Part shown: piece by piece, positions 1 to 64,000 of the stretch
Layout of the letters: each line of letters opens with the position of its first letter
How positions within the stretch are numbered: position 1 is the first letter of the stretch
Source: Variovorax terrae
GTDB taxonomy: Bacteria > Pseudomonadota > Gammaproteobacteria > Burkholderiales > Burkholderiaceae_C
Assembly: GCF_022809125.1 (NCBI RefSeq)
Contig: NZ_JALGBI010000001.1
Location: 1,240,001 to 1,304,000, forward strand
Length of the DNA stretch: 64,000 bases
Direction of reading: 5' to 3'
Translations under genes and position numbers: made by a program
Notes under the pieces: model-generated
Databases searched by the model: none
Told to the model about the DNA's origin: nothing
The model's input: the letters and a program-made list of their open reading frames with translations, nothing else

Positions 1-189
1 CAAAGAAAAGTGAGTCGCCTGCCGGGGCGAGTCCCGGCTTGCAGGCGAGCCAGCCATCTAAGACAACGAGCAAAGAACTCCTGAATCGATAGCAAGAAAC
101 GACCGTAGCACAAGGACCTCTGGCCAATTGAGCCCAAAAAATCCAGAATTTCCAGCCCATGAGGCACAACAGCCCCACCTGCCAGCCGC
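1..189. other. Left-edge region without a supported gene
   Basis: No start codon, ribosome site or recognisable protein supports a gene here. Short open frames running in from the left edge end at stops near position 80 (frame 1) and 95 (frame 3), so the 3' end of a plus-strand gene starting outside the window is possible but I cannot identify it. The only structure I see is a copy of the 44-bp repeat at 77-120. The minus-strand MarR gene ends at 190. Confidence 0.4.
77..120 (+). repeat. 44-bp bipartite repeat, copy 1 (left arm decayed)
   Basis: The 17-bp head reads ACTCC-N7-ATAGC: the right arm is intact and the left arm degenerate. After a 3-bp spacer comes the 24-bp tail beginning AAACGACCGTAG and containing AAGGAC. 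Head, spacer and tail lengths match the other copies exactly. Confidence 0.7.
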
Positions 190-675
190 TCAGGCCTGCC
201 CCCCCGCCTGCAGCGCCTCCTCACTGGCCACCAACTCCTGCGCCTTGGCCTTGAGCTTGGCCAGGCTGCTGACGAGCTGGTCGATCTCGGCCTGCGTCAG
301 CGCGCTGCGCAGCACGCGGTCGCGGTCGCGCGCCGCTTCGCCGAGGCCCTTCACGATCCTGCGCCCGGCGGCGGTGAGCTTGATGCGGGCCGAGCGCGCG
401 TCGGCGGCATCGGCGCGCCGCTCGGCGAAGCCGCGCTCCACGAGGCCGGTGACGATGCGGCTGATCTGCGCCTTGTCGGTGCTGGAGTAGGCCACCAGGT
501 CGCGCAAGGCCACCGGCTGCAGGTACTCGATCAGCGCCAGCGTGCGCCACTCCATCAGGCTCACGTCGTGCTCGCGGCGAAAGCGCATCGACGCGCTGCG
601 CCGCAGCACGTCGGAGGTGCTGTTGACTTCGTAGCTCAGCAGGGGGCGGAAGGCGGGCGTTCGGGGGGCGGCCAT
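190..675 (-). CDS. MarR-family transcriptional regulator
   Basis: A 161-residue winged-helix protein, normal length for MarR dimers. Helices leading into the recognition helix read STDKAQISRIVTGLVERGF, and the wing carries RRADAADARSARIKLT, the usual MarR D-x-R-S pattern. The ATG at 675 is preferred; an in-frame TTG at 681 lies closer to an AGGAG and could also be used. It begins 21 bp after the eptA stop on the same strand, so the two are probably cotranscribed. A role in controlling eptA or envelope/drug response is only guilt by association; the ligand is unknown. Confidence 0.85.
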   Translation of the reverse strand: MAAPRTPAFRPLLSYEVNSTSDVLRRSASMRFRREHDVSLMEWRTLALIEYLQPVALRDLVAYSSTDKAQISRIVTGLVERGFAERRADAADARSARIKLTAAGRRIVKGLGEAARDRDRVLRSALTQAEIDQLVSSLAKLKAKAQELVASEEALQAGGQA

Positions 676-696
676 GGGCAAGGGGCTCCTGGCCTC

Positions 697-2388
697 TCAG
701 GGCGTGGTGCAGGGGCGGAACATGTCGAGCGACGGCTGGTAGGCCGCCGTCTGCACATGGAGCAGCCCGAGCACCGAGTGGAAATAGTTGTCGTGCGACA
801 GCGGCGCGTCGAGCCGCTGCTTGAGGCAGGCGGTGGACACCTTGCCGGCCTGCGCGAAGGCGGGCGACAGCCAGGTGATCCAGGGCACGTGCTTTTGCAC
901 GTCCGGCGCGATCGAGTACGGCAGGCCGTGCAGGTAGAGGTTGTTCTCGCCCAGCGACTCGCCGTGGTCCGAGACGTAGAGCATGGCGGGCAGCGAGCGC
1001 GGCTCCTGGGCCTTGAGCCAGCCGATCACGGACGACAGGAACTGGTCTGTGTACAGGATGGTGTTGTCGAAGGCGTTGACCACCTGCTCGCGCGCGCAGT
1101 CCTGCAGCGCGTTGCTGGTGCATTCGGGCTGGAACTTCTTGAACGCGGCGGGCACCCGCTTGTAGTAGGCCGGGCCGTGGCTGCCCATCTGGTGCATCAC
1201 GATCACCACGCCCTTGGCGCGGCGCTCGGCCGGCAGCGCGGCGATGCGCTGGTCGAGCTGGTTCAGCATGATCTCGTCGAAGCACTCGCCGCCCTCGCAC
1301 AGGCCCGGCACCTTGAGGTTCGAGGTGTCGGCCTGCGCCACGCGGTCGCACACGCCCTTGCAGCCCGACTGGTTGTCGATCCACAGCACGGCGAGGCCGG
1401 CGCGCTGCAGCACGTCGAGCAGGTTCTCGTAGTTGGCCTTGCGGCTCTCGAACGCCTGGCGCCCCAGGTGCGAGAACATGCAGGGCAGCGAGGCCGCCGT
1501 GCTGGTGCCGCAGGACCAGGCGTTGCGAAAGCTCTGAACATCCTCGCCGGCCAGCTTCGGGTTGGTGGGGCGGCCATAGCCGTTGAGCGCGAAGTTGCCG
1601 CTGCGCGCCGTCTCGCCCAGCACCAGCACCAGCAGCGGCGGCCGGGCCGGCTTGCCGGGCAGCGGGGCGAGCCGGGCGTCCTCGCCCAGCGGCAGCAAGG
1701 TGTTGCTGTCGAGCTGGAAGGGCTTGCTGGCGAGGTCGACCAGCGCATAGAGCGAGTTGAGCGGGTTGATGAGGTAGCGCACCTGGGTGTGGTTGCGCAT
1801 CACCGACGAAAAGTCCTGGAAGATCAGCAGCAGGGTGCCCGCCAGCAGGGCGCAGGACGCGATGAACAGGAGCGCGTTCTGGAACAGCCGCCGCAGCCAC
1901 GGCACGCGCTTGACGGGGGTGCGCCAGAGCCACAGCAGGGGCAGCAGCGCCAGCACCAGCACGGTGAGCAGCAGCCGCAGGTTGAGCAGGTCCAGCGTCT
2001 CGCGCGGGTTGGTCTGCAGCACGTTGGTCACCATGGGGGTGTCGATCACCACGCCGTAGGCCATCATGAAATAGGCGCCGAAGGCCGCGGCGAGCACGAA
2101 CAGCGCGATCGCCGGCTTGAGCGTCCAGCGCCAGGCCAGCAGCGTCAGCAGCGCGCCGACGGCGGCCGCGATCGCCACGGCGAAGCCGGCGCCGAACGCC
2201 AGCCCGCGCAGGTTGTCCAGCTCGGGCAGCCGCAGCAGCTCACGCCACAGCGGCACGTTGCAGGCGGTGGCGATCCACAGGCTGGCCAGCAGGATCAGCC
2301 AGGCCGGGTGCATGGCCTCGCGCTGCTCGGGAATGGAAAACAGCGAGGACGACGAAAACTCGGTGGAGCGGAACAACTTCAACGACAT
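697..2388 (-). CDS. eptA: EptA-family lipid A phosphoethanolamine transferase
   Basis: A 563-residue inner-membrane enzyme of the EptA/MCR alkaline-phosphatase-fold family, expected to transfer phosphoethanolamine from phosphatidylethanolamine to lipid A. Residues 1-200 hold about five hydrophobic segments; the periplasmic catalytic domain follows. The nucleophile motif GETAR puts the catalytic threonine at 260, CGTSTAASLPCMFS (293-306) is the family signature, and SDHGESLGEN (473-482) with HGLPY (487-491) supplies metal ligands. Several cysteines (C293, C303, C343, C347, C364, C369, C423, C431) look like the conserved periplasmic disulfides. Family members can lower cationic-peptide susceptibility, but physiological expression cannot be read here. 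The symbol is by family; the modified sugar is not proven. Confidence 0.9.
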   Translation of the reverse strand: MSLKLFRSTEFSSSSLFSIPEQREAMHPAWLILLASLWIATACNVPLWRELLRLPELDNLRGLAFGAGFAVAIAAAVGALLTLLAWRWTLKPAIALFVLAAAFGAYFMMAYGVVIDTPMVTNVLQTNPRETLDLLNLRLLLTVLVLALLPLLWLWRTPVKRVPWLRRLFQNALLFIASCALLAGTLLLIFQDFSSVMRNHTQVRYLINPLNSLYALVDLASKPFQLDSNTLLPLGEDARLAPLPGKPARPPLLVLVLGETARSGNFALNGYGRPTNPKLAGEDVQSFRNAWSCGTSTAASLPCMFSHLGRQAFESRKANYENLLDVLQRAGLAVLWIDNQSGCKGVCDRVAQADTSNLKVPGLCEGGECFDEIMLNQLDQRIAALPAERRAKGVVIVMHQMGSHGPAYYKRVPAAFKKFQPECTSNALQDCAREQVVNAFDNTILYTDQFLSSVIGWLKAQEPRSLPAMLYVSDHGESLGENNLYLHGLPYSIAPDVQKHVPWITWLSPAFAQAGKVSTACLKQRLDAPLSHDNYFHSVLGLLHVQTAAYQPSLDMFRPCTTP

Positions 2389-2424
2389 GGCGCCACATTG
2401 TCCGCTGTTTTTGTGACCTTTTTC

Positions 2425-3294
2425 TCAGGCCGGCGCGTGCCCCTGCAGCTGGCGCGCATGGTGGGCGATGTGGTCCGCCATGAAGGTCGAGATGAAGTAG
2501 TAGCCGTGGTCGTAGCCCGCATGGCGGCGCAGCGAAAGCGGCTGGCCCACCGCCGCGCAGGCCTGCTCGAAGGCCTCGGGCATCAGCTCGCTGTCCAGGA
2601 ATTTGTCGGCCAGTCCCTGGTCGATCAGGATGCCTTGCGGGTAGGGCGCGTCTGCCCGGGCGCGCATCAGCAGGCTGGCGTCGTGGCCATGCCACGCTGC
2701 CGGATCGGGGCCGAGGTAGCCGCTGAAGGCCTTGCGGCCCCAGGGGCAGCGCGTGGGTGCGCAGATCGGCGCGAAGGCCGACAGCGAGCGGAACCGGCCC
2801 GGGTGCCGCAGCGCCAGCGTGAGCGCGCCGTGCCCGCCCATCGAGTGGCCGAACACGCCCAGGCGCGTGCTGTCCACGGGCAGCCGTTCGGCCAGCAGCG
2901 GCAGCAGCTCGTGCATCAGCCAGCTCTCCATGCGCCAGTGCGCGGCCCAGGGCTCCTGCGTGGCGTCGAGGTAGAAGCCCGCGCCCACGCCGAAGTCCCA
3001 GCTCTCGGCTTCGCCGGGCACGCCGGCGCCGCGCGGGCTGGTGTCGGGCGCGATCAGCGCCAGGCCGAACTCGGCCGCCAGCCGCTGCGCGCCCGCCTTG
3101 GCCATGAAGGTCTCCTCGGTGCAGGTCAGCCCCGCGAGGTAGAGCAGGGCCGGCACCGGGCCTTGCCCGGCCTGCGGCGGCAGGAACACCGAGAAGCGCA
3201 TCGGCAGGCCGATCTCGCGCGAGGTGTGCTCGTGAAAGCGCTGCACGCCGCCGAAGCAGCGGTGTTCCGAAAGGGTCTTCAGGGCATCAGTCAT
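2425..3294 (-). CDS. fghA: S-formylglutathione hydrolase
   Basis: A 289-residue esterase-D-type alpha/beta hydrolase converting S-formylglutathione to formate and glutathione, the second step of glutathione-dependent formaldehyde oxidation. The N-terminus carries the family pattern GLPMRFSVFLPP and YLAGLTCTEETF (52-63). The nucleophile elbow GHSMGGHGAL puts the catalytic serine at 151. It lies directly downstream of frmA on the same strand with 125 bp between them, a gap filled mostly by a dispersed repeat. Length is typical (about 280). Also called frmB in other genomes. Confidence 0.95.
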   Translation of the reverse strand: MTDALKTLSEHRCFGGVQRFHEHTSREIGLPMRFSVFLPPQAGQGPVPALLYLAGLTCTEETFMAKAGAQRLAAEFGLALIAPDTSPRGAGVPGEAESWDFGVGAGFYLDATQEPWAAHWRMESWLMHELLPLLAERLPVDSTRLGVFGHSMGGHGALTLALRHPGRFRSLSAFAPICAPTRCPWGRKAFSGYLGPDPAAWHGHDASLLMRARADAPYPQGILIDQGLADKFLDSELMPEAFEQACAAVGQPLSLRRHAGYDHGYYFISTFMADHIAHHARQLQGHAPA

Positions 3295-3338
3295 ACAGTC
3301 ACTCGCAACGAATCAGAGAAGCGGTGCCCCGCCAGAGG

Positions 3339-3417
3339 CACCGCGGAACCGGCTCTGCCGGGCCGCTGGTGTCGCCCCCGGCCGGGGGGAGGCGCAGCGA
3401 AGCGAAGCCTGGGGGCG
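3339..3417 (-). repeat. About 79-bp dispersed repeat, copy A (REP-like)
   Basis: Read on the minus strand it starts CGCCCCCAGGCTTCGCTTCG, has a GC hairpin CCCCCGGCCGGGGG near the middle, and ends GAGCCGGTTCCGCGGTG. It matches the copy at 50392-50470 over its whole length, with substitutions. It fills most of the frmA-fghA intergenic gap. Confidence 0.75.
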
Positions 3418-3419
3418 AG

Positions 3420-4526
<1,107 letters not shown>

Positions 4527-4624
4527 GGCGTGCGGTTCAAGGTGGCGGAAGACACGCACTATAAGCGCGGCCCGACACCCCTGCGCCGCACTGCGGCTTG
4601 CGGTGGCGGCGTCCGGATTCCTGT

Positions 4625-4668
4625 TTGAAAACAAAATGCCCCACGCGCCGGGATCGGCGGGTGGGGCA
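4625..4668 (-). terminator. Intrinsic terminator after dnaJ
   Basis: On the minus strand, an 8-bp perfect stem TGCCCCAC/GTGGGGCA, extended inward by a further GC-rich stem, is followed at once by TTTTGTTTT. It lies 19 bp beyond the dnaJ stop and in front of frmA, so it should separate the heat-shock transcript from the formaldehyde genes. Confidence 0.85.
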
Positions 4669-4686
4669 GGCCGCGGACGCGTGTTC

Positions 4687-5829
4687 TCAGGCGAAGAACT
4701 TCTTCAGCTTGTCGGTCCAGTTGCCTTCGCTGGGCGAATGGCGGGCGCCGCCTTTCTTGAGCGATTCGTCGAGTTCCTTGAGCAGCTTGCGCTGGTGCTC
4801 GGTGAGCTTGACCGGCGTTTCCACCGTGATGTGGCAATAGAGGTCGCCGGGGTAGCTGGAGCGCACGCCCTTGATGCCCTTGCCGCGCAGGCGGAACTGC
4901 TTGCCGGGCTGCGTGCCTTCGGGGATGTCGATGGCGGCCTTGCCGGCCAGCGTGGGCACCTCGATCTCGCCGCCCAGCGAGGCGGTGGTGATGCTGATGG
5001 GCACCGCGCAGTGCAGGTCGTCGCCGTCGCGCTCGAAGATGTCGTGCTTCTTCAGGCGGATCTCGATGTACAGGTCGCCGGGCGGGCCGCCGTTGGTGCC
5101 GGGCTCGCCGTTGCCCGCGCTTCGGATGCGCATGCCGTCGTCGATGCCGGCGGGAATCTTCACTTCCAGCGTCTTGTTGTTCTTGAGCTTGCCCTGGCCG
5201 TGGCAGGTGGCGCAGGGCTCGGGAATGATCTTGCCCGTGCCGTGGCACTGCGGGCAGGTCTGCTGCACGCTGAAGAAGCCCTGGCGCATCTGCACGGCGC
5301 CGGCGCCGTGGCAGGTGGTGCAGGTGATCGGCTTGGTGCCGGGCTTGGCGCCGCTGCCGTGGCAGGTGCCGCATTCGTCCCAGCTCGGGATGCGGATCTG
5401 CGCGTCCTTGCCGTGGGCCGCTTCCTCGAGCGTGACTTCCATGGCGTAGCTCAGGTCGCTGCCGCGGTAGACCTGGCGGCCGCCGCGCTGCTGGCCGCCG
5501 CGCTGGCCGCCGAAGATGTCGCCGAAGATGTCGCCAAAGGCCTCGGCGAAGCCGCCGAAGCCCTCGGCCCCGGGGCCGCCCGGGCCGCGCATGTTCGGGT
5601 CCACGCCGGCATGGCCGTACTGGTCGTAGGCCGCGCGCTTCTGCTCGTCGCTGAGCATCTCGTAGGCTTCCTTGGCCTCCTTGAACTTGGCCTCGGCGTC
5701 CTTGGCGGTGTCGCCCTGGTTGCGGTCAGGGTGGTGCTTCATCGCGAGCTTGCGATACGCCTTCTTGATCTCTTCCTCGCTGGCGTTCTTGGGGACGCCC
5801 AAGGTTTCGTAATAGTCTCGTTTGGCCAT
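4687..5829 (-). CDS. dnaJ: Chaperone DnaJ (Hsp40)
   Basis: A 380-residue type I J-protein, the co-chaperone that stimulates DnaK ATPase and delivers unfolded clients. The J domain has HPD at 33-35. A Gly/Phe-rich stretch follows (about 81-120), then four CxxCxGxG zinc-finger repeats at 153-160, 170-177, 192-199 and 206-213, and the C-terminal substrate domains. [12 protein letters not shown] at 5829 is the canonical start; an ATG four codons upstream is unlikely. It is the last gene of grpE-dnaK-dnaJ, separated from dnaK by a gap with two hairpins. Confidence 0.98.
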
Positions 5830-5856
5830 CGTGTATCTCAACTCATTGACGCAAAA

Positions 5857-5895
5857 CGCCGCGTTGACGATCCGGCGGATCGGTCGAACGCGGCG
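5857..5895. other. Long imperfect hairpin upstream of dnaJ
   Basis: A 17-nt left arm (CGCCGCGTTGACGATCC) pairs with a 19-nt right arm around a GGC loop, with two single-base bulges. It lies just upstream of the dnaJ start inside the grpE-dnaK-dnaJ unit. There is no U-run, so RNA processing or stability, or damping of readthrough into dnaJ, is more likely than full termination. Confidence 0.6.
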
Positions 5896-5903
5896 AAAGA
5901 GCG

Positions 5904-5928
5904 GTCATGCATGGTCGGCATGCATGAC
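5904..5928. other. Perfect 10-bp inverted repeat after dnaK
   Basis: GTCATGCATG and CATGCATGAC are perfectly complementary around a 5-base loop (GTCGG). The structure starts 9 bp past the dnaK stop codon. It could partially terminate transcription or protect the dnaK 3' end, giving more DnaK than DnaJ; this role is inference. Confidence 0.65.
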
Positions 5929-5936
5929 GCTGGTTC

Positions 5937-7871
<1,935 letters not shown>

Positions 7872-7941
7872 GTTGTTTCTCCGGAATATCTGAAAATGGG
7901 GTATCAATAACTTGTGGATAACTTGAGGAAGTTCAAGCGGT

Positions 7942-8502
7942 TTATTTCGGGCCGGCCACGGTCACCAGGGCGGGGCGCAGCACGCGCTCGGCGATGGTGT
8001 AGCCCTTTTGCAGCACCGTGACGACGGTGTTGGCTTCCTGGTCGGCGGGCACCACGCTGATGGCCTGGTGCTGGTGCGGATCGAACCTGGCGCCCGCGGC
8101 GGGGGCGATCTCGATGACCTTGTTGCGCTCCAGCGCGCTCTTGAGCTGGCGCAGCGTGGCTTCGGCGCCTTCGCGGATCTGCTCGATCGTGCCGCCCTGG
8201 ATCGCCAGGCCGGCTTCCAGGCTGTCGAGCACGGGCAGCAGGCTGTCGGCGAAGCCCTCGACGGCAAACTTGCGGGCCTTGGTGACTTCTTCCTCGGCGC
8301 GGCGGCGCGCGTTCTGCACGTCGGCCTGGGCGCGCAGGAACTGGTCGGCCATCTCGGCGTTCCGGGCCTGCAGCGCGGCCAGCTCGGCCTGCAGCTCGTT
8401 CAGCGCATCGGCCTCGTTGGCGGCCTGGGCGGCCTCGAGTTCCTCGGGGCTGGGGGCGCCGCCAAGAGGTTGATTCTGCTCGGGTTGTGTGGTGTCGGAC
8501 AT
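7942..8502 (-). CDS. grpE: Nucleotide-exchange factor GrpE
   Basis: A 186-residue GrpE, which releases ADP from DnaK. A long N-terminal coiled coil (about 20-95, rich in A/E/L/R heptads) is followed by the beta-wing domain with the family pattern FDPHQHQAI (about 141-149) and [19 protein letters not shown] near the end. MSDTTQPEQ at 8502 is chosen over the longer frame from 8565, which would read through the promoter region. It is first in grpE-dnaK-dnaJ. Confidence 0.97.
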
Positions 8503-8541
8503 GCTTGCAAAACGGGAAAGAAAATGACAACCCTGCCTAGG

Positions 8542-8566
8542 TCGGGGCAGGTTTCCCCTTTTCAAG
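8542..8566 (-). promoter_or_regulatory. Probable sigma-32 heat-shock promoter of grpE
   Basis: On the minus strand CTTGAAA (8566-8560) matches the sigma-32 -35 element. After 12 bp comes CCCCGA (8547-8542), which fits the CCCCAT-type -10 at four to five positions. It lies about 40 bp upstream of the grpE ATG. A CCTGCC/GGCAGG inverted repeat brackets the promoter. Confidence 0.6.
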
Positions 8567-8662
8567 GCAGGGGAATTGTGAAGCGGCCCCCCGGTTCGGG
8601 GGCGGCCGCCGGCTCCGGCGGGCCCGTGCCCCCGGCGGCGGCCTGGGGCCCCGGGCCGCCTG

Positions 8663-9013
8663 TCAGTGCGCGTCGAGCAGCTCGACGTCGAACTTGAGCG
8701 TGGCGTGAGGCGGAATCACGCCGCCGGCGCCGCGCGCGCCATAGCCAAGCGCGGCCGGAATGATCAGGGTGCGCTTGCCGCCGATCTTCATGCCGGCGAC
8801 GCCTTCGTCCCAGCCGCGGATCACCATGCCGGCGCCCAGCGAGAAGGCGAAGGGGTCGTTGCGGTCATGGCTGGAATCGAACTTGGCGCCCTGGGCGCCG
8901 TCGTTGTAGAGCCAGCCGGTGTAGTGCACGTGCACGTGCTGGCCGGCCCGGGCTTCGGCGCCGCTGCCGACGGTGGTGTCTTCGTATTGCAGGCCGGAGG
9001 GGGTGGTGATCAT
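8663..9013 (-). CDS. FKBP-type peptidyl-prolyl cis-trans isomerase
   Basis: A 116-residue single-domain FKBP, accelerating proline isomerisation, probably in the cytoplasm since there is no signal peptide. The start [18 protein letters not shown] is typical of short FKBPs. Active-site residues are seen in [37 protein letters not shown] and [23 protein letters not shown]. An in-frame start at 9037 would add eight residues that include repeat-derived codons, so 9013 is preferred. It ends 160 bp before grpE. Confidence 0.93.
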
Positions 9014-9029
9014 GGCGAATTCCTTGGTT

Positions 9030-9073
9030 GCTATCAAAAAAATAGCTGAAAACGTCCGCAGGGCGCGGACATT
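9030..9073 (+). repeat. 44-bp bipartite repeat, copy 2
   Basis: The head is GCTAT-CAAAAAA-ATAGC, spacer TGA, then a 24-bp tail beginning AAACGTCCGCAGG. The tail forms a hairpin GTCCGC/GCGGAC around a 5-base loop. It lies between the FAH-family gene and the FKBP gene, immediately upstream of the FKBP start. Confidence 0.8.
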
Positions 9074-9092
9074 GGTCTTGAAAACCTTGAAA

Positions 9093-10268
9093 TTATGCCA
9101 GCAGGCCGCGCCGGGCCAGGTCGCGCATCAGCGCCACGGCCCCGTAGCGCCAGGGCGCCACCCGGTCCGAGGTGTTGACGCGGTTGACCAGGGTGCCGAG
9201 CTGCGGCGTGCCGATGCTCACCACGTCGCCCACCACATGGGTGAAACCCTGGCCCGGGCCATGGCGGTCCTGCGTGGGCGCGAACATGGTGCCCAGGAAC
9301 AGCATGAAGCCGTCGGGGTACTGGTGGCAGGGGCCGCTGGCCTGGGCCACGAGATCCAGCGGGTCGCGGCTGATGCGGGCGAGCGAGCTGCTGCCGTGCA
9401 TCACGAAGCCGTCGGGGCCGTCCACCCGCATCGACAGCTCGCAGCGGCGCACCTCGTCGATGCCGAACTGCGCATCGAACAGCCGGATGAAGGGCCCGAT
9501 GGCGCAGCTTGCGTTGTTGTCCTTGGCCTTGCCCAGCAGCAGGGCGCTGCGGCCCTCGAAGTCGCGCAGGTTGACGTCGTTGCCCAGGGTGGCGCCGCGG
9601 ACCTCGCCGCGCGAGTTGACGGCCAGCACCACCTCGGGCTCGGGGTTGTTCCAGGCGCTCTTGGGGTGCAGCCCCACCTCCGCGCCGGTGCCCACGGCGC
9701 TCATCGGCTGCGCCTTGGTGAAGATTTCCGCGTCGGGGCCGATGCCCACCTCGAGGTACTGCGACCACAGGCCCTGGGCCACCAGCACCTCCTTGAGCGC
9801 CAGGGCCTCGGGCGAGCCGGGCACCACGCTGGCCAGGTTGTCGCCGATCACCGACACCACCGCCGCGCGCACCGCCTCGGCCCGGCCGGCATCGCCGCGC
9901 GCCTGCTCCTCGATCACGCGTTCGAGCATCGAGGCCACGAAGGTCACGCCCGCGGCCTTGATCGCCTGCAGGTCGCAGGGCGCCAGCAGCCAGGGGCGGG
10001 CCTCGTCCCGGGTGCCGGCGGCGCTGTTCGCGAGCACGGCGGCGGTGTCGGCCAGGCGTGGGGCTGCGTGCGTGCGCACGGCGCCGGCCGCATCGGGCAG
10101 GTCGAGCAGCTGGCTGGCGGTGGCGGCGAGGCGGGAGAGGTCGTACAGGCCGTCTTCCTGCACACGCACCAGGGCCGGGCCGGCGCCCGGCAGCCAGAGC
10201 CGGCCGATCAGCAGGGCCTGCGCAGGGTCGCGCGGCAGGCAGGCGCTGGTTTCGAGATGATTTTGCAT
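9093..10268 (-). CDS. Fumarylacetoacetate-hydrolase-family protein
   Basis: A 391-residue member of the FAH superfamily, metal-dependent enzymes acting on 2-oxo acids or cleaving C-C bonds. The metal-site pattern is visible as NPEPEVVLAV and GNDVNLRDFEG, followed by GKAKDNNASCAIGPFI. Length and an N-terminal extension of about 130 residues resemble the 2-keto-3-deoxy-pentonate dehydratase branch more than the short FAH hydrolases, but the substrate cannot be fixed. MQNHLETSA at 10268 is the preferred start. Neighbours give no pathway context, so a sugar-acid role is a suggestion only. Confidence 0.8.
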   Translation of the reverse strand: MQNHLETSACLPRDPAQALLIGRLWLPGAGPALVRVQEDGLYDLSRLAATASQLLDLPDAAGAVRTHAAPRLADTAAVLANSAAGTRDEARPWLLAPCDLQAIKAAGVTFVASMLERVIEEQARGDAGRAEAVRAAVVSVIGDNLASVVPGSPEALALKEVLVAQGLWSQYLEVGIGPDAEIFTKAQPMSAVGTGAEVGLHPKSAWNNPEPEVVLAVNSRGEVRGATLGNDVNLRDFEGRSALLLGKAKDNNASCAIGPFIRLFDAQFGIDEVRRCELSMRVDGPDGFVMHGSSSLARISRDPLDLVAQASGPCHQYPDGFMLFLGTMFAPTQDRHGPGQGFTHVVGDVVSIGTPQLGTLVNRVNTSDRVAPWRYGAVALMRDLARRGLLA

Positions 10269-10296
10269 GGAGGTCCGCGTGCAGTGGGCGTCGGTT

Positions 10297-10340
10297 GCTA
10301 TCAAATCAAGAGTGGAGCGCGGAAATGGAAAAGGACAGGG
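10297..10340 (+). repeat. 44-bp bipartite repeat, copy 3 (degenerate)
   Basis: The head is GCTAT-CAAATCA-AGAGT with a decayed right arm. The tail retains AAGGACA in register with the other copies. It lies upstream of the FAH-family gene start; a separate short inverted repeat (AAGGACAGG/CCTGTCCTT) follows. Confidence 0.5.
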
Positions 10341-10376
10341 ATTGCCTGTCCTTCACGGGGCGTGCGCGCGGCCCGC

Positions 10377-10685
10377 TTACTTTTTCTTGGCCTGGCCCGC
10401 GGCCCACTTGCCGGCGAAGGCCTGCAGGTCGGACAGGCGCTTGAGCAGGTCGGTGCCCGAGAGGGTGAGGCTGTAGCCTTCGCTGGCGTGGTTGACGAGG
10501 CCGGCCTCGCGCAGTTCCTTGAGGCGGGTGTTCAGGGTGTTCGGGGTGATGCCGCCCACGCTGTCCTGCAGCAGGCGAAAGGTCTGGGGATGGCCGTCCC
10601 GGAGCGCCCACAGGACGCGGATGGCATAGCGGGACTCCAGCAGATCCAGCAACTGGCTGACGGCGGCATTTTCCTTGGAACTCAT
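10377..10685 (-). CDS. Small winged-helix (HxlR-like) transcriptional regulator
   Basis: A 102-residue single-domain DNA-binding protein with the pattern AVSQLLDLLESRYAIRVLWAL, a recognition helix around GGITPNTLNTRLKELREAGLV and a short wing, as in HxlR/ArsR-like regulators. It lacks the N-terminal cysteine common in redox-sensing HxlR proteins. MSSKENAAV at 10685 is chosen because upstream codons are low-complexity. It lies upstream of the FAH-family gene on the same strand (108 bp) and could regulate it; target and signal are unknown. Confidence 0.75.
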   Translation of the reverse strand: MSSKENAAVSQLLDLLESRYAIRVLWALRDGHPQTFRLLQDSVGGITPNTLNTRLKELREAGLVNHASEGYSLTLSGTDLLKRLSDLQAFAGKWAAGQAKKK

Positions 10686-10780
10686 TCTGCGATCTCCTCG
10701 AGTCGGTGATTGAACTGGCAGCGCAGGCTGCGTGCCCATGGCTGGCAAGGGCGGCCTGAATATATCGCAGATTCCGGCGT

Positions 10781-10824
10781 GCTACAAGTTTCATAGCTGC
10801 AAACGCATGAAAGACGTGCGCCCT
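10781..10824 (+). repeat. 44-bp bipartite repeat, copy 4 (tail divergent)
   Basis: The head is GCTAC-AAGTTTC-ATAGC with one arm mismatch, then TGC, then AAACGCATGAAAGACG. The 17+3+24 register is kept but the second half of the tail has drifted. It lies between two minus-strand regulator genes. Confidence 0.5.
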
Positions 10825-10853
10825 CGGACCACGGGGCCTCCGGCGCCGGGGGC

Positions 10854-11324
10854 TCAGGCGTAGATTTTCTGCAGCAGCCGGATCAGGGTCTTCTGCTCGG
10901 CCGGGCTCAGGTTGGCGGTGGACAGTTGCTCGAGCTCCAGCACCGTGCGCTCGGCGTCGCGCATCAGCTTCTGGCCGGCCGGCCGCAGGTGCAGGCCCAT
11001 GGCGCGGCCGTCGCGCGGATGCGGCCGCCGCTCGATCAGGCTGCGCTTGTCGAGCGTGCTGATCAGGCCCACCAGGTTGGGCGGCAGGATGCTGAGCGCG
11101 GTGCAGAGCTGGCGCGAGGTGATGCCCGGGTTGTGCTTGATCAGCGAGAGCACCGAGAAATCGGCCATGCCCAGCTCGTACACCGCCATGCGCTGCATGA
11201 AGTTGGGTGTGATCATGAGCATGGCGCGGCGCGTGTTGTAGCCCACCAGGCTTTCGAGGAAGCCGGCGTCGATGGTTTCGGCCGCGCTGGCGCGCGGGGT
11301 CTTGGCGGGGGCGGTGGAGCTCAT
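10854..11324 (-). CDS. MarR-family regulator of the hydroxycinnamate cluster
   Basis: A 156-residue MarR protein with the opening helix FLESLVGYNTRRAMLMI and the winged-helix segment GITSRQLCTALSILPPNLVGLISTLDKR, then RRPHPRDGRAMGLHL. It is the last gene of the minus-strand run from enoyl-CoA hydratase (23271) to here. MarR proteins (CouR, HcaR, FerR types) repress hydroxycinnamate genes in several proteobacteria and are released by the CoA thioester, so p-coumaroyl- or feruloyl-CoA is a reasonable ligand guess. A candidate operator lies at 23301-23315. Confidence 0.85.
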   Translation of the reverse strand: MSSTAPAKTPRASAAETIDAGFLESLVGYNTRRAMLMITPNFMQRMAVYELGMADFSVLSLIKHNPGITSRQLCTALSILPPNLVGLISTLDKRSLIERRPHPRDGRAMGLHLRPAGQKLMRDAERTVLELEQLSTANLSPAEQKTLIRLLQKIYA

Positions 11325-11383
11325 CCGGGGCGGGGCAGCGGGTTGCGGGAAATGGCGCCTACCTTACACCAGCGCGCGGCGGC

Positions 11384-13141
11384 TCAGGGGGCCGTGCAGC
11401 GAAAGCTCGCCGCCTGCTCAGCGTCGCCGCCCTGGTAGCGCGCCACCTGCGGGTGCGGGCACAAAAGGCGCGTGCGCGTGGGGCTCCAATCGGCGGGCAC
11501 CTCGGGGTTGGGCACGGCTGAACCGGCGCCGCGCGCGTGGGCCACCAGGGCCTCGGGCGCCTGGCCCTGCTCGACCCACTTCACGAGCGCGTCCACCATG
11601 TCCACCTGGTCGGTGGCCGGGCCGCCGCGGCTGTGGTTCATGCCGGGCACGAGGTACAGCCGCGCCTGCCGCTCGGCCGCGCTGCCGTGGGCGGCGCGCA
11701 GGCCGTCGTACCAGCGCAGGGTATCGAGCACCGAGAACACCGGGTCGGCCGCGCCGTGGAAGGCGATCAGTTTGCCGCCGTGCGCCACGAAGTCGCGCAG
11801 CGTGGGGTCGGGCGGGGTCATGAAGCCGAGCGCCGACTCGCGGTAGCGGCCGTCGGTGGCCGAGATCTTGGCCAGCGCCTGGTCCAGCGGGAAGCCCAGC
11901 GCGTAGTCGATCAGCGAGTTGCCCTGGCCCGTGACCACGGCGGGCGAGGCCGGCGGCGTGGTCATCACGAAGGCCAGCGCGATCGCGTCGCGCGGGCCCA
12001 CGCTGGACTCGAACTTCCAGGTGGCCCAGTCGCGGCCGGCCACGCCCGGGTCCCAGGCCAGGCCGGAGTACAGCCGCGTGCCGGCGGTGTCCACCGGGCC
12101 GGCGAACACGCGCGCCAGCGTGGCCTTCTGCGCGCCGCTCAGGCACTGGCCGTTGGGGGTGGCGCCGGCATTGCAGGCCGGCACGTCGCGCTCGACGCTG
12201 AAAGCCGCCTGGCAGCCGGCCAGATCGGCCACGATGCCGTCGGCCAGGCCGTCCAGCGCATCGCAGCGCGCGAGGATGCGCTGCGCCAGCAGGGCCAGGT
12301 CGGCCGGGCTCAGCGCGCTGCGCAGATCGGGCCGCTGGGTGGCAGGGTTCTGGCGTGCGATGGCGGCGAACTGCTGGGCGCCCCAGACCTGGGCCACCGC
12401 GGCGCGCGGCAGGTTGTAGCCGGGCGTGCTGACCAGGATGCCGTCATAGGCCTGCGGCAGGCGCGAGGCCGCCACCAGGCCGTGGCGCCCGCCGTTGGAG
12501 GTGCCCACCAGGTAGGAGCGGTCGGGCCGCTTGCCGTAGTAGGCCTGGATCAGCGCCTTGGCCATGGGCGTGAGCTGGGCCACGGCGTTGTAGCCGTAGT
12601 CGAGCCGCGCCTGCGGGTCCAGCCCGAAGGTGGCGCCGCCGATCGGCGTGCTGCGGTCGAAGGCGTGGCCGGCGTCGGAGCTGATCACCGCAAAGCCCTT
12701 GAGCAGGCCGTTGCTGCTCGGGCCGCCGCCCAGGATGTCGCCGTAGGCCGGGGTCTGGAAGCCGTCGAGCCCGCCATTGGCCTGGTAGAAGAAGCGGCCG
12801 TTCCAGGCCGTGGGCAGGCGCATCTCGAAGCCGATGGCGTAGGGCTTGCCATCCACCGGGCCGATGCGCTCGTTCATCAGGCCCTTGACCACGCAGTGCT
12901 CGGGCATCGGCTCGGCGATGCCCGGCAGCCTGAGCTGGCCCGCCGCCACGCGCTCGGCCGAGACCAGCCGGGTCTGCGGGTGGCTGAAGCGCGCCGCCAG
13001 GGCGTCGCAGGCCAGCACCGCCTGGGCGGGGGTGGCCGGCAGCCGGGCGGGGCCGCCGGTGCCGGCGCAGCCGGCCAGCGCCAACAGGGCGGAGGCCAGC
13101 AGTGCAAAGCGCAGGCAGGAAGGAGCGGTGTGGGGACGCAT
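11384..13141 (-). CDS. Tannase/feruloyl-esterase-family lipoprotein
   Basis: A 585-residue protein of the tannase/feruloyl esterase family, expected to release hydroxycinnamates from plant esters outside the cytoplasm. The N-terminus has a lipoprotein signal with lipobox LAGC (C25). The nucleophile motif is GTSNGGRHG with S215; the histidine lies in VPGMNHSRGG near the C-terminus. Family members normally carry Cys before the Ser and Cys after the His; here both are replaced (T214; S after H), so the active-site disulfide is absent. The start at 13141 follows acyl-CoA dehydrogenase by 53 bp. Context beside feruloyl-CoA synthetase supports an esterase feeding this pathway. Confidence 0.85.
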   Translation of the reverse strand: MRPHTAPSCLRFALLASALLALAGCAGTGGPARLPATPAQAVLACDALAARFSHPQTRLVSAERVAAGQLRLPGIAEPMPEHCVVKGLMNERIGPVDGKPYAIGFEMRLPTAWNGRFFYQANGGLDGFQTPAYGDILGGGPSSNGLLKGFAVISSDAGHAFDRSTPIGGATFGLDPQARLDYGYNAVAQLTPMAKALIQAYYGKRPDRSYLVGTSNGGRHGLVAASRLPQAYDGILVSTPGYNLPRAAVAQVWGAQQFAAIARQNPATQRPDLRSALSPADLALLAQRILARCDALDGLADGIVADLAGCQAAFSVERDVPACNAGATPNGQCLSGAQKATLARVFAGPVDTAGTRLYSGLAWDPGVAGRDWATWKFESSVGPRDAIALAFVMTTPPASPAVVTGQGNSLIDYALGFPLDQALAKISATDGRYRESALGFMTPPDPTLRDFVAHGGKLIAFHGAADPVFSVLDTLRWYDGLRAAHGSAAERQARLYLVPGMNHSRGGPATDQVDMVDALVKWVEQGQAPEALVAHARGAGSAVPNPEVPADWSPTRTRLLCPHPQVARYQGGDAEQAASFRCTAP

Positions 13142-13194
13142 GGCGTTGTCTCCTGGGGCGTTTTCTTGAGGGGCCGAGCCGGTGTGTGGGGCGC

Positions 13195-14907
13195 TCAGCC
13201 GGGCAGCGGCCCGCACAGCGCCTGTAGCAGCTTCAGGCGCAGGTCGAACTCGGGCAGCACGCGGGCGCGCAGGGCGGCGGCGGGTGCGCTCCAGCGCGGC
13301 GCCTGGGCGCCGGGGGCGCGCTCGATCTGCGTCCAGGCCCAGGCCAGCAGGGCCAGCGCCACGGCGCGCAGGTAGTCGTCGGCGGCCTCGCTGGCCAGCA
13401 GGGGGCGCGTCCTGGCGGCCTCGGCCAGCGTGGCGGTGAGGTAGCGCAGCTCGGCGAAGCGGCGCAGCACGTCGGCGTCGGCCGCGCGGCCGGCGTCGAG
13501 CCCGGCGCGCAGGCTCAGCAGCAGCTCGCCCAGCGCCTTGCCGCCATCGGGCAGCACCTTGCGCACCAGCAGGTCGATCGCCTGGATCTCGTTGGTGCCC
13601 TCGTAGATCATGGTCACGCGCGCGTCGCGCACGATCTGCTCGATGCCCCACTCGCGCACATAGCCGTGGCCGCCGAACACCTGCAGGCAGTCGCTCGCGC
13701 CGTGGAAGGCCTGGTGCGTGAAAGCGGCCTTGAGCACCGGTGTGACCAGGCTGCACCAGGACTGCGCCTGGGCGCGGCGCGCGGCGTCGGGGTGGTGGCG
13801 AGCGAGGTCGAGCTCGACGCCGGTGCGGTAGGCCAGCAGCCGGCCGCCGTCGATCCAGGCGCGCTGCACGTCGAGGATGCGGCGGATCGCGGGGTGCTCG
13901 ATGATCGGGTCCGGGCCGCCGGCTGCGGGGGCGCCGGCGGGCCTCGGCGCGCGCATCTGGCGGCGTTCGCGCGCGTAGGCGTCGGCCTTCTGCCAGGCCG
14001 CGTCGAGCAGGCCGATGCCCTGCAGCGCCACGTGCAGGCGCGCCGCGTTCATCATCACGAACATGGCGTTGAGGCCGCGATGCGGCTCGCCGATCAGCCA
14101 GCCCGTGGCCTCGTCGAAGCGCATCACGCAGGTCGGGCTGCCGTGCAGGCCCATCTTCTCTTCGATGCGCTCGCAGTGCACCGCGTTGCGCGCGCCGTCG
14201 GGCAGCAGCTTGGGGCAGAGGAACAGCGACAGGCCCTTGGGGCCAGCCGGTGCCTCGGGCAGGCGGCCCAGCACCAGGTGCACGATGTTGTCGGTCAGGT
14301 CGTGCTCGCCGCCTGAGATGAAGATCTTGGTGCCGCTCACGCGGTAGCTGCCGTCGGCCTGCGCCGCGCCGCGCGTGCGCGCCAGGCCCAGGTCGCTGCC
14401 GGCCTGCGGCTCGGTCAGGCACATGGTGGCCAGCCACTCGCCGCTGGCGATGCGGGCCAGGTAGCGCGCCTTGAGTTCGCCGCTGCCGTGGTGCCTGAGG
14501 CATTCGTAGGCGCCGTGCAGCAGGCCGGGCGCCATGGTCCAGCCATGGTTGGCGGCGCTCAGCATCTCGTAGAGCACGCCTTCCAGCACCCAGGGCAGGC
14601 CCTGGCCGCCGTCTTCGGGCGCGCAGGCCAGCGCGGGCCAGCCGGCCTGCCAGAACGCCTGGTAGGCCTCGCGCGAACCGGGCGGCGTGGTGACGCGGCC
14701 CTGCTCGAAGCGGCAGCCTGCCTCATCGCCCACCCGCTGCAGCGGCGCGACGGCGCTGGCGACGAATTTGCCCGACTCCTCCATCACCTGCAGCAGCAGT
14801 TCTTCGTCGGCCTCGGCGAACGGCGCCAGCGCTTGCAACTGGGCGGGCGCCTGCAGCGCATCGCGCAGGATGAACCGGATGTCGGCGAGCGGGGGCTGGT
14901 AGGTCAT
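13195..14907 (-). CDS. Acyl-CoA dehydrogenase
   Basis: A 570-residue FAD flavoprotein of the larger acyl-CoA dehydrogenase type (relatives include the DmdC-like branch), with an N-terminal extension before the core. Recognisable motifs are CLTEPQAGSDLG and ISGGEHDLTDNI in the FAD/substrate domain, GGHGYVREWGIEQIVRDARV and the base-region signature MIYEGTNEIQAIDLL in the C-terminal half. In this operon a likely substrate is a phenylpropanoyl-CoA (for example dihydroferuloyl-CoA), which would bring saturated side chains into the pathway. That substrate is inference. Confidence 0.88.
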   Translation of the reverse strand: MTYQPPLADIRFILRDALQAPAQLQALAPFAEADEELLLQVMEESGKFVASAVAPLQRVGDEAGCRFEQGRVTTPPGSREAYQAFWQAGWPALACAPEDGGQGLPWVLEGVLYEMLSAANHGWTMAPGLLHGAYECLRHHGSGELKARYLARIASGEWLATMCLTEPQAGSDLGLARTRGAAQADGSYRVSGTKIFISGGEHDLTDNIVHLVLGRLPEAPAGPKGLSLFLCPKLLPDGARNAVHCERIEEKMGLHGSPTCVMRFDEATGWLIGEPHRGLNAMFVMMNAARLHVALQGIGLLDAAWQKADAYARERRQMRAPRPAGAPAAGGPDPIIEHPAIRRILDVQRAWIDGGRLLAYRTGVELDLARHHPDAARRAQAQSWCSLVTPVLKAAFTHQAFHGASDCLQVFGGHGYVREWGIEQIVRDARVTMIYEGTNEIQAIDLLVRKVLPDGGKALGELLLSLRAGLDAGRAADADVLRRFAELRYLTATLAEAARTRPLLASEAADDYLRAVALALLAWAWTQIERAPGAQAPRWSAPAAALRARVLPEFDLRLKLLQALCGPLPG

Positions 14908-14958
14908 CGTCGGGGTCGGGGTGGGCCGGCGGGCGAGTGCCGGCCGGGGGAGGACGGG

Positions 14959-15693
14959 TCAGGCGGCGGCCCGGGCCGCGCCCAGGTAGGTGTCGATCAC
15001 GCGCGGGTCGGTGGCCAGTTCGGTGGCCGGCCCCTGCAGGCCCACCTCGCCCATTTCCAGCACGTAGGCGTGGTCGGCCACCTCCAGTGCGGCGCGCGCG
15101 TTCTGCTCCACCAGCAGGATGGTCACGCCGGTCTGGCGTAGCGCGTCGATGGTGCGGAAGATCTCCTTGACCACCAGCGGCGCTAGGCCCAGGCTGGGTT
15201 CGTCGAGCATCAGCAGCTGCGGGCGCGACATCAGCGCGCGGCCCACGGCCAGCATCTGGCGCTCGCCGCCCGAGAGCGTGCCGGCGAGCTGCGCGCGGCG
15301 CTCCTTGAGGCGCGGGAACAGCGTGTAGACCTGTTCCAGCCCGTCGCGCCACTGGCGGTTGCCCAGGCGCACCTGGCGGAAGGCGCCGAGCACCAGGTTG
15401 TCTTCCACCGGCAGGGTGCCGAACAGCTCGCGCTTCTCGGGCACCAGGGCGATGCCCAGCATGACGCGCTCTTCGAGCGACAGGGTGGCGATGGACTGGT
15501 CCTGGTACTCGACCGCGCCCTGGCCGGGCAGCACGCCCATCAGGGTGTTGAGCAGGGTGGACTTGCCGGCGCCGTTGGGGCCGATCACGGTGATGACGCT
15601 GCCCTTGTCGGCGTGCAGGTCGATGCCGTGCAGGACCTCGGCCCGGCCGTAGCCGGCGCGCAGGCCCTGGACGCGAAGGAGAGGGGTATTCAT
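14959..15693 (-). CDS. Liv-type ABC transporter ATPase (LivF-like)
   Basis: A 244-residue ATP-binding subunit with Walker A GPNGAGKST (38-46), signature LSGGERQ, Walker B LLMLDEPSLGLAP and the H-loop region ILLVEQNARAAL. The LivF assignment rests on these motifs plus its place after the permease-ATPase fusion, 1 bp from its stop. With the fusion protein, LivH and the receptor it forms a complete branched-chain-amino-acid-type importer. Inside a hydroxycinnamate operon it most likely imports aromatic acids, as known for the coumarate importer of Rhodopseudomonas. Confidence 0.92.
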   Translation of the reverse strand: MNTPLLRVQGLRAGYGRAEVLHGIDLHADKGSVITVIGPNGAGKSTLLNTLMGVLPGQGAVEYQDQSIATLSLEERVMLGIALVPEKRELFGTLPVEDNLVLGAFRQVRLGNRQWRDGLEQVYTLFPRLKERRAQLAGTLSGGERQMLAVGRALMSRPQLLMLDEPSLGLAPLVVKEIFRTIDALRQTGVTILLVEQNARAALEVADHAYVLEMGEVGLQGPATELATDPRVIDTYLGAARAAA

Positions 15694-15694
15694 G

Positions 15695-17482
15695 TCAATG
15701 CTCCGTGCCCAGGTAGGCGGCCCGCACCTGCGGGCTTTGCTGCACCTCGGCGGGCGTGCCCTCCATCAGGTGCGTGCCGAATTCCATGACGACGAGGCGG
15801 TCGCACACGTCCATCACCAGGCCCATGTCGTGCTCCACCAGCAGGATGCTCATGCCTTCGCTGCGCAGCTGGCGCAGCACGCCGGCGAGCGCTTCCTTTT
15901 CCTTGTGGCGCAGGCCGGCGGCCGGCTCGTCCAGCAGCAGCAGCGCCGGGTTGCCGCACAGCGCGCGCGCGATCTCCAGCAGCCGCTGCGGGCCCATGGC
16001 CAGGTTGCCGGCGAGCTCGTGCAGCGCATCGCCCAGGCCCACGCGCTCGAGCTGGCGCTGCGCCTCCTTGAACAGCTGCTGTTCCTCTGCGCGGTCCAGC
16101 CGCAGCATGGCCGACAGCGCCCCCCGGTGGCCGCGCAGGTGGGCGCCCAGTGCCACGTTCTCGAGCACGGTCATGTCGGGGATCATCTTCACGTGCTGGA
16201 AGGTGTGCGAGATGCCGCGCCGGGCGATCTGGCGCGAAGGCAGGCCGCTGATGGTTTCGCCGCGAAAGCGCACGCCGCCGCCGCTGAGCGAGAGCAGGCC
16301 CGTGATCAGGTTGAAGGTGGTGGACTTGCCGGCGCCGTTGGGGCCGATCAGCCCGACGATCTGGCCGGCCCGGATCTGGAAGCTGATGTCGTTGACCGCC
16401 ACCAGCCCGCCGAACTGCTTGCGGATGGCCTCGACCTCGAGCACCAGTTCACCGTGCGCGGGCTGGGGCGTGCCGGGCAGCGCGGCGGCCTGCTGCCAGT
16501 CCACGGCGCGCTGGCGCCGCGGTAGCCGGCGATCGATGAAGTCCCACAGGCCGTCGGGCAGGTACTTGAGCACCAGCACGATCACAATGCCGAACACGAT
16601 GATCTCGTAGCTGCCGCTGGTGCCGATGAGCTTGGGCAGCAGCACCTGGAGCTGGTCTTCGAGCACCTTGGTCAACGCCGAGCCCGTGAGCGCGCCCCAG
16701 ACATGGGCGGCGCCGCCGATGACGGCCATGAACAGGTACTCGATGCCCATCTTGAGGCCGAACGGCGAGGGGTTGACGGTGCGCTGGAAGTGCGCGAACA
16801 GCCAGCCCGACACCGAGGCCAGCAGCGCCGCCAGCACGAAGATGCCGACCTTGTGGCGCAGCGTGTCGATGCCCATGGCCTCGGCCATCTGCGAGCCGTT
16901 CTTGAGCGCGCGGATGGCGCGGCCGGTGCGCGAGTCGAGCAGGCGCACCAGCGCGAAGGCGGCCAGCAGCACGATCAGCCAGGTCAGCACGAAGAACACG
17001 CGGCGCTGGCCGATGTCCCAGCCGAACAGCGAGAGCCCCTTGACGCCGAGGATGCCGTCGTACTTGCCCAGGGCTTCGAGGTTGCCCATCAGGTAGTACA
17101 GCGACAGCGCCCAGGCGATGGTGGCCAGCGGCAGGTAGTGGCCCGACATGCGCAGCGTGATCGAGCCGATCACCAGCGCGCTGAGCGAGGTGATGCCGAG
17201 CCCGATGAACAGCGTGAGCCAGGGCGAGAGGCCGGTGTTCACCGTGAGGTAGGCCGTGGTGTAGGCGCCGATGCCGACGAACGCCGCCTGGCCGAACGAG
17301 GTCAGGCCGCCCACGCCGGTGAGCAGCACCAGGCCGAGCACCGGCAGGCTGTACAGGCCGATGTAGTTGAGCTGGATGATCCAGAAATCGGGCAGCGGCA
17401 GCAGCGGGATCAGCACCAGGGCTGCCAGCAGCAGGCCGAGGCCGGCGGCACGCAGGGAGAACTTGCTTGACGAGGAGGCCAT
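15695..17482 (-). CDS. Fused ABC permease-ATPase (LivM-LivG)
   Basis: A 595-residue fusion. Residues 1 to about 320 are a LivM-type permease with about nine hydrophobic segments and the family motif GLTSFGQAAFVGIGAY; residues from about 345 are a LivG-type ATPase with Walker A GPNGAGKST (380-388), signature MGPQRLLEIARAL and Walker B LLLLDEPAAGL. The ATG at 17482, one base after the livH stop, has a GAGGAA ribosome site 7 bp upstream and is preferred over an ATG five codons earlier. The second Liv set in this window has the same two proteins separate. Confidence 0.93.
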   Translation of the reverse strand: MASSSSKFSLRAAGLGLLLAALVLIPLLPLPDFWIIQLNYIGLYSLPVLGLVLLTGVGGLTSFGQAAFVGIGAYTTAYLTVNTGLSPWLTLFIGLGITSLSALVIGSITLRMSGHYLPLATIAWALSLYYLMGNLEALGKYDGILGVKGLSLFGWDIGQRRVFFVLTWLIVLLAAFALVRLLDSRTGRAIRALKNGSQMAEAMGIDTLRHKVGIFVLAALLASVSGWLFAHFQRTVNPSPFGLKMGIEYLFMAVIGGAAHVWGALTGSALTKVLEDQLQVLLPKLIGTSGSYEIIVFGIVIVLVLKYLPDGLWDFIDRRLPRRQRAVDWQQAAALPGTPQPAHGELVLEVEAIRKQFGGLVAVNDISFQIRAGQIVGLIGPNGAGKSTTFNLITGLLSLSGGGVRFRGETISGLPSRQIARRGISHTFQHVKMIPDMTVLENVALGAHLRGHRGALSAMLRLDRAEEQQLFKEAQRQLERVGLGDALHELAGNLAMGPQRLLEIARALCGNPALLLLDEPAAGLRHKEKEALAGVLRQLRSEGMSILLVEHDMGLVMDVCDRLVVMEFGTHLMEGTPAEVQQSPQVRAAYLGTEH

Positions 17483-17483
17483 G

Positions 17484-18524
17484 TCAGTGTTCCTCATCGG
17501 AATGGCCGCTGCGCAGCGAACGCCACAGCAGCACCGGCAGGATGATCGTGAACACGATCACCTCCTTGAAGGCGCTGGCCCAGAACGAGCCGAAGGCCTC
17601 GATCACGCCGACGAACAGCGCGCCGATGGCCGCGCCCGGGTAGCTGGAGAGGCCCGCGATCACCGCGGCCACGAAGCCCTTGAGGCCGATCAGGAAGCCC
17701 GAGTCGTAGAACACGGTGGTGGTGGGGCCGATCAGCAGGCCCGACAGCCCGCCGATCAGGCCGGCCATGGCAAACGTGAGCTGGCCCGCGGTCTGGGTGG
17801 AGATGCCCATCAGGCGCGCGCCCAGGCGGTTCACGGCGGTGGCGCGCAGCGCCTTGCCGTAGAGGCTGCGCTCGAAGAAAAGCCACAGCAGCACGATCAG
17901 CGCCAGCGAGGCCGCGCCGATGATGACGGTCTGGCCGGTGATGTTGAGCGGGCCCATGGCAAAGCGGACGTCCCAGAACGAGGGGTTGCGAAAGCCCTCG
18001 GCGCCGAAGAACAGCAGGCCGAGACCGGTCATGGCGAAATGCACGCCGACCGACACGATCAGCAGCACCAGGGTGCTGGCGCCGGCCAGCGACTGGTAGG
18101 CCACGCGGTAGACCAGCGGCCCGAAGGCGGTGACGATGCAGATCGTCAGCAGGGCCTGCAGCAGCAGGGGCAGCTGGTGCGGCGCGGCCCAGAACGAGAG
18201 ACCGCAGACCACCAGCGGGATCAGCAGGGTGCGGCCGGCGGCCTGGAGCGCCGGTGCGGCCCGGTGGTGGCGCCGCCAGGCGGTGGCCAGGTCCATGAGC
18301 GCGGCCACGGCCGCCAGGATCAGCAGCAGCCAGACGGTGCCCGGCACCTGGCCGGTCTGGAAGATGGCCAGGGTGAGCGCGCCGTAGGCCACGAACTCGC
18401 CCTGAGGGATGAAGATGACGCGGGTGACGGCGAACACCAGCACGATGGCCAGCCCGAGCAGCGCGTAGATGGCGCCGTTGGTGAGGCCATCGAGCATCAG
18501 GATGCTGGCGATTGAAATGTCCAT
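17484..18524 (-). CDS. Liv-type ABC permease (LivH-like)
   Basis: A 346-residue inner-membrane permease. The N-terminal family pattern [30 protein letters not shown], followed by [12 protein letters not shown], marks LivH. A central stretch around 85-100 ([21 protein letters not shown]) is hydrophilic and about 40 residues longer than in short LivH proteins such as the paralogue at 50496. It lies between the receptor gene (98-bp gap with a hairpin) and the fused permease-ATPase. Confidence 0.92.
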
Positions 18525-18560
18525 GGGCGAAAGGGTGGGCAGGGCTCAGGTGGAAAACCA

Positions 18561-18601
18561 GCGGGCCGGCCCCGGATCGCCGAAGCGAAAGGCCGGCCCG
18601 C
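18561..18601 (-). promoter_or_regulatory. Perfect 11-bp hairpin between receptor and livH
   Basis: GCGGGCCGGCC and GGCCGGCCCGC pair perfectly around a 19-base loop in the gap after the substrate-binding-protein stop. There is no U-run. Such intercistronic stems often stabilise the receptor mRNA or reduce downstream expression, giving excess binding protein over permease; that role is inference. Confidence 0.55.
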
Positions 18602-18622
18602 CGGGGGCGGGAGCGCGGAGGC

Positions 18623-19756
18623 TTATTCGACCTTCCAGTCGCCGTTGACGACCTTCAGCATCACGCCGGTCTCGTTGGTGAAGCCCCAGTGGTCCTGCGC
18701 CGTCCAGTCGAGCACGCCGTGCGCCACGACAGTGCGGCCCATGCCCTCGAACGCATCGCGCAGTGCGGCGCGGAACTCCTTGGTGCCGGGCTTGGCCTTC
18801 TTCAGCGCCACCGGGACGGCTTTTTCCAGCACGATCATCGCGTCATAGCTGTGGCCCGCGAACTGGTTGCGCGAACCCGGGCCGTAGGCCTTCTCGTACT
18901 TCTGCACGAAGTCGATCGCCAGCTTCTTGGACGGGTGGCTGTCGGGCAGCTGCTCCGCGATCACGGCCGGGCCGGACACCACCAAGGTGCCTTCCACGTC
19001 CTTGCCTCCGATGCGCATCAGGTCGCGCGTGGCAGCGGCATGCGTCTGATAGATCTTGCCCTTGTAGCCGCGTTCGACGATGGCCTTCTCCGGCATGGCG
19101 GCGCCGCTGCCCGAGGCCACGACCAGGATCGCGTCGGGGTTGCCCGCGGTCAGCTTCAGGGCCTGCGCCGTGACGCTGGTGTCGGCGCGCGCGAAGCGCT
19201 CCACGCCGGTGACCTTGATGCCGTTCTTCTCGGCCTCGGCCGTGAAGTCCTTGAGCCAGAGTTCGCCGTAGGCGTCGGTGTAGCCGAGGAAGCCGACGGT
19301 CTTGATGCCCTGCTTCTTCATGTGGCCGACCATGGCATAGGCCATGACGCCGTTGGACTGCGGCAGGCGGAAGGTCCACTTGTCCTTGCCGGGCGGCAGG
19401 CCGGCGGGCGAGGCGGCCAGCTGGACCGTGCCGGATTCCGCTGCGATGTCGGCCATCGGGATCGCCACCGGCGTGGCGGCGGAGCCGATGATCACGTCCA
19501 CCTTGTCCTCGGTGATCAGGCGCTGCGTGTTCTTCACGCCGGTGGTGGGGTCGGTCGCGTCGTCGAGCACGACGACCTTGAGCTTCTCGCCGGCGATGCT
19601 TTGGGGCCACAGCGCGATGGCGTTCTTCATGGGGATGCCCAGGCCCGAGGCGGGGCCGGTGAGCGGCAGCACCACGCCGATGGTGAGGTCGGCCATGGCG
19701 GCGCCTGCGGCGAGGGTGGCAATCGCGGCGGTGATCAAGGTCTTGGCAATTTTCAT
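18623..19756 (-). CDS. ABC transporter periplasmic substrate-binding protein
   Basis: A 377-residue type I periplasmic receptor (LivK/Peripla_BP_6). The first 22 residues are a signal peptide ending AAGAAMA, followed by DLTIGVVLPLTGPASGLGIP. The mature protein has the two-lobe pattern with VDVIIGSAATPVAIPMADIAAES and VGFLGYTDAYGELW. It lies in the same run as feruloyl-CoA synthetase, SDR and hydratase, so aromatic acids such as ferulate or coumarate are the likely ligands (inference from operon context and from CouP-type receptors). Confidence 0.9.
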   Translation of the reverse strand: MKIAKTLITAAIATLAAGAAMADLTIGVVLPLTGPASGLGIPMKNAIALWPQSIAGEKLKVVVLDDATDPTTGVKNTQRLITEDKVDVIIGSAATPVAIPMADIAAESGTVQLAASPAGLPPGKDKWTFRLPQSNGVMAYAMVGHMKKQGIKTVGFLGYTDAYGELWLKDFTAEAEKNGIKVTGVERFARADTSVTAQALKLTAGNPDAILVVASGSGAAMPEKAIVERGYKGKIYQTHAAATRDLMRIGGKDVEGTLVVSGPAVIAEQLPDSHPSKKLAIDFVQKYEKAYGPGSRNQFAGHSYDAMIVLEKAVPVALKKAKPGTKEFRAALRDAFEGMGRTVVAHGVLDWTAQDHWGFTNETGVMLKVVNGDWKVE

Positions 19757-19816
19757 GGTGATGTCTCCTGGTGGATTGAGGGCGGAAAAAAGGGGGCGCG
19801 TGCCGTGTGGCGCGCT

Positions 19817-20581
19817 TCAGCGCGGCGCCATGCGCAGCGCGCCGTCGAGCCGGATCACCTCGCCGTTGAGGTGCGTGTTGGCCACGATGTGCGCGGCGAG
19901 CTGGGCGAACTCCTCGGGCTTGCCCAGCCGCGGCGGGAACGGGATGGACGCGGCCAGCGAGGCCTGCACCGGCTCGGGCAGCTGCTTCATGAGCGGCGTG
20001 GCGAACAGGCCCGGTGCGATGGTGCAGGCGCGGATGCCGTGCTGCGCGAGGTCGCGCGCCATCGGCAGCGTCATGCCCACGAGGCCGCCCTTGGAGGCGC
20101 TGTAGGCCTGCTGGCCGACCTGGCCGTCGAAGGCCGCCACCGAGGCCGTGAACAGGATCACGCCGCGTTCGCCGTCTTCCAGCGGAGCCAGTTTCGCGCA
20201 CTCGGCGGCGAACAGCCGTGTCATGTTGTAGGTGCCGATCAGGTTGACGTTGACGACCCGGGCGAAGTCTTCCAGCGGCGCGGCGCTGCCGTCCTTGCCG
20301 ACCACGCGCTTGGCGGTGCCGATGCCGGCGACGTTCATGAGGATGCGGGCCGGGCCGTGCGCGGCGGCAGCCTGGGCCAGAGCCGCCGTCACGCTGTCGG
20401 CGCTGGTGATGTCGCATTGGCAGGCCACGCCGCCGATGTCGACCGCGACCTTCTCGGCGAGCGCCAGGTTCACGTCGAGCACGGCGACTTTCGCGCCCAG
20501 GCGGGCGAGCTCGCGCGCGGTGGCCTCGCCGAGGCCGGAGGCGCCGCCGGTGACGAGGGCGGCTTGTCCCTGGATGTTCAT
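19817..20581 (-). CDS. SDR-family 3-hydroxyacyl-CoA dehydrogenase
   Basis: A 254-residue short-chain dehydrogenase of the type II 3-hydroxyacyl-CoA dehydrogenase kind. The cofactor motif is TGGASGLG (11-18), the catalytic triad S147, Y160 and K164 (YSASK), and the C-terminus has NGEVIRLDGALRM. Its start overlaps the stop of feruloyl-CoA synthetase (ATGA), so translation is coupled. In this operon it would oxidise the beta-hydroxy-phenylpropionyl-CoA formed by the hydratase to the beta-keto thioester, the step that distinguishes the beta-oxidative route from vanillin formation. Confidence 0.87.
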   Translation of the reverse strand: MNIQGQAALVTGGASGLGEATARELARLGAKVAVLDVNLALAEKVAVDIGGVACQCDITSADSVTAALAQAAAAHGPARILMNVAGIGTAKRVVGKDGSAAPLEDFARVVNVNLIGTYNMTRLFAAECAKLAPLEDGERGVILFTASVAAFDGQVGQQAYSASKGGLVGMTLPMARDLAQHGIRACTIAPGLFATPLMKQLPEPVQASLAASIPFPPRLGKPEEFAQLAAHIVANTHLNGEVIRLDGALRMAPR

Positions 20582-22464
20582 GGCTTGTTTCCTTGCGGGG
20601 TGTCTTGCGGGATGAGGGTGAAAGGCAGCGTGCCGCCGTGCAGCGCGTTGACCAGGGCCTCGCGGTGCTTGAGCACGGCGCGCTGGTTGATCGAGCCCTT
20701 GTCGGTGACCTCGCCCTTGTCGATGGAAGGGGGCTCGGCCATCAGGTGAGCGCGCGCGATGCGGTTGGCGCTGCCGGTGGCGGCCGCGGCGAGCTGGTTG
20801 ACGACCTTCTGGAAATGCGCCTGCACCGGTGCGCTTTCCAGCACCTGCGGCAGCGTGGCATCGGCGCCCAGGCCGCTGAGCGCGCGGCAGGCCGCCGTCG
20901 GGAACAGCAGCGCGCCGACTTCCTTGAGGTTGATGCCGGTCAGCACGGCGTCCTGGATGTAGGGGGCGCCGGCCGCAATGATCTTCGCGCGCATCGGCCC
21001 CACGCTGACGAAGGTGCCGGTGGCGAGCTTGAAGTCCTCGGCGATGCGGCCGTCGAACTTCAGGCCCTGGTGGATGTCCTGCTCGTCGATCCACCGGACC
21101 GCGTCGCCGGTGGCGAAGAAGCCTTCCTCGTCGAAGGCTTCCTTCGTGGCTTCGGGCGAGCGCCAGTAGCCCGGCGTGATGTTGGGGCCGCGGTAGCGCA
21201 CCTCGGTCTTGCCGTCCACCGGCACCAGCTTGAGCTCGATGCCGGGCGACGGCACGCCGATGTCGCCGGCCTTCACGTTGGGGCTGGTCACGAAGATCGC
21301 GAACGGGGCCGATTCGGTCATGCCCAGGCCCGTGCCCATTACGATGCGCTCGCCGACCTCGGCTTCCTGGGTCTGGTGCAGGCTGTCCCAGATCGGCTGC
21401 GCCAGCGCGGCGCCCGAGTAGAAGAACATCTTCACGCGCGACAGCAGCGTCTGGCGCAGCTGCGCATCGCTCTTCATTGCGTGGGCGATGGCCTCGAAGC
21501 CGGTCGGCACGTTGAAATACACCGTGGGCGCGATCTCGCGCAGGTTGCGCAGCGTCTCGCCCATCAGCGCGGGCGTGGGCTTGCCGTCGTCGATGTAGAG
21601 CGTGCCGCCGTTGTAGATCGTGAGGCCGACGTTGTGGTTGCCGCCGAAGGTGTGGTTCCACGGCAGCCAGTCCACCAGCACCGGCGGCTCCTCGGTCAGC
21701 ACCGGCATGGACTGGCGCATCTGCTGCTGGTTGGCGCACCACATGCCATGCGTGTTGATCACGGCCTTGGGCAACTTGGTCGAGCCCGAGGTGAACAGGA
21801 ACTTGGTGATGGTGTCGGGGCCGGTGGCCTGCATCGCCGCGTCCACGGCCGAGGTGGCGGGCGTGGCCAGCAGGCTGGCGAAGGCGGTGGCGGAGCGGCC
21901 TTCGAGGGTGCCCGAATGGACGGCCACCTCGACGTCGGCGCCGACCGTGGCGGCGATCGCCCGGCCGTAGCGCGCCGCATCGCTCGCGAACACCAGGCCG
22001 GGGGTCAGCGTGTTCAGCACATGGCGCAGCTTGTCGTAGTCCTGGCTGACCGTGGAGTAGGCCGGCGACACCGGGCAGTAGGGCACGCCGGCATAGAGGC
22101 AGCCCAGCGCCAGCAGCGCGTGCTCGAGGCTGTTCTCACTGAGGATGGCCACCGGCCGTTCGGCGTTCAAGCCGCGGTCCAGCAGGGCCTGGCCGATGCT
22201 GCGCGCGCTGGCCAGCGCCTCGCCGTAGGAGATGTGGCGCCAGTCGCCGGTGCTGCCGTCGGCCTGGCGTTCGCGGCGGGCAATGAAGGTGCGCCCGGGG
22301 ACGGCCTGGGCCCAGTACAGCAGCCGGTCGGTCATGCGCAGGGCGTAATCCGACAGGGCCTGGTCGGCCTGCAGGTAGCGCGCGCCGTTGGCGCCTTCGC
22401 GCAGCAGGACGCGGGTGACGCCGAAGGTCAGCGGGCGGTATCGGGGTTGGGTCGTCTCGCTCAT
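20578..22464 (-). CDS. fcs: Feruloyl-CoA synthetase
   Basis: A 628-residue acyl-adenylate-forming enzyme activating ferulate, coumarate or caffeate to CoA thioesters with ATP. The P-loop FTSGSTKLPK (224-233) has the Leu-Pro variant characteristic of feruloyl-CoA synthetases. Further motifs are VDWLPWNHTFGGNHNVG, the adenine-site segment GTGLGMTESAP and the hinge region YWRSPEATKEAFDEEGFFATGD. Length matches the family (about 620). Gene order hydratase-fcs-SDR with a 4-bp overlap to the SDR fits one catabolic unit. Confidence 0.92.
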   Translation of the reverse strand: MSETTQPRYRPLTFGVTRVLLREGANGARYLQADQALSDYALRMTDRLLYWAQAVPGRTFIARRERQADGSTGDWRHISYGEALASARSIGQALLDRGLNAERPVAILSENSLEHALLALGCLYAGVPYCPVSPAYSTVSQDYDKLRHVLNTLTPGLVFASDAARYGRAIAATVGADVEVAVHSGTLEGRSATAFASLLATPATSAVDAAMQATGPDTITKFLFTSGSTKLPKAVINTHGMWCANQQQMRQSMPVLTEEPPVLVDWLPWNHTFGGNHNVGLTIYNGGTLYIDDGKPTPALMGETLRNLREIAPTVYFNVPTGFEAIAHAMKSDAQLRQTLLSRVKMFFYSGAALAQPIWDSLHQTQEAEVGERIVMGTGLGMTESAPFAIFVTSPNVKAGDIGVPSPGIELKLVPVDGKTEVRYRGPNITPGYWRSPEATKEAFDEEGFFATGDAVRWIDEQDIHQGLKFDGRIAEDFKLATGTFVSVGPMRAKIIAAGAPYIQDAVLTGINLKEVGALLFPTAACRALSGLGADATLPQVLESAPVQAHFQKVVNQLAAAATGSANRIARAHLMAEPPSIDKGEVTDKGSINQRAVLKHREALVNALHGGTLPFTLIPQDTPQGNKP

Positions 22465-22497
22465 GGTTCTTCTGGGTGAATCTCGGTGGGCGGCGGA

Positions 22498-23271
22498 TCA
22501 GCCTTTGGCAACCTTGCCGGCGCGGCCTTCGAGGAAGGCGCGCACGCGCTCCTTGGCCTCCGGGGCGCTCTGCGCGATGGCCGCCATCATCGCTTCGGTG
22601 AGGAAGCCCTGGTCGGCCGGCTGCTCGGCGATGCGCGGCAGCGCGTGCATCAGCGCGTAGTTGGTCAGCGGCGCGTTCTGCGCCACGCGCTCGGCCAGTT
22701 CCAGCGCCTTGTCGAAAGCCTGGCCGGGCGGCACGAGGTACTGCGCGAAACCGGCGCGCTCGCCGTCCTGCGCGTTGTAGACGCGGCCGGTGAGCATCAT
22801 GTCGGTCATGCGGGCCACGCCGATCAGCTTGGGGATGCGGACCGAGCCGCCGCCGCCCACGAAGATGCCGCGCGAGCCCTCGGGCAGCGCATAGAAGGTG
22901 GTTTCGTCGGCCACGCGGATGTGGCAGGTGCTGGCCAGCTCGAGCCCGCCGCCGACCACGGCGCCGTGCAGCGCGGCGATCACCGGCACCGGGCCGTACT
23001 GCACGCGCTCCAGCGCGCTGTGCCACATGCGCGAATGGTGCAGGCCCTGGCCGGCATCGCGCTCCTGGAGTTCGCCCAGGTCGAGGCCGGCGCAGAAATG
23101 CTCGCCCTCGCCGGCGAGCACGGCGGCGCGGGTGGTGTCGGGCAGGTTCTCGAACAGCTTGCGCAGGGCCAGGATCAGGCCGTCGTTCAGCGCATTGCGC
23201 TTGGCGGGGCGGCTCAGGCGGATCACGGCAATGGCGCCGCGCATGTCAAGTTGGATGTCTTTGCTGGTCAT
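22498..23271 (-). CDS. Crotonase-family enoyl-CoA hydratase (feruloyl-CoA hydratase)
   Basis: A 257-residue crotonase. Oxyanion-hole segments HFCAGLDLGE (58-67) and GAVVGGGLELA (103-113) are present, and both glutamates used by true hydratases are kept at E111 and E131 (YALPEG). It is the first gene of the minus-strand operon, facing the divergent amidohydrolase. Beside an SDR dehydrogenase and with no vanillin dehydrogenase nearby, hydration without aldol cleavage is the likelier activity, but a hydratase-lyase cannot be excluded from sequence. Confidence 0.85.
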   Translation of the reverse strand: MTSKDIQLDMRGAIAVIRLSRPAKRNALNDGLILALRKLFENLPDTTRAAVLAGEGEHFCAGLDLGELQERDAGQGLHHSRMWHSALERVQYGPVPVIAALHGAVVGGGLELASTCHIRVADETTFYALPEGSRGIFVGGGGSVRIPKLIGVARMTDMMLTGRVYNAQDGERAGFAQYLVPPGQAFDKALELAERVAQNAPLTNYALMHALPRIAEQPADQGFLTEAMMAAIAQSAPEAKERVRAFLEGRAGKVAKG

Positions 23272-23300
23272 GGTTGCTTTTCAGGGTCGAATGAATTATC

Positions 23301-23315
23301 GTTATGAAATATAAC
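23301..23315. promoter_or_regulatory. Candidate operator between hydratase and amidohydrolase genes
   Basis: GTTAT-GAAAT-ATAAC is a perfect 5-bp inverted repeat in the AT-rich centre of the 116-bp divergent intergenic region. It is well placed to be the site of the cluster's MarR regulator and to control both directions. Binding is untested. Confidence 0.45.
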
Positions 23316-23387
23316 CAACTCAATGCCGCCGTAGCCGCATTTCATCAGTGTTTACCCTAAGCTTTGGGCCGCTCCCAGGAGACTGAC

Positions 23388-24257
23388 ATGGACCACAAGA
23401 ACCTCGTTGCCATCGACATACACACCCACGCCGAGGTGAGCTGCTGGAACCCGTTCGACAACTACGGTGAGGAATACGACCGCGCAGCCGACAAGTACTT
23501 CCGCAACAGCCGGCGCCCCACGATCCAGGAGACGATCGACTACTACCGCGAGAAGAAGATCGGCCTGATCATGTTCACGGTGGACAGCGAGTCCCAGCTC
23601 GGCCGCCGCCGCATCCCCAACGAGGAGATCGCCGAGGCCGCGCAGAAGAACAGCGACATGATGATGGCCTTCGCCAGCATCGACCCGCACAAGGGCAAGA
23701 TGGGCGCGCGCGAGGCCGAGCGCCTGATCAAGGAGCACGGCGTCAAGGGCTTCAAGTTCCACCCCACGGTGCAGGGCTACCACCCCTACGACAGGATGGC
23801 CTGGCCGATCTACGAGGTGATCAACGCGCACAAGCTGCCGGCCATCTTCCACACCGGCCACAGCGGCATCGGCTCGGGCATGCGCTGCGGCGGCGGCCTG
23901 CGCCTGGAGTACAGCAACCCGATGCACCTGGACGACGTGGCGATCGACTTCCCCGACATGCAGATCGTCATGGCGCACCCGAGCTTCCCGTGGCAGGACG
24001 AGGCGCTGAGCGTGGCCACGCACAAGCCCAATGTGTGGATCGACCTGTCGGGCTGGAGCCCCAAGTACTTTCCGAAGCAGCTCGTGCAGTACGCCAACAC
24101 GCTGCTGAAGGACCGCATCCTGTTCGGCAGCGACTACCCGCTGATCACGCCCGACCGCTGGATGAAGGATTTCGAGGAGGCCGGCTTCAAGCCCGAGGTG
24201 ATGCCCGGCATCCTCAAGGGCAATGCGGTGCGGCTGCTGGGGCTGGAGGCGGCCTGA
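23388..24257 (+). CDS. Amidohydrolase-family protein, probable beta-ketoacyl-CoA hydrolase/decarboxylase
   Basis: A 289-residue metal-dependent TIM-barrel amidohydrolase (COG2159 type). Ligand motifs are HTH at 12-14, KFHPTVQGY, FHTGHSG and FGSDYP near the C-terminus. The ATG at 23388 has an AGGAG site 7 bp upstream. It is transcribed divergently from the fcs operon. In the CoA-dependent beta-oxidative hydroxycinnamate pathway described in Agrobacterium an amidohydrolase of this family cleaves the beta-keto-phenylpropionyl-CoA, giving the benzoate (vanillate or 4-hydroxybenzoate). Context supports that role; ACMSD-like or resorcylate decarboxylase activity is the alternative. Confidence 0.8.
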   Translation: MDHKNLVAIDIHTHAEVSCWNPFDNYGEEYDRAADKYFRNSRRPTIQETIDYYREKKIGLIMFTVDSESQLGRRRIPNEEIAEAAQKNSDMMMAFASIDPHKGKMGAREAERLIKEHGVKGFKFHPTVQGYHPYDRMAWPIYEVINAHKLPAIFHTGHSGIGSGMRCGGGLRLEYSNPMHLDDVAIDFPDMQIVMAHPSFPWQDEALSVATHKPNVWIDLSGWSPKYFPKQLVQYANTLLKDRILFGSDYPLITPDRWMKDFEEAGFKPEVMPGILKGNAVRLLGLEAA

Positions 24258-24265
24258 TCCCGGTT

Positions 24266-24309
24266 GCTATCGAAAATATAGCAACAAACGACCAGGCGAC
24301 GAGGACATC
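24266..24309 (+). repeat. 44-bp bipartite repeat, copy 5
   Basis: The head is GCTAT-CGAAAAT-ATAGC, spacer AAC, and the tail begins AAACGACCAGGC and ends GACGAGGACATC. It lies between the convergent ends of the amidohydrolase and the Bug receptor genes. A short hairpin (CAGGCG/CGCCTG around CTTTT) follows at 24306-24327. Confidence 0.85.
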
Positions 24310-24336
24310 AGGCGCTTTTCGCCTGAAAAACGGCAC

Positions 24337-25329
24337 TCACTCGGCCTTGATGCCCGCGGCCTTGATCACCTGGGCCCATTTCTCGACCTCGGCCTTCTGG
24401 AAGGCTGCGATCTGCGTGGTGCTGAGGTCGGCCGGCTCCATGCCGAAGCCCTTCATCCTGGCCTGCATCTCGGGCTGCGCCAGGATCTTGCGAATTTCGC
24501 CGTGCAGGCGGTCGATGACGGGCGCGGGCGTGCCGGCCGGCACGAAGATGGCCTGCCACGACACCACCTCGAAGTCCTGCAGCCCGGCCACGCCCGACTC
24601 GGCCACCGTGGGCACGTCGGGCAGCGAACTCAGCCGCTGCGCCGAGGTGACCGCGATGGCGCGCAGCTTGCCGCTCTGGATGTGCGGCGCCGCCACCACC
24701 GTGGTGTCGAACATCATGTCGACCTGGCCGCCGATCACGTCCTGGATCGCCGGGCCGCTGCCCTTGTAGGGCACGTGCGTGAACTTCACCCCCGACTTGT
24801 AGGCCAGCAGCTCCAGCGCCAGGTGCTGCGAGGTGCCGGTGCCGGCCGAGGCCGACGACAGGCCGCCGTTGCGCGTCTTGCTCGCGGCCAGCACGTCTTT
24901 CAGGCTCTTGTACGGGCTGTTGGCGTTGACTACCAGCACCACCGGATTGGTGCCGATCAAGGTGACGGGCGCGAACGACTTGATCGGGTCGTAGCCGATC
25001 TTCGGGTACAGGCTCACGTTGATGGCGTGCGAGCTGATGGTGCCGCCCAGCAGCGTGTAGCCGTCCGGCGCGGCGCGCGCGGCGATCTCCGAGCCCACGC
25101 TGCCGCCGGCGCCGCCCTTGTTGTCGATCACCACGCTGGTGCCCAGCGTGGTGCCGAGCTGCTGGCTGATGAGCCGGCCCAGCGTGTCGGTGGTGCCGCC
25201 GGCCGGGAACGGCACGAGGTAGGTGATGGCCTTGGCCGTCGGCCAGCCGCCCTGGGCCCGGGCGGGCAGGGCGGCAAGCGGGGTGGCCAGGGCGGCCATG
25301 GCGGTGTGGATCAGGGCGCGGCGTTGCAT
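24337..25329 (-). CDS. Bug/TctC-family periplasmic receptor
   Basis: A 330-residue tripartite-tricarboxylate-type binding protein. The signal peptide (about 1-26) ends ALPARA. Family hallmarks are ITYLVPFPAGGTTDTLGR, VVIDNKGGAGG, PDGYTLL, THVPYKGSGPAIQD and LPDVPTVAESG. It is the last gene of the minus-strand uronate run and begins 94 bp after the second GH67-like gene. No TctA/TctB membrane genes are in the window, so either it shares permeases elsewhere or acts in sensing. Ligand unknown; a sugar acid or glycoside is a guess from context. Confidence 0.88.
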   Translation of the reverse strand: MQRRALIHTAMAALATPLAALPARAQGGWPTAKAITYLVPFPAGGTTDTLGRLISQQLGTTLGTSVVIDNKGGAGGSVGSEIAARAAPDGYTLLGGTISSHAINVSLYPKIGYDPIKSFAPVTLIGTNPVVLVVNANSPYKSLKDVLAASKTRNGGLSSASAGTGTSQHLALELLAYKSGVKFTHVPYKGSGPAIQDVIGGQVDMMFDTTVVAAPHIQSGKLRAIAVTSAQRLSSLPDVPTVAESGVAGLQDFEVVSWQAIFVPAGTPAPVIDRLHGEIRKILAQPEMQARMKGFGMEPADLSTTQIAAFQKAEVEKWAQVIKAAGIKAE

Positions 25330-25423
25330 GGGGTTGTCTCCTTGGGTGTTGAATGAGGCATGAGCCCGGCCGCGCCAGCGGGGCGCGCGCGGCCGGTGGG
25401 CTGGGCTGTGTCCTGGCGGCCGT

Positions 25424-27067
25424 TCATGCTGGGCTCCCGAGCACCGCAAGGGCCTGCGCCTCGATCCGGCGGCCGTCGCGGATGATGTCGTGCGCGCGGC
25501 GCGGGTCCATCAGCATGATGTACTGGTGCGGCACGCTGCCGGTCCGGGCCAGCGCCTGCACCGTGTCGGCATGGCGTTCAAGGGCTTCGAGCAGGCGGGA
25601 CAGCGCCTTGTGGTCGTCCTCGCGGTGCCCGGCCTGCGGATCGCCAAGCCAGCGCGCATACAGGCAGACCTTGGCGCACAGCTCGAGCCCCTCGACCCAG
25701 GTGTCGAAATGCGCGAAGCCCGCCTGGACGAAGGCCTGGACCCGGGTGTCCACGGCTGGCGCCGCGCGGCGCACGTCGGCCACCAGGGCGCGCGCCAGCG
25801 CGAGCGCCTCGTCCTTCTCGGCCAGCGCGCGCTCGAGGCGGCGGCGGTCGAGCTGGAGGTCGCCGGCCCGCTCGGGGGCCCAGACGGCCAGGCTGTCGCG
25901 GTTCTCCATGCCCCACCAGGCCCGCTCGATGCTGCGCGGCAGCATGCTGTTGTCGGCGGACACGAAGCCGTCGATGTAGGCGGCGCGCCGCACCACAGGC
26001 TCGGTCCGTTCGAGCAGGGCGGCCAGCCAGCCGGCGGCGCCTTCATCCCAGCCACGCTCGGCCAGCCAGCGCCGGCAGGCCTGTGCGGCGTCGATGTCCT
26101 GGCCGCGCGCCAGCGCCGCCGCGCCGATGAGGTTGATCTCGTTGAGCGTGTCGAGTGCGTCGAGGTCGTTGATGCGCTCCCACTCGATGCGGAAGATGCC
26201 GCCTTCGACGCCATGGGCCTGCCAGTGCGCCATGCGCCGGCGCAGGTCGTCGAGCACCAGGCAGGGCATGCAGCCCCAGCCGAAGAACTGGCCCATCACG
26301 TCGTACTCGACCCATTGCGTGCGCCGCACCTGGCGGATCGCCGGGTTGTCGGGGAAGCCCAGGTAGAAGTCGTGCGGCGTCGCCTTGATGCAGAAGATCA
26401 CGTCCTCGGGCGCGGCGTCCACCGCCTCGATCAGCGGCGCATGGTCGGCCGGCTTATAGGCGAAGTCGCGCACCGCGAGCCGCTTGCCGTGCCGCGCGAT
26501 CGGTGCGTGCAGGCAGGCGATCATGCGGGCATACCAATCGACCAGCGGCTCCTCCTGGCAGCGCGCGCAGCGGCAGGTCTTCTGCACACGCGAGGCGCGG
26601 CTTTCCTGCGAGCCGAAGCTCACGATCAGGCCCGCGAGGGCCGGGAAGTCGCCGAACAGCTCGTCCATCTTGTGGCCGAGGTACTCCGTCCAGAAGGGCT
26701 CGGAGGGACAGATCGCGCCATTCTTGAACACCTCGGGGTGCAGGGCGAACACCTCGTCGGAAAAGCCGATCTCCTTGACGTTGACCCACACCGCCACGCC
26801 GGCAGCGCCGGCCATGGCGAGCAGGTGCTCAAAGTAGGCGCGGCGGTTGAAGATCGCGTTCTCGCCGCGGCGCGACGGCAGGTCGCTCCACAGCGCATAG
26901 GGATCGAAGTAGGCGCGCGGGTAGACGAGCTGGTGCACCAGGTCCGACTCGTGCAGCACCAGCGTGTTCATGCCGTGGCGCTGCATGAAGGCGAGCACGC
27001 GCTGCACGCGCTCGCGCTCCCACATGCGCTGGCCATGCATCTCGACGGCGCGCATCGCCAGCGTCAT
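25424..27067 (-). CDS. GH67-like TIM-barrel protein, paralogue A (possible new glycosidase family)
   Basis: A 547-residue cytoplasmic-looking protein (no signal peptide) that I cannot assign to a named family. It is homologous along its length to the next gene. The N-terminal half alternates strands and helices as in a TIM barrel (MNTLVLHESD, VAVWVNVKEIGFSD, LAGLIVSFGSQES). The segment CIKATPHDFYLGFPD followed by TQWVEYDVMGQFFG resembles the alpha-glucuronidase GH67 core (VKNGPIDFQ, EFQITQEYLG). By that alignment E155 and D233 match catalytic residues, and Q260 replaces a glutamate. CRCARC (165-170) is a possible metal knuckle. The ATG overlaps the upstream stop (ATGA). Lying in a uronate operon, it may release uronic acids from imported glycosides. 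Confidence 0.55.
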   Translation of the reverse strand: MTLAMRAVEMHGQRMWERERVQRVLAFMQRHGMNTLVLHESDLVHQLVYPRAYFDPYALWSDLPSRRGENAIFNRRAYFEHLLAMAGAAGVAVWVNVKEIGFSDEVFALHPEVFKNGAICPSEPFWTEYLGHKMDELFGDFPALAGLIVSFGSQESRASRVQKTCRCARCQEEPLVDWYARMIACLHAPIARHGKRLAVRDFAYKPADHAPLIEAVDAAPEDVIFCIKATPHDFYLGFPDNPAIRQVRRTQWVEYDVMGQFFGWGCMPCLVLDDLRRRMAHWQAHGVEGGIFRIEWERINDLDALDTLNEINLIGAAALARGQDIDAAQACRRWLAERGWDEGAAGWLAALLERTEPVVRRAAYIDGFVSADNSMLPRSIERAWWGMENRDSLAVWAPERAGDLQLDRRRLERALAEKDEALALARALVADVRRAAPAVDTRVQAFVQAGFAHFDTWVEGLELCAKVCLYARWLGDPQAGHREDDHKALSRLLEALERHADTVQALARTGSVPHQYIMLMDPRRAHDIIRDGRRIEAQALAVLGSPA

Positions 27068-28797
27068 GCCGTCACCTCTTCGGTGGGCGCCGCCAGGCGC
27101 GCAAGCTGGGCTTCGATGTCCAGCGCCAGCGCACGGACGCGCGAGACGTCGAGCAGCCAGTAGGCATAGTGCGGGTAGTGCGTGCCCGCGAGCACGGCAT
27201 CGATCTGCCGGGCGAACTCGCGCAGCGGAGGCACGGCCGCGCCGGCCGCCTCGATCCAGGCCGCTTCGCCCGAGCGCCGGGCGCGGTCGGCAGAGAACAC
27301 CGCCCGCGCGCACAGCATGTAGCCCTGCACATAGTGCTCGTACAGCCCGAGCATGGTCTCGAGCTCCGCGGCCACCGCCGGTGGCAGGCCCAGTTCGCGC
27401 GGCCGCAGCAGGGCGCCGAGCCGGCGCACCTCGGCGAGCGCCTGCTCCTTTTCCGCGAAGATGATCTCGAGGTTCTCGTCGGTCGGCTCCAGCAGCCGCG
27501 AGGCGCCGGGCTCCCAGTCGTCCCGGCCATGGATGTGGACCAGCATGTCGAAGGCCTTGGCCAGCGATTCGGGGTACTGGTCATCCTCGTGGAACAGGTG
27601 GCCGCGCACGTAGGCGGCCTTTTCCATGACCTGCCACGACGCCCGCATGTAGTCGCGCAGCCAGACCGGCGCCTGCGGATGCGCCGGCACCTGCGGCGGC
27701 GCCATCTCCGAGGCCGAGCGCATCGGCGAGTACAGGCCGTGCCGGGCCCAGGCCGCGTAGATGCCGTCCAGGTCGCGCTCCACGTCCTGCGCCAGCATCG
27801 CGCCGCCGATCACGTTGAGGATGTTCGGACTGTTGAAGCTGCCCGCGTCGGTGATCACCTCCCAGTCGGTGCGCAGCGAGATGCCCTCGGCCCCGCTGGC
27901 CAGCGCGTGCCGCATGCGCCGCTGCATGTCCTCGACCACGCTGAGCGGGAAGAAGCCGAGGCCGAAGAACTGGCCCCAGGTGTCGTACTCGATCCACTGC
28001 CGCAGGCCTGCGGTGTGGCCGATGCGCGGGTTGTCGGGGAAGGTGGGGTAGTAGTCGTGCGGCGTGTTCTTCAGCGAGATCACGATGTCGGGCGAGCAGC
28101 GGCGTGCCGCGTCGAGCATGTGGCTCTGCTGGTCGGCCGAGTAGGAGAAGTCGCGCACCGCGAGCGTCTTGCCCGCGGCCGCGAGCGGCCGCTCCATCGC
28201 GCCGAGCAGGTCGGCGTACCAGTCCGCCGGCGACAGCGCGGCGCAGCGTTCGCAGCGGCAGCTGTTGGCCGAGATCGACACCTTGCTCTCGCGCGTGCCC
28301 GGGCTGACGATCACGCCCGCCAGATCGGGCACGGCCTGCACCAGCTCGCACATCTTGATGTCGAGGAACTTCCACCAGAACGGATCGCTCGGGCAGACCG
28401 AGCCGTCGGCGCCGCGCAGGCCCGGCACGATCTCGAGCAGCGCATCGGCGAACCAGATCTCCTTGATCTGCAGGTACAGGCGGATGCCCAGCGCCTTGGC
28501 TTCGCGCGCCACCTTGTTGATGTAGTGGCGGTTCTGGTAGATCGAGTGCAGCCGCACCGGCCAGCGCTTCCACATGAGCTCGTCGGGAAAGAAGGCCTCG
28601 GGGAACACCAGGTGCTCGACGATGTCGTTCTGATGGAACACGAGCGCATTCATGTCGAACTGGTGCATGAAGCTCAGCGCCTGCTCGACCTGTGCCCATT
28701 GCCACATGCGGCTGGAGTGGAATTCGAGCGCGCGAACCGCAAAGCCGCGGGCACCGGCCCTGGCGCCCGCCGAGGGCGTCTTGCTGTCGAACGTCAT
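27064..28797 (-). CDS. GH67-like TIM-barrel protein, paralogue B (possible new glycosidase family)
   Basis: A 577-residue paralogue of the following gene, with no signal peptide. Shared blocks include MNALVFHQNDIVEHLVFPEA, LYLQIKEIWFAD, LAGVIVSPGTRES, CRCERC (180-185), VRDFSYS, SLKNTPHDYYPTFPDNP and QWIEYDTWGQFFG. Against remembered GH67 motifs, E170, D248 and Q276 fall where Glu (acid), Asp and Glu lie; the D248-Q276 spacing of 28 equals that of the GH67 pair. The C-terminal 200 residues are helical, as in GH67. Start 28797 overlaps the Bug receptor stop by 4 bp, so receptor and both paralogues are translationally coupled. Function is inferred, not recognised. Confidence 0.55.
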   Translation of the reverse strand: MTFDSKTPSAGARAGARGFAVRALEFHSSRMWQWAQVEQALSFMHQFDMNALVFHQNDIVEHLVFPEAFFPDELMWKRWPVRLHSIYQNRHYINKVAREAKALGIRLYLQIKEIWFADALLEIVPGLRGADGSVCPSDPFWWKFLDIKMCELVQAVPDLAGVIVSPGTRESKVSISANSCRCERCAALSPADWYADLLGAMERPLAAAGKTLAVRDFSYSADQQSHMLDAARRCSPDIVISLKNTPHDYYPTFPDNPRIGHTAGLRQWIEYDTWGQFFGLGFFPLSVVEDMQRRMRHALASGAEGISLRTDWEVITDAGSFNSPNILNVIGGAMLAQDVERDLDGIYAAWARHGLYSPMRSASEMAPPQVPAHPQAPVWLRDYMRASWQVMEKAAYVRGHLFHEDDQYPESLAKAFDMLVHIHGRDDWEPGASRLLEPTDENLEIIFAEKEQALAEVRRLGALLRPRELGLPPAVAAELETMLGLYEHYVQGYMLCARAVFSADRARRSGEAAWIEAAGAAVPPLREFARQIDAVLAGTHYPHYAYWLLDVSRVRALALDIEAQLARLAAPTEEVTA

Positions 28798-29795
28798 TTG
28801 ACTTGCTGCCTCACCATCTGGAGGATGCCGGTCTGGGTGACGACCTGCTTGTAGTGGGCCTGCTGGTCGGTCCATTTGCGCGCGAACGCGGCCGGCCCCA
28901 TGTAGACGGGCTCCAGCCCGAGCTGGCGGATCGAATCCTGCATCGCCGCCGTATTGAGCGCCTTGTCGAGAGCGTCGGCGAGCTTCTTCCTCACGGGCTC
29001 GGGCAGGTTCTTCGGCGCGCCGATGCCCTGCCAGAGGGTCACGACCACGTCATAGCCCTTCTCGCGCGCGGTAGGTGCGTCCTTGAACAGTGGGTCGGCC
29101 AGGCGCTGCTCGCCGAACACCACGAGCACCCGGATCTTGCCGGCCTTGACCTGTTCCTTGATGTCGACCGGGTTGATGCCGCCGGCCTGGATGTGGCCGC
29201 CCAGCAGCGAGGTGATCAGGCTGCCGCCGCCGTCGAAGTTGACGGGCTCCATCGGGATCTTGGCCAACTGCTGCAGGTGGGCCGGGCCGATGTGCGAGGT
29301 GTTGCCGATGCCGGTGATGCCGTAGTTGGTCTTCTGCGGATTGGCGCGCGCGTAGGCCGCGAATTCCTCGAAGGTCTTCCAGGGCGCGTCGCCCCTGACG
29401 GCCAGCACGAAAGGCACCTCGCCGACCTGGGCGATGGCGTCCAGATCGGTGGCGTAGTTGTGGCGCGCAATGCCGTAGAGCGGCTGCGTCACCATGCCGC
29501 TGTTCGTGATGCCGATGGTGTAGCCGTCGGGCTTGGCCTGCACCAGTTCATTGAGGCCGATCATGGCGGCGGCGCCGGGCTTGTTCTCGACTACCACGGC
29601 CTGGCCGAGCTGCTTTTCCAGATCGCGCGCGACCAGCCGGGCCACCAGGTCCGAGCTGCCGCCCGGACCGAACGGGACGATCATCTTGACCGGCCGGTTC
29701 GGGTAGTCCTGGCTCCAGGCCGCGGGGCCGGTGAGGCCCGCGCAGGCCGCCGCGAGGGCGGTGGCCAGAATTCGTCTTCGTTGGATGGGTGTCAT
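28794..29795 (-). CDS. Bug/TctC-family periplasmic receptor
   Basis: A 333-residue receptor with signal peptide ending GPAAWS (about residue 28), then QDYPNRPVKMIVPFGPGGSS, VVVENKPGAA and KPDGYTIG. Instead of the common VPYKG it has MEPVNFDGGGSLITSLLGGH, so the ligand site may differ from the other Bug proteins here. Its stop overlaps the start of GH67-like paralogue B (ATGA), which ties this receptor to those enzymes. Upstream is galactarate dehydratase (41-bp gap). The ligand may be a uronic-acid-containing compound (inference). Confidence 0.88.
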   Translation of the reverse strand: MTPIQRRRILATALAAACAGLTGPAAWSQDYPNRPVKMIVPFGPGGSSDLVARLVARDLEKQLGQAVVVENKPGAAAMIGLNELVQAKPDGYTIGITNSGMVTQPLYGIARHNYATDLDAIAQVGEVPFVLAVRGDAPWKTFEEFAAYARANPQKTNYGITGIGNTSHIGPAHLQQLAKIPMEPVNFDGGGSLITSLLGGHIQAGGINPVDIKEQVKAGKIRVLVVFGEQRLADPLFKDAPTAREKGYDVVVTLWQGIGAPKNLPEPVRKKLADALDKALNTAAMQDSIRQLGLEPVYMGPAAFARKWTDQQAHYKQVVTQTGILQMVRQQVK

Positions 29796-29836
29796 GTCTA
29801 TGTCTCCTTCGTTGTTATGGGGCTCTCGGGGCCCCG

Positions 29837-31417
29837 TCAGGTAATCGGTGCCGGATTGAACAGCACCAACGCGTTGTGCAGCTTCCAATGCTCTGCCCAG
29901 GTTTTCTTGCGGCCGCTGGCCACGTCCAGCATCAGACGGAACAGCTCCCAGCCCACGTCTTCGATGCTTGCCGTGCCGTCGGCGATGCGGCCGGCGTTCA
30001 CGTCCATCAGGTCGTGCCAGCGGCGCGCCAGCTCGCTGCGCGTGGCCACCTTGATGACCGGGCAAGCGGCCAGGCCATAGGGCGTGCCGCGGCCGGTGGT
30101 GAAGACATGCAGGTTCATGCCGGCTGCGAGCTGCAGGGTGCCGCAGATGAAATCGCTGGCCGGCGTGGCGGCGTACACCAGGCCATGGTCTATGCGGCGG
30201 TCCGCCAGCCTTTGCCCCGGCGACAGCACGCCCGTGATCGGTGCGGTGCCGCTCTTGACGATGGAGCCCATGGCCTTCTCGACGATGTTCGACAGGCCGC
30301 CCTTCTTGTTGCCGGGCGTGGTGTTGGCGCTGCGGTCCGCCTTGCCCTTGTCGAGATAGGCGTCGTACCAGGCCATCTCCTGGATCATCGCCTGGGCCAC
30401 GCCGGGGCTTGCCGCGCGCGAAGTGAGCTGGTCTATGCCGTCGCGCACCTCGGTCACCTCGCTGAACATCACGGTCGCGCCCGCGCGCACGAGCAAGTCG
30501 GTGCAAAAGCCCACCGCTGGATTCGCCGTGACGCCGCTGAACGCATCGCTGCCGCCGCATTGCACGCCCACGACCAGCGCGCTGGCGGGCACGGTCTCGC
30601 GCCGGCGCGCGTCAAGGCGCCGCAGGTGCGCCTGGGCGCTGTCCATGATGGCGTCGATCATGGACATGAAGCCCACATGCGCCTCGTCCTGCAGGCAGAC
30701 CACGTCCAGCGCGGGCTCTCGCTGATCCACGATGGGAAAGGAGCCGGGCGGCAGCAGGCGCTCGGGCTGCAGCTTCTCGCAGCCCAGGCTCACCACCATC
30801 ACCTCGCCGCCAAAGTTCGGGTTGTGGCTGATGTTGCGCAGCGTGCGCTGCGGTATTTCGGCGCCCGGGGCGTCGATTGCCACGCCGCAGCCATAGGTGT
30901 GTTCCAGCCCGACCACGTCATCGACGTTCGGGTATTTCGGCAGCAGTTCCGACTTGATCCTGCGCACCGCAAAGTCGAGCACGCCGGCCACGCATTGCAC
31001 CGTGGTGGTGATGGCCAGGATGTTGCGCGTGCCGACCGAGCCGTCGGCATTGCGGTAGCCCTCGAAGGTGTAGCCTTCCAGCGGCGGCATCGCGGGCGGC
31101 CGCCGCGTGGCGATGGGCAGGCTGCCGTCCAGCTCGCGCGCCTCGGGCATCTTCAGCAGGCGTTCATGCACCCAGCTGCCGGCCGCGATGTCTTTTGCCG
31201 CATGGCCGATGGCCACGTTGTAGCGCAGCACGGGGGCGCCGGCGGGCAGGTCGGCCAGCGCCACCTTGTGGCCTTGCGGCACCGGCTCGCGCAGGGCGAG
31301 GCCCGAGGGCAGCAGGGTGCCAGCCGGCAGGCCGCCCTCGTTGGCGACGATCGCGACGTTGTCGCCCTCGTGCATGCGGATGAGCAGCGGGGGCTGGTGC
31401 GGCGGCGGGGCATTCAT
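29837..31417 (-). CDS. garD: UxaA-family galactarate dehydratase
   Basis: A 526-residue UxaA-family hydro-lyase with an N-terminal SAF-like domain (about 10-95) and a C-terminal catalytic region containing [53 protein letters not shown] and the C-terminal [16 protein letters not shown]. Family members dehydrate galactarate or altronate. Because uronate dehydrogenase, lactonase, glucarate dehydratase and KdgD are alongside and uronate isomerase is not, galactarate to 5-dehydro-4-deoxyglucarate is the better call. It follows dctM by 10 bp. Confidence 0.85.
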
Positions 31418-31427
31418 CGGGCGGTCC

Positions 31428-32714
31428 TCATTTGCCCATGAACAGGCCGGGCAGCCACATGGAGAACGCCGGCACGAAGGTCACCAGCATCAGCGCCGCG
31501 ATCAGCGCGCCGTAGAACGGCCAGATCGTGCGCATCACATAGCCGACCGACACGCCGCCGATGGCGCAGCCGACGAACTGGGTCGTGCCCACGGGCGGCG
31601 TGTTCAGGCCGAGCGCGCAGTTGATCAGCATCACCATGCCGAACTGCACCGAGCTCATGCCGTAGTGCTGGGCGATCGGCAGGAAGATCGGCGTGCACAG
31701 CAGGATGGTGGCCGCCATGTCGAGGAAGGTGCCCAGCACGAACAGGATGACGTTGATGAGCAGGAAGATCATCCACGGCTCGGTGGTGATCCTGGACAGC
31801 ATCTGCCCCGTGAGCTCGGCCACGCCATAGAGGCTGATGAGGTAGCCGAAGGTGCTGGAGATGCCGATCAGCAGCAGCACCACGCCGGTGGTGCGCACCG
31901 CCTTGGCCGCAGCCTTGATGAAATGCTCCCACTTCAGGGTGCGGTAGACGAAGATCGTCAAGGCCAGGGCGTAGAGCACGGCCACGGCGGCCGACTCGGT
32001 GGCGGTGAAGACGCCGCTCAGGATGCCGCCCAGGATCAGCACCACCACGAACAGGCCGGGCAGGGCGGCGGCGAACGAGCGCGCCACGATGCTCCAGCCC
32101 GGGAACGTGCCCGCCGGGTAGCCGCGCCTGACGGCCACCAGGTAGGCGGCGGCCAGGTTGCTCAGGGTCAGGATCAGGGCGGGCAGCAGGCCGGCCAGGA
32201 TCAGCGCCGCGATCGACACCTTGCCGCCGGCCGCCAGCGAATAGATGATGAGGTTGTGGCTGGTGGGCATCAGCGCACCGACCAGGGCCGCGTGCGTGGT
32301 CACGTTGACGGCGTAGTCCGCGTGGTAGCCCTCCTTCTTCATCATCGGGATCATCACGGCGCCCATGGCCGAGACATCGGCCACCGGCGAGCCCGAGACG
32401 CCGCCGAACAGCGTGCAGGCCACCACGTTGGACATGCCCAGGCCGCCGCGCACGTGGCCGACCAGGTTCTTCGCCAGCGCGACGATGCGGTCGGCGATGC
32501 CGCCGTACATCATCAGCTCGCCGGCGAAGATGAAGAACGGAATCGCCAGGAAGGAGAAGATGCCCATGCCGGAGGTCATCTGCTGGAAGCCGACGGCCAG
32601 CGGCAGCCCTTCGTAGAGCAGGGTGGACAGGGCTGACAGCCCGATGGCGAACGCCACCGGCACGCCCAGCAGCAGGAACAGCGTGAAACTGACGCAGAGG
32701 ATGGTGAGAGCCAT
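31428..32714 (-). CDS. dctM: TRAP transporter large permease (DctM)
   Basis: A 428-residue DctM-type membrane subunit with about 12 hydrophobic segments. Family patterns are [54 protein letters not shown] and the C-terminal [16 protein letters not shown]. It couples sodium or proton influx to uptake of the ligand delivered by DctP. It follows dctQ by 3 bp. Together with the uronate genes it is likely the glucuronate/galacturonate importer. Confidence 0.95.
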
Positions 32715-32717
32715 GAA

Positions 32718-33206
32718 TCAATTCCAGGAGGGTTCCACTTCGCGCCCCTGGGCCAGGGCCATCAGGTGTTCGATCGAAAACAGGACGATGAGGACGCCCG
32801 CGACGGCCGCGGGAATGTATTTCCAGCCCTCGGAAATCCACAGCGTGGGCAGGCGGTAGGACCAGACGGACAGGGCGAGGTAGCCGCAGTTCCAGGCCAT
32901 GGCGGCGCCGAACAGCAGCACCAGCGCGTGGATCAGGTATTCCATCCGCAGGCGGATGCGCTCGGGCGCCAGGATCAGCAGCGACTCCAGGCCGATGTGG
33001 CCCGCATCGCGCACGCCGACGGCGGTACCCAGCATGGTGACGTAGAGCACCAGCAGCAGGGCCAGGCTCTCCGCCCAGGTGGGCGTGTTGTTGAGAACGT
33101 AGCGGCCGAACACCTGCCAGGACACGGCGCAGATCAGCGCCACGATGCCGGCGATGCCCAGCCACATGCAGGCCCGGGCGAGCCGGCGGCAGAGGGTGGT
33201 GTACAT
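32718..33206 (-). CDS. dctQ: TRAP transporter small permease (DctQ)
   Basis: A 162-residue protein with four hydrophobic segments and the DctQ pattern VFGRYVLNNTPTWAESLALLLVLYVTMLG, then GVRDAGHIGLESLL. It pairs with DctM in the membrane. The gene lies between dctP (66-bp gap) and dctM (3-bp gap), the standard PQM order. Confidence 0.92.
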   Translation of the reverse strand: MYTTLCRRLARACMWLGIAGIVALICAVSWQVFGRYVLNNTPTWAESLALLLVLYVTMLGTAVGVRDAGHIGLESLLILAPERIRLRMEYLIHALVLLFGAAMAWNCGYLALSVWSYRLPTLWISEGWKYIPAAVAGVLIVLFSIEHLMALAQGREVEPSWN

Positions 33207-33272
33207 GGTGAAGCGTCGTGCATCCGCCGGGCCCGGGCCTGCGGCAGGCCCGGACGGCAGCGGAAGGAGGTG

Positions 33273-34247
33273 TTACTTCGTGTCCTGGATGCGCTTGACC
33301 AGGTCCTTGAGCTTGGCGTCCGTGATGAACTTGTCATACACCGGCTTCATCGCGGACTGGAACGAGGCCTTGTCGACCTCGATGATCTGGGCGCCGCCGG
33401 CCTTCACGATGGCCAGCGATTTCTCCTCGCGCTCGTCCCACAGCTTGCGCATGTAGGGCACCGATTCCTTGGCGGCCTGGCGGATCGCCTTCTGGTCGTC
33501 GGGGCCGAGCGTGTCCCACACGCGCTTGGAGAACAGCAGCATCTCGGGCGCCATCGAGTGGTCGGTCACCGAGAAGTACTTGGCCACCTCGAAGTGGCGC
33601 GAGCTTTCGTAGGACGGGTAGTTGTTCTCGGCGCCATCCACCAGGCCGGTCTTGAGCGCGGTGTAGACCTCGCCGAACGGCATGGGCGTGGCGTTGGCGC
33701 CCATGGCTTCGAGCAGCGCGACCCACAGGTCGGACTGCTGCACGCGGATCTTCAGGCCCTTGGCGTCGGCCAGGGTGCGCACCGGTTTCTTGGCGGTGTA
33801 GAGAGAGCGCGAGCCGCTGTCGTAGTAGGCCAGGCCGATGAAGCCCTGGGGCGCGCAGGAGGCCAGGATCTCCTCGCCGATCGGGCCGTCGAGCACATGG
33901 CGCATGTGTTCCTTGGAGCGGAACAGGAAGGGCATGGTCGGCACCTGCGTCGAGGCACAGATGTTGTTCATCGGCGCGATGTTCACGCGCGTCATGGCCA
34001 GCGCGCCGATCTTGGTCTGCTCGATGGTGTCCTTCTCGTTGCCCAGGGCGCTGTTGTTGAACACCTTGATGCTGTGTTTGCCGTTGGTCAGCGCCTTCAG
34101 GCGCTCGCCCATGAACTTGACGGCATCGACCGTGGGATAGCCGTCGGGGTGGATGTCGGAGGAGCGGAATTCGGTGGCGTGGGCGCTGAATGCCAGTGCG
34201 GCAGCCAGGCCCACGAGGCCATGTCGGAGCGTTTGTTGGAGTGTCAT
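33273..34247 (-). CDS. dctP: TRAP transporter substrate-binding protein (DctP), probably uronate-specific
   Basis: A 324-residue receptor with signal peptide ending AFSAHA (residue 24), then [20 protein letters not shown]. It contains the DctP signature [10 protein letters not shown] (the arginine that binds the carboxylate) and [26 protein letters not shown], which resembles TRAP receptors known to bind D-glucuronate and D-galacturonate in Polaromonas. Lying downstream of uronate dehydrogenase and lactonase on the same strand makes a hexuronate ligand likely. Confidence 0.9.
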
Positions 34248-34287
34248 GTCTTCCTCTCAGGTTGGTGGTGTGGCAAGGGAAAGGGGG

Positions 34288-35172
34288 TCAGCCGGCGAAC
34301 GCCGGCTCCGGCAGGCCGCGCACGCCGGGGTGCAGCGCGAACACGCCGCCGGCCAGCGGCTGGTCCGACAGGTCGATGCCATCCGGCCGGATCGAGGTGA
34401 CGAACAGCGTGTCCAGGCCAGGGCCGCCGAAGGCGCACATGGCGGGTTTCTTCACCGGCACGGGCAGCGAGCGGTCGAGCTGGCCGGCGGGTGTGAAGCG
34501 GTGCACCAGCCCGGCGTCGTTGCCGCAGATCCAGTAGCCGCCGTCCTCGTCCACCGCGGCGCCGTCGGGCCGGCCGGGCAGCGGGGCCATGTCCACGAAC
34601 AGGCGGCGACGCGAGGGCGTGCCGCTGGCGGTGTCGTAGTCGAATGCCCAGATCTTCTGCACCGAGGGGTGCGAATCCGACAGGTACATGGTGCGGCCGT
34701 CCGGGCTGAAGGCCAGGCCGTTCGGCACGATGAAGCCGTCCAGCCGCGGCGCCAGATCGCTATTGTTTTGATAGCAATAAAGCACCCCGGCATGCCGACC
34801 TGCGGCCATATCGAGCAACATGGTGCCGGCCCAAAAGCGGCCCTGGCGGTCGCAGCGACCGTCGTTGAAGCGCATGCCGGGCTGGGCGTGCCGTACCACC
34901 GCCAGAGGCTGGGCGGCCAGCGCGCCGGCGCTGCCCGGGGCCAGGTGGAACAGGCCCGACTCCATTGCCGCGAGCCAGCCGCCCTGGGCATGCGGCGCGA
35001 TGCAGCCGGTCATCTCCGGCGTGGCCCAGGCGCTGAGCCCGCCGCTGGCGGTGTGCCAGCGGTGCAGCCGGCGCGCCGGGATGTCCACCCAGTAGAGCGC
35101 CTGCTCATCCGGGCGCCAGACCGGGCTCTCGCCGGTGGCGTTGCGTGCGTCGACAACCAGTTCGGCCTGCAT
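34288..35172 (-). CDS. SMP-30/gluconolactonase-family aldarolactonase
   Basis: A 294-residue six-bladed propeller of the SMP-30 family with the metal-site motifs GESPVW (14-19), MRFNDGRCDRQGRFWAGTM (100-118) and VPNGLAFSPDGRTMYLSDS (149-167). It would open the 1,4- or 1,5-aldarolactone produced by uronate dehydrogenase, whose gene ends 23 bp upstream. Residues 132-139 (YCYQNNSD) are encoded by a 17-bp repeat head at 34759-34775, an AT-rich patch unlike the rest. Relative to the family pattern there seems to be no net length change there. Confidence 0.88.
   Translation of the reverse strand: MQAELVVDARNATGESPVWRPDEQALYWVDIPARRLHRWHTASGGLSAWATPEMTGCIAPHAQGGWLAAMESGLFHLAPGSAGALAAQPLAVVRHAQPGMRFNDGRCDRQGRFWAGTMLLDMAAGRHAGVLYCYQNNSDLAPRLDGFIVPNGLAFSPDGRTMYLSDSHPSVQKIWAFDYDTASGTPSRRRLFVDMAPLPGRPDGAAVDEDGGYWICGNDAGLVHRFTPAGQLDRSLPVPVKKPAMCAFGGPGLDTLFVTSIRPDGIDLSDQPLAGGVFALHPGVRGLPEPAFAG
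34759..34775. repeat. 17-bp repeat head inside the lactonase coding sequence
   Basis: GCTAT-TGTTTTG-ATAGC, identical base for base to the head of the copy at 53848-53864. It lies in frame in the lactonase gene, and I see no convincing 24-bp tail on either side. Confidence 0.7.
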
Positions 35173-35195
35173 GGGGATGCTCGCGGTGGGTGATG

Positions 35196-36008
35196 TCAGA
35201 GCGTCTCGAACGGGCCGGCCTTGACGAAGTTGCCGCCCTGGTAGACGGCGACGGCTGCGTCAGGCGCCGGCAGCGGCTGCTGCTCCACCTGGCCGCGAAA
35301 GGCCTCGGAGCTGTCCCGGGCCTCGAAGCCCAGGTGCGCGGCCAGATGGTTGTTCCACCAGAGGTTGCGGTTGGCCGACATGCCATAGACCACGGTGTGG
35401 CCGACGCCCGGCGTGAACAGGCTGCGGCGCACCAGTTCGGTCAGGTCGCGGTAGCTCATCCAGGTGGACATCATGCGGCGGTCCCTGGGCTCGGGAAACG
35501 ACGAGCCGATGCGGATGCACACGGTTTCGATGCCGTAGCGGTCGAAGTAGAAGCGCGACAGGTCCTCGCCATAGGACTTGGACAGGCCGTAGTAGCCGTC
35601 GGGCCGGCGCGCGGCGCCGGCGTCGATCGTCTCGTCCTGGCGGTAGAAGCCGGTCACGTGGTTGGAACTGGCGAACACCACGCGCCGCACGCCGTGCCGG
35701 CGCGCCGCTTCGTAGAGGTGGAACACCCCCTTGATGTTGGCTTCCAGGATCTCCTCGAACGGGCGCTCGACCGAGACGCCGCCCAGGTGCACGACGGCGT
35801 CGCAGCCCTGGACCAGCGCATCCACCGCGGCCTTGTCGGCCAGGTCGCAGGGCACGACTTCCTCGTGGGCGCCCGCGGCCGCCATGCCGGCGATGTCCGA
35901 CAGGCGCAGGGTGCGGGCATAGGGCTTGAGGCTGTCGCGCAGGATCTGGCCCAGGCCGCCGGCGGCGCCGGTGAGCAGGAGCCGGCCGAGTGATTGTCCC
36001 GTCGTCAT
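35196..36008 (-). CDS. udh: Uronate dehydrogenase (SDR/epimerase family)
   Basis: A 270-residue NAD-dependent SDR of the uronate dehydrogenase type, oxidising D-glucuronate or D-galacturonate at C1 to the aldarolactone. The cofactor motif is TGAAGGLGQ (13-21), the active site SSNHVTGFY (114-122) with Y140-xxx-K144 (YGLSK), and RIGSSFPEPRDRRMMSTW is a family-typical stretch. The ATG at 36008 gives the standard length (about 265-270). It heads the minus-strand run and is divergent from the GntR regulator, sharing a 77-bp control region. Confidence 0.88.
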   Translation of the reverse strand: MTTGQSLGRLLLTGAAGGLGQILRDSLKPYARTLRLSDIAGMAAAGAHEEVVPCDLADKAAVDALVQGCDAVVHLGGVSVERPFEEILEANIKGVFHLYEAARRHGVRRVVFASSNHVTGFYRQDETIDAGAARRPDGYYGLSKSYGEDLSRFYFDRYGIETVCIRIGSSFPEPRDRRMMSTWMSYRDLTELVRRSLFTPGVGHTVVYGMSANRNLWWNNHLAAHLGFEARDSSEAFRGQVEQQPLPAPDAAVAVYQGGNFVKAGPFETL

Positions 36009-36049
36009 TCTTCGCAATCCATGGTGGAGGGGTTGGAGGTATGTTATCG

Positions 36050-36062
36050 GTTGTCGTACAAC
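36050..36062. promoter_or_regulatory. Candidate GntR operator, udh/gntR intergenic
   Basis: GTTGT-CGT-ACAAC is a perfect inverted repeat in the 77 bp between udh and gntR. FadR-branch GntR regulators typically bind TTGT-N3-ACAA. The block CGTACAACAT recurs upstream of the Bug gene at 37007. Confidence 0.65.
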
Positions 36063-36085
36063 ATGAAAGTCATTATCATCAGTCC

Positions 36086-36916
36086 ATGGCAAATCTGTCA
36101 ACAGCATCGGCTCCGGATATTCCCGAGGTGGCGGCCGCCGCCCCGGCGGGGCCCGCGGGGCGCCTGGCCGAGCGCCCGCGCAGGCGCTCGCGCAGCCTTG
36201 CACACGAACTGGTCGAGGGCCTGGGCGGCCAGATCCAGTCGCAGGTGCTGCGGCCGGGCGACAAGCTGCCCACCGAGTCCGAGATCATGCAGGCCTACGG
36301 CGTCAGCCGCACCGTGGTGCGCGAGGCGCTGTCGCGGCTGCAGGCGGCCGGGCTGGTGGAGACGCATCACGGCATCGGCACGTTCGTGCTGGAGGCGCGG
36401 CCCACGACGAGTTTCCGCATCGATCCGGCCGACATCGCCACGGCGGTCGACGTACTGGCGGTGCTGGAATTGCGCATTAGCCTGGAGACCGAGTCCGCCG
36501 GGCTGGCGGCCCTGCGCCGCACCGATGAGCAGTTGGCCGAGATGCGCCGCGCACTCGATGCCTTCGAGGCCCATGTGGGCGATGCGGGCGATACCGTGTC
36601 GCCCGACTTCCGGTTCCATCTGCAGATCGCCAATGCCACCGGCAACCGCTACTTTGCCGACATCATGAGCCACCTCGGGGCCACGCTGATTCCGCGCACC
36701 CGCATCAATTCGTCGAAGCTTGCGATGGAGCATCTGTCGCAGTACCTGCGCCGCGTGAACCGCGAGCACGAGGAGATCTACGAGGCGATTGCGCGCCGCG
36801 ATCCCGAGTCGGCGCGCGCCGCCATGCGCATCCATCTCACCAACAGCCGCGAGCGCCTGCGCCGGGCGCAGGAGGCCTCCGAGGCGGCAGAGCGGCAGGG
36901 CGGCGCCCCGGTCTAG
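36086..36916 (+). CDS. GntR/FadR-family regulator of the uronate cluster
   Basis: A 276-residue FCD-type GntR regulator. The winged helix spans about 38-105 (LRPGDKLPTESEIMQAYGVS, RTVVREALSRLQAAGLVETH, GIGTFVLE); the FCD ligand domain follows with ELRISLETESAGLAAL, FHLQIANATGN and HEEIYEAIARRDPESARAAM. The start at 36086 is chosen because the longer frame would cross the putative operator. It lies between the two divergent halves of the uronate cluster and probably controls both; the effector is likely a pathway sugar acid (inference). Confidence 0.88.
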   Translation: MANLSTASAPDIPEVAAAAPAGPAGRLAERPRRRSRSLAHELVEGLGGQIQSQVLRPGDKLPTESEIMQAYGVSRTVVREALSRLQAAGLVETHHGIGTFVLEARPTTSFRIDPADIATAVDVLAVLELRISLETESAGLAALRRTDEQLAEMRRALDAFEAHVGDAGDTVSPDFRFHLQIANATGNRYFADIMSHLGATLIPRTRINSSKLAMEHLSQYLRRVNREHEEIYEAIARRDPESARAAMRIHLTNSRERLRRAQEASEAAERQGGAPV

Positions 36917-36960
36917 CAGCGGGGCGGGTGGTGGTTGGACTTGCCTTTGGCTGATTTCGT

Positions 36961-36980
36961 GTTGTATGATGACGTACAAC
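36961..36980. promoter_or_regulatory. Candidate GntR operator upstream of the second uronate operon
   Basis: GTTGTA-N8-TACAAC forms a perfect 6-bp inverted repeat, and its right part shares CGTACAACAT with the site at 36050-36062. It lies 27 bp before the Bug receptor start in a 90-bp gap after gntR. Confidence 0.6.
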
Positions 36981-37006
36981 ATATCGACCAAACAGGAGAC
37001 TCCCGC

Positions 37007-37975
37007 ATGAACCTGAATCGTCGCAAGCTGCTGGCGGGCTCGCTGGCCCTGGGTCCGTTCGGGCACGAGGCGCTGGCTCAGGCCTGGCCGGCCAGGCCGC
37101 TGCGCATCGTCGTGCCGTACCCGCCGGGCGGGTCTTCCGACATCATTGCGCGCGCCATCAGCCAGCCGCTGTCCGAAGCGCTGAAACAGCCTGTCATCGT
37201 GGACAACAAGGCCGGGGCCAATGGCAACGTTGGTGCCGAGCTGGTGGCCAAGGCCGCGCCCGACGGCTACACGCTGCTGCTGTGCGATGTGGGCGCGCTG
37301 GCCATCAGCCCTTCGGTCTACACGCGGCTGCCGTTCGATCCGGGCCGGGACCTGCGCGGTGTCACCATGCTGGCCTATTCGCCGCACCTGCTGGTGGTGC
37401 ATCCTTCGGTGCCCGCCAGCAACCTCAAGGAACTGGTGGCGCTGTCGAAGAAAACCGAGCTCAACTTCGCCGTCACCGCCACCGGCAGCGCGCCGCATCT
37501 GGCCGGCGTGGCGCTGGAGCGCGCCAGCGGCGCGCGCTGGCAATACGTGCCCTACAAGGGCGGCGTGCAGGCCGTCTCCGATACCGTGGCGGGCCAGACC
37601 CAGGTGCTGATGAACGGCATGCTGGCCACGCTGCCGCAGGTGCAGGGCGGCAAGCTCAAGGTGCTGGGCGTGTCCAAGCGCACCCGCATGCCGCTGATCG
37701 GCGACGTGCCGACGATCGCGGAGCAGGGCGTGCCCGATTTCGAGTCAGGCACCTGGCAGGGCGCGCTGGTGCCGGCCGGCACGCCGGCCGCGGTGATTGC
37801 TAGGTTGAACGCCGAGCTGATCCGCATCATCCGCAGTCCCGAGATCCGCTCGCGGCTGGCCGGCCAGGGCGCCGAGGTCGTGACCATGGCGCCCACCGAG
37901 CAGGACCGTTTCTTCGGCGCCGAGCGCGCACGCTGGGCCCAGGTGGTGGCGCAGGCGCAGATCCGGCTCGACTAG
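37007..37975 (+). CDS. Bug/TctC-family periplasmic receptor
   Basis: A 322-residue receptor. [20 protein letters not shown] is a twin-arginine-like or Sec signal (RRKLL), followed by [40 protein letters not shown] and [12 protein letters not shown]. The ATG at 37007 has an AGGAG site 7 bp upstream. It is the first gene after the second putative GntR operator and is followed by kdgD. No permease partner is adjacent. Confidence 0.88.
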
Positions 37976-38052
37976 GGCAGGGGTCTGCGGCCGCGCGCCC
38001 TCTCAGTTCCTCACCTCATCTTCTTTTTCAAATTACGCAACCCTCATTCACC

Positions 38053-38964
38053 ATGACGCCTCAAGAACTCAAATCCATCATGTCCCACGGCCTGCTGTCG
38101 TTCCCGCTGACCGACTTCGATGCCCAGGGCAACTTCAACCCGCGCGGCTACGCCGAGCGCCTGGAATGGCTGGCTCCCTACGGCGCCAGTGCGCTGTTCG
38201 CCGCGGGCGGCACCGGTGAATTCTTCTCGCTCACGGGCGACGAATACCCCGAGATCATCCAGACCGCGGTCAACACCTGCCGAGGCAAGGTGCCGATCAT
38301 CGCCGGCGCCGGCGGCCCGACCCGCTTCGCGATCCAGTGCGCCCAGGCCGCCGAGCGTGCCGGCGCGCATGGCGTGCTGCTGCTGCCGCACTACCTGACC
38401 GAGGCGGGCCAGGAAGGCCTGATCGCCCACGTCGAGCAGGTCTGCCGCAGCGTGAAATTCGGTGTGATCGTCTACAACCGCAACGCCTGCCGGCTGGGCC
38501 CTGATTCGCTGGCCATCCTGGCCGAGCGCTGCCCGAACCTGGTCGGCTTCAAGGACGGCATCGGCGACATCGAGCTGATGTCCTCGATCTACATGAAGAT
38601 GGGCGAACGCTTCGCCTACCTGGGCGGCCTGCCCACGGCCGAGGTCTATGCCGCGGCCTACAAGGCGCTCGGCACCCCGGTGTACTCGTCGGCGGTGTTC
38701 AACTTCATCCCGAAGACCGCGATGGACTTCTACCATGCCGTGGCCCGCGACGACATGGCCACCCAGCACCGCCTGCTGCGCGAATTCTTCATGCCCTACC
38801 TGGCGATCCGCAACAAGGGCCAGGGCTACGCGGTGAGCATCGTGAAGGCCGGGGCCAAGCTGGTCGGCCATGGCGCCGGCCCGGTGCGCGCGCCGCTGTC
38901 CGACCTCAAGCCCGCCGAGATGGAACAACTGGCCGCGCTGATCCAGAAGCTCGGCCCGCAGTAG
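38053..38964 (+). CDS. kdgD: 5-dehydro-4-deoxyglucarate dehydratase
   Basis: A 303-residue class I aldolase-fold dehydratase/decarboxylase of the DapA superfamily, converting 5-dehydro-4-deoxy-D-glucarate to 2,5-dioxopentanoate, water and CO2. The family N-terminus LSFPLTDFD, the [13 protein letters not shown] loop (52-64), Y141 in IVYNRNA and the Schiff-base lysine K167 in GFKDGIGD are all visible. It receives product from both garD and gudD and passes it to the aldehyde dehydrogenase three genes downstream. Confidence 0.94.
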
Positions 38965-39001
38965 GGCGCGCACTCGCAGAATCTCCATCAAGGAAACACC
39001 C

Positions 39002-39958
39002 ATGAAAAAGCTGCTTTCAGTGCTGGCGCTCGGCGCCGCCCTGGCCGCGCCGGCCCAGGCCTGGCCGGACAAGACGATGACCCTGATCGTGCCGTTCCCG
39101 CCCGGCGGCTCCACCGACACGCTGGCGCGCTCGCTCGCACCCAAGCTGCAGGAGAAGCTCGGCCAGACCTTCATCGTGGACAACAGGGCGGGCGCCACCG
39201 GCACCATCGGTGCCACCCAGGTCAAGCGCGCTCCGGCGGACGGCTACACGCTGCTGGTGACCTCGCTCGGGCCGCTGGTGATCGCGCCCCACCTGATGAA
39301 GGGCCTGGCCTACGACGCGGGCAAGGATTTCGACCTGCTCACGGTGGCCGTGCAGGCGCCCAACGTGCTGGTCGTGCCGGCCGCGTCGCCCTACAAGTCG
39401 CTGGCCGAGCTGGTGTCCGCCGAAAAGGCCACGCCGGACAAGCTGACCTTTGCCTCCTCGGGCAACGGCTCGTCGGACCACCTGACGGCGGAGCTGTTCT
39501 GGCTGCAAAGCGGAGCCTCGGGCGTGCACGTGCCCTACAAGGGCGGCGCGCCGGCCATCTCCGACCTGCTGGGCGGGCAGGTGAACGCCTCGTTCCAGAA
39601 CATCAACGCGGTGCTGCCGCACATCAAGGCCGGCAAGCTGCGGGTGCTGGCCATCACCAGCGACAAGCGCTCGCCGCTGCTGCCGCAGGTGCCGACCATG
39701 GCCGAGGCCGGCGTCAAGGGCGTCGAGGTCTATTCTTGGCAGGCCGTGGTGGCGCCGCGCGGCCTGCCGCCGGAGGTGAAGGCCAGGCTGCATGCCGCGC
39801 TGGTGGCGGCGTTGAACGACCCGCAGCTCAGGCAGAAGTTCGTCGATGTCGGCTTCGAGATCGTGGCCAGCACGCCCGAGCAGTTCGCGGCGTTCCAGCA
39901 GCAGGAGTCGGCACGCTGGAAGCAGATCATCGAGCAGCGCAAGATCAGCGCAGACTGA
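39002..39958 (+). CDS. Bug/TctC-family periplasmic receptor
   Basis: A 318-residue receptor with an 18-20 residue signal peptide ending AAPAQA, then [40 protein letters not shown] and [18 protein letters not shown]. It lies between kdgD (37-bp gap) and gudD (20-bp gap), clearly within the same operon. The cluster therefore encodes Bug receptors besides the TRAP system, perhaps for aldarates, but the ligand cannot be read. Confidence 0.88.
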
Positions 39959-39978
39959 AACCCCAGGAGATGCAACCC

Positions 39979-41313
39979 ATGACTGCTTCCGCGACACCGG
40001 TCATCACCGGCCTGCGCGTCATTCCCGTGGCGGGCCACGACAGCATGCTGCTGAACCTGTCGGGCGCGCATGGCCCCTTCTTCACCCGCAACCTCCTGAT
40101 CCTCTCCGACAACGCCGGCCGGACCGGCGTCGGCGAGGTGCCGGGCGGCGAGAAGATCCGCGCCACGCTGGAGGATGCCGCCGAACTGGTGGTCGGCCAG
40201 CCGATCGGGCAGGTCCAGCGCATCCTGCAGGCGATGCAGGCGCGCTTTGCCGACCGCGACAGCGGCGGCCGCGGCCTGCAGACCTTCGACCTGCGCGTCG
40301 CCATCCATGCGGTGACCGCGGTGGAGAGCGCGCTGCTCGACCTGCTTGGCCAGTTTCTCGGCGTGCCGGTGGCCGCGCTGCTCGGCGAAGGCCAGCAGCG
40401 CGAGCGCGTGCAGATGCTCGGCTACCTGTTCTACATCGGCGACCGGCGCCGCACCGACCTGGCCTACCGCAGCGAGCCGGAGGCCTCCGATGCCTGGCAG
40501 CGCCTGCGCCACGAGGCCGCGCTCACGCCCGAGGCCATCGTGCGGCTGGCCGAGGCGGCCCAGGCGCGCTATGGTTTCCAGGATTTCAAGCTCAAGGGCG
40601 GCGTGCTGCGCGGCGAGCAGGAGGTGGAGGCCATCGTTGCGCTGCACGAGCGCTTTCCCGAAGCGCGCATCACGCTCGACCCGAACGGCGGCTGGCTGCT
40701 GCAGGACGCGATCCGCCTGATGCGCGACATGCGCGGCGTGGTCGCCTACGCCGAGGACCCGTGCGGCGCCGAGGGCGGCTTCTCCGGCCGCGAGGTGATG
40801 GCCGAATTCCGGCGCGCCACCGGCCTGCCGACGGCCACCAACATGGTCGCCACCGACTGGCGCCAGATGGCGCACGCGCTGTCGCTGCAGAGCGTGGACA
40901 TTCCGCTGGCCGACCCGCATTTCTGGACCATGGCCGGTTCGGTGCGCGTGGCGCAGACCTGCCGTGACTGGGGGCTGACCTGGGGCTCGCACTCGAACAA
41001 CCACTTCGACGTCTCGCTGGCGATGTTCACCCAGGTCGGCGCCGCCGCGCCCGGGCGCGTCACCGCGATCGACACGCACTGGATCTGGCAGGACGGCCAG
41101 CGCCTGACCCGGGAGCCGCTGCAGATCGTGGACGGCTACGTGCAGGTGCCGGCCAAGCCGGGCCTGGGGATCGAGCTCGACATGGCCGAAGTGGAGAAGG
41201 CGCATCAGCTCTACCTGCAGCACGGCCTTGGTGCCCGCGACGACGCGGCGGCGATGCAGTACCTGATTCCGGGCTGGACTTTTGACAACAAGCGCCCCTG
41301 CATGGAGCGCTGA
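39979..41313 (+). CDS. gudD: Glucarate dehydratase
   Basis: A 444-residue enolase-superfamily dehydratase turning D-glucarate (or L-idarate) into 5-dehydro-4-deoxyglucarate. The catalytic motif KLK (204-206), metal ligands in LDPNGGW (D234) and AYAEDPCG (E259), N288 in ATNMV, and the base H338 in [10 protein letters not shown] match the E. coli enzyme's residues and length (446). An AGGAGA 8 bp upstream supports the ATG at 39979 over an ATG three codons earlier. Confidence 0.95.
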
Positions 41314-41331
41314 GACTGGATGGAGCAAACA

Positions 41332-42774
41332 ATGACGTTCAAGAACCTCATCAACGGCGAATGGACCGATGGCGCGCGTACCACGCGCAACATCAACCCC
41401 TCGGACACGCGCGACCTGGTGGGCGAGTACGCCCAGGCCGATGCCGCCCAGGCGCGCGAGGCCGTGGCGGCCGCGCGCGCGGCCTTCGGCGCGTGGTCGC
41501 AGAGCACGCCGCAGCAGCGCTTCGACATCCTCGACACCGCCGGCAGCGAGATCCTGGCGCGGCGCCAGGAACTGGGCGACCTGCTGGCACGCGAGGAGGG
41601 CAAGACCCTGCCCGAGGCCATCGGCGAGGTCGTGCGTGCCGGCAACATTTTCAAGTTCTTCGCCGGCGAGGCGCTGCGCCTGGGCGGCGAGGTCGTGCCG
41701 TCCGTGCGGCCTGGCGTGGGCGTGGAGGTGACGCGCGAGGCGCTCGGCGTGGTCGGCCTGATCACGCCGTGGAACTTCCCGATCGCGATTCCGGCCTGGA
41801 AGCTGGCGCCCGCGCTGGCCTGTGGCAACACCGTGGTGATGAAGCCGGCCGACCTCGTGCCCGGCTCGGCCTGGGCGCTGGCCGACATCCTGCAGCGCGC
41901 CGGGCTGCCCCCAGGCGTGTTCAACCTCGTCATGGGGCGCGGCTCGGAGGTGGGCGCCGTGCTGCTGGACGACCCGCGCGTGGACGCCATCAGCTTCACC
42001 GGCTCGGTCGCCACCGGGCAGAAGGTGGCGGCGGCCTGCGTGGCGCGCCTGGCCAAGTTCCAGCTCGAGATGGGCGGCAAGAACCCGTTCGTGGTGCTCG
42101 ACGATGCCGACCTCGGCGTGGCCGTGAACTGCGCCGTCAACAGCGGCTTCTTCTCCACCGGCCAGCGCTGCACCGCGTCCTCGCGCGTGATCGTGACCGA
42201 AGGCATCCACGACCGCTTCGTCGCCGCCATGGCCGAGCGCATGAAGACGCTGAAGGTGGACGATGCGCGCAAGCCCGGCACCGACATCGGCCCGGTGGTG
42301 GACGAACGGCAGCTCGCGCAGGACCTGGAGTACATCGCCATCGGCCAGGGCGAGGGCGCGCGGCTGGTGGCCGGCGGCCAGGCACAGGCGCACAACGCCG
42401 ACGGCGCGCCGGGCTTCTACCTCGCGCCGGCGCTGTTCAGCGAGACCACGCCCGCGATGCGCATCAACCGCGAGGAAATCTTCGGCCCCGTGGTCAGCGT
42501 GTTGCGCGCGAAGAACTACGAGGAGGCCCTGGCGCTCGCCAACGACACGCCGTTCGGCCTGGCCGGCGGCATCGCCACCACCTCGCTCAAGCACGCCACG
42601 CACTTCAAGCGCCATGCCCAGGTCGGCATGGCGATGGTCAACCTGCCGACCGCGGGCGTGGACTACCACGTGCCCTTCGGCGGCCGCAAGGGCTCGAGCT
42701 ACGGCGCGCGCGAGCAGGGCCGCTACGCGGCCGAGTTCTACACCACGGTGAAGACGGCCTACACGCAGGCTTGA
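41332..42774 (+). CDS. 2,5-dioxovalerate (alpha-ketoglutarate semialdehyde) dehydrogenase
   Basis: A 480-residue NAD(P) aldehyde dehydrogenase. It has TPWNFPIAIPAWKLAPAL, the catalytic glutamate E246 in LEMGGKNP and catalytic cysteine C280 in GQRCTASS. As the last gene of the plus-strand uronate operon it is expected to oxidise 2,5-dioxopentanoate from KdgD to 2-oxoglutarate. GGAG 6 bp upstream favours the ATG at 41332 over one four codons earlier. Specificity is from context; the KGSADH type is consistent with the sequence. Confidence 0.9.
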   Translation: MTFKNLINGEWTDGARTTRNINPSDTRDLVGEYAQADAAQAREAVAAARAAFGAWSQSTPQQRFDILDTAGSEILARRQELGDLLAREEGKTLPEAIGEVVRAGNIFKFFAGEALRLGGEVVPSVRPGVGVEVTREALGVVGLITPWNFPIAIPAWKLAPALACGNTVVMKPADLVPGSAWALADILQRAGLPPGVFNLVMGRGSEVGAVLLDDPRVDAISFTGSVATGQKVAAACVARLAKFQLEMGGKNPFVVLDDADLGVAVNCAVNSGFFSTGQRCTASSRVIVTEGIHDRFVAAMAERMKTLKVDDARKPGTDIGPVVDERQLAQDLEYIAIGQGEGARLVAGGQAQAHNADGAPGFYLAPALFSETTPAMRINREEIFGPVVSVLRAKNYEEALALANDTPFGLAGGIATTSLKHATHFKRHAQVGMAMVNLPTAGVDYHVPFGGRKGSSYGAREQGRYAAEFYTTVKTAYTQA

Positions 42775-42984
42775 AGCGGCGGTCGGGCCCCTGGACGGCC
42801 GGCTGGCGGGCGGGGGCTTGGCAGAGCCATGGCGCCATGCCTTGCCTCAGCCGGCGCGGCCTCGGCGGCTCGCTCCATCCGCGGGCGGGGACCGGCGCGA
42901 CAACAGGCGCTTGAACGGCCAGAGTGGTCGGCGGGAGGGCAACGGGTTAGACTGGTTTCGTCTGGTGACACCAGGGAGGCCGAC

Positions 42985-43128
42985 GTGGCAATACACGGGG
43001 ATGCTGATGGCGTGCGCCGCACGGCGGGGTGCAGCGCCTCTTTTCCGGGCGCGGGCATCGACCGGCTGCCCGGCGGCAAGGCCCCGATCCGGACCGGCTG
43101 GTTCGCCAACCTGGTGCGGGTGTTCTGA
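42985..43128 (+). CDS. Possible 47-residue small protein
   Basis: In the 426-bp gap between aldehyde dehydrogenase and serine hydrolase (42775-43200), a GTG preceded by AGGGAGG opens a 47-codon frame (VAIHGDADGVRRTAGC near its start, GWFANLVRVF at its end). A short hairpin CTGGT/ACCAG lies just upstream. I recognise no family, and composition is ordinary for noncoding high-GC DNA, so it may not be real. The rest of this gap shows no gene or repeat to me. Confidence 0.2.
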   Translation: MAIHGDADGVRRTAGCSASFPGAGIDRLPGGKAPIRTGWFANLVRVF

Positions 43129-43200
43129 TGCGCAGCCGCCATCCGAGGCGCCGCCCGCCGTTCCCTCCGACCCATCCCCCCTCCCAAGGAGAAGCCCGCC

Positions 43201-44547
43201 ATGAACCGTTTTCCTTTCTCCCGGCGCCTGGTCCACGCGGCCTGCTGCCTGGCGCTGGCCTCGGGCGCCATGGTGCCTGAGGCCCGGGCGGCCGGCCCCG
43301 CCGCCAGCTACCCCGATGCCACGGCCAGCGATCCCGCGAAGCTGGGCTGGATGGTCGGCTCGCCGCCGCCGGCCGACCGCACGCTGCGCTTCGACGACGG
43401 CAGCTACTTCCAGTTTCCGGCGATGCGCTGGAGCGTGTCGAACTTCCGCCAGCTCATGCCCACGGTCAACGTCTCGCGCGGGCTGGGCGCGCCGGTGCCG
43501 CTGCCCCGCGCGCTGCGCACCGACATCGACGCGGTGCGCTTCACGCCGATCGGTGCCAGCGCGCCCATGACCTGGGCCGAGTCGCTGGCCGCCAACTACA
43601 CCGACGGCATCGTGGTGCTGCACCGCGGGCGCATCGTCTACGAGCGCTATGCCGGCGTGCTGAAGGCGGACGGCCAGCACGGCGCGATGTCGGTCACCAA
43701 GTCGGTGACCGGAACGCTGGGCGCGATGCTGGTGGCCGAAGGCCGGCTCGACCCCGCCAGGCGGGTGGCCGACTACGTGCCCGAGCTGGCCGCGTCGGCC
43801 TTCGGCAACGCCACCGTGCGCCAGGTGCTGGACATGACGACGGGGCTCCAGTACAGCGAGGACTACGCCGACCCGAAGGCCGAGGTCTGGGCCTATTCGC
43901 AGGCCGGCAGCCCCCTGCCCAAGCCCAAGGACTACACCGGCCCGCGCAGCTACTACGAGTACCTGCAGACGGTGCAGCCGCAGGGGCAGCACGGCGAGGC
44001 CTTTGCCTACAAGACCGTCAACTCCGACGTATTGGGCTGGGTGATCTCGCGCGTGACCGGCCGCAGCGTGGCCGAGCTGCTGTCCGAGCGCATCTGGCAG
44101 CGCCTGGGCGCCGAGCAGGATGCCTACATGACGGTCGATTCCATCGGCACCCCGTTCGCTGGCGGCGGCCTGAACACGGGCCTGCGCGACCTGGCGCGCT
44201 TTGGCGAGATGCTGCGCAACAACGGTCGCTTTCGCGGGCAGCAGATCCTGCCCAAGGCGGTGGTGGACGACATCCGCGGCGGCGGCGACAAGGCCGCCTT
44301 CGCCAAGGCCGGCTACGAGCTGCTGCAGGGCTGGAGCTACCGCGACATGTGGTGGGTCACGCACAACGACCACGGCGCCTTCATGGCGCGCGGCGTGCAC
44401 GGCCAGCGCATCTACGTCGACCCGAAGGCCGAGATGGTGATCGCGCGCTACGCCTCGCACCCCGTGGCGAGCAACGCCGCCAACGACCCGACGACGCTGC
44501 CGGCGTTCGAGGCCCTGGCCCGGCACCTGATGTCGAAGCCGCGCTGA
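43201..44547 (+). CDS. Exported serine hydrolase (beta-lactamase class C / 6-aminohexanoate-dimer hydrolase type)
   Basis: A 448-residue protein with signal peptide ending PEARA (residue 30). The serine-lysine pair S164-xx-K167 (SVTK) and Y270-K-T-V-N274 correspond to the SxxK and YxN elements of class C beta-lactamases, DD-peptidases and NylB-type esterases/amidases; ATVRQVLDMTTGLQYSEDY is typical of the esterase-like branch. Substrate unknown; a role in antibiotic resistance should not be assumed. It is a single gene on the plus strand, convergent with the MetE-like gene, the two separated by a hairpin terminator. Confidence 0.85.
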   Translation: MNRFPFSRRLVHAACCLALASGAMVPEARAAGPAASYPDATASDPAKLGWMVGSPPPADRTLRFDDGSYFQFPAMRWSVSNFRQLMPTVNVSRGLGAPVPLPRALRTDIDAVRFTPIGASAPMTWAESLAANYTDGIVVLHRGRIVYERYAGVLKADGQHGAMSVTKSVTGTLGAMLVAEGRLDPARRVADYVPELAASAFGNATVRQVLDMTTGLQYSEDYADPKAEVWAYSQAGSPLPKPKDYTGPRSYYEYLQTVQPQGQHGEAFAYKTVNSDVLGWVISRVTGRSVAELLSERIWQRLGAEQDAYMTVDSIGTPFAGGGLNTGLRDLARFGEMLRNNGRFRGQQILPKAVVDDIRGGGDKAAFAKAGYELLQGWSYRDMWWVTHNDHGAFMARGVHGQRIYVDPKAEMVIARYASHPVASNAANDPTTLPAFEALARHLMSKPR

Positions 44548-44583
44548 GGCATTTTGGCGCTCTCGAATCGGATTTGCAAATGA

Positions 44584-44616
44584 AAACGACCGCAGGTCCA
44601 GGTCCTGCGGTCGTTT
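44584..44616. terminator. Bidirectional hairpin terminator derived from a 44-bp repeat copy
   Basis: AAACGACCGCAGG and CCTGCGGTCGTTT form a perfect 13-bp stem with a 7-base loop between convergent genes. The A/T edges give short U-runs in both directions. Its right half is the tail of the repeat copy at 44593-44636. Confidence 0.8.
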
Positions 44617-44636
44617 CTTGCTATTGAATCTATAGC
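44593..44636 (-). repeat. 44-bp bipartite repeat, copy 6
   Basis: On the minus strand: head GCTAT-AGATTCA-ATAGC, spacer AAG, tail beginning AAACGACCGCAGG. It overlaps the terminator stem and ends 13 bp from the MetE-like stop codon. Confidence 0.85.
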
Positions 44637-44649
44637 GACTATCGGAGGC

Positions 44650-45765
44650 TCAGGCCGTGCCCCAGACCTCGCGCGCGGTCTCGATCACCAGGCGCAGCTT
44701 GTCGCGCTGGGCTTCCACCGCGATGTCGTTGCCGTGCACAGTGCTGGAGAAGCCGCACTGCGGCGACAGCGCGAGCTGCTCCAGCGGCGCGTAGCGCGCG
44801 GCCTCGTCGATGCGGCGCTTGAGGTCGTCCTTGTCTTCCATCTGGCCGAACTTGGTGGTCACCAGGCCCAGCACCACGGTCTTGCCCTTGGGCAGGTAGC
44901 GCAGGGGCTTGAAGTCGCCGCTGCGGTCGTCGTCGTATTCGAGGAAGTAGGCATCGAGGTCCATTTCCTTGAGCAGGGCCTCGGCCACCGGCTCGTAGTT
45001 GCCGGCGGCGGCGTGCGTGCTCTTGAAGTTGCCGCGGCACAGGTGCATGGCCAGCAGCATGCCGGCGGGCTTCTGCGCCACCACCTTGTTGATGAAGGCG
45101 GCGTAGCGGTGCGGCAGCTCGTTCGGGTCGTCGCCGCGCTGGCGGGCGGCCTCGCGCATCTTCTCGTCGCACAGGTAGGCCAGGTTGGTGTCGTCCATCT
45201 GCACATAGGTGCAGCCGGCGGCGGCCAAGCTGCGCAGCTCGTCGCCGTAGGCCTTGGCCACGTCGTCGTAGAACACAGGGTCGAGCTCGGGATAGGCGTC
45301 CTTGCTGATGCCGGCGCGCCCGCCGCGGAAGTGCAGCATGGTGGGCGAGGGGATGGTGACCTTGGGCGTGTGGCCGGCACCGACCTGGCTCTTGAGGTAC
45401 TGGAAGTCGGCGAGCTGGATGTCCTTGGCGTGGCGCACCTTGTCGATCACGCGCATCACGGGCGGTGCCAGTTCTTCGGTGCCGTCGGGCTTGCGGATGG
45501 TGACCGGGATGTCGGTCTTCACGCCGCCGAGCTGTTCGAGGAAGTCGATGTGGAAATAGGTGCGGCGGAACTCGCCGTCGGTGATGCTTTTGAGGCCCAC
45601 GTCCTCCTGGAACTTCACGATCTCGGTGATGGCCTTGTCTTCGACGGCGCGCAGCTGCTCGGGCGTGATGTCGCCGCGGGCTTTCTGCTCGCGCGCCTCG
45701 AGCAGGTACTTGGGGCGCAGGAAGCTGCCGACATGGTCGTAGCGGGCGGGGAGTTGTTGGGTCAT
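44650..45765 (-). CDS. MetE C-terminal-domain-like methyltransferase (YxjG-type)
   Basis: A 371-residue protein resembling the catalytic half of cobalamin-independent methionine synthase. DHVGSFLRP at the N-terminus, DGEFRRTYFH, YVQMDDTNLAYL, LAMHLCRGNFKS and the C-terminal LALSPQCGFSST supply the zinc/homocysteine-type H-x-C and Cys residues. It lacks the MetE N-terminal half, so it is not a complete MetE. It lies 101 bp after vanB on the same strand. A link to C1 or methyl transfer after vanillate demethylation is possible but unproven. Confidence 0.82.
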   Translation of the reverse strand: MTQQLPARYDHVGSFLRPKYLLEAREQKARGDITPEQLRAVEDKAITEIVKFQEDVGLKSITDGEFRRTYFHIDFLEQLGGVKTDIPVTIRKPDGTEELAPPVMRVIDKVRHAKDIQLADFQYLKSQVGAGHTPKVTIPSPTMLHFRGGRAGISKDAYPELDPVFYDDVAKAYGDELRSLAAAGCTYVQMDDTNLAYLCDEKMREAARQRGDDPNELPHRYAAFINKVVAQKPAGMLLAMHLCRGNFKSTHAAAGNYEPVAEALLKEMDLDAYFLEYDDDRSGDFKPLRYLPKGKTVVLGLVTTKFGQMEDKDDLKRRIDEAARYAPLEQLALSPQCGFSSTVHGNDIAVEAQRDKLRLVIETAREVWGTA

Positions 45766-45866
45766 GCGAGGTCTCCGTTGGGTGGTCGGTCGGTTCGGGC
45801 GATGATGTTAGAGCATCTTTTCCGGTGCGGCCTGCGTGCCGAACCCGAGGAATGCTTTTGTATGGA

Positions 45867-46823
45867 TCACAGGTCCAGCACCAGCAGCCGGCTCTTGGCG
45901 CGCGAGCAGCAGGGTGTGAACTGGTCGTTCTTCGCGCGCTCCTCGTCGGTGAAGTACATGTCCTGGTGGTCGGGCTCGCCTTCGAGCACGCGCGTGATGC
46001 AGGTGCCGCACACGCCCTGCTCGCAAGAGGTGAGGATCTCGATGCCGTGCTGCTGCAGCGCCTGCACCACCGTCTGGTCCGGCGCGATGGCGTAGACCTT
46101 GCCGGTGCTGGCGATCTTGACCTCGAAGCCGGCGTCGCCCGCCGTGTCGCGCGGCGCGGCGCCAAAGTATTCGAGGTGGATCTGTTCGCTGCCCCAGCCC
46201 AGGGCCTTGGCCGTGCCGACCACATGCTCTATGAAGCCGGCCGGCCCGCAGACGTAGAGCTGGGTGCCGGCCTCGGGCTGCGCGATCTCGCGCGCGAGAT
46301 CGAGCTTCTGCGCCGCCGGGCCGTCGTCGAAGTGGAACTGCACGCGGTCCGCATAGGCGGCGGCGCCGATCTGCGCGTGGAACGCGGTGCGCTCGGCCGA
46401 GCGCGTGCAGTAGTGCAGCCGGAAGTCGGCGCCGATCTCGGCCAGCCGTTCGGCCATGCACAGCAGCGGCGTGACGCCGATGCCGCCCGCGAACAGCAGC
46501 GTGCGCTGGGCATGCTGGAGCGGGAAGTGGTTGCGCGGCTCGCTGATCTGCAGCAGGTCGCCCTCATGCACCGCGTCGTGCATGCCGGTGGAGCCGCCGC
46601 GCGAGGCCGCGTCGCGCAGCACGGCGATGCGGTAGCGGTGCTGTTCGGTCGAGGCGTTGCACAGCGAGTACTGCCGCGTCAGCCCGCCGGGCACCTGCAC
46701 GTCGATGTGCGAGCCCGCGCTGAAAGCGGGCAGCGGTTTGCCGTCGAGGCTGGCGAGCTCGAAGCCGCAGATGTCCTGCGCTTCCTGGATCTTGCGGACG
46801 ACCCGGACCTGGAGTGTGTTCAT
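45867..46823 (-). CDS. vanB: Vanillate O-demethylase reductase subunit
   Basis: A 318-residue phthalate-dioxygenase-reductase-type protein: flavin domain (RQYSLCN around 70, where VanB-type reductases bind FMN), NAD domain (LFAGGIGVTPLLCM about 110-123, YVCGPAGFIEHV) and C-terminal plant-type 2Fe-2S ferredoxin (CEQGVCGTC plus a distal Cys in FTPCCSRA). It passes electrons from NADH to VanA. The gene starts 5 bp after the vanA stop. Confidence 0.93.
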   Translation of the reverse strand: MNTLQVRVVRKIQEAQDICGFELASLDGKPLPAFSAGSHIDVQVPGGLTRQYSLCNASTEQHRYRIAVLRDAASRGGSTGMHDAVHEGDLLQISEPRNHFPLQHAQRTLLFAGGIGVTPLLCMAERLAEIGADFRLHYCTRSAERTAFHAQIGAAAYADRVQFHFDDGPAAQKLDLAREIAQPEAGTQLYVCGPAGFIEHVVGTAKALGWGSEQIHLEYFGAAPRDTAGDAGFEVKIASTGKVYAIAPDQTVVQALQQHGIEILTSCEQGVCGTCITRVLEGEPDHQDMYFTDEERAKNDQFTPCCSRAKSRLLVLDL

Positions 46824-46828
46824 GGCGT

Positions 46829-47902
46829 TCAGGCGGCTCGCGCCAGGGCTGCCGCCTGCGCGGGCGGCTGTTGCGGGAGCTGCTCCTGCGCGAGCAGGCG
46901 GTCGAGGATGCGGCGCGACTGCACGCCGCCGGCGTCGATGTTGAGCATCAGCAGCTTGCGCTGGGGGTGCAGGTCGAGGTTGCGCTGCTGCGCTTCCAGC
47001 ACCTCGGTGTCTTCGGCGAACACCTGGCCCTGGCCTTCGCGGATCTCGGCGGTGAGCGCCTGGTCCTTCACGTTGAAGTTGCGCGCCATGCCCCAGAAGT
47101 ACCACATGCTCTTCTCGGTCTCGGGCGTGATGAAGTCCACCACGATGCTGGAGACCTTGTCCTTCGGGTCGGCGTGGTAGCCGCCCTTGCCGGCCAGCGC
47201 CACGCCCACCTCGATCATCACGTGGCTCGGCGGGGAGAAGTGGCAGACCTGCCAGCGGTCCACCGGCTGGTCGTCGGGCAGGCCGTTGCCGCGCAGGTTG
47301 GCCTGCCAGAACGGCGGTGCCATCACGTTGTCCATGAAGCGGCTGGTGATGACGTGGTCGCCCTCGGTCTTGGTCGTGACCGGCGCCTCGTCGATCTCCT
47401 TCTGGCCGATGCTGCTGGCGTGCACGTAGGTCTCGTGCGTGAGGTCCATCAGGTTGTCGATCATGAGGCGGTAGTCGGCCTTCACGTGGTACAGGCCGCC
47501 GGCATAGGCCCAGTCGGGGCTCTCGGCCCATTCGAGGTGGTGGATCTTGGCCGGGTCGGCCAGCGCGGCATCGCCGGTCCAGACCCAGATGAAGCCGTAG
47601 CGCTCGGCCACGGGGTAGCTGCGGATGCGCGGGAAGCCGCCGACGCGCTGGCCGGGCATGGAGACGGTCTTGCCCTCGCAGCCCATGGTCAGGCCGTGGT
47701 AGCCGCACACGAGGTGGCCGTCACAGACCTTGCCGAGCGAGAGCGGGGCGCCGCGGTGGGGGCAGAAGTCCTCGAGCGCGGCGACCCGGCCTTCGGCGCC
47801 GCGGAAGAACACGATCTTCTCGCCACAGATCTGGCGGCCCAGCGGCTTGTCGGCGATGTCGTCGGGGGTGCAGGCAACGTACCAGGTATTTTTGGGGAAC
47901 AT
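46829..47902 (-). CDS. vanA: Vanillate O-demethylase oxygenase subunit
   Basis: A 357-residue Rieske non-haem iron oxygenase demethylating vanillate to protocatechuate with release of formaldehyde. MFPKNTWYVACTPDDI is the typical VanA start; Rieske ligands are C47, H49, C66, H69 and the mononuclear iron motif is in DNLMDLTHETYVHAS. An AGGAG six bases upstream favours the ATG at 47902 over the one two codons earlier. It is divergent from vanR across an AT-rich 259-bp region with two TGTATACA palindromes. It would consume vanillate made by the ferulate cluster at 10.8-24.3 kb. Confidence 0.94.
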   Translation of the reverse strand: MFPKNTWYVACTPDDIADKPLGRQICGEKIVFFRGAEGRVAALEDFCPHRGAPLSLGKVCDGHLVCGYHGLTMGCEGKTVSMPGQRVGGFPRIRSYPVAERYGFIWVWTGDAALADPAKIHHLEWAESPDWAYAGGLYHVKADYRLMIDNLMDLTHETYVHASSIGQKEIDEAPVTTKTEGDHVITSRFMDNVMAPPFWQANLRGNGLPDDQPVDRWQVCHFSPPSHVMIEVGVALAGKGGYHADPKDKVSSIVVDFITPETEKSMWYFWGMARNFNVKDQALTAEIREGQGQVFAEDTEVLEAQQRNLDLHPQRKLLMLNIDAGGVQSRRILDRLLAQEQLPQQPPAQAAALARAA

Positions 47903-48012
47903 GTTCATCTCCTAGGGGCGCATGAAGGGCAGGGGGCGAATCGGAATCTGGGCGGGCTTTGGCGGGTTGTCCACCTTGGCGCGCGAGCCGATTATGCAAA
48001 AAATCCGAATTA

Positions 48013-48022
48013 ATGTATACAT
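48013..48022. promoter_or_regulatory. Candidate VanR operator 1
   Basis: ATGTATACAT is a perfect 10-bp palindrome in the AT-rich vanA-vanR intergenic region, 111 bp upstream of the vanA start. The core TGTATACA recurs at 48121-48128. Confidence 0.65.
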
Positions 48023-48120
48023 CAAGAATCCCGATAACTCAAAAACTGACCAGGAAATAGGGGTTTTAGAGCTAATTTTGAGAGGAAACGTCGAATATTT
48101 GTTGATTTTTAGTTGAGTTG

Positions 48121-48128
48121 TGTATACA
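48121..48128. promoter_or_regulatory. Candidate VanR operator 2
   Basis: TGTATACA palindrome, 33 bp upstream of the vanR start. Centre-to-centre distance to operator 1 is 107 bp, about ten helical turns, which would suit looping or cooperative repression. Confidence 0.6.
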
Positions 48129-48161
48129 TATGGAATGCAGCAATGTGTTAAAAACCACCCC

Positions 48162-48926
48162 ATGGACGCCGCCACCCCGCTCAATGCCGAAGCCCCCGAA
48201 GCAGGGGCTTCGCAGGCCGTGAAGACGCAGCTGCGCCTGCGCGAAATGATCCTGGCGGGCGAGCTGCCGGGCGGCACGCGCATCGCCGAGCTGGCCATCG
48301 TCGAGCGGCTGGGCGTCTCGCGCACACCGATCCGGGCCGCCCTGATGCGGCTGGAGCAGGAGGGCCTGCTGGAAACCCTGCCCAACGGCGGCTATGCGGT
48401 GCGCACCTTCTCCGAGCGCGATGTGTCCGAGGCGATCGAGCTGCGCGGCACCCTTGAAGGGCTGCTCGCGCGGCTGGCCGCCGAGCGCGGCGCGGCGGCG
48501 GTGCTGCTGGGCGAGGCGCGCGCCTGCCTCGACGGGATCGACGGCGTGCTGCGCCAGCCGGCGCTCAACGACGAGGCGTTCTCCCGCTACGTGGCGCTCA
48601 ACCAGCGCTTTCACAACCTGCTCGGCGAGATGGCTGGCAGCGCCGTGATCGTGCGCGAACTGGAGCGCGTGGCCCGCCTGCCGTTCGCCTCGCCCTCGGG
48701 CTTCGTCGTGGTGCAGGCCAACTCGCCCCAGGCGCGCGACATGCTCATCGTGGCGCAGGACCAGCACCGCCAGGTGCTCGACGCCATCGAGCACGGCGAA
48801 GGCTCGCGCGCCGAGGCCATCATGCGCGAGCACTCGCGCATCGCCCAGCGCAACCTGCGCGAGGCCGTGCGGGGCCAGCACCTGGACCAGATGCCCGGCG
48901 TGCGGCTGATCCGCAAGCGAAGCTGA
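48162..48926 (+). CDS. vanR: GntR-family regulator of vanAB
   Basis: A 254-residue FCD-type GntR protein. The winged helix is at about 18-90 (LREMILAGELPGGTRIAELA, IVERLGVSRTPIRAALMRLE, GLLETLPNGGYAVRTF) and the FCD domain follows with SEAIELRGTLEGLLARLAAE and HRQVLDAIEHGEGSRAEAIM. Divergence from vanAB is the classic vanR arrangement; VanR represses and vanillate induces. The ATG at 48162 is chosen because the longer GTG-started frame overlaps operator 2. Confidence 0.88.
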   Translation: MDAATPLNAEAPEAGASQAVKTQLRLREMILAGELPGGTRIAELAIVERLGVSRTPIRAALMRLEQEGLLETLPNGGYAVRTFSERDVSEAIELRGTLEGLLARLAAERGAAAVLLGEARACLDGIDGVLRQPALNDEAFSRYVALNQRFHNLLGEMAGSAVIVRELERVARLPFASPSGFVVVQANSPQARDMLIVAQDQHRQVLDAIEHGEGSRAEAIMREHSRIAQRNLREAVRGQHLDQMPGVRLIRKRS

Positions 48927-49068
48927 AGGCTGCCGACGGTGCAACCCTCATCGCCGCGCATGGCGCTCACCGATCCAGCCGCGGCGCAGGCTGAAGCGAG
49001 TGCAGCTGCGCGTGAATTCCTGACCCGGCCGACCGGTCATTCGGTTATCGCAAACTGCTATATCAAAC

Positions 49069-49084
49069 AGTCTGATTTCAGACT
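49069..49084. promoter_or_regulatory. Palindrome upstream of the second liv operon
   Basis: AGTCTGA-TT-TCAGACT is a perfect 7-bp inverted repeat in the 290-bp gap between vanR and the receptor gene, 133 bp before the receptor ATG. It may be an operator. I see nothing else definite in this gap. Confidence 0.45.
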
Positions 49085-49216
49085 TGCGCAGGGGCGCATT
49101 TGCGGTCACAGTGCCGGGGGTTTAGTATTTGACCGCGCCGGCATGCTGGTTTGACGGGCTCGTTCAAGCAACGACGAATCCTTCCCTCTCGTTCATTCAC
49201 CATCCTGGAGACACCC

Positions 49217-50386
49217 ATGAAGAAAAGAGTATTCCTCAGCGCAACGGCCCTGGCAGCCATGGTGTTGTCGTCGGGCGCTGTGCTGGCGCAAGACAAATTC
49301 AAGATCGGCCTGATCCTGCCGATGACGGGCCAGCAAGCCTCCACGGGGCGCCAGATCGAAGCGGCGGCTCGCCTGTACATGGCCCAGAACGGCGACACCG
49401 TGGCCGGCAAGAAGATCGAACTCATCATCAAGGACGACGCCGCCACCCCCGACCAGACCAAGCGCCTGGCCCAGGAACTGGTGGTCAACGAGAAAGTCAA
49501 CGTGCTCGGCGGCTTCGGCGTCACCCCGGCCGCCCTGGCCGCCGCCCCCATCGCCACCCAGTCCAAGACCCCGCTGGTCGTCATGGCCGCTGCCACCTCC
49601 AGCATCACCGAAGCCTCGCCCTACATCGTGCGCACCAGCTTCACGCTGCCGCAAGTCTCGGTCTCCCTGGCCGACTGGGCGCCCAAGAACGGCATCAAGA
49701 AAGTCGTCACCCTGGTCAGCGACTACGGCCCCGGCATCGACGCCGAGAAATACTTCAAGGACCGCCTGACCTTCAACGGCGGCCAGGTGGTGGAGCAACT
49801 GCGCGTGCCCCTGCGCAGCCCCGACTTCGCCCCCTTCCTGCAAAAGGTGCGCGACATCAAGCCCGACGCCCTGTTCGTCTTCGTGCCCTCGGGCGCGGGC
49901 GCGGCCGTCATGAAGCAGTTCCTGGAGCGCGGCCTGGACAAGGCCGGCATCAAGCTGATCGCCACCGGCGACGTCACCGACGACGACCAGCTCAACGACA
50001 TGGGCGACGGCGCCCTGGGCGTGGTCACCTCGCACCACTACTCGGCGGCCCATCCCTCGGCCATGAACAAGAAATTCGTCGAAGCCTTCGAGAAAGCCAA
50101 CAAGGGCATGCGCCCGAACTTCATGGCGGTCGGCGGCTACGACGGCATGCGCGTGATCTACGAAGCGCTCAAGGCCACCAAGGGCCAGGGCGGCGGCGAT
50201 GCGCTGCTGGCGGCCATGAAGGGCCAGATCTTCGAGAGCCCGCGCGGCAAGATCTTCATCGATGCGCAGACCCGCGACATCGTGCAGGACGTGTACCTGC
50301 GCAAGGTCGAGAGGAAGAACGGCCAGCTGTACAACGTGGAGTTCGATGTCATCAAGGATGTGAAGGATCCCGGGAAGGCAAAGTAA
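49217..50386 (+). CDS. ABC transporter periplasmic substrate-binding protein
   Basis: A 389-residue LivK/Peripla_BP_6 receptor. The signal peptide ends SGAVLA (residue 24), then QDKFKIGLILPMTGQQASTG. Two-lobe patterns are VNVLGGFGVTPAALAAAPIA and VVTLVSDYGPGIDAEKYFK. The ATG at 49217 has GGAG 7 bp upstream. It heads a complete livKHMGF operon just downstream of vanR. The ligand is unknown; aromatic acids are plausible because of the van genes, amino acids equally so. Confidence 0.9.
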   Translation: MKKRVFLSATALAAMVLSSGAVLAQDKFKIGLILPMTGQQASTGRQIEAAARLYMAQNGDTVAGKKIELIIKDDAATPDQTKRLAQELVVNEKVNVLGGFGVTPAALAAAPIATQSKTPLVVMAAATSSITEASPYIVRTSFTLPQVSVSLADWAPKNGIKKVVTLVSDYGPGIDAEKYFKDRLTFNGGQVVEQLRVPLRSPDFAPFLQKVRDIKPDALFVFVPSGAGAAVMKQFLERGLDKAGIKLIATGDVTDDDQLNDMGDGALGVVTSHHYSAAHPSAMNKKFVEAFEKANKGMRPNFMAVGGYDGMRVIYEALKATKGQGGGDALLAAMKGQIFESPRGKIFIDAQTRDIVQDVYLRKVERKNGQLYNVEFDVIKDVKDPGKAK

Positions 50387-50391
50387 GCCCA

Positions 50392-50470
50392 CCCCCAGGC
50401 TCCGCTGCGCTGCGCCTCCCCCCTTGCAGGGGGCAACACCAGTGGCCCGGCGGAGCCGGTTCCACGGTGT
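50392..50470 (+). repeat. About 79-bp dispersed repeat, copy B (REP-like)
   Basis: It starts CCCCCAGGCTCCGCTGCG, includes the hairpin CCCCCTTGCAGGGGG, and ends GAGCCGGTTCCACGGTG. It matches copy A (3339-3417, opposite orientation). It sits in the receptor-livH gap, where a stem could dampen downstream expression. Confidence 0.75.
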
Positions 50471-50495
50471 TCCCCGTTGAAATCCCGCTTCACTC

Positions 50496-51368
50496 ATGCT
50501 GACCATACTCTTTGATGGCATCGCCTACGGCATGCTGCTCTTCGTGCTCGCCGTCGGGCTGGCCGTGACCATGGGGCTGATGAACTTCATCAACCTCGCG
50601 CACGGCGCCTTCGCCATGGTGGGCGGCTACATCACCGTGCTGCTGATGCAGCGTGCCGGCGTGCCCTTCCTGGTGTGCCTGCCGCTGGCCTTCCTGGGCG
50701 CCGCGCTGCTGGGCGCCGTGCTCGAGCGCACGCTGTACCGGCCGCTGTACCGCCGTCCGCACCTGGACCAGGTGCTGTTCTCCATCGGCCTGGTGTTCAT
50801 GGCCGTGGCCGGCTTCGACTACTTCATCGGCTCCACGCAGCAGATCATGCAGCTGCCCGAATGGCTCAAGGGCCGCACCGAGATCGGTTCGGGCCCCTGG
50901 ACCCTGGGCATGGGCCACTACCGCATCTTCATCATCGTGGTCTGCGCCGCGCTCACGGTGGGGCTGCAGTACATCCTGGCCAGGACGCGCTTCGGCAGCC
51001 GCCTGCGCGCCTCGGTGGACGACCAGCGCGTGGCCGCGGGCCTGGGCATCAACGTGAACATGGTGTTCCTCTCCACCTTCGCCGTGGGCTCGGGCCTGGC
51101 CGGCCTGGGCGGCGCCCTGGGCATCGAGGTGCTGGGGCTGGACCCGACCTTCCCGCTCAAGTTCATGGTGTACTTCCTGATCGTGGTGGCCGTGGGCGGC
51201 ACCTCGTCCATCACCGGGCCGCTGCTGGCGGCGCTGCTGCTGGGCATCGCCGACGTGGCCGGCAAGTACTACATCCCCAAGCTCGGGGCCTTCATCGTCT
51301 ACTGCCTCATGATCGTGATCCTGATCTGGCGCCCGCAGGGCCTGTTCGTGCGCAAGGGAGGGAAATGA
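50496..51368 (+). CDS. livH: Liv-type ABC permease LivH
   Basis: A 290-residue permease with about eight hydrophobic segments. The family N-terminus MLTILFDGIAYGMLLFVLAV, MGLMNFINLAHGAFAMVGGY and the C-terminal KYYIPKLGAFIVYCLMIVIL identify LivH. It follows the receptor by 109 bp containing a dispersed repeat, and its stop overlaps livM (ATGA). Confidence 0.94.
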   Translation: MLTILFDGIAYGMLLFVLAVGLAVTMGLMNFINLAHGAFAMVGGYITVLLMQRAGVPFLVCLPLAFLGAALLGAVLERTLYRPLYRRPHLDQVLFSIGLVFMAVAGFDYFIGSTQQIMQLPEWLKGRTEIGSGPWTLGMGHYRIFIIVVCAALTVGLQYILARTRFGSRLRASVDDQRVAAGLGINVNMVFLSTFAVGSGLAGLGGALGIEVLGLDPTFPLKFMVYFLIVVAVGGTSSITGPLLAALLLGIADVAGKYYIPKLGAFIVYCLMIVILIWRPQGLFVRKGGK

Positions 51369-52339
51369 GCATGAATGCGCAGAAATCATTGCTGCAAGGC
51401 TCGCGCTGGAAGGCCTGGGAGCCGGCCGTCTGGCTGATCGGTTTTGCCGCGCCGCTGCTGGTCGCTCAGCACTCGCTGATCGTCAACGAGATCGCCATCG
51501 TCGCGCTGTTCGCGATGTCGCTGGACCTGATCCTCGGCTTCACCGGCATCGTCTCGCTGGGCCATGCGGCCTTCCTGGGCTTCGGCGCCTACAGCGCTGC
51601 GCTGTTCGCCAAGCACATCAACCCCGACCCGACGCTGGGCCTGCTGGTGGCCGCGGCCACCACCACCGTGCTGGGCGCGGCCTGCAGCCTGACCATCATG
51701 CGCGGCACCGACCTCACGCGGCTGATGGTCACGCTGGGCGTGGGCCTGATCCTGCTGGAGCTGGCCAACAAGCTCGACTGGCTGACCGGCGGCGCCGACG
51801 GCCTGCAGGGCGTGGTCATGGGCCCGGTGCTCGGCAAGTTCGAGTTCGACCTGCAGGGCCAGGTTGCGGCCTGGTATTCGCTGGTGGTGGCGTTCGTGCT
51901 GTTCGTGCTGATGCGCCGGCTGGTGAACTCGCCGTTCGGCGCCACCTTGATGGCCGTGCGCGACAACCGCCTGCGCGCCATGGCCATCGGCATTCCGGTG
52001 ACGGCGCGTCTGGGCGTGATCTACACCATCTCCGCCGGCGTGGCCGGCATCGCCGGCGGCCTGCTGGCGCAGACCACGGGCTTTGCCTCGCTCGACGTGT
52101 TCGCGTTCGACCGCTCGGCCGACGTGATGCTGATGCTGGTGATCGGCGGCACCGGCTGGCTGTACGGCGGCATCGCGGGCGCCGTGGTGTTCAAGCTGCT
52201 GCAGGACACGCTGTCGGCCATCACGCCGCAGTACTGGATGTTCTGGATCGGCCTGTTCCTGGTGATCCTGGTGCTGGTCGGGCGCGAGCGGCTGCTGCGC
52301 CCCTGGACCTGGTTCGGCAAGAAGGCGAAGCAATCATGA
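51365..52339 (+). CDS. livM: Liv-type ABC permease LivM
   Basis: A 324-residue permease with the LivM pattern LILGFTGIVSLGHAAFLGFGAYSAALF and the cytoplasmic-loop motif SPFGATLMAVRDNRLRAMAIG, which contacts the ATPase. It overlaps livH upstream and livG downstream by 4 bp each, so the operon is translationally coupled. Unlike the first Liv set, there is no fused ATPase. Confidence 0.94.
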   Translation: MSMNAQKSLLQGSRWKAWEPAVWLIGFAAPLLVAQHSLIVNEIAIVALFAMSLDLILGFTGIVSLGHAAFLGFGAYSAALFAKHINPDPTLGLLVAAATTTVLGAACSLTIMRGTDLTRLMVTLGVGLILLELANKLDWLTGGADGLQGVVMGPVLGKFEFDLQGQVAAWYSLVVAFVLFVLMRRLVNSPFGATLMAVRDNRLRAMAIGIPVTARLGVIYTISAGVAGIAGGLLAQTTGFASLDVFAFDRSADVMLMLVIGGTGWLYGGIAGAVVFKLLQDTLSAITPQYWMFWIGLFLVILVLVGRERLLRPWTWFGKKAKQS

Positions 52340-53103
52340 GCGCCGCACCCACCGTTCTGTCCGCGCGCGGCCTGGTCATGCGCTTTGGCGGCATCACCGC
52401 CACCAACAACGTCACGCTGGACCTGAAGAAGGGCGCGCGCCATGCGCTGATCGGCCCCAACGGCGCCGGCAAGACCACATTGATCAACCTGCTGACCGGC
52501 GTGCTCGAACCGACCGAAGGCAGCATCACGCTCGAAGGCCTGGACATCACGCGCCTGGCGCCGCACCAGCGGGTGCACCGCGGCATGGTGCGCACCTTCC
52601 AGATCAACCAGCTGTTCGACACGCTCACGCCGCTGCAGACGCTGGCGCTCACGGTCTCGCAGCACCGCCGCCTGGGCACGCGCTGGTGGCCCTCGCTGGG
52701 CTCCAACCAGGCCGTGGCCGAACGCTGCGAGGTGCTGCTCGAGCAGTTCCACCTCACCGACGTGATGAACCAGCCCACCCGCGTGCTGGCCTACGGCAAG
52801 CGCCGGCTGCTGGAGATCGCCATCGCGCTGGCCTGCGAGCCGCGCGTGCTGCTGCTCGACGAACCCGTGGCCGGCGTGCCCGCGGGCGAGCGCGAGGAGC
52901 TGCTGCAGACCGTGGCGGCGCTGCCGGCCGATGTGTCGGTGCTGCTGATCGAGCATGACATGGACCTGGTGTTCAGCTTTGCCAACCGCATGACGGTGCT
53001 GGTCAACGGCACGGTGCTGACCGAGGGCGACCCCGAGCAGATTGCCAACGACCCGCAGGTCAAGGCGGTGTACCTGGGGCATGGAGAAGAAGCACATGGC
53101 TGA
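52336..53103 (+). CDS. livG: Liv-type ABC ATPase LivG
   Basis: A 255-residue ATPase with Walker A GPNGAGKTT (about 41-49), the LivG-typical GMVRTFQINQLFDTLT, signature AYGKRRLLEIAIAL and Walker B VLLLDEPVAGVP. The signature segment reads LAYGKRR instead of LSGG; related sequences occur in LivG. It overlaps livM by 4 bp and livF by 8 bp. Confidence 0.93.
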   Translation: MSAAPTVLSARGLVMRFGGITATNNVTLDLKKGARHALIGPNGAGKTTLINLLTGVLEPTEGSITLEGLDITRLAPHQRVHRGMVRTFQINQLFDTLTPLQTLALTVSQHRRLGTRWWPSLGSNQAVAERCEVLLEQFHLTDVMNQPTRVLAYGKRRLLEIAIALACEPRVLLLDEPVAGVPAGEREELLQTVAALPADVSVLLIEHDMDLVFSFANRMTVLVNGTVLTEGDPEQIANDPQVKAVYLGHGEEAHG

Positions 53104-53827
53104 GGAACTCCTCAAGATCGAGAATCTGAGCGCCGGCTACGGCGAGGCCGTGGTGCTCAACCACGTGTCGCTCGCGCTGGGCGAGGGCGAAACCCTGGCC
53201 CTGCTGGGGCGCAACGGCACCGGCAAGACCACGCTGATGAACACGCTGGCCGGCGCCACCACGCGCCACGGCGGCAGCATCACGCTGGGCGGCGTGGCCC
53301 TGCACAAGCTGGCCTCGCACGAGCGCGCGGGGGCCGGCATCGGCTGGGTGCCGCAGGAGCGCAACATCTTCAAGTCGCTCACGGTGGACGAGAACCTCAC
53401 CGCCGTGGCGCGGCCCGCGCGCGCCGGCAGCACGGCGCGGCCCTGGACGCCCGAGCGGGTGTACGAGATGTTCCCGCGCCTGGCCGAACGCAAGACCAAC
53501 CTGGGCACGCAGCTGTCGGGCGGCGAGCAGCAGATGCTGGCGGTGGGCCGCGCGCTGGTGCTCAACCCGAAGCTGCTGCTGCTGGACGAGCCGCTCGAAG
53601 GCCTGGCGCCGATCATCGTGGAAGAGCTGCTCAAGGCCATTGCGCGCATCACGCGCGACGAGGGCCTGTCGGCCATCATCGTGGAGCAGCACCCGCAGGC
53701 GATCCTGGCGATCTCGCACCGCGCGGTGGTGCTGGACCATGGCTCGGTGGTGCACGCGGGCAGCGCGCAGGAGCTGCGCGAGCAGCCGGCCCTGCTCGAC
53801 CGCCTGCTGGGTGTGGCGCGCGGCTGA
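53096..53827 (+). CDS. livF: Liv-type ABC ATPase LivF
   Basis: A 243-residue ATPase with Walker A GRNGTGKTT (about 36-44), signature LSGGEQQMLAVGRAL, Walker B LLLLDEPLEGLAP and H-loop IIVEQHPQAIL. The ATG at 53096 overlaps livG by 8 bp; an ATG five codons upstream is the alternative. It is the last gene of the livKHMGF unit, followed by a 44-bp repeat copy. Confidence 0.94.
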   Translation: MAEELLKIENLSAGYGEAVVLNHVSLALGEGETLALLGRNGTGKTTLMNTLAGATTRHGGSITLGGVALHKLASHERAGAGIGWVPQERNIFKSLTVDENLTAVARPARAGSTARPWTPERVYEMFPRLAERKTNLGTQLSGGEQQMLAVGRALVLNPKLLLLDEPLEGLAPIIVEELLKAIARITRDEGLSAIIVEQHPQAILAISHRAVVLDHGSVVHAGSAQELREQPALLDRLLGVARG

Positions 53828-53847
53828 TTGCGCCTGTGTTACCCGGT

Positions 53848-53891
53848 GCTATTGTTTTGATAGCTGCCGATGACCGTCCGACAAGGACATC
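53848..53891 (+). repeat. 44-bp bipartite repeat, copy 7
   Basis: The head is GCTAT-TGTTTTG-ATAGC, spacer TGC, and the tail begins CGATGACCGTCC and ends GACAAGGACATC. It lies between livF and the next Bug gene, whose ribosome site (AAAGGA) follows a few bases after the tail. Confidence 0.85.
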
Positions 53892-53911
53892 CGCCCGAAA
53901 GGACCTTTGAA

Positions 53912-54898
53912 ATGCAACGTCGACAGATGCTCATGGCCGCAGCCGCCGCGGCGGCGCCCATGCTGTGGTCGGGCGGAGCCGCCGGCCAGACCGCGGCGTT
54001 CCCGTCCAAGACGCTGCGCATCGTCGTGCCCTTCGGCGCCGGCGGCGTGGCCGACCTGACGGCCCGCACCGTGGGCCAGAAGCTGGCCGAGCTGCTGGGC
54101 CAGAGCGTGATCATCGACAACCGCCCCGGCGCGGGCGGCGTGGTGGCCGGCGAGGTGGTGGCCAAGGCCGAGCCCGACGGCCACACGCTGCTGCTCATGA
54201 GCAACGGCACGGCGGTGAGCGCCGGCCTGTTCAAGAGCCTGCCGTTCGACGCGGTCCGCGATTTCGCGCCCATTTCGCTGCTGGGCCTGTTCGACCTCGT
54301 CATCGTGGTGCCCGACAACTCGCGCTTCAAGACGCTGGGCGAGCTGGTGGCCTGGGCCAAGGCCCATCCGGGCAAGCTCAACCTCGGCAGCATCAACGTG
54401 GGCAGCACGCAGAACCTGGCGGCCGAGCTGTTCAAGACCAGCGCCGGCATCGACGCCCAGGTCGTTCCCTTCAACGGCACGCCGTCCGTGGTGACGGCGC
54501 TGCGCGGCGGCCAGATCGACGCGGCGGTGGAGATCCTGAGCCCGGTGATGACCCAGATCAGCAGCCAGGCGCTGCGCGCGCTGGCGGTGATGGGCGAGAA
54601 GCGCTCGACCTCGCTGCCCGAGGTGCCGACGGTGGCCGAAAGCGGAGGGCCGCTGGCCAGGTTCAACGCGGCGTCGTGGAACGCGCTGGCCGCGCCGGCC
54701 CGCACCCCGCGCGACGTGGTGCAGCGGCTGAACCGCGAAGTGCAGGCGGCGATCGCCTCGCCCGACGTGAAGAAGCGCCTGCAGGACCTGCGCGTGGAGC
54801 CGCGTGCCAGCACGCCCGAGCAGCTGGGCCAGCTACTGACCTCGGACATCGTGCGCTGGGGCGAGGTGATCTCCCGCGCCAACATTCCGCGCCAGTGA
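53912..54898 (+). CDS. Bug/TctC-family periplasmic receptor
   Basis: A 328-residue receptor. MQRRQMLMAAAAAAAPMLWS is a signal with an RR pair, followed by FPSKTLRIVVPFGAGGVADL, VIIDNRPGAGGV, EPDGHTLLLMSNG and LPEVPTVAESG. The usual VPYKG is replaced by QVVPFNGTPSVVTALRGG, as also seen in part in the receptor at 28794. It follows livF by 84 bp and precedes a dehydrogenase gene by 55 bp. Ligand unknown. Confidence 0.88.
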   Translation: MQRRQMLMAAAAAAAPMLWSGGAAGQTAAFPSKTLRIVVPFGAGGVADLTARTVGQKLAELLGQSVIIDNRPGAGGVVAGEVVAKAEPDGHTLLLMSNGTAVSAGLFKSLPFDAVRDFAPISLLGLFDLVIVVPDNSRFKTLGELVAWAKAHPGKLNLGSINVGSTQNLAAELFKTSAGIDAQVVPFNGTPSVVTALRGGQIDAAVEILSPVMTQISSQALRALAVMGEKRSTSLPEVPTVAESGGPLARFNAASWNALAAPARTPRDVVQRLNREVQAAIASPDVKKRLQDLRVEPRASTPEQLGQLLTSDIVRWGEVISRANIPRQ

Positions 54899-54953
54899 CG
54901 ACGCGCCGCTTTGCGCGCCCCTCTTTTCTGATCCAAACGCTGCCGGAGGCTCC

Positions 54954-55859
54954 ATGACCCTGCACCACATCGGCCTGATCGGCTACGGCGAAGTCGGCAA
55001 GATCTTTTCCGCCGGTCTCAAGGACCAATCCGGCGTGGCCGGCATGGGCGCCTGGGACCTCAAGTTCGCCAGCGTGACCGCCGAGGCCGCCGAGCGCGCC
55101 CACGCGGCGCAGGCCGGCGTCGCCGCGCAGGCCTCGATGCAGGCGCTGTGCGAGGCCAGCGACCTCATCATCTCGGCCGTGACCGCGTCCAACACCCTGG
55201 CCGTGGCGCAGGAGGCGGCGCGGCACATCCGCCCCGGTGCGCTGTTCCTGGATCTCAACTCGGCCTCGCCCGGCACCAAGCAGCAGTGCGCCGCGCTGAT
55301 CGATGCGCGCGGCGCGCACTATGTGGAGGCCGGCGTCATGACCTCGGTGCCGCCTTATGGCATCCGCGTGCCCATGCTGCTGGGCGGCGCCAGGGCGGCT
55401 GGACTCGCCGCCGTGCTGGCGGGCTGGGGCATGGACGCCAGGGCGGTGAGCGAGCAGCTCGGCGTGGCCAGCGCCATCAAGATGTGCCGCAGCGTGATGA
55501 TCAAGGGCCTGGAGGCGCTGGTGATCGAGAGCTACGCCACGGCCCGCGCCTATGGCGTGGAAGACCACGTGCTGCCCACGCTGGCCGAAACCTTTCCTTC
55601 GATCGACTGGGAGAAGCAGGGCGCCTACTTCTTCAGCCGCGTGGTGCAGCATGGCCAGCGCCGCGCCGAGGAGATGCGCGAGTCGGCCAACACCGTGCGC
55701 GAAGCGGGCTTCGAGCCCTTCATGGCCGCCGCCATTGCGGGCAAGCAGCAGTGGGTGGCCGACCAGGCGCGCGAGGGCGTGTTCGCGGGCCTGGCCAAGG
55801 ACGCGCGCTGGCAGGACTATGCCGACCGGCTGATCGCGGCGCGCACCAAGCAGCCGTAG
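54954..55859 (+). CDS. 6-phosphogluconate-dehydrogenase-like NAD(P) oxidoreductase (DUF1932 type)
   Basis: A 301-residue beta-hydroxyacid-dehydrogenase-superfamily protein. The N-terminal Rossmann motif is GLIGYGEVG (7-15); DLNSASPGTK (100-109) is the substrate-loop region and K176 in SAIKMCRS is the probable catalytic lysine. The C-terminal helical domain resembles DUF1932. The substrate is a 3-hydroxy acid of unknown nature. It probably forms an operon with the Bug receptor upstream, which may deliver its substrate. Confidence 0.78.
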   Translation: MTLHHIGLIGYGEVGKIFSAGLKDQSGVAGMGAWDLKFASVTAEAAERAHAAQAGVAAQASMQALCEASDLIISAVTASNTLAVAQEAARHIRPGALFLDLNSASPGTKQQCAALIDARGAHYVEAGVMTSVPPYGIRVPMLLGGARAAGLAAVLAGWGMDARAVSEQLGVASAIKMCRSVMIKGLEALVIESYATARAYGVEDHVLPTLAETFPSIDWEKQGAYFFSRVVQHGQRRAEEMRESANTVREAGFEPFMAAAIAGKQQWVADQAREGVFAGLAKDARWQDYADRLIAARTKQP

Positions 55860-55905
55860 CGGCCTGCGGAGGGCGGGATCGGGTTTTTGAGTGCCCGATC
55901 GGGCC

Positions 55906-55949
55906 GATGTCCTCGTCGGACGGTCGTTTGATGCTATTGAATTCATAGC
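55906..55949 (-). repeat. 44-bp bipartite repeat, copy 8 (best consensus)
   Basis: On the minus strand: head GCTAT-GAATTCA-ATAGC, spacer ATC, tail AAACGACCGTCC then GACGAGGACATC. Both hairpin parts are intact (GCTAT/ATAGC and GTCC/GGAC around GACGA). It lies between the convergent dehydrogenase and LysR genes, where it could also act as a terminator. Confidence 0.9.
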
Positions 55950-55993
55950 GGCCTGCGGCTGTACCGGCAGCCTGCCCTCGACGAGGGCGCCCC

Positions 55994-56929
55994 TCACACC
56001 CCGTAGTGCTTCTCCAGCAGGGCCGTCCGCGTCGTCGGGCTCTCCAGTTGCCCCAGCCACCACTGCAGCGCGCGCCCCTGGCTGGCCGCGCCGCGCCAGG
56101 CGTAGCTCATGCGGGCCAGCCGCTCGGGCCGGTCGACCTTCTTGGCCACCAGCCGGCCGGTCTCGATGTAGGGCCGGGCCATGGGCTCGGGCAGGAAGCC
56201 GCCGCCCAGGCCGCGCAACTGCGCGTCGAGCTTGGCGTGCATGGTGGGCACGGTGAGCACGTCCTGCCCGCCGAGCAGGCCCATGGTCAGCCCGCCGCCG
56301 CGCTGCACCGAATCGGCCACCGCCACGGCGCGGTGCTGGCGCAGCAACTCGTCGTTGAGCGGCTCGGGCGCGGCCGCCAGCGGATGGTGCGGCGCCACGG
56401 CAAAGAGAAAGGCCACGCCGCCCAGCGGCCGGCTCTGGATGCCGGCCGAGTTGGTCGGCTCCAGCACCACGCCGACGGCGAGGTCGGCCTGCCCCGAGGT
56501 CAGCGCTTCGAGCGTGCCCGAGAGGGTTTCGTCGCGCAGCTTCACGCGCGTGGGCGGGTTCAGCGCGAAGAAGGCGCCGGTCAGCTCCAGCAGGATGTGG
56601 CGCGAGATCAGGCCGTCGACCGCGATCGTGAGCTGCGACTCCCAGCCCGTGGCCACGCGCTTCACGCGGTTGGCGATGGCGTCGATGTCCTGCAGCAGCC
56701 GCTCGCCCTCGCGCAGCAGCTCGGCGCCGGCCTCGGTCAGGCGCGCCTGGCGCGAGCTGCGGTCGAACAGCAGCACGTCCAGCGCGTCCTCGATCTGGCG
56801 CACCCGGTAAGTGAGGGCGCTGGGTACCACGCCCAGCGTGCGCGCGGCGCCGGCCAGGCTGCCGGCCCGGGCCACGGCCTGCAGCATGGAGAGCGCATCC
56901 GGCGTCAGGACATCGCGTGCGGTTTGCAT
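55994..56929 (-). CDS. LysR-family transcriptional regulator
   Basis: A 311-residue LysR protein. The N-terminal helix-turn-helix spans about 10-65 (MLQAVARAGSLAGAARTLGV, PSALTYRVRQIEDAL, LLFDRSSRQARLTEAG), with the effector domain after it. The ATG at 56929 is preferred over a TTG seven codons upstream. It is divergent from pirin across 124 bp containing a perfect ATTCAAA/TTTGAAT palindrome and probably controls that gene run. Effector unknown; quinones or electrophiles fit the neighbours. Confidence 0.88.
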   Translation of the reverse strand: MQTARDVLTPDALSMLQAVARAGSLAGAARTLGVVPSALTYRVRQIEDALDVLLFDRSSRQARLTEAGAELLREGERLLQDIDAIANRVKRVATGWESQLTIAVDGLISRHILLELTGAFFALNPPTRVKLRDETLSGTLEALTSGQADLAVGVVLEPTNSAGIQSRPLGGVAFLFAVAPHHPLAAAPEPLNDELLRQHRAVAVADSVQRGGGLTMGLLGGQDVLTVPTMHAKLDAQLRGLGGGFLPEPMARPYIETGRLVAKKVDRPERLARMSYAWRGAASQGRALQWWLGQLESPTTRTALLEKHYGV

Positions 56930-56944
56930 GATTTGGCTCGGTTT

Positions 56945-56961
56945 ATTCAAATTATTTGAAT
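56945..56961. promoter_or_regulatory. Candidate LysR operator
   Basis: ATTCAAA-TTA-TTTGAAT is a perfect 7-bp inverted repeat, AT-rich in GC-rich surroundings, 16 bp upstream of the lysR ATG and in the divergent lysR-pirin region. It contains the T-N11-A spacing LysR proteins recognise. Confidence 0.6.
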
Positions 56962-57053
56962 GATGCCATCAAACGGAATGGCTGGCGCCAGCGCACCGGG
57001 CCTCCTACAGTGGAGACATCAGGCAAGTGATTGACTTCAAAGGAGATGCCACC

Positions 57054-57755
57054 ATGCTGACGCTTCGCAAATCCCAGGACCGCGGCTATGCCGACCACGG
57101 CTGGCTCAAGTCGTTCCACAGCTTCTCGTTCGCCGGCTACCACGACCCGCAGCACATGGGCTGGGGCAACCTGCGCGTGATCAACGAAGACCGCATCGCG
57201 CCGGGCACCGGCTTCGGCACGCACGGCCACCGCGACATGGAGATCATCAGCTACGTGCTCAGCGGCAACCTCGCGCACAAGGACACCATGGGCAACGTCA
57301 AGGGCATCCCGCCGGGCGACGTGCAGCGCATGAGCGCCGGCCGCGGCGTGCAGCACAGCGAGTTCAACCACGCCCAGGACGAGACCACGCACTTCCTGCA
57401 GATCTGGATCGAGCCCAACGTGACCGGCATTCCCGCGAGCTACGAGCAGAAGACCTTTGCCGACAGCGAGAAGCGCGGCAACCTGAGGCTCGTGGCCTCG
57501 CCCGACGGCGCGCAGGGCTCGGTGACGATCCACGCCGACGCCTCGCTGTATGCGGGCCTGCTCGACGGCGCCGAATCGGCCACCCTGGCGCTGGACCCGG
57601 CGCGCAAGGGCTACGTGCACTTGGTGCGCGGCGAGCTCGACGTCAACGGCCAGAAGCTCGGCGCCGGCGATGCCGCGCTGATCGAGCGCGAAAGCCGGCT
57701 CACGCTGGACCACGGCAAGGATGCCGAGGTGCTGGTTTTCGACCTGGGTAACTAG
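57054..57755 (+). CDS. Pirin-family protein (YhhW/quercetinase-like)
   Basis: A 233-residue bicupin of the short pirin type. N-terminal cupin metal ligands are H57 and H59 (GTHGHRDME), H101 and E103 (VQHSEFN). Homologues such as YhhW have quercetin 2,3-dioxygenase activity in vitro; the physiological role is unclear. The ATG at 57054 has AGGAG 8 bp upstream. It is the first gene of the LysR-linked redox group, followed by a hairpin and then an NAD(P)-binding protein gene. Confidence 0.9.
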   Translation: MLTLRKSQDRGYADHGWLKSFHSFSFAGYHDPQHMGWGNLRVINEDRIAPGTGFGTHGHRDMEIISYVLSGNLAHKDTMGNVKGIPPGDVQRMSAGRGVQHSEFNHAQDETTHFLQIWIEPNVTGIPASYEQKTFADSEKRGNLRLVASPDGAQGSVTIHADASLYAGLLDGAESATLALDPARKGYVHLVRGELDVNGQKLGAGDAALIERESRLTLDHGKDAEVLVFDLGN

Positions 57756-57766
57756 GTAGGTAGGCG

Positions 57767-57800
57767 CCTGGTTCGCACCTGCAAAAGCGGTGCGAACAGG
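57767..57800 (+). other. Hairpin after the first pirin gene
   Basis: CCTG-GTTCGCACC pairs with GGTGCGAAC-AGG (9-bp perfect core) around a 9-base loop. A weak pyrimidine run with TTTT follows about 9 bp later, so partial termination is possible. Confidence 0.5.
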
Positions 57801-57839
57801 CCCGCTGCCTTTTCCCTCCATCTCACCCAAGGAAACATC

Positions 57840-58472
57840 ATGAACGTCTTCATCTTCGGCGCCAGCGGCACGGTGGGCAGCGCCCTCGTGCAGGAAGCCC
57901 TGCGGCGCGGCCACCAGGTCACGGCCGCCGCGCGCAACGCCACCGGCCTCACGGCCGCCGGCGTCAAGGCCGTGCAGGCCGATGCCACCAGCGAGCCCGA
58001 GGTGCGCGCCGCCGTGGCCGGCCACGATGCCGTGATCGCCGCCGTCAGCGGCCGCAAGAGCGGGCACGACACGGTGCCGGCCATCGCCAGGAACCTGCTG
58101 TCGGCCCTGCCGGCGGCCGGCGTGAACCGCCTGCTGTGGGTGGGCGGCGCCGGCAGCCTGGAAGTGGCGCCCGGCGTACGCCTGGTGGATACGCCCAATT
58201 TTCCCGAGGCCTACAAGGACGAGGCGCTGGGGCAGGGGCGGGCGCTCGACGTGTTCCGCGCCAGCGCGTCGCCGCTGAACTGGACCTGCGTGAGCCCGGC
58301 CGCCTTGCTGGCGCCCGGCGAGCGCACGGGGCAGTACCGCACCGGCGGCGACCAGCTGCTGGTGGACGCCGAAGGCAACAGCCGCATCAGCGTGGCAGAC
58401 TTCGCGGTGGCCATGATCGACGAAATGGAACGCAACGCCCACCCCCGGACTCGTATCACGGTCGCCTACTGA
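57840..58472 (+). CDS. NAD(P)-binding protein (atypical SDR, NmrA/YhfK-like)
   Basis: A 210-residue Rossmann protein with GASGTVGSALVQEAL (7-21) and AAVSGRKSGHD, LLWVGGAGSLEV further on. Short members of this group act as NAD(P)H sensors or quinone/azo reductases. There is no YxxxK dyad, so classical SDR chemistry is not expected. It is the second gene of the LysR-linked group, followed by doxX 44 bp later. Confidence 0.78.
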   Translation: MNVFIFGASGTVGSALVQEALRRGHQVTAAARNATGLTAAGVKAVQADATSEPEVRAAVAGHDAVIAAVSGRKSGHDTVPAIARNLLSALPAAGVNRLLWVGGAGSLEVAPGVRLVDTPNFPEAYKDEALGQGRALDVFRASASPLNWTCVSPAALLAPGERTGQYRTGGDQLLVDAEGNSRISVADFAVAMIDEMERNAHPRTRITVAY

Positions 58473-58516
58473 GACACTCTTTTCATCCATCCACTCTTCA
58501 ACCAAGGAACCTCGTC

Positions 58517-58927
58517 ATGCTGAACTCACTCCAGAACCCGCTGAGCTTCATCGGCCGCCTGCTGGTGGCCATCCTGTTCGTGCCGGCCGGCTTCGGCAAG
58601 ATCGCCGGCTTCACCGGCACCGTGGGCTACATCGCGTCCAAGGGCCTGCCGCTGCCGCAGCTTGGCGCGGTGATCGCCATCCTCGTGGAGCTCGGCGTGG
58701 GCCTGCTGTTCCTGGTGGGCTTCAAGACGCGCTGGTCGGCGCTGGCGCTGGCGCTCTTCACGCTGGCGGCCGGCCTCTTCTTCCACAACTACTGGGCCGT
58801 GCCGGCCGAGCAGGTCATGATGCAGCAGATCAACTTCTACAAGAACCTCGCCATCGCCGGCGGCCTGCTGTCCTTCGTGGCCTGGGGCGGCGGCGCCTGG
58901 AGCCTGGACGCCCGGCTGAAGTCCTGA
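58517..58927 (+). CDS. DoxX-family membrane protein
   Basis: A 136-residue protein with four predicted membrane helices and the DoxX pattern FIGRLLVAILFVPAGFGKIAG near the N-terminus, then GAVIAILVELGVGLLFLVGF. DoxX-like proteins accompany quinone, thiol and oxidative-stress enzymes. The ATG at 58517 is chosen because the longer frame from 58136 overlaps the previous gene and is a shadow. Confidence 0.85.
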   Translation: MLNSLQNPLSFIGRLLVAILFVPAGFGKIAGFTGTVGYIASKGLPLPQLGAVIAILVELGVGLLFLVGFKTRWSALALALFTLAAGLFFHNYWAVPAEQVMMQQINFYKNLAIAGGLLSFVAWGGGAWSLDARLKS

Positions 58928-58944
58928 GCGGCGCACTGCGTTGT

Positions 58945-58964
58945 GCCCCGGGTGCGCCCGGGGC
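58945..58964 (+). other. Perfect 8-bp GC hairpin after doxX
   Basis: GCCCCGGG-TGCG-CCCGGGGC in the 68-bp gap between doxX and the WrbA-like gene. There is no U-run; possible mRNA stabiliser or pause site. Confidence 0.5.
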
Positions 58965-58995
58965 GCTCAACCCACCTGATGAACGGAACCCCACC

Positions 58996-59550
58996 ATGAC
59001 AACAGTGGCCGTGGTCTACCACTCCGGTTACGGACACACGCAGCGCATGGCGCAGGCCGTGGCGCAGGGCGCGGGCGCGGTGCTGGTGGCGATCGACGCC
59101 GACGGCAACCTGCCCCAGGGCGGCTGGGACACGCTCGCCGCGGCCGACGCGATCATCTTCGGCTCGCCCACCTACATGGGCAACGTGAGCTGGCAGTTCA
59201 AGAAATTCGCCGACGCATCGTCCAAGGTCTGGTTCGCCCAGGGCTGGAAGGACAAGCTGGCCGCGGGCTTCACCAACAGCGCCGGCATGAACGGCGACAA
59301 GCACGCCACGCTCACCACCTTGTTCACGCTCGCGATGCAGCACGCCATGATCTGGGTCAGCCAGGGCTTGATGCCGAGCAACACCAAGGCGGCCCGGCGC
59401 AACGACGTGAACTACCTGGTGTCGTACAGCGGCGCGATCGCGCAGTCGCCGTCCGACAGCAGCGCCGGCGACATGCTGCCCGGCGATCTTGAGACCGCCC
59501 GCCTGTTCGGCGAGCGCGTGGCGCAGGTTGCCGCCCGGATGCGCGGCTGA
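58996..59550 (+). CDS. WrbA-like flavodoxin-fold NAD(P)H:quinone oxidoreductase
   Basis: A 184-residue flavodoxin-like protein. The FMN phosphate loop is YHSGYGHTQRM (8-18), and GSPTYMGNVSWQFKKF with AGFTNSAGMNGDK is WrbA-typical. Two-electron quinone reduction avoids semiquinones, which suits a LysR-controlled electrophile response. It is slightly shorter than WrbA (198). Co-oriented with doxX and the OsmC-like gene. Confidence 0.85.
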   Translation: MTTVAVVYHSGYGHTQRMAQAVAQGAGAVLVAIDADGNLPQGGWDTLAAADAIIFGSPTYMGNVSWQFKKFADASSKVWFAQGWKDKLAAGFTNSAGMNGDKHATLTTLFTLAMQHAMIWVSQGLMPSNTKAARRNDVNYLVSYSGAIAQSPSDSSAGDMLPGDLETARLFGERVAQVAARMRG

Positions 59551-59576
59551 TACATTGATTTCTTTTGGGAGCCGCC

Positions 59577-59984
59577 ATGGCTGTTGAGCTCAGACGCGAC
59601 CGCGCCGCCCCGATGGCGCAAACCCTCTCCATCCGCAGCCACTCGCTGACGGCGGATGCCAGCGTGCCCGAAGGCGGCACCGACGCCGGCCCGAGCCCGC
59701 ACGACCTGTACGACGCGGCGCTCGGGGCCTGCAAGGCGCTCACCGTGCTGTGGTACGCGCGCAGGAAGGGCATCCCGGTGGACGACATGCACACCGTGAT
59801 CGAGCGCGACGATTCGCAGGAGCGCGCCGGCACCTACCGCCTGGCCGCGAGGCTGCAGATCGGCGGGGACTTGACCGACGCCCAGCTGCAGGAGCTGCAG
59901 GCCGTGGCGCACAAATGCCCGGTGCACAAGCTGATGACGCAGGTGACCACCGAAATCACCACCCAGGTGGAGCGGCTGCCGTGA
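59577..59984 (+). CDS. OsmC-family protein
   Basis: A 135-residue OsmC/Ohr-superfamily protein with the family pattern GPSPHDLYDAALGACKALTV and the two redox cysteines C52 and C114 (HKCPVHK). Such proteins reduce organic hydroperoxides or act on sulfur compounds. The ATG at 59577 has a GGGAG about 5 bp upstream. It fits the stress-response neighbours. Confidence 0.85.
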   Translation: MAVELRRDRAAPMAQTLSIRSHSLTADASVPEGGTDAGPSPHDLYDAALGACKALTVLWYARRKGIPVDDMHTVIERDDSQERAGTYRLAARLQIGGDLTDAQLQELQAVAHKCPVHKLMTQVTTEITTQVERLP

Positions 59985-60021
59985 CCGCCGCCCGCCGGAT
60001 CGCCCACGAAGGAGCCCGCAC

Positions 60022-60906
60022 ATGACCATTCAACTCCAGCTCACGGGGCACGACAAGGACCTCGGCGGCGGCTTCCGGGTGCGCCGGCTGCTGCCCGCCG
60101 CGAAGCAGCGGTCGGTCGGCCCGTTCCTGTTCTTCGACCACTTCGGCCCGGTGACCGAGCTGCCGCAGGACAACCACGACGTGCGCCCGCACCCGCACAT
60201 CGGCCTGGCCACGGTGACCTACCTGTTCGAGGGCGCGATGATGCACCGCGACAGCCTGGGCTCGGCGCAGCGCATCGAGCCCGGCGCCATCAACTGGATG
60301 ACGGCCGGGCGCGGCATCGTGCATTCGGAGCGCCGGCCCGAGGACCTGCGCGACAAGACCTACGTGAACCACGGCCTGCAGCTCTGGGCCGCGCTGCCGC
60401 GCGCGCATGAAGAGGATGCGCCTTCGTTCACGCACACGCCGGCCGCGGCCATCCCCGAGGCGGTGGTGGGCGATGCGCGGGTGCGCGTGCTGATCGGCGA
60501 GGCCTTCGGCCGCCGCTCGCCGGTGGCGACGTTCACGAAGACGCTGTACCTCGACGTGCAGCTGCCCGCCGGCGGCGTGCTCGAACTGCCGCCGCTGGCG
60601 CAGGAGCTCGCGGTGTACCCGGTGGATGGCGATGTGACGCTGGGCGGCGAGGCCGTGCCGGCGCACACGATGGCGGTGCTGGCCTCGGGCATCACCGCGC
60701 GCATCGAGGCGGCCGCGCCCGTGCGGCTGATGGTGATCGGCGGCGACGCGCTCGACGGCCACCGCTTCATGTGGTGGAACTTCGTGTCCAGCCGCAAGGA
60801 GCGCATCGCCCAGGCCTCGGCCGACTGGGAGGCCCAAACCATGGGCCAGGTGCCGGGCGAGACCGAGTTCATCCCGCTGCCGCCGGCGCGCACGGCCGCC
60901 TCCTGA
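60022..60906 (+). CDS. Pirin-family protein
   Basis: A 294-residue bicupin of the longer pirin type. Metal ligands are H57 and H59 (RPHPHIGLAT), H101 and E103 (GIVHSERRP). The C-terminal cupin ends with DGHRFMWWNFVSS, typical of pirin. AGGAG 8 bp before the ATG supports the start. It is the second pirin in this run; the two are only distantly alike. It is convergent with ridA 20 bp away. Confidence 0.9.
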   Translation: MTIQLQLTGHDKDLGGGFRVRRLLPAAKQRSVGPFLFFDHFGPVTELPQDNHDVRPHPHIGLATVTYLFEGAMMHRDSLGSAQRIEPGAINWMTAGRGIVHSERRPEDLRDKTYVNHGLQLWAALPRAHEEDAPSFTHTPAAAIPEAVVGDARVRVLIGEAFGRRSPVATFTKTLYLDVQLPAGGVLELPPLAQELAVYPVDGDVTLGGEAVPAHTMAVLASGITARIEAAAPVRLMVIGGDALDGHRFMWWNFVSSRKERIAQASADWEAQTMGQVPGETEFIPLPPARTAAS

Positions 60907-60925
60907 GGGCCGCTGCCGCGCGCCG

Positions 60926-61321
60926 TCAGTCCAGCATCGCCATCGCTTCCACTTCGAGCAGCAGCTCGGGCCGGGCCAGCGAGGCGACGCCGACCATGGT
61001 GCTCGCGGGCGGGCGGTCCGCCGCCAGGAAGGGCGCGCGGGCCGCGCGCACGATCACGGCCTTGTCGGGCGACAGGTCCTTCACGAAAAGCGTGGTCTTG
61101 ACCACGTCGCGCATCGAGGCGCCGGCGTCGGCCAGCGCCGTCTCGAGGTTGGCATAGACCTGGCGGGTCTGGGCCGCGAGATCGCCCGCGCCCACCACGG
61201 CGCCGTCCGGGCCGTAGGCCACCTGGCCCGAGACCAGGATCGTCCGGCGATGGGTGGACTGCGCGACGTGGCTGAAGCCGTTGGGAGTGGCCAGGGCCGG
61301 CGGATTGTGAAAGCTGTTCAT
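60926..61321 (-). CDS. RidA/YjgF-family protein lacking the catalytic arginine
   Basis: A 131-residue RidA-fold protein: TILVSGQVAYGPDG (27-40), QVYANLETALADAGASMRDV and the C-terminal ELLLEVEAMAML. Imine-deaminating RidA has an arginine in the pattern PARS; here the matching segment is RPPAST with Ala at 106. It therefore probably belongs to a non-RidA Rid subgroup and may lack 2-aminoacrylate deaminase activity. MNSFHNPPAL at 61321 is the preferred start. It follows a Bug receptor gene by 55 bp on the same strand. Confidence 0.82.
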   Translation of the reverse strand: MNSFHNPPALATPNGFSHVAQSTHRRTILVSGQVAYGPDGAVVGAGDLAAQTRQVYANLETALADAGASMRDVVKTTLFVKDLSPDKAVIVRAARAPFLAADRPPASTMVGVASLARPELLLEVEAMAMLD

Positions 61322-61376
61322 GGGGCAGGCAAAGAGGCGGGGAAGGGAAGAACTGGGCGGCACGGGCGCGCGGCGG

Positions 61377-62336
61377 TCAGTCGGCCGAGCGGAGCCCCAG
61401 GCGTTCGACCAGGGCTTTCTCGGAGGCGAACGCCTCCTGCGCAAAACGCGCGTAGTCCTCGCTGCCGAGGTAGAGCAGGGGCTGGTCGTAGCGCGCCAGC
61501 ACCTGCAGGTGCTCGGGCTCCTGCATGGCCTTGCGGAAGGCGTCGTGCAGCACGCGCGTGACGTTCGGGTCCATGCCCTTGGGCCCGCCGATGCCGTAGG
61601 GGGCGCTGGAGACGAGGTTGTAGCCCAGCTCCTTCAGGGTCGGGGCATTCGGCCAGCGGCTCGTGCGCTCCGCGCCCCAGGTGGCCAGCAGGCGCAGATC
61701 GCCCTTGTCGACATGGGGGCCCCAGCCGGTGGCCTCCGAGGCCGACATCACGTGGCCGCCGAGCACCGCCTGCAGGTTGTCCGCCGTGCCGCGGTAGGGC
61801 ACGTGGCGCAGCCGCACGCCGGCCGCGGCCGCCAGCTGCTCGGTGTTGAGGTGCGGGGTGCCGCCCACGCCCGCCGTGCCGTAGGTGATGGCGTCGGGGC
61901 GCTTGCGGGCGTCGTCGAGGTAGTCCTTGAGCGTCTTCCAGGGCGCATCGCTGCGCACCACGAGGCCGTAGGTGTAGCCTGAAACGCCGATCACATAGCT
62001 GAGGTCGCGCACCGGGTCCCAGGCCACCTTCTGCATGTGGGGCACGCGGAAGATGCCCATGGGCAGTTGCGACAGCGTGTAGCCGTCGGGCTTGGCCTGC
62101 AGCAGCGCGGTCACGCCCAGGGTGCCGGCCGCGCCCGGGCGGTTCTCGACGATCACCGGCTGGCCCAGGTGCCGGGCCGCCGCATTGGCCAGCACGCGCA
62201 GCGAGACATCGGTGGAGCCGCCGGCGGGCCAGGGCACGATCAGCCGGATCGGCCGGCTGGGAAAGGTGTCGGCATGGCCGCCGACCGGCGCGAAGGCCAA
62301 CAGGGCGGCCGCCGCCCACAGCAGGATGTGTTTCAT
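61377..62336 (-). CDS. Bug/TctC-family periplasmic receptor
   Basis: A 319-residue receptor with signal peptide ending VGGHA (residue 22), then DTFPSRPIRLIVPWPAGGST, VIVENRPGAAGT, KPDGYTLSQLP and RHVPYRGTADNLQAVLGG. It lies between a Crp/Fnr regulator (83-bp gap) and ridA (55-bp gap), all on the minus strand. It is the sixth Bug protein of the window. Ligand unknown. Confidence 0.88.
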   Translation of the reverse strand: MKHILLWAAAALLAFAPVGGHADTFPSRPIRLIVPWPAGGSTDVSLRVLANAAARHLGQPVIVENRPGAAGTLGVTALLQAKPDGYTLSQLPMGIFRVPHMQKVAWDPVRDLSYVIGVSGYTYGLVVRSDAPWKTLKDYLDDARKRPDAITYGTAGVGGTPHLNTEQLAAAAGVRLRHVPYRGTADNLQAVLGGHVMSASEATGWGPHVDKGDLRLLATWGAERTSRWPNAPTLKELGYNLVSSAPYGIGGPKGMDPNVTRVLHDAFRKAMQEPEHLQVLARYDQPLLYLGSEDYARFAQEAFASEKALVERLGLRSAD

Positions 62337-62419
62337 CGGTTCTCCTTGAGACCCGCGCAGTGTGGCGGCTGGCCGCTCGCGTGTCTGTCAGGTAATGAAC
62401 AGAAGCGCGGGGGCGCCCA

Positions 62420-63118
62420 TCAGAGCCGCGCAGCGGCCCGCAGGCGGGACAGGTCGGGCACGGCGATGCGCATCCGGCCCTGCGCCAGCAGGCCCCGGCG
62501 CGACAATTCGCTGAGCGCCTGCGCCACCCAGGGGCGGGTGGCGCCCACCATGCCGGCGATGGTTTCCTGGCTGATGCCCTCGATGAGCGCGCCGCCGCGG
62601 CCGTCGCCCGCCTCCGGCAGCTCGGCGAGCATCAGCAGCGCATCGATCAGCCGGTGGCTGACCGGCGCGGTGCTCAGGCGGATGGCGCGGTGCACGCCGG
62701 TCGACGCCATCCAGGCCAGCGCGCGCACCACGCTCCAGCCGAACTCGGGCACCTCGCCCACCAGGGCCTTCAGGTTGGAGGAGGTCAGGGTGAGCAGCGT
62801 GGCGTCGTCGATGCTTTCGGCCGACAGCACCTTGGGGCCGGCCGTCGCCGCGCCGATGAGGCCCAGCACATGCCCGGTGGACCACAGCCCGGTGGTCAGC
62901 TCGGTGCCTTCGGCCGTCGTGGCGAAGGTGCGCACCCGCCCCCGCTGCACGATGTAGATGTGCTCGCTTGTCTGCCCAGCGTCAAAGATCCGCGTGTGCG
63001 CGGGCACCCGCAGGGTCCGCGCCTTCGACAGGATCGCCGCGTGCTGCAGCAGCGCCGGCCCTTGCGCGGGGGGCGCCGGCTCAAGGTGCCGGGCCGGGGC
63101 GGCGGGGTCAGGGGCCAT
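62420..63118 (-). CDS. Crp/Fnr-family transcriptional regulator
   Basis: A 232-residue regulator: cyclic-nucleotide-binding-like beta-barrel (about 35-150, IFDAGQTSEHIYIVQRGRVR, LWSTGHVLGLIGAA) and C-terminal winged helix (EGISQETIAGMVGATRPWVA, QALSELSRRGLL). No FNR-type N-terminal cysteine cluster is visible, so oxygen sensing through iron-sulfur is unlikely. It is upstream of the Bug-ridA pair and may control it. Confidence 0.85.
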   Translation of the reverse strand: MAPDPAAPARHLEPAPPAQGPALLQHAAILSKARTLRVPAHTRIFDAGQTSEHIYIVQRGRVRTFATTAEGTELTTGLWSTGHVLGLIGAATAGPKVLSAESIDDATLLTLTSSNLKALVGEVPEFGWSVVRALAWMASTGVHRAIRLSTAPVSHRLIDALLMLAELPEAGDGRGGALIEGISQETIAGMVGATRPWVAQALSELSRRGLLAQGRMRIAVPDLSRLRAAARL

Positions 63119-63199
63119 GATGGTGCGCGGCAGCGGCGGAGGGGCCGGTCATGCCGCACCGATGCCGCTGTTTTTGCAAAAAACAAGGAAAATCGGCCG

Positions 63200-63243
63200 G
63201 ATGTCCTTGTCCAGCGGTCATTTCATGCTCACTTTTTAGTAGC
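63200..63243 (-). repeat. 44-bp bipartite repeat, copy 9 (overlaps the trhO 3' end)
   Basis: On the minus strand: head GCTAC-TAAAAAG-TGAGC (arms drifted), spacer ATG, tail AAATGACCGCTG then GACAAGGACATC. The first 15 bases of the head encode the last four residues and stop codon of trhO. Confidence 0.7.
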
Positions 63244-63966
63244 GGACAGATCGGGCGCCAGCGCCTCGCGCTCGTCGAACACGAAGCAGGCGCCGCGGTA
63301 GTGCGCGCCGCCGGTGTCCTCGAAGTACTTGAGGATGCCGCCGTCGAGCTGGTAGACATGCTCGTGGCCGGCCTCGCGCATGAACAGCGCGGCTTTCTCG
63401 CAGCGGATGCCGCCGGTGCAGAAGCTCACCACGGTCTTGCCTTCGAGCTCGGCGCGGTGCTCGAGAAACGCCTGCGGGAACTCGGTGAACTTCGTGATGC
63501 GCCAGTCCACCGCGCCTTCGAAGGTGCCGTGGTCCACCTCGAACGCGTTGCGCGTGTCGAGCGTGACCACCGGGCGGCCGGCATCGTCGTGGCCCTGGTC
63601 GAGCCAGCGCCTGACCGTGGCGCTGTCCACGGCCGGCGCGCGGCCGGCGGCGGGCTGGATGGCCGGGTGGTCCATGCGGATGATTTCGCGCTTGAGCTTC
63701 ACCAGAAGCTTGCCGAAGGGCTGGCGCGGCGACCAGCTTTCCTTGGCGGCGAGATCGGCAAAGCGCTGGTCGCCGCGCAGCCAGTCCAGGAAGCCGCGCA
63801 CGTCCGCTGCCGCGCCGGCCAGGAACAGGTTGATGCCCTCGGGCGCGACCAGGCAGGTGCCCTTGAGCTGCCGCTGCCCGGCCTCGTGCCGCACGGCGGA
63901 CTGCAGCCGCTCGGGGTCGGCGATCGGTGTGAATTTGTAAGCGGCGGCATTGCAGACGAGGGACAT
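63229..63966 (-). CDS. trhO: Rhodanese-family tRNA uridine(34) hydroxylase TrhO (short form)
   Basis: A 245-residue YceA/TrhO-type protein: N-terminal acylphosphatase-like domain ([17 protein letters not shown] about 35-51) and rhodanese domain with the active-site loop [12 protein letters not shown]. coli TrhO is about 350 residues; this one stops soon after the rhodanese domain ([12 protein letters not shown]), so the C-terminal cysteine-rich extension is missing. The last residues ATKK and the stop are encoded by a degenerate 44-bp repeat copy. The function, 5-hydroxylation of U34 in tRNA, is by homology. Confidence 0.85.
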
Positions 63967-64000
63967 GGTTGGATTTTAAGAAATCACCGTGCACAATGCG

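Follow-up and report, generated by a model that had tools for sequence, protein, structure and literature searches.

A tandem pair of predicted TIM-barrel proteins distantly related to GH67 and GH138 in a hexuronate oxidation operon of Variovorax terrae: candidate alpha-uronidases

Two adjacent genes, here called A and B, in a hexuronate oxidation operon of Variovorax terrae probably encode exo-acting alpha-uronidases located in the cytoplasm, probably alpha-galacturonidases, which would act on imported uronides and would form an unnamed glycoside hydrolase (GH) family related to GH67 and GH138. The stretch of DNA analyzed, referred to as the window, is 64,000 nucleotides long and its features are collected in Table 1. 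The patterns seen directly for A and B are gene order, operon content, predicted fold, a distant homology with GH67, and a set of conserved residues.

Table 1. Coordinates and assignments of A, B, and surrounding genes in the window
Feature	Positions	Strand	Length (aa)	Assignment or evidence
Gene A	27064..28797	-	577	predicted barrel, candidate alpha-uronidase
Gene B	25424..27067	-	547	paralogue of A, same predicted fold, candidate alpha-uronidase
TctC/Bug solute receptor	28794..29795	-		overlaps A by 4 bases; start assigned at ATG 29795
Second TctC/Bug receptor	24337..25329	-		94 bases downstream of B; non-orthologous to first (27%)
Galactarate dehydratase GarD	29837..31417	-		NCBIfam equivalog TIGR03248, 893.5 bits, cut-off 730.85
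TRAP large permease DctM	31428..32714	-		PF06808
TRAP small permease DctQ	32718..33206	-		PF04290, E 7.3e-26
TRAP receptor DctP	33273..34247	-		nearest PDB sequences 4n8y, 4mhf, 4mij
SMP-30/gluconolactonase-type lactonase	34288..35172	-		PF08450
Uronate dehydrogenase Udh	35196..36008	-		PDB 3rft, E 7.3e-86; start assigned at 36008
GntR-family regulator	35990..36916 (putative start)	+		divergent from operon; NanR/LldR/UxuR-like scores, all sub-cut-off
KdgD, 5-dehydro-4-deoxyglucarate dehydratase	38053..38964	+		equivalog TIGR03249, 427.8, cut-off 373.95
Aldehyde dehydrogenase	41320..42774	+		nearest alpha-ketoglutaric semialdehyde dehydrogenase, 509.7 bits, below 770 cut-off

A and B overlap by 4 bases (27064-27067), as do A and the first TctC gene (28794-28797), so that the coupling of paralogues of 547 and 577 residues to each other and to a Bug receptor, claimed in a preliminary description made from the sequence alone, was recovered. 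The two proteins are 34% identical across 563 columns (E 8e-95). Neither had a Pfam or NCBIfam family above curated cut-off, in keeping with the earlier statement that they could not be placed in a named family; phmmer with A against PDB sequences returned a single chance match (E 0.76), and a profile containing A and B found nothing there below E 0.099. DUF4923, CcmH, and MftD were rejected as identities because their matches were short and below cut-off. One of seven members scored E 0.038 to DUF4838 in Pfam, a domain present in 0 of 190 genomes in a genome search. A text search of the literature, which is blind to sequence, gave no publication recognized as covering proteins of this type. 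Over residues 1–60, the peak 15-residue Kyte-Doolittle mean was 0.87 for A and 0.83 for B; by this crude measure the N-termini are non-hydrophobic, as expected from the earlier claim that there is no signal peptide, and the proteins are thus probably cytoplasmic.

The predicted models (pTM 0.83 for A and 0.88 for B) both consist of a TIM barrel, as had been anticipated from strand and helix order, and a helical C-terminal domain, with the barrel strands of A at residues 21-27, 51-56, 106-111, 161-164, 211-216, 239-243, 266-272, and 305-311. Foldseek against the PDB placed the GH138 enzyme BP0997 first for both proteins, in alignments spanning 506 of 577 residues of A and 488 of 547 of B, with GH67 alpha-glucuronidases next at 11–14% identity; a confidently matched fold unrelated to these would have counted against the preliminary description, and none appeared. 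BP0997, which we take to be an RG-II enzyme acting on the D-galacturonic acid alpha-1,2-L-rhamnose linkage, resembles A and B in its barrel fold, near whole-length match, and pectic uronide theme, but its chain is longer (856 residues in 6hze_B, compared with 547–577), and profiles A2 and A3 matched no GH138 chain among PDB sequences up to E 10. In GH138 enzymes catalysis depends on a pair of Glu and specificity on two Arg, and the catalytic pair is a different one from that of GH67. The family is reported in PMC7922503 to occur mainly in Bacteroidetes. According to PMC3879575, the core fold of GH67 recurs in the GH115 alpha-glucuronidases, a family of its own with other active-site residues, which sets a published precedent for a GH67-core family with a changed active site; no GH115 chain was among the 50 matches listed per structure search, which says nothing either way. 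The models also matched a GH20 barrel, yet the long GH20C alignments had an rmsd of ~7, and by VIA Z in the structure comparison the GH20 and GH84 barrels ranked close to GH67, so uronate specificity is not given by fold alone.

At the superfamily level, kinship of A and B with GH67 is correct. Profile-profile comparison (hhalign) gave a match to GH67 at 95.5% (P 1.6e-8), with all ten controls below 1%, although these were single sequences set against a four-row GH67 profile and are a weaker control than shuffles and a reversed profile. The aligned length of 429 columns is no evidence by itself, because profiles rotated by 100 to 500 columns still matched GH67 (score 47.6 to 75.5, 62 to 95.5%) and the signal lies in a local block, probably that of strands 6–7. 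Single queries fell short of GH67 in the same comparison (1.4% for B, 0.1% for the distant relative L026), and the Pfam GH67 models gave no match to A, B, or five further members in a search that allowed E values as high as 10 but whose HMMER filters discard most matches above about 0.1. GH67 enzymes possess an N-terminal domain before the barrel; the models of A and B start at the barrel, with the first strand at residue 21 and 5, respectively, leaving no space for such a domain, and the GH67 structure 1l8n aligned with them only from residue 139–140, in line with an extra N-terminal domain. AguA and GlcA67A share with A and B the barrel and the helical C-terminal domain, and their acid Glu aligns with a position in A and B, as do the Asp, the Lys, and the Arg, but they differ in having the N-terminal domain, the Pfam domain, and the base Glu, which is replaced by Gln in the eight core members. 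The missing base and the lack of a Pfam match rule out membership of GH67 and point to a separate family related to GH67 and GH138, so the GH67 likeness of the preliminary description survives as distant kinship only.

Residues were surveyed in 13 members (8 core and 5 others), numbered as in A. With all 13 in the hhalign profile, E170 aligned to the GH67 general acid, the Glu of SEGQ after strand 4, and a profile restricted to the 8 core members put the acid on R169, one residue earlier. Of the 13 members, nine carry E at the candidate acid position, three D, and one Q; at D248, which corresponds to the Asp of GH67 KNGPID (AguA D364), nine carry D, three R, and one G, both positions varying within the enterobacterial group. 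The GH67 base position (Glu of QEYLG, AguA E392) is Gln in 8/8 core members (Q276 in A) and E in 3, T in 1, and V in 1 of the others. The positions of R215 and K243 are invariant (13/13); in GH67, Arg-325 and Lys-360 presumably bind the substrate carboxylate. The motifs KNTPHDYYP and EYDTWGQFFG reported earlier are present, both in A, and the interval of 28 residues reported with them for B is true of A (D248 to Q276, as in the GH67 sequence L029), B having 27 (D233 to Q260); the second residue is Gln instead of the GH67 Glu. E170, D248, E270, and D272 are each kept in 8/8 core members although the paralogues have diverged to 34%, which argues for selection on catalysis. An alternative explanation could be that A and B are non-hydrolytic or inactive barrels, used in binding, sensing, or a lyase-like reaction, in which the GH67 machinery has decayed, consistent with Gln at the base, with the variable acid and Asp of the enterobacterial group, and with a Cys set (C135, C180, C182, and C185; 8/8 core, 0/5 others) that may form a metal site, but retention of the four carboxylates and the use of another residue pair by GH138, the nearest fold, make this very doubtful. 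It is also rather improbable that they are glycosidases of the GH20/GH67/GH84 group acting on a non-uronate sugar, e.g. a hexosaminide or beta-glycoside, and share the operon only through common regulation, considering the profile-profile signal to GH67 (a comparison that did not extend to GH20), the invariant Arg and Lys, and the presence of uronate genes from two different catabolic routes.

The uronate oxidation cluster described earlier was confirmed gene by gene, with Udh, galactarate dehydratase, KdgD, the lactonase, and the TRAP genes all identified. The PDB sequences nearest to DctP have ligands that we take to be hexuronates. The TctC that overlaps A is orthologous to the A-adjacent TctC of L005 (72%) and L006 (52%), compared with 27–29% identity to the two other window TctC genes, and orthologous receptors next to A in three lineages suggest a dedicated receptor. 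If A and B are alpha-uronidases, small uronides would be imported by this receptor with a TTT permease, and free uronic acid by the TRAP system. A and B would then hydrolyze the terminal uronic acid from the imported uronides in the cytoplasm, with E170 as a putative acid, E270/D272 together with D248 supplying the remaining carboxylates, and R215 and K243 as a clamp on the substrate carboxylate. Most likely, D-galacturonic acid would be set free in this way from disaccharides of pectic origin, for example GalA-Rha or GalA-GalA, and would then be oxidized towards 2-oxoglutarate by Udh, the lactonase, galactarate dehydratase, and KdgD. Oxidative hexuronate clusters described in PMC5507952 contain Udh, the TRAP system UxuPQM, and a GntR regulator, and TTT systems are predicted there for sugar acids; the window operon shares pathway, transporter type, and regulator type with these clusters, and its TctC with a tandem barrel pair is a feature for which that text, as available, has no mention.

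Galacturonate is favored by Udh with galactarate dehydratase and KdgD, by a tagaturonate reductase adjoining L026, and by GH28 adjoining two groups of relatives, and the glucuronate of the preliminary description was too strong in view of the dehydratase and the reductase. Udh also takes glucuronate, so the operon is no proof of galacturonate. It is possible, though unlikely, that A and B are alpha-glucuronidases for imported aldobiouronic acids, passing GlcA or 4-O-methyl-GlcA from xylan fragments to Udh. The fold and distant homology in common with GH67 would suit this, as would the acceptance of both uronic acids by Udh, a UxaC named glucuronate isomerase and a GH2 scoring to beta-glucuronidase below its cut-off, both adjoining L026, and, next to L008, a GH43 whose C-terminal domain is of the beta-xylosidase type. 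Set against it are a galactarate dehydratase that handles the galacturonate product, the reductase and GH28 genes, a best Foldseek match to an RG-II pectin enzyme, and a genome in which no GH67 was found. Returning to alpha-uronidases, probably for galacturonides, we tentatively raise a broader possibility, i.e. a new GH family bridging GH67 and GH138, with a mechanism that differs since the water-activating Glu of GH67 has become Gln (possibly a retaining one), in a fixed module whose own TctC marks a TTT system by which oligosaccharides of uronic acids are taken up, with hydrolysis following inside the cell. If the alpha-uronidase reading is true, it would add an alpha-uronidase family, a cytoplasmic path by which imported uronides enter oxidative uronate catabolism, a sequence link joining GH67 and GH138-like enzymes, and a named cargo for one TctC receptor group; many such groups have, to our knowledge, no known ligand.

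Relatives were sought in sampled genomes, in one genome-contig scan, and in plasmid, phage, and viral collections. The genome search scored part of the candidates in most genomes (e.g. 3/12) and the contig scan used two short N-terminal patterns that would miss enterobacterial relatives, so the rarity of the family is an upper impression and no census; all relatives seen come from a small number of Pseudomonadota, and phyla beyond that one were reached solely via the genome-contig and plasmid searches. No relative was found in IMG/VR (46 pattern stretches, 0 confirmed), in the phage collection, or in E. coli genomes by a distant DNA search with the L010 gene, and the plasmid searches gave two records only. 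L003 (query residues 360-523, 28%, E 5.0e-4) and L004 (390-522, 34%, E 6.5e-4) were weak partial matches in the helical C-terminal part and were left uncounted. Among nine distinct neighborhoods, uronate or pectin genes occurred in four (the window, L009/L015, L016/L017, and L026), L008 had GH43 and SDR only among the genes searched, and in four (L005, L006, L007, and L018) the genes searched included none for uronate or pectin, so the expected association with uronate genes held in part. The GH88 adjoining L010/L015 bears the NCBIfam name beta-galactosidase BglB, above cut-off, and the same gene is RhiN in a K. aerogenes record.

A profile of 13 aligned family proteins, compared by hhalign with a GH67 profile of four proteins (L029–L032; L027 and L028, in which a motif search gave no long frame, were left out), matched with 95.5% probability, P 1.6e-8 and a score of 75.6, and its eight core members and five enterobacterial members taken separately reached 93.7% and 95.0%. 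The 13 comprised A and B, the tandem paralogues of the window, two proteins each from L005 and L006, and one each from L007, L008, L010, L011, L012, L013 and L026; the Klebsiella aerogenes copy (L009), 88% identical to that of L010, was omitted, its record having broken it into pieces. As single sequences A reached 86.8%, L010 74.2%, B 1.4% and L026 0.1%, and ten other proteins of these loci, among them KdgD, amidohydrolase, UxaC and GH2 proteins that we take to be barrels, all stayed below 1%. The reversed profile gave 0.4%, and 100 column shuffles gave a score of at most 35.2 and a probability of at most 10%. Rotated profiles still scored, indicating a local signal, so aligned length is uninformative. 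Three GH67 AguA sequences ranked first of 177,635 in a PDB sequence search with a 12-row profile, at an insignificant E of 1.2 and in the same register as hhalign. The fold and superfamily of A and B are, in our judgement, near certain. Neither protein matched a Pfam or NCBIfam model above cut-off.

In A, E170 aligns with the GH67 acid (which lands one residue earlier, on R169, in the core-only alignment), D248 with AguA D364, E270 with E386, and Q276 with the base, E392. Across the 13 proteins the E170 position holds E in nine, D in three and Q in one, the D248 position D in nine, R in three and G in one, the E270 position E in 12 and D in one, and the Q276 position Q in eight, E in three, and T and V in one each, while R215, K243 and D272 are identical in all. 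In GH67 the WRAF Arg and the KNGPID Lys (Arg-325 and Lys-360 in GlcA67A) bind the substrate carboxylate; both positions are likewise present in the A/B family, but the GH67 base Glu is mostly absent. If the Arg/Lys role carries over, uronate recognition would be the most conserved trait of a family whose base is not conserved, and for that reason the family is placed beside GH67, not within it. The GH67 kinship proposed in the preliminary description thus holds as distant homology and not as membership. C135 and a C-x-C-x2-C motif (180, 182, 185) are common to the core members and absent from the five enterobacterial ones; they may form a metal site.

The tandem pair was described as coupled to each other and to a receptor inside a uronate operon, and this was borne out. 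On the minus strand, from 36008 to 24337, lie genes for Udh (uronate dehydrogenase), a lactonase, DctP, DctQ, DctM, galactarate dehydratase, the Bug-type receptor TctC, A, B and a second TctC, separated by 23, 40, 66, 3, 10, 35, -4, -4 and 94 bases; the 35-base gap becomes 41 if TctC starts at the ATG at 29795. Udh matches PDB uronate dehydrogenases (3rft, E 7.3e-86), DctQ is backed by Pfam, and galactarate dehydratase is above its NCBIfam equivalog cut-off. A and B are 34% identical.

Positions of the paralogues and of two catabolic genes of the window
Feature	Position	Strand	Remark
A	27064-28797	-	577 aa
B	25424-27067	-	547 aa
KdgD (5-dehydro-4-deoxyglucarate dehydratase)	38053-38964	opposite to operon	above NCBIfam equivalog cut-off
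Aldehyde dehydrogenase	41320-42774		nearest model 2-oxoglutarate semialdehyde enzyme, under its cut-off

Downstream of the latter two genes, 43201-44547 encodes a serine beta-lactamase/esterase-like protein for which the class C model scores low, far under cut-offs. Beside the operon, at 20578-24257, are genes for an AMP-binding enzyme, an enoyl-CoA hydratase and a protein of the amidohydrolase_2 type, and beyond them transporter genes that by eye resemble the branched-chain amino-acid type; this may be a cluster of its own for the catabolism of an acid.

The expected co-occurrence with udh and TRAP genes was found only in part. Among nine neighbourhoods (L009 with L015, and L016 with L017, each counted as one), Udh occurred in one and TRAP in two, and uronate or pectin genes were present in four: the window, L009/L015 (GH88, named by NCBIfam beta-galactosidase BglB, MFS_2 and GH28), L016/L017 (each with GH28 and a binding protein of sugar type) and L026. 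The last has tagaturonate reductase and UxaC above cut-off, a GarD/UxaA-family dehydratase under the GarD cut-off, a KdgK-like kinase just under cut-off, a GH2 with a beta-glucuronidase-like score under cut-off, Eda and TRAP. L008 has GH43 and an SDR only (2/2 other frames searched). No uronate or pectin genes were seen among the frames searched, drawn from script-picked reading frames, in L005 (7/8, the longest in part), L006 (13/14), L007 (5/12) and L018 (9/14); corresponding coverage was 5/11 in L015, 6/14 in L016, 2/14 in L017 and 9/14 in L026. L006 also encodes, at 17845-19023, a regulator that carries a putative domain for sugar-diacid recognition (PF05651). It lies a few kilobases off, two genes past the relative pair and on the far side of a competence gene and a LacI regulator; it is a weak hint, was not counted, and may or may not go with the pair.

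A uronide is probably the substrate of these candidate enzymes and, given a uronide, a galacturonide is clearly favoured over a glucuronide. The link to galacturonate is drawn because two different catabolic routes, oxidative in the window and isomerase-type in L026, point to it, sharing only a dehydratase superfamily and a transporter type. Of the earlier proposal that imported glucuronides or aldobiouronic acids are cleaved to feed Udh, the uronide setting stands, and galacturonate is favoured over glucuronate. No strongly hydrophobic N-terminus was found by a crude measure in 12 members (all but L008), and searches of the genome yielded neither GH28 nor GH67, which together give the picture of a small-uronide scavenger. 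The TctC next to A in the window has orthologues in the corresponding place in L005 (72%) and L006 (52%); identity to the other TctC genes of the window is 27–31%. In L006 a TctA adjoins this receptor gene; no TctA gene was found in the window, and the genome's four all lie outside. At least one earlier work (PMC5507952) predicted that some TTT systems carry sugar acids, and a TTT system for uronides would be a step beyond these.

Three loci retain a pair of paralogues close together. In the window and in L005 the two are direct neighbours; in L006 an SDR separates them, and the second is as distant from A as from B. Different aglycones or a heteromer may be the reason. Directly after the A-type gene of L007, at 8770-8850, a 27-residue trace of a B-type gene (63% to B) appears and is then lost; the copy has either decayed or been misassembled.

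The family is real but patchy, as follows from sparse finds across genome, genome_contigs and plasmid samples. A and B are its only members found in their own genome, and the genus offered no second genome to search. Relatives were confined to the own genome among 330 genomes of the order and 274 of the class; 399 of the family added two weak partial matches, left uncounted. The 398 genomes of the phylum gave four relatives besides those of the own genome, and 197 of the order of G823, taken as enterobacterial from kinship to the K. aerogenes record, gave five, four of them shared with the phylum sample; these samples overlap and the counts rest on a scored subset of candidate stretches. Patterns built from A and B found three loci in genome_contigs, and the plasmid collection held relatives in two records. 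L009 (LR134122.1), a 568-kb K. aerogenes record labelled plasmid, carries guaA, guaB, ppk, ppx and purM, which are housekeeping genes of the chromosome, and has several genes in pieces, the relative of A among them; it resembles a piece of chromosome that contains frame errors. L008 (NC_016079.1), a 4050 bp circular 'plasmid' of Pelagibacterium halotolerans, has one gene spanning the record start, only three catabolic genes (the A/B-family gene, GH43 and SDR) and no replication gene seen, and could be part of a larger replicon that was closed into a circle. In L005 a 2706-residue open frame (13541-21661) runs past the locus end; its slice 13541-16540 matched no NCBIfam model, and the hits of slice 16541-19540 are to GH94 supersandwich and glucoamylase-like domains.
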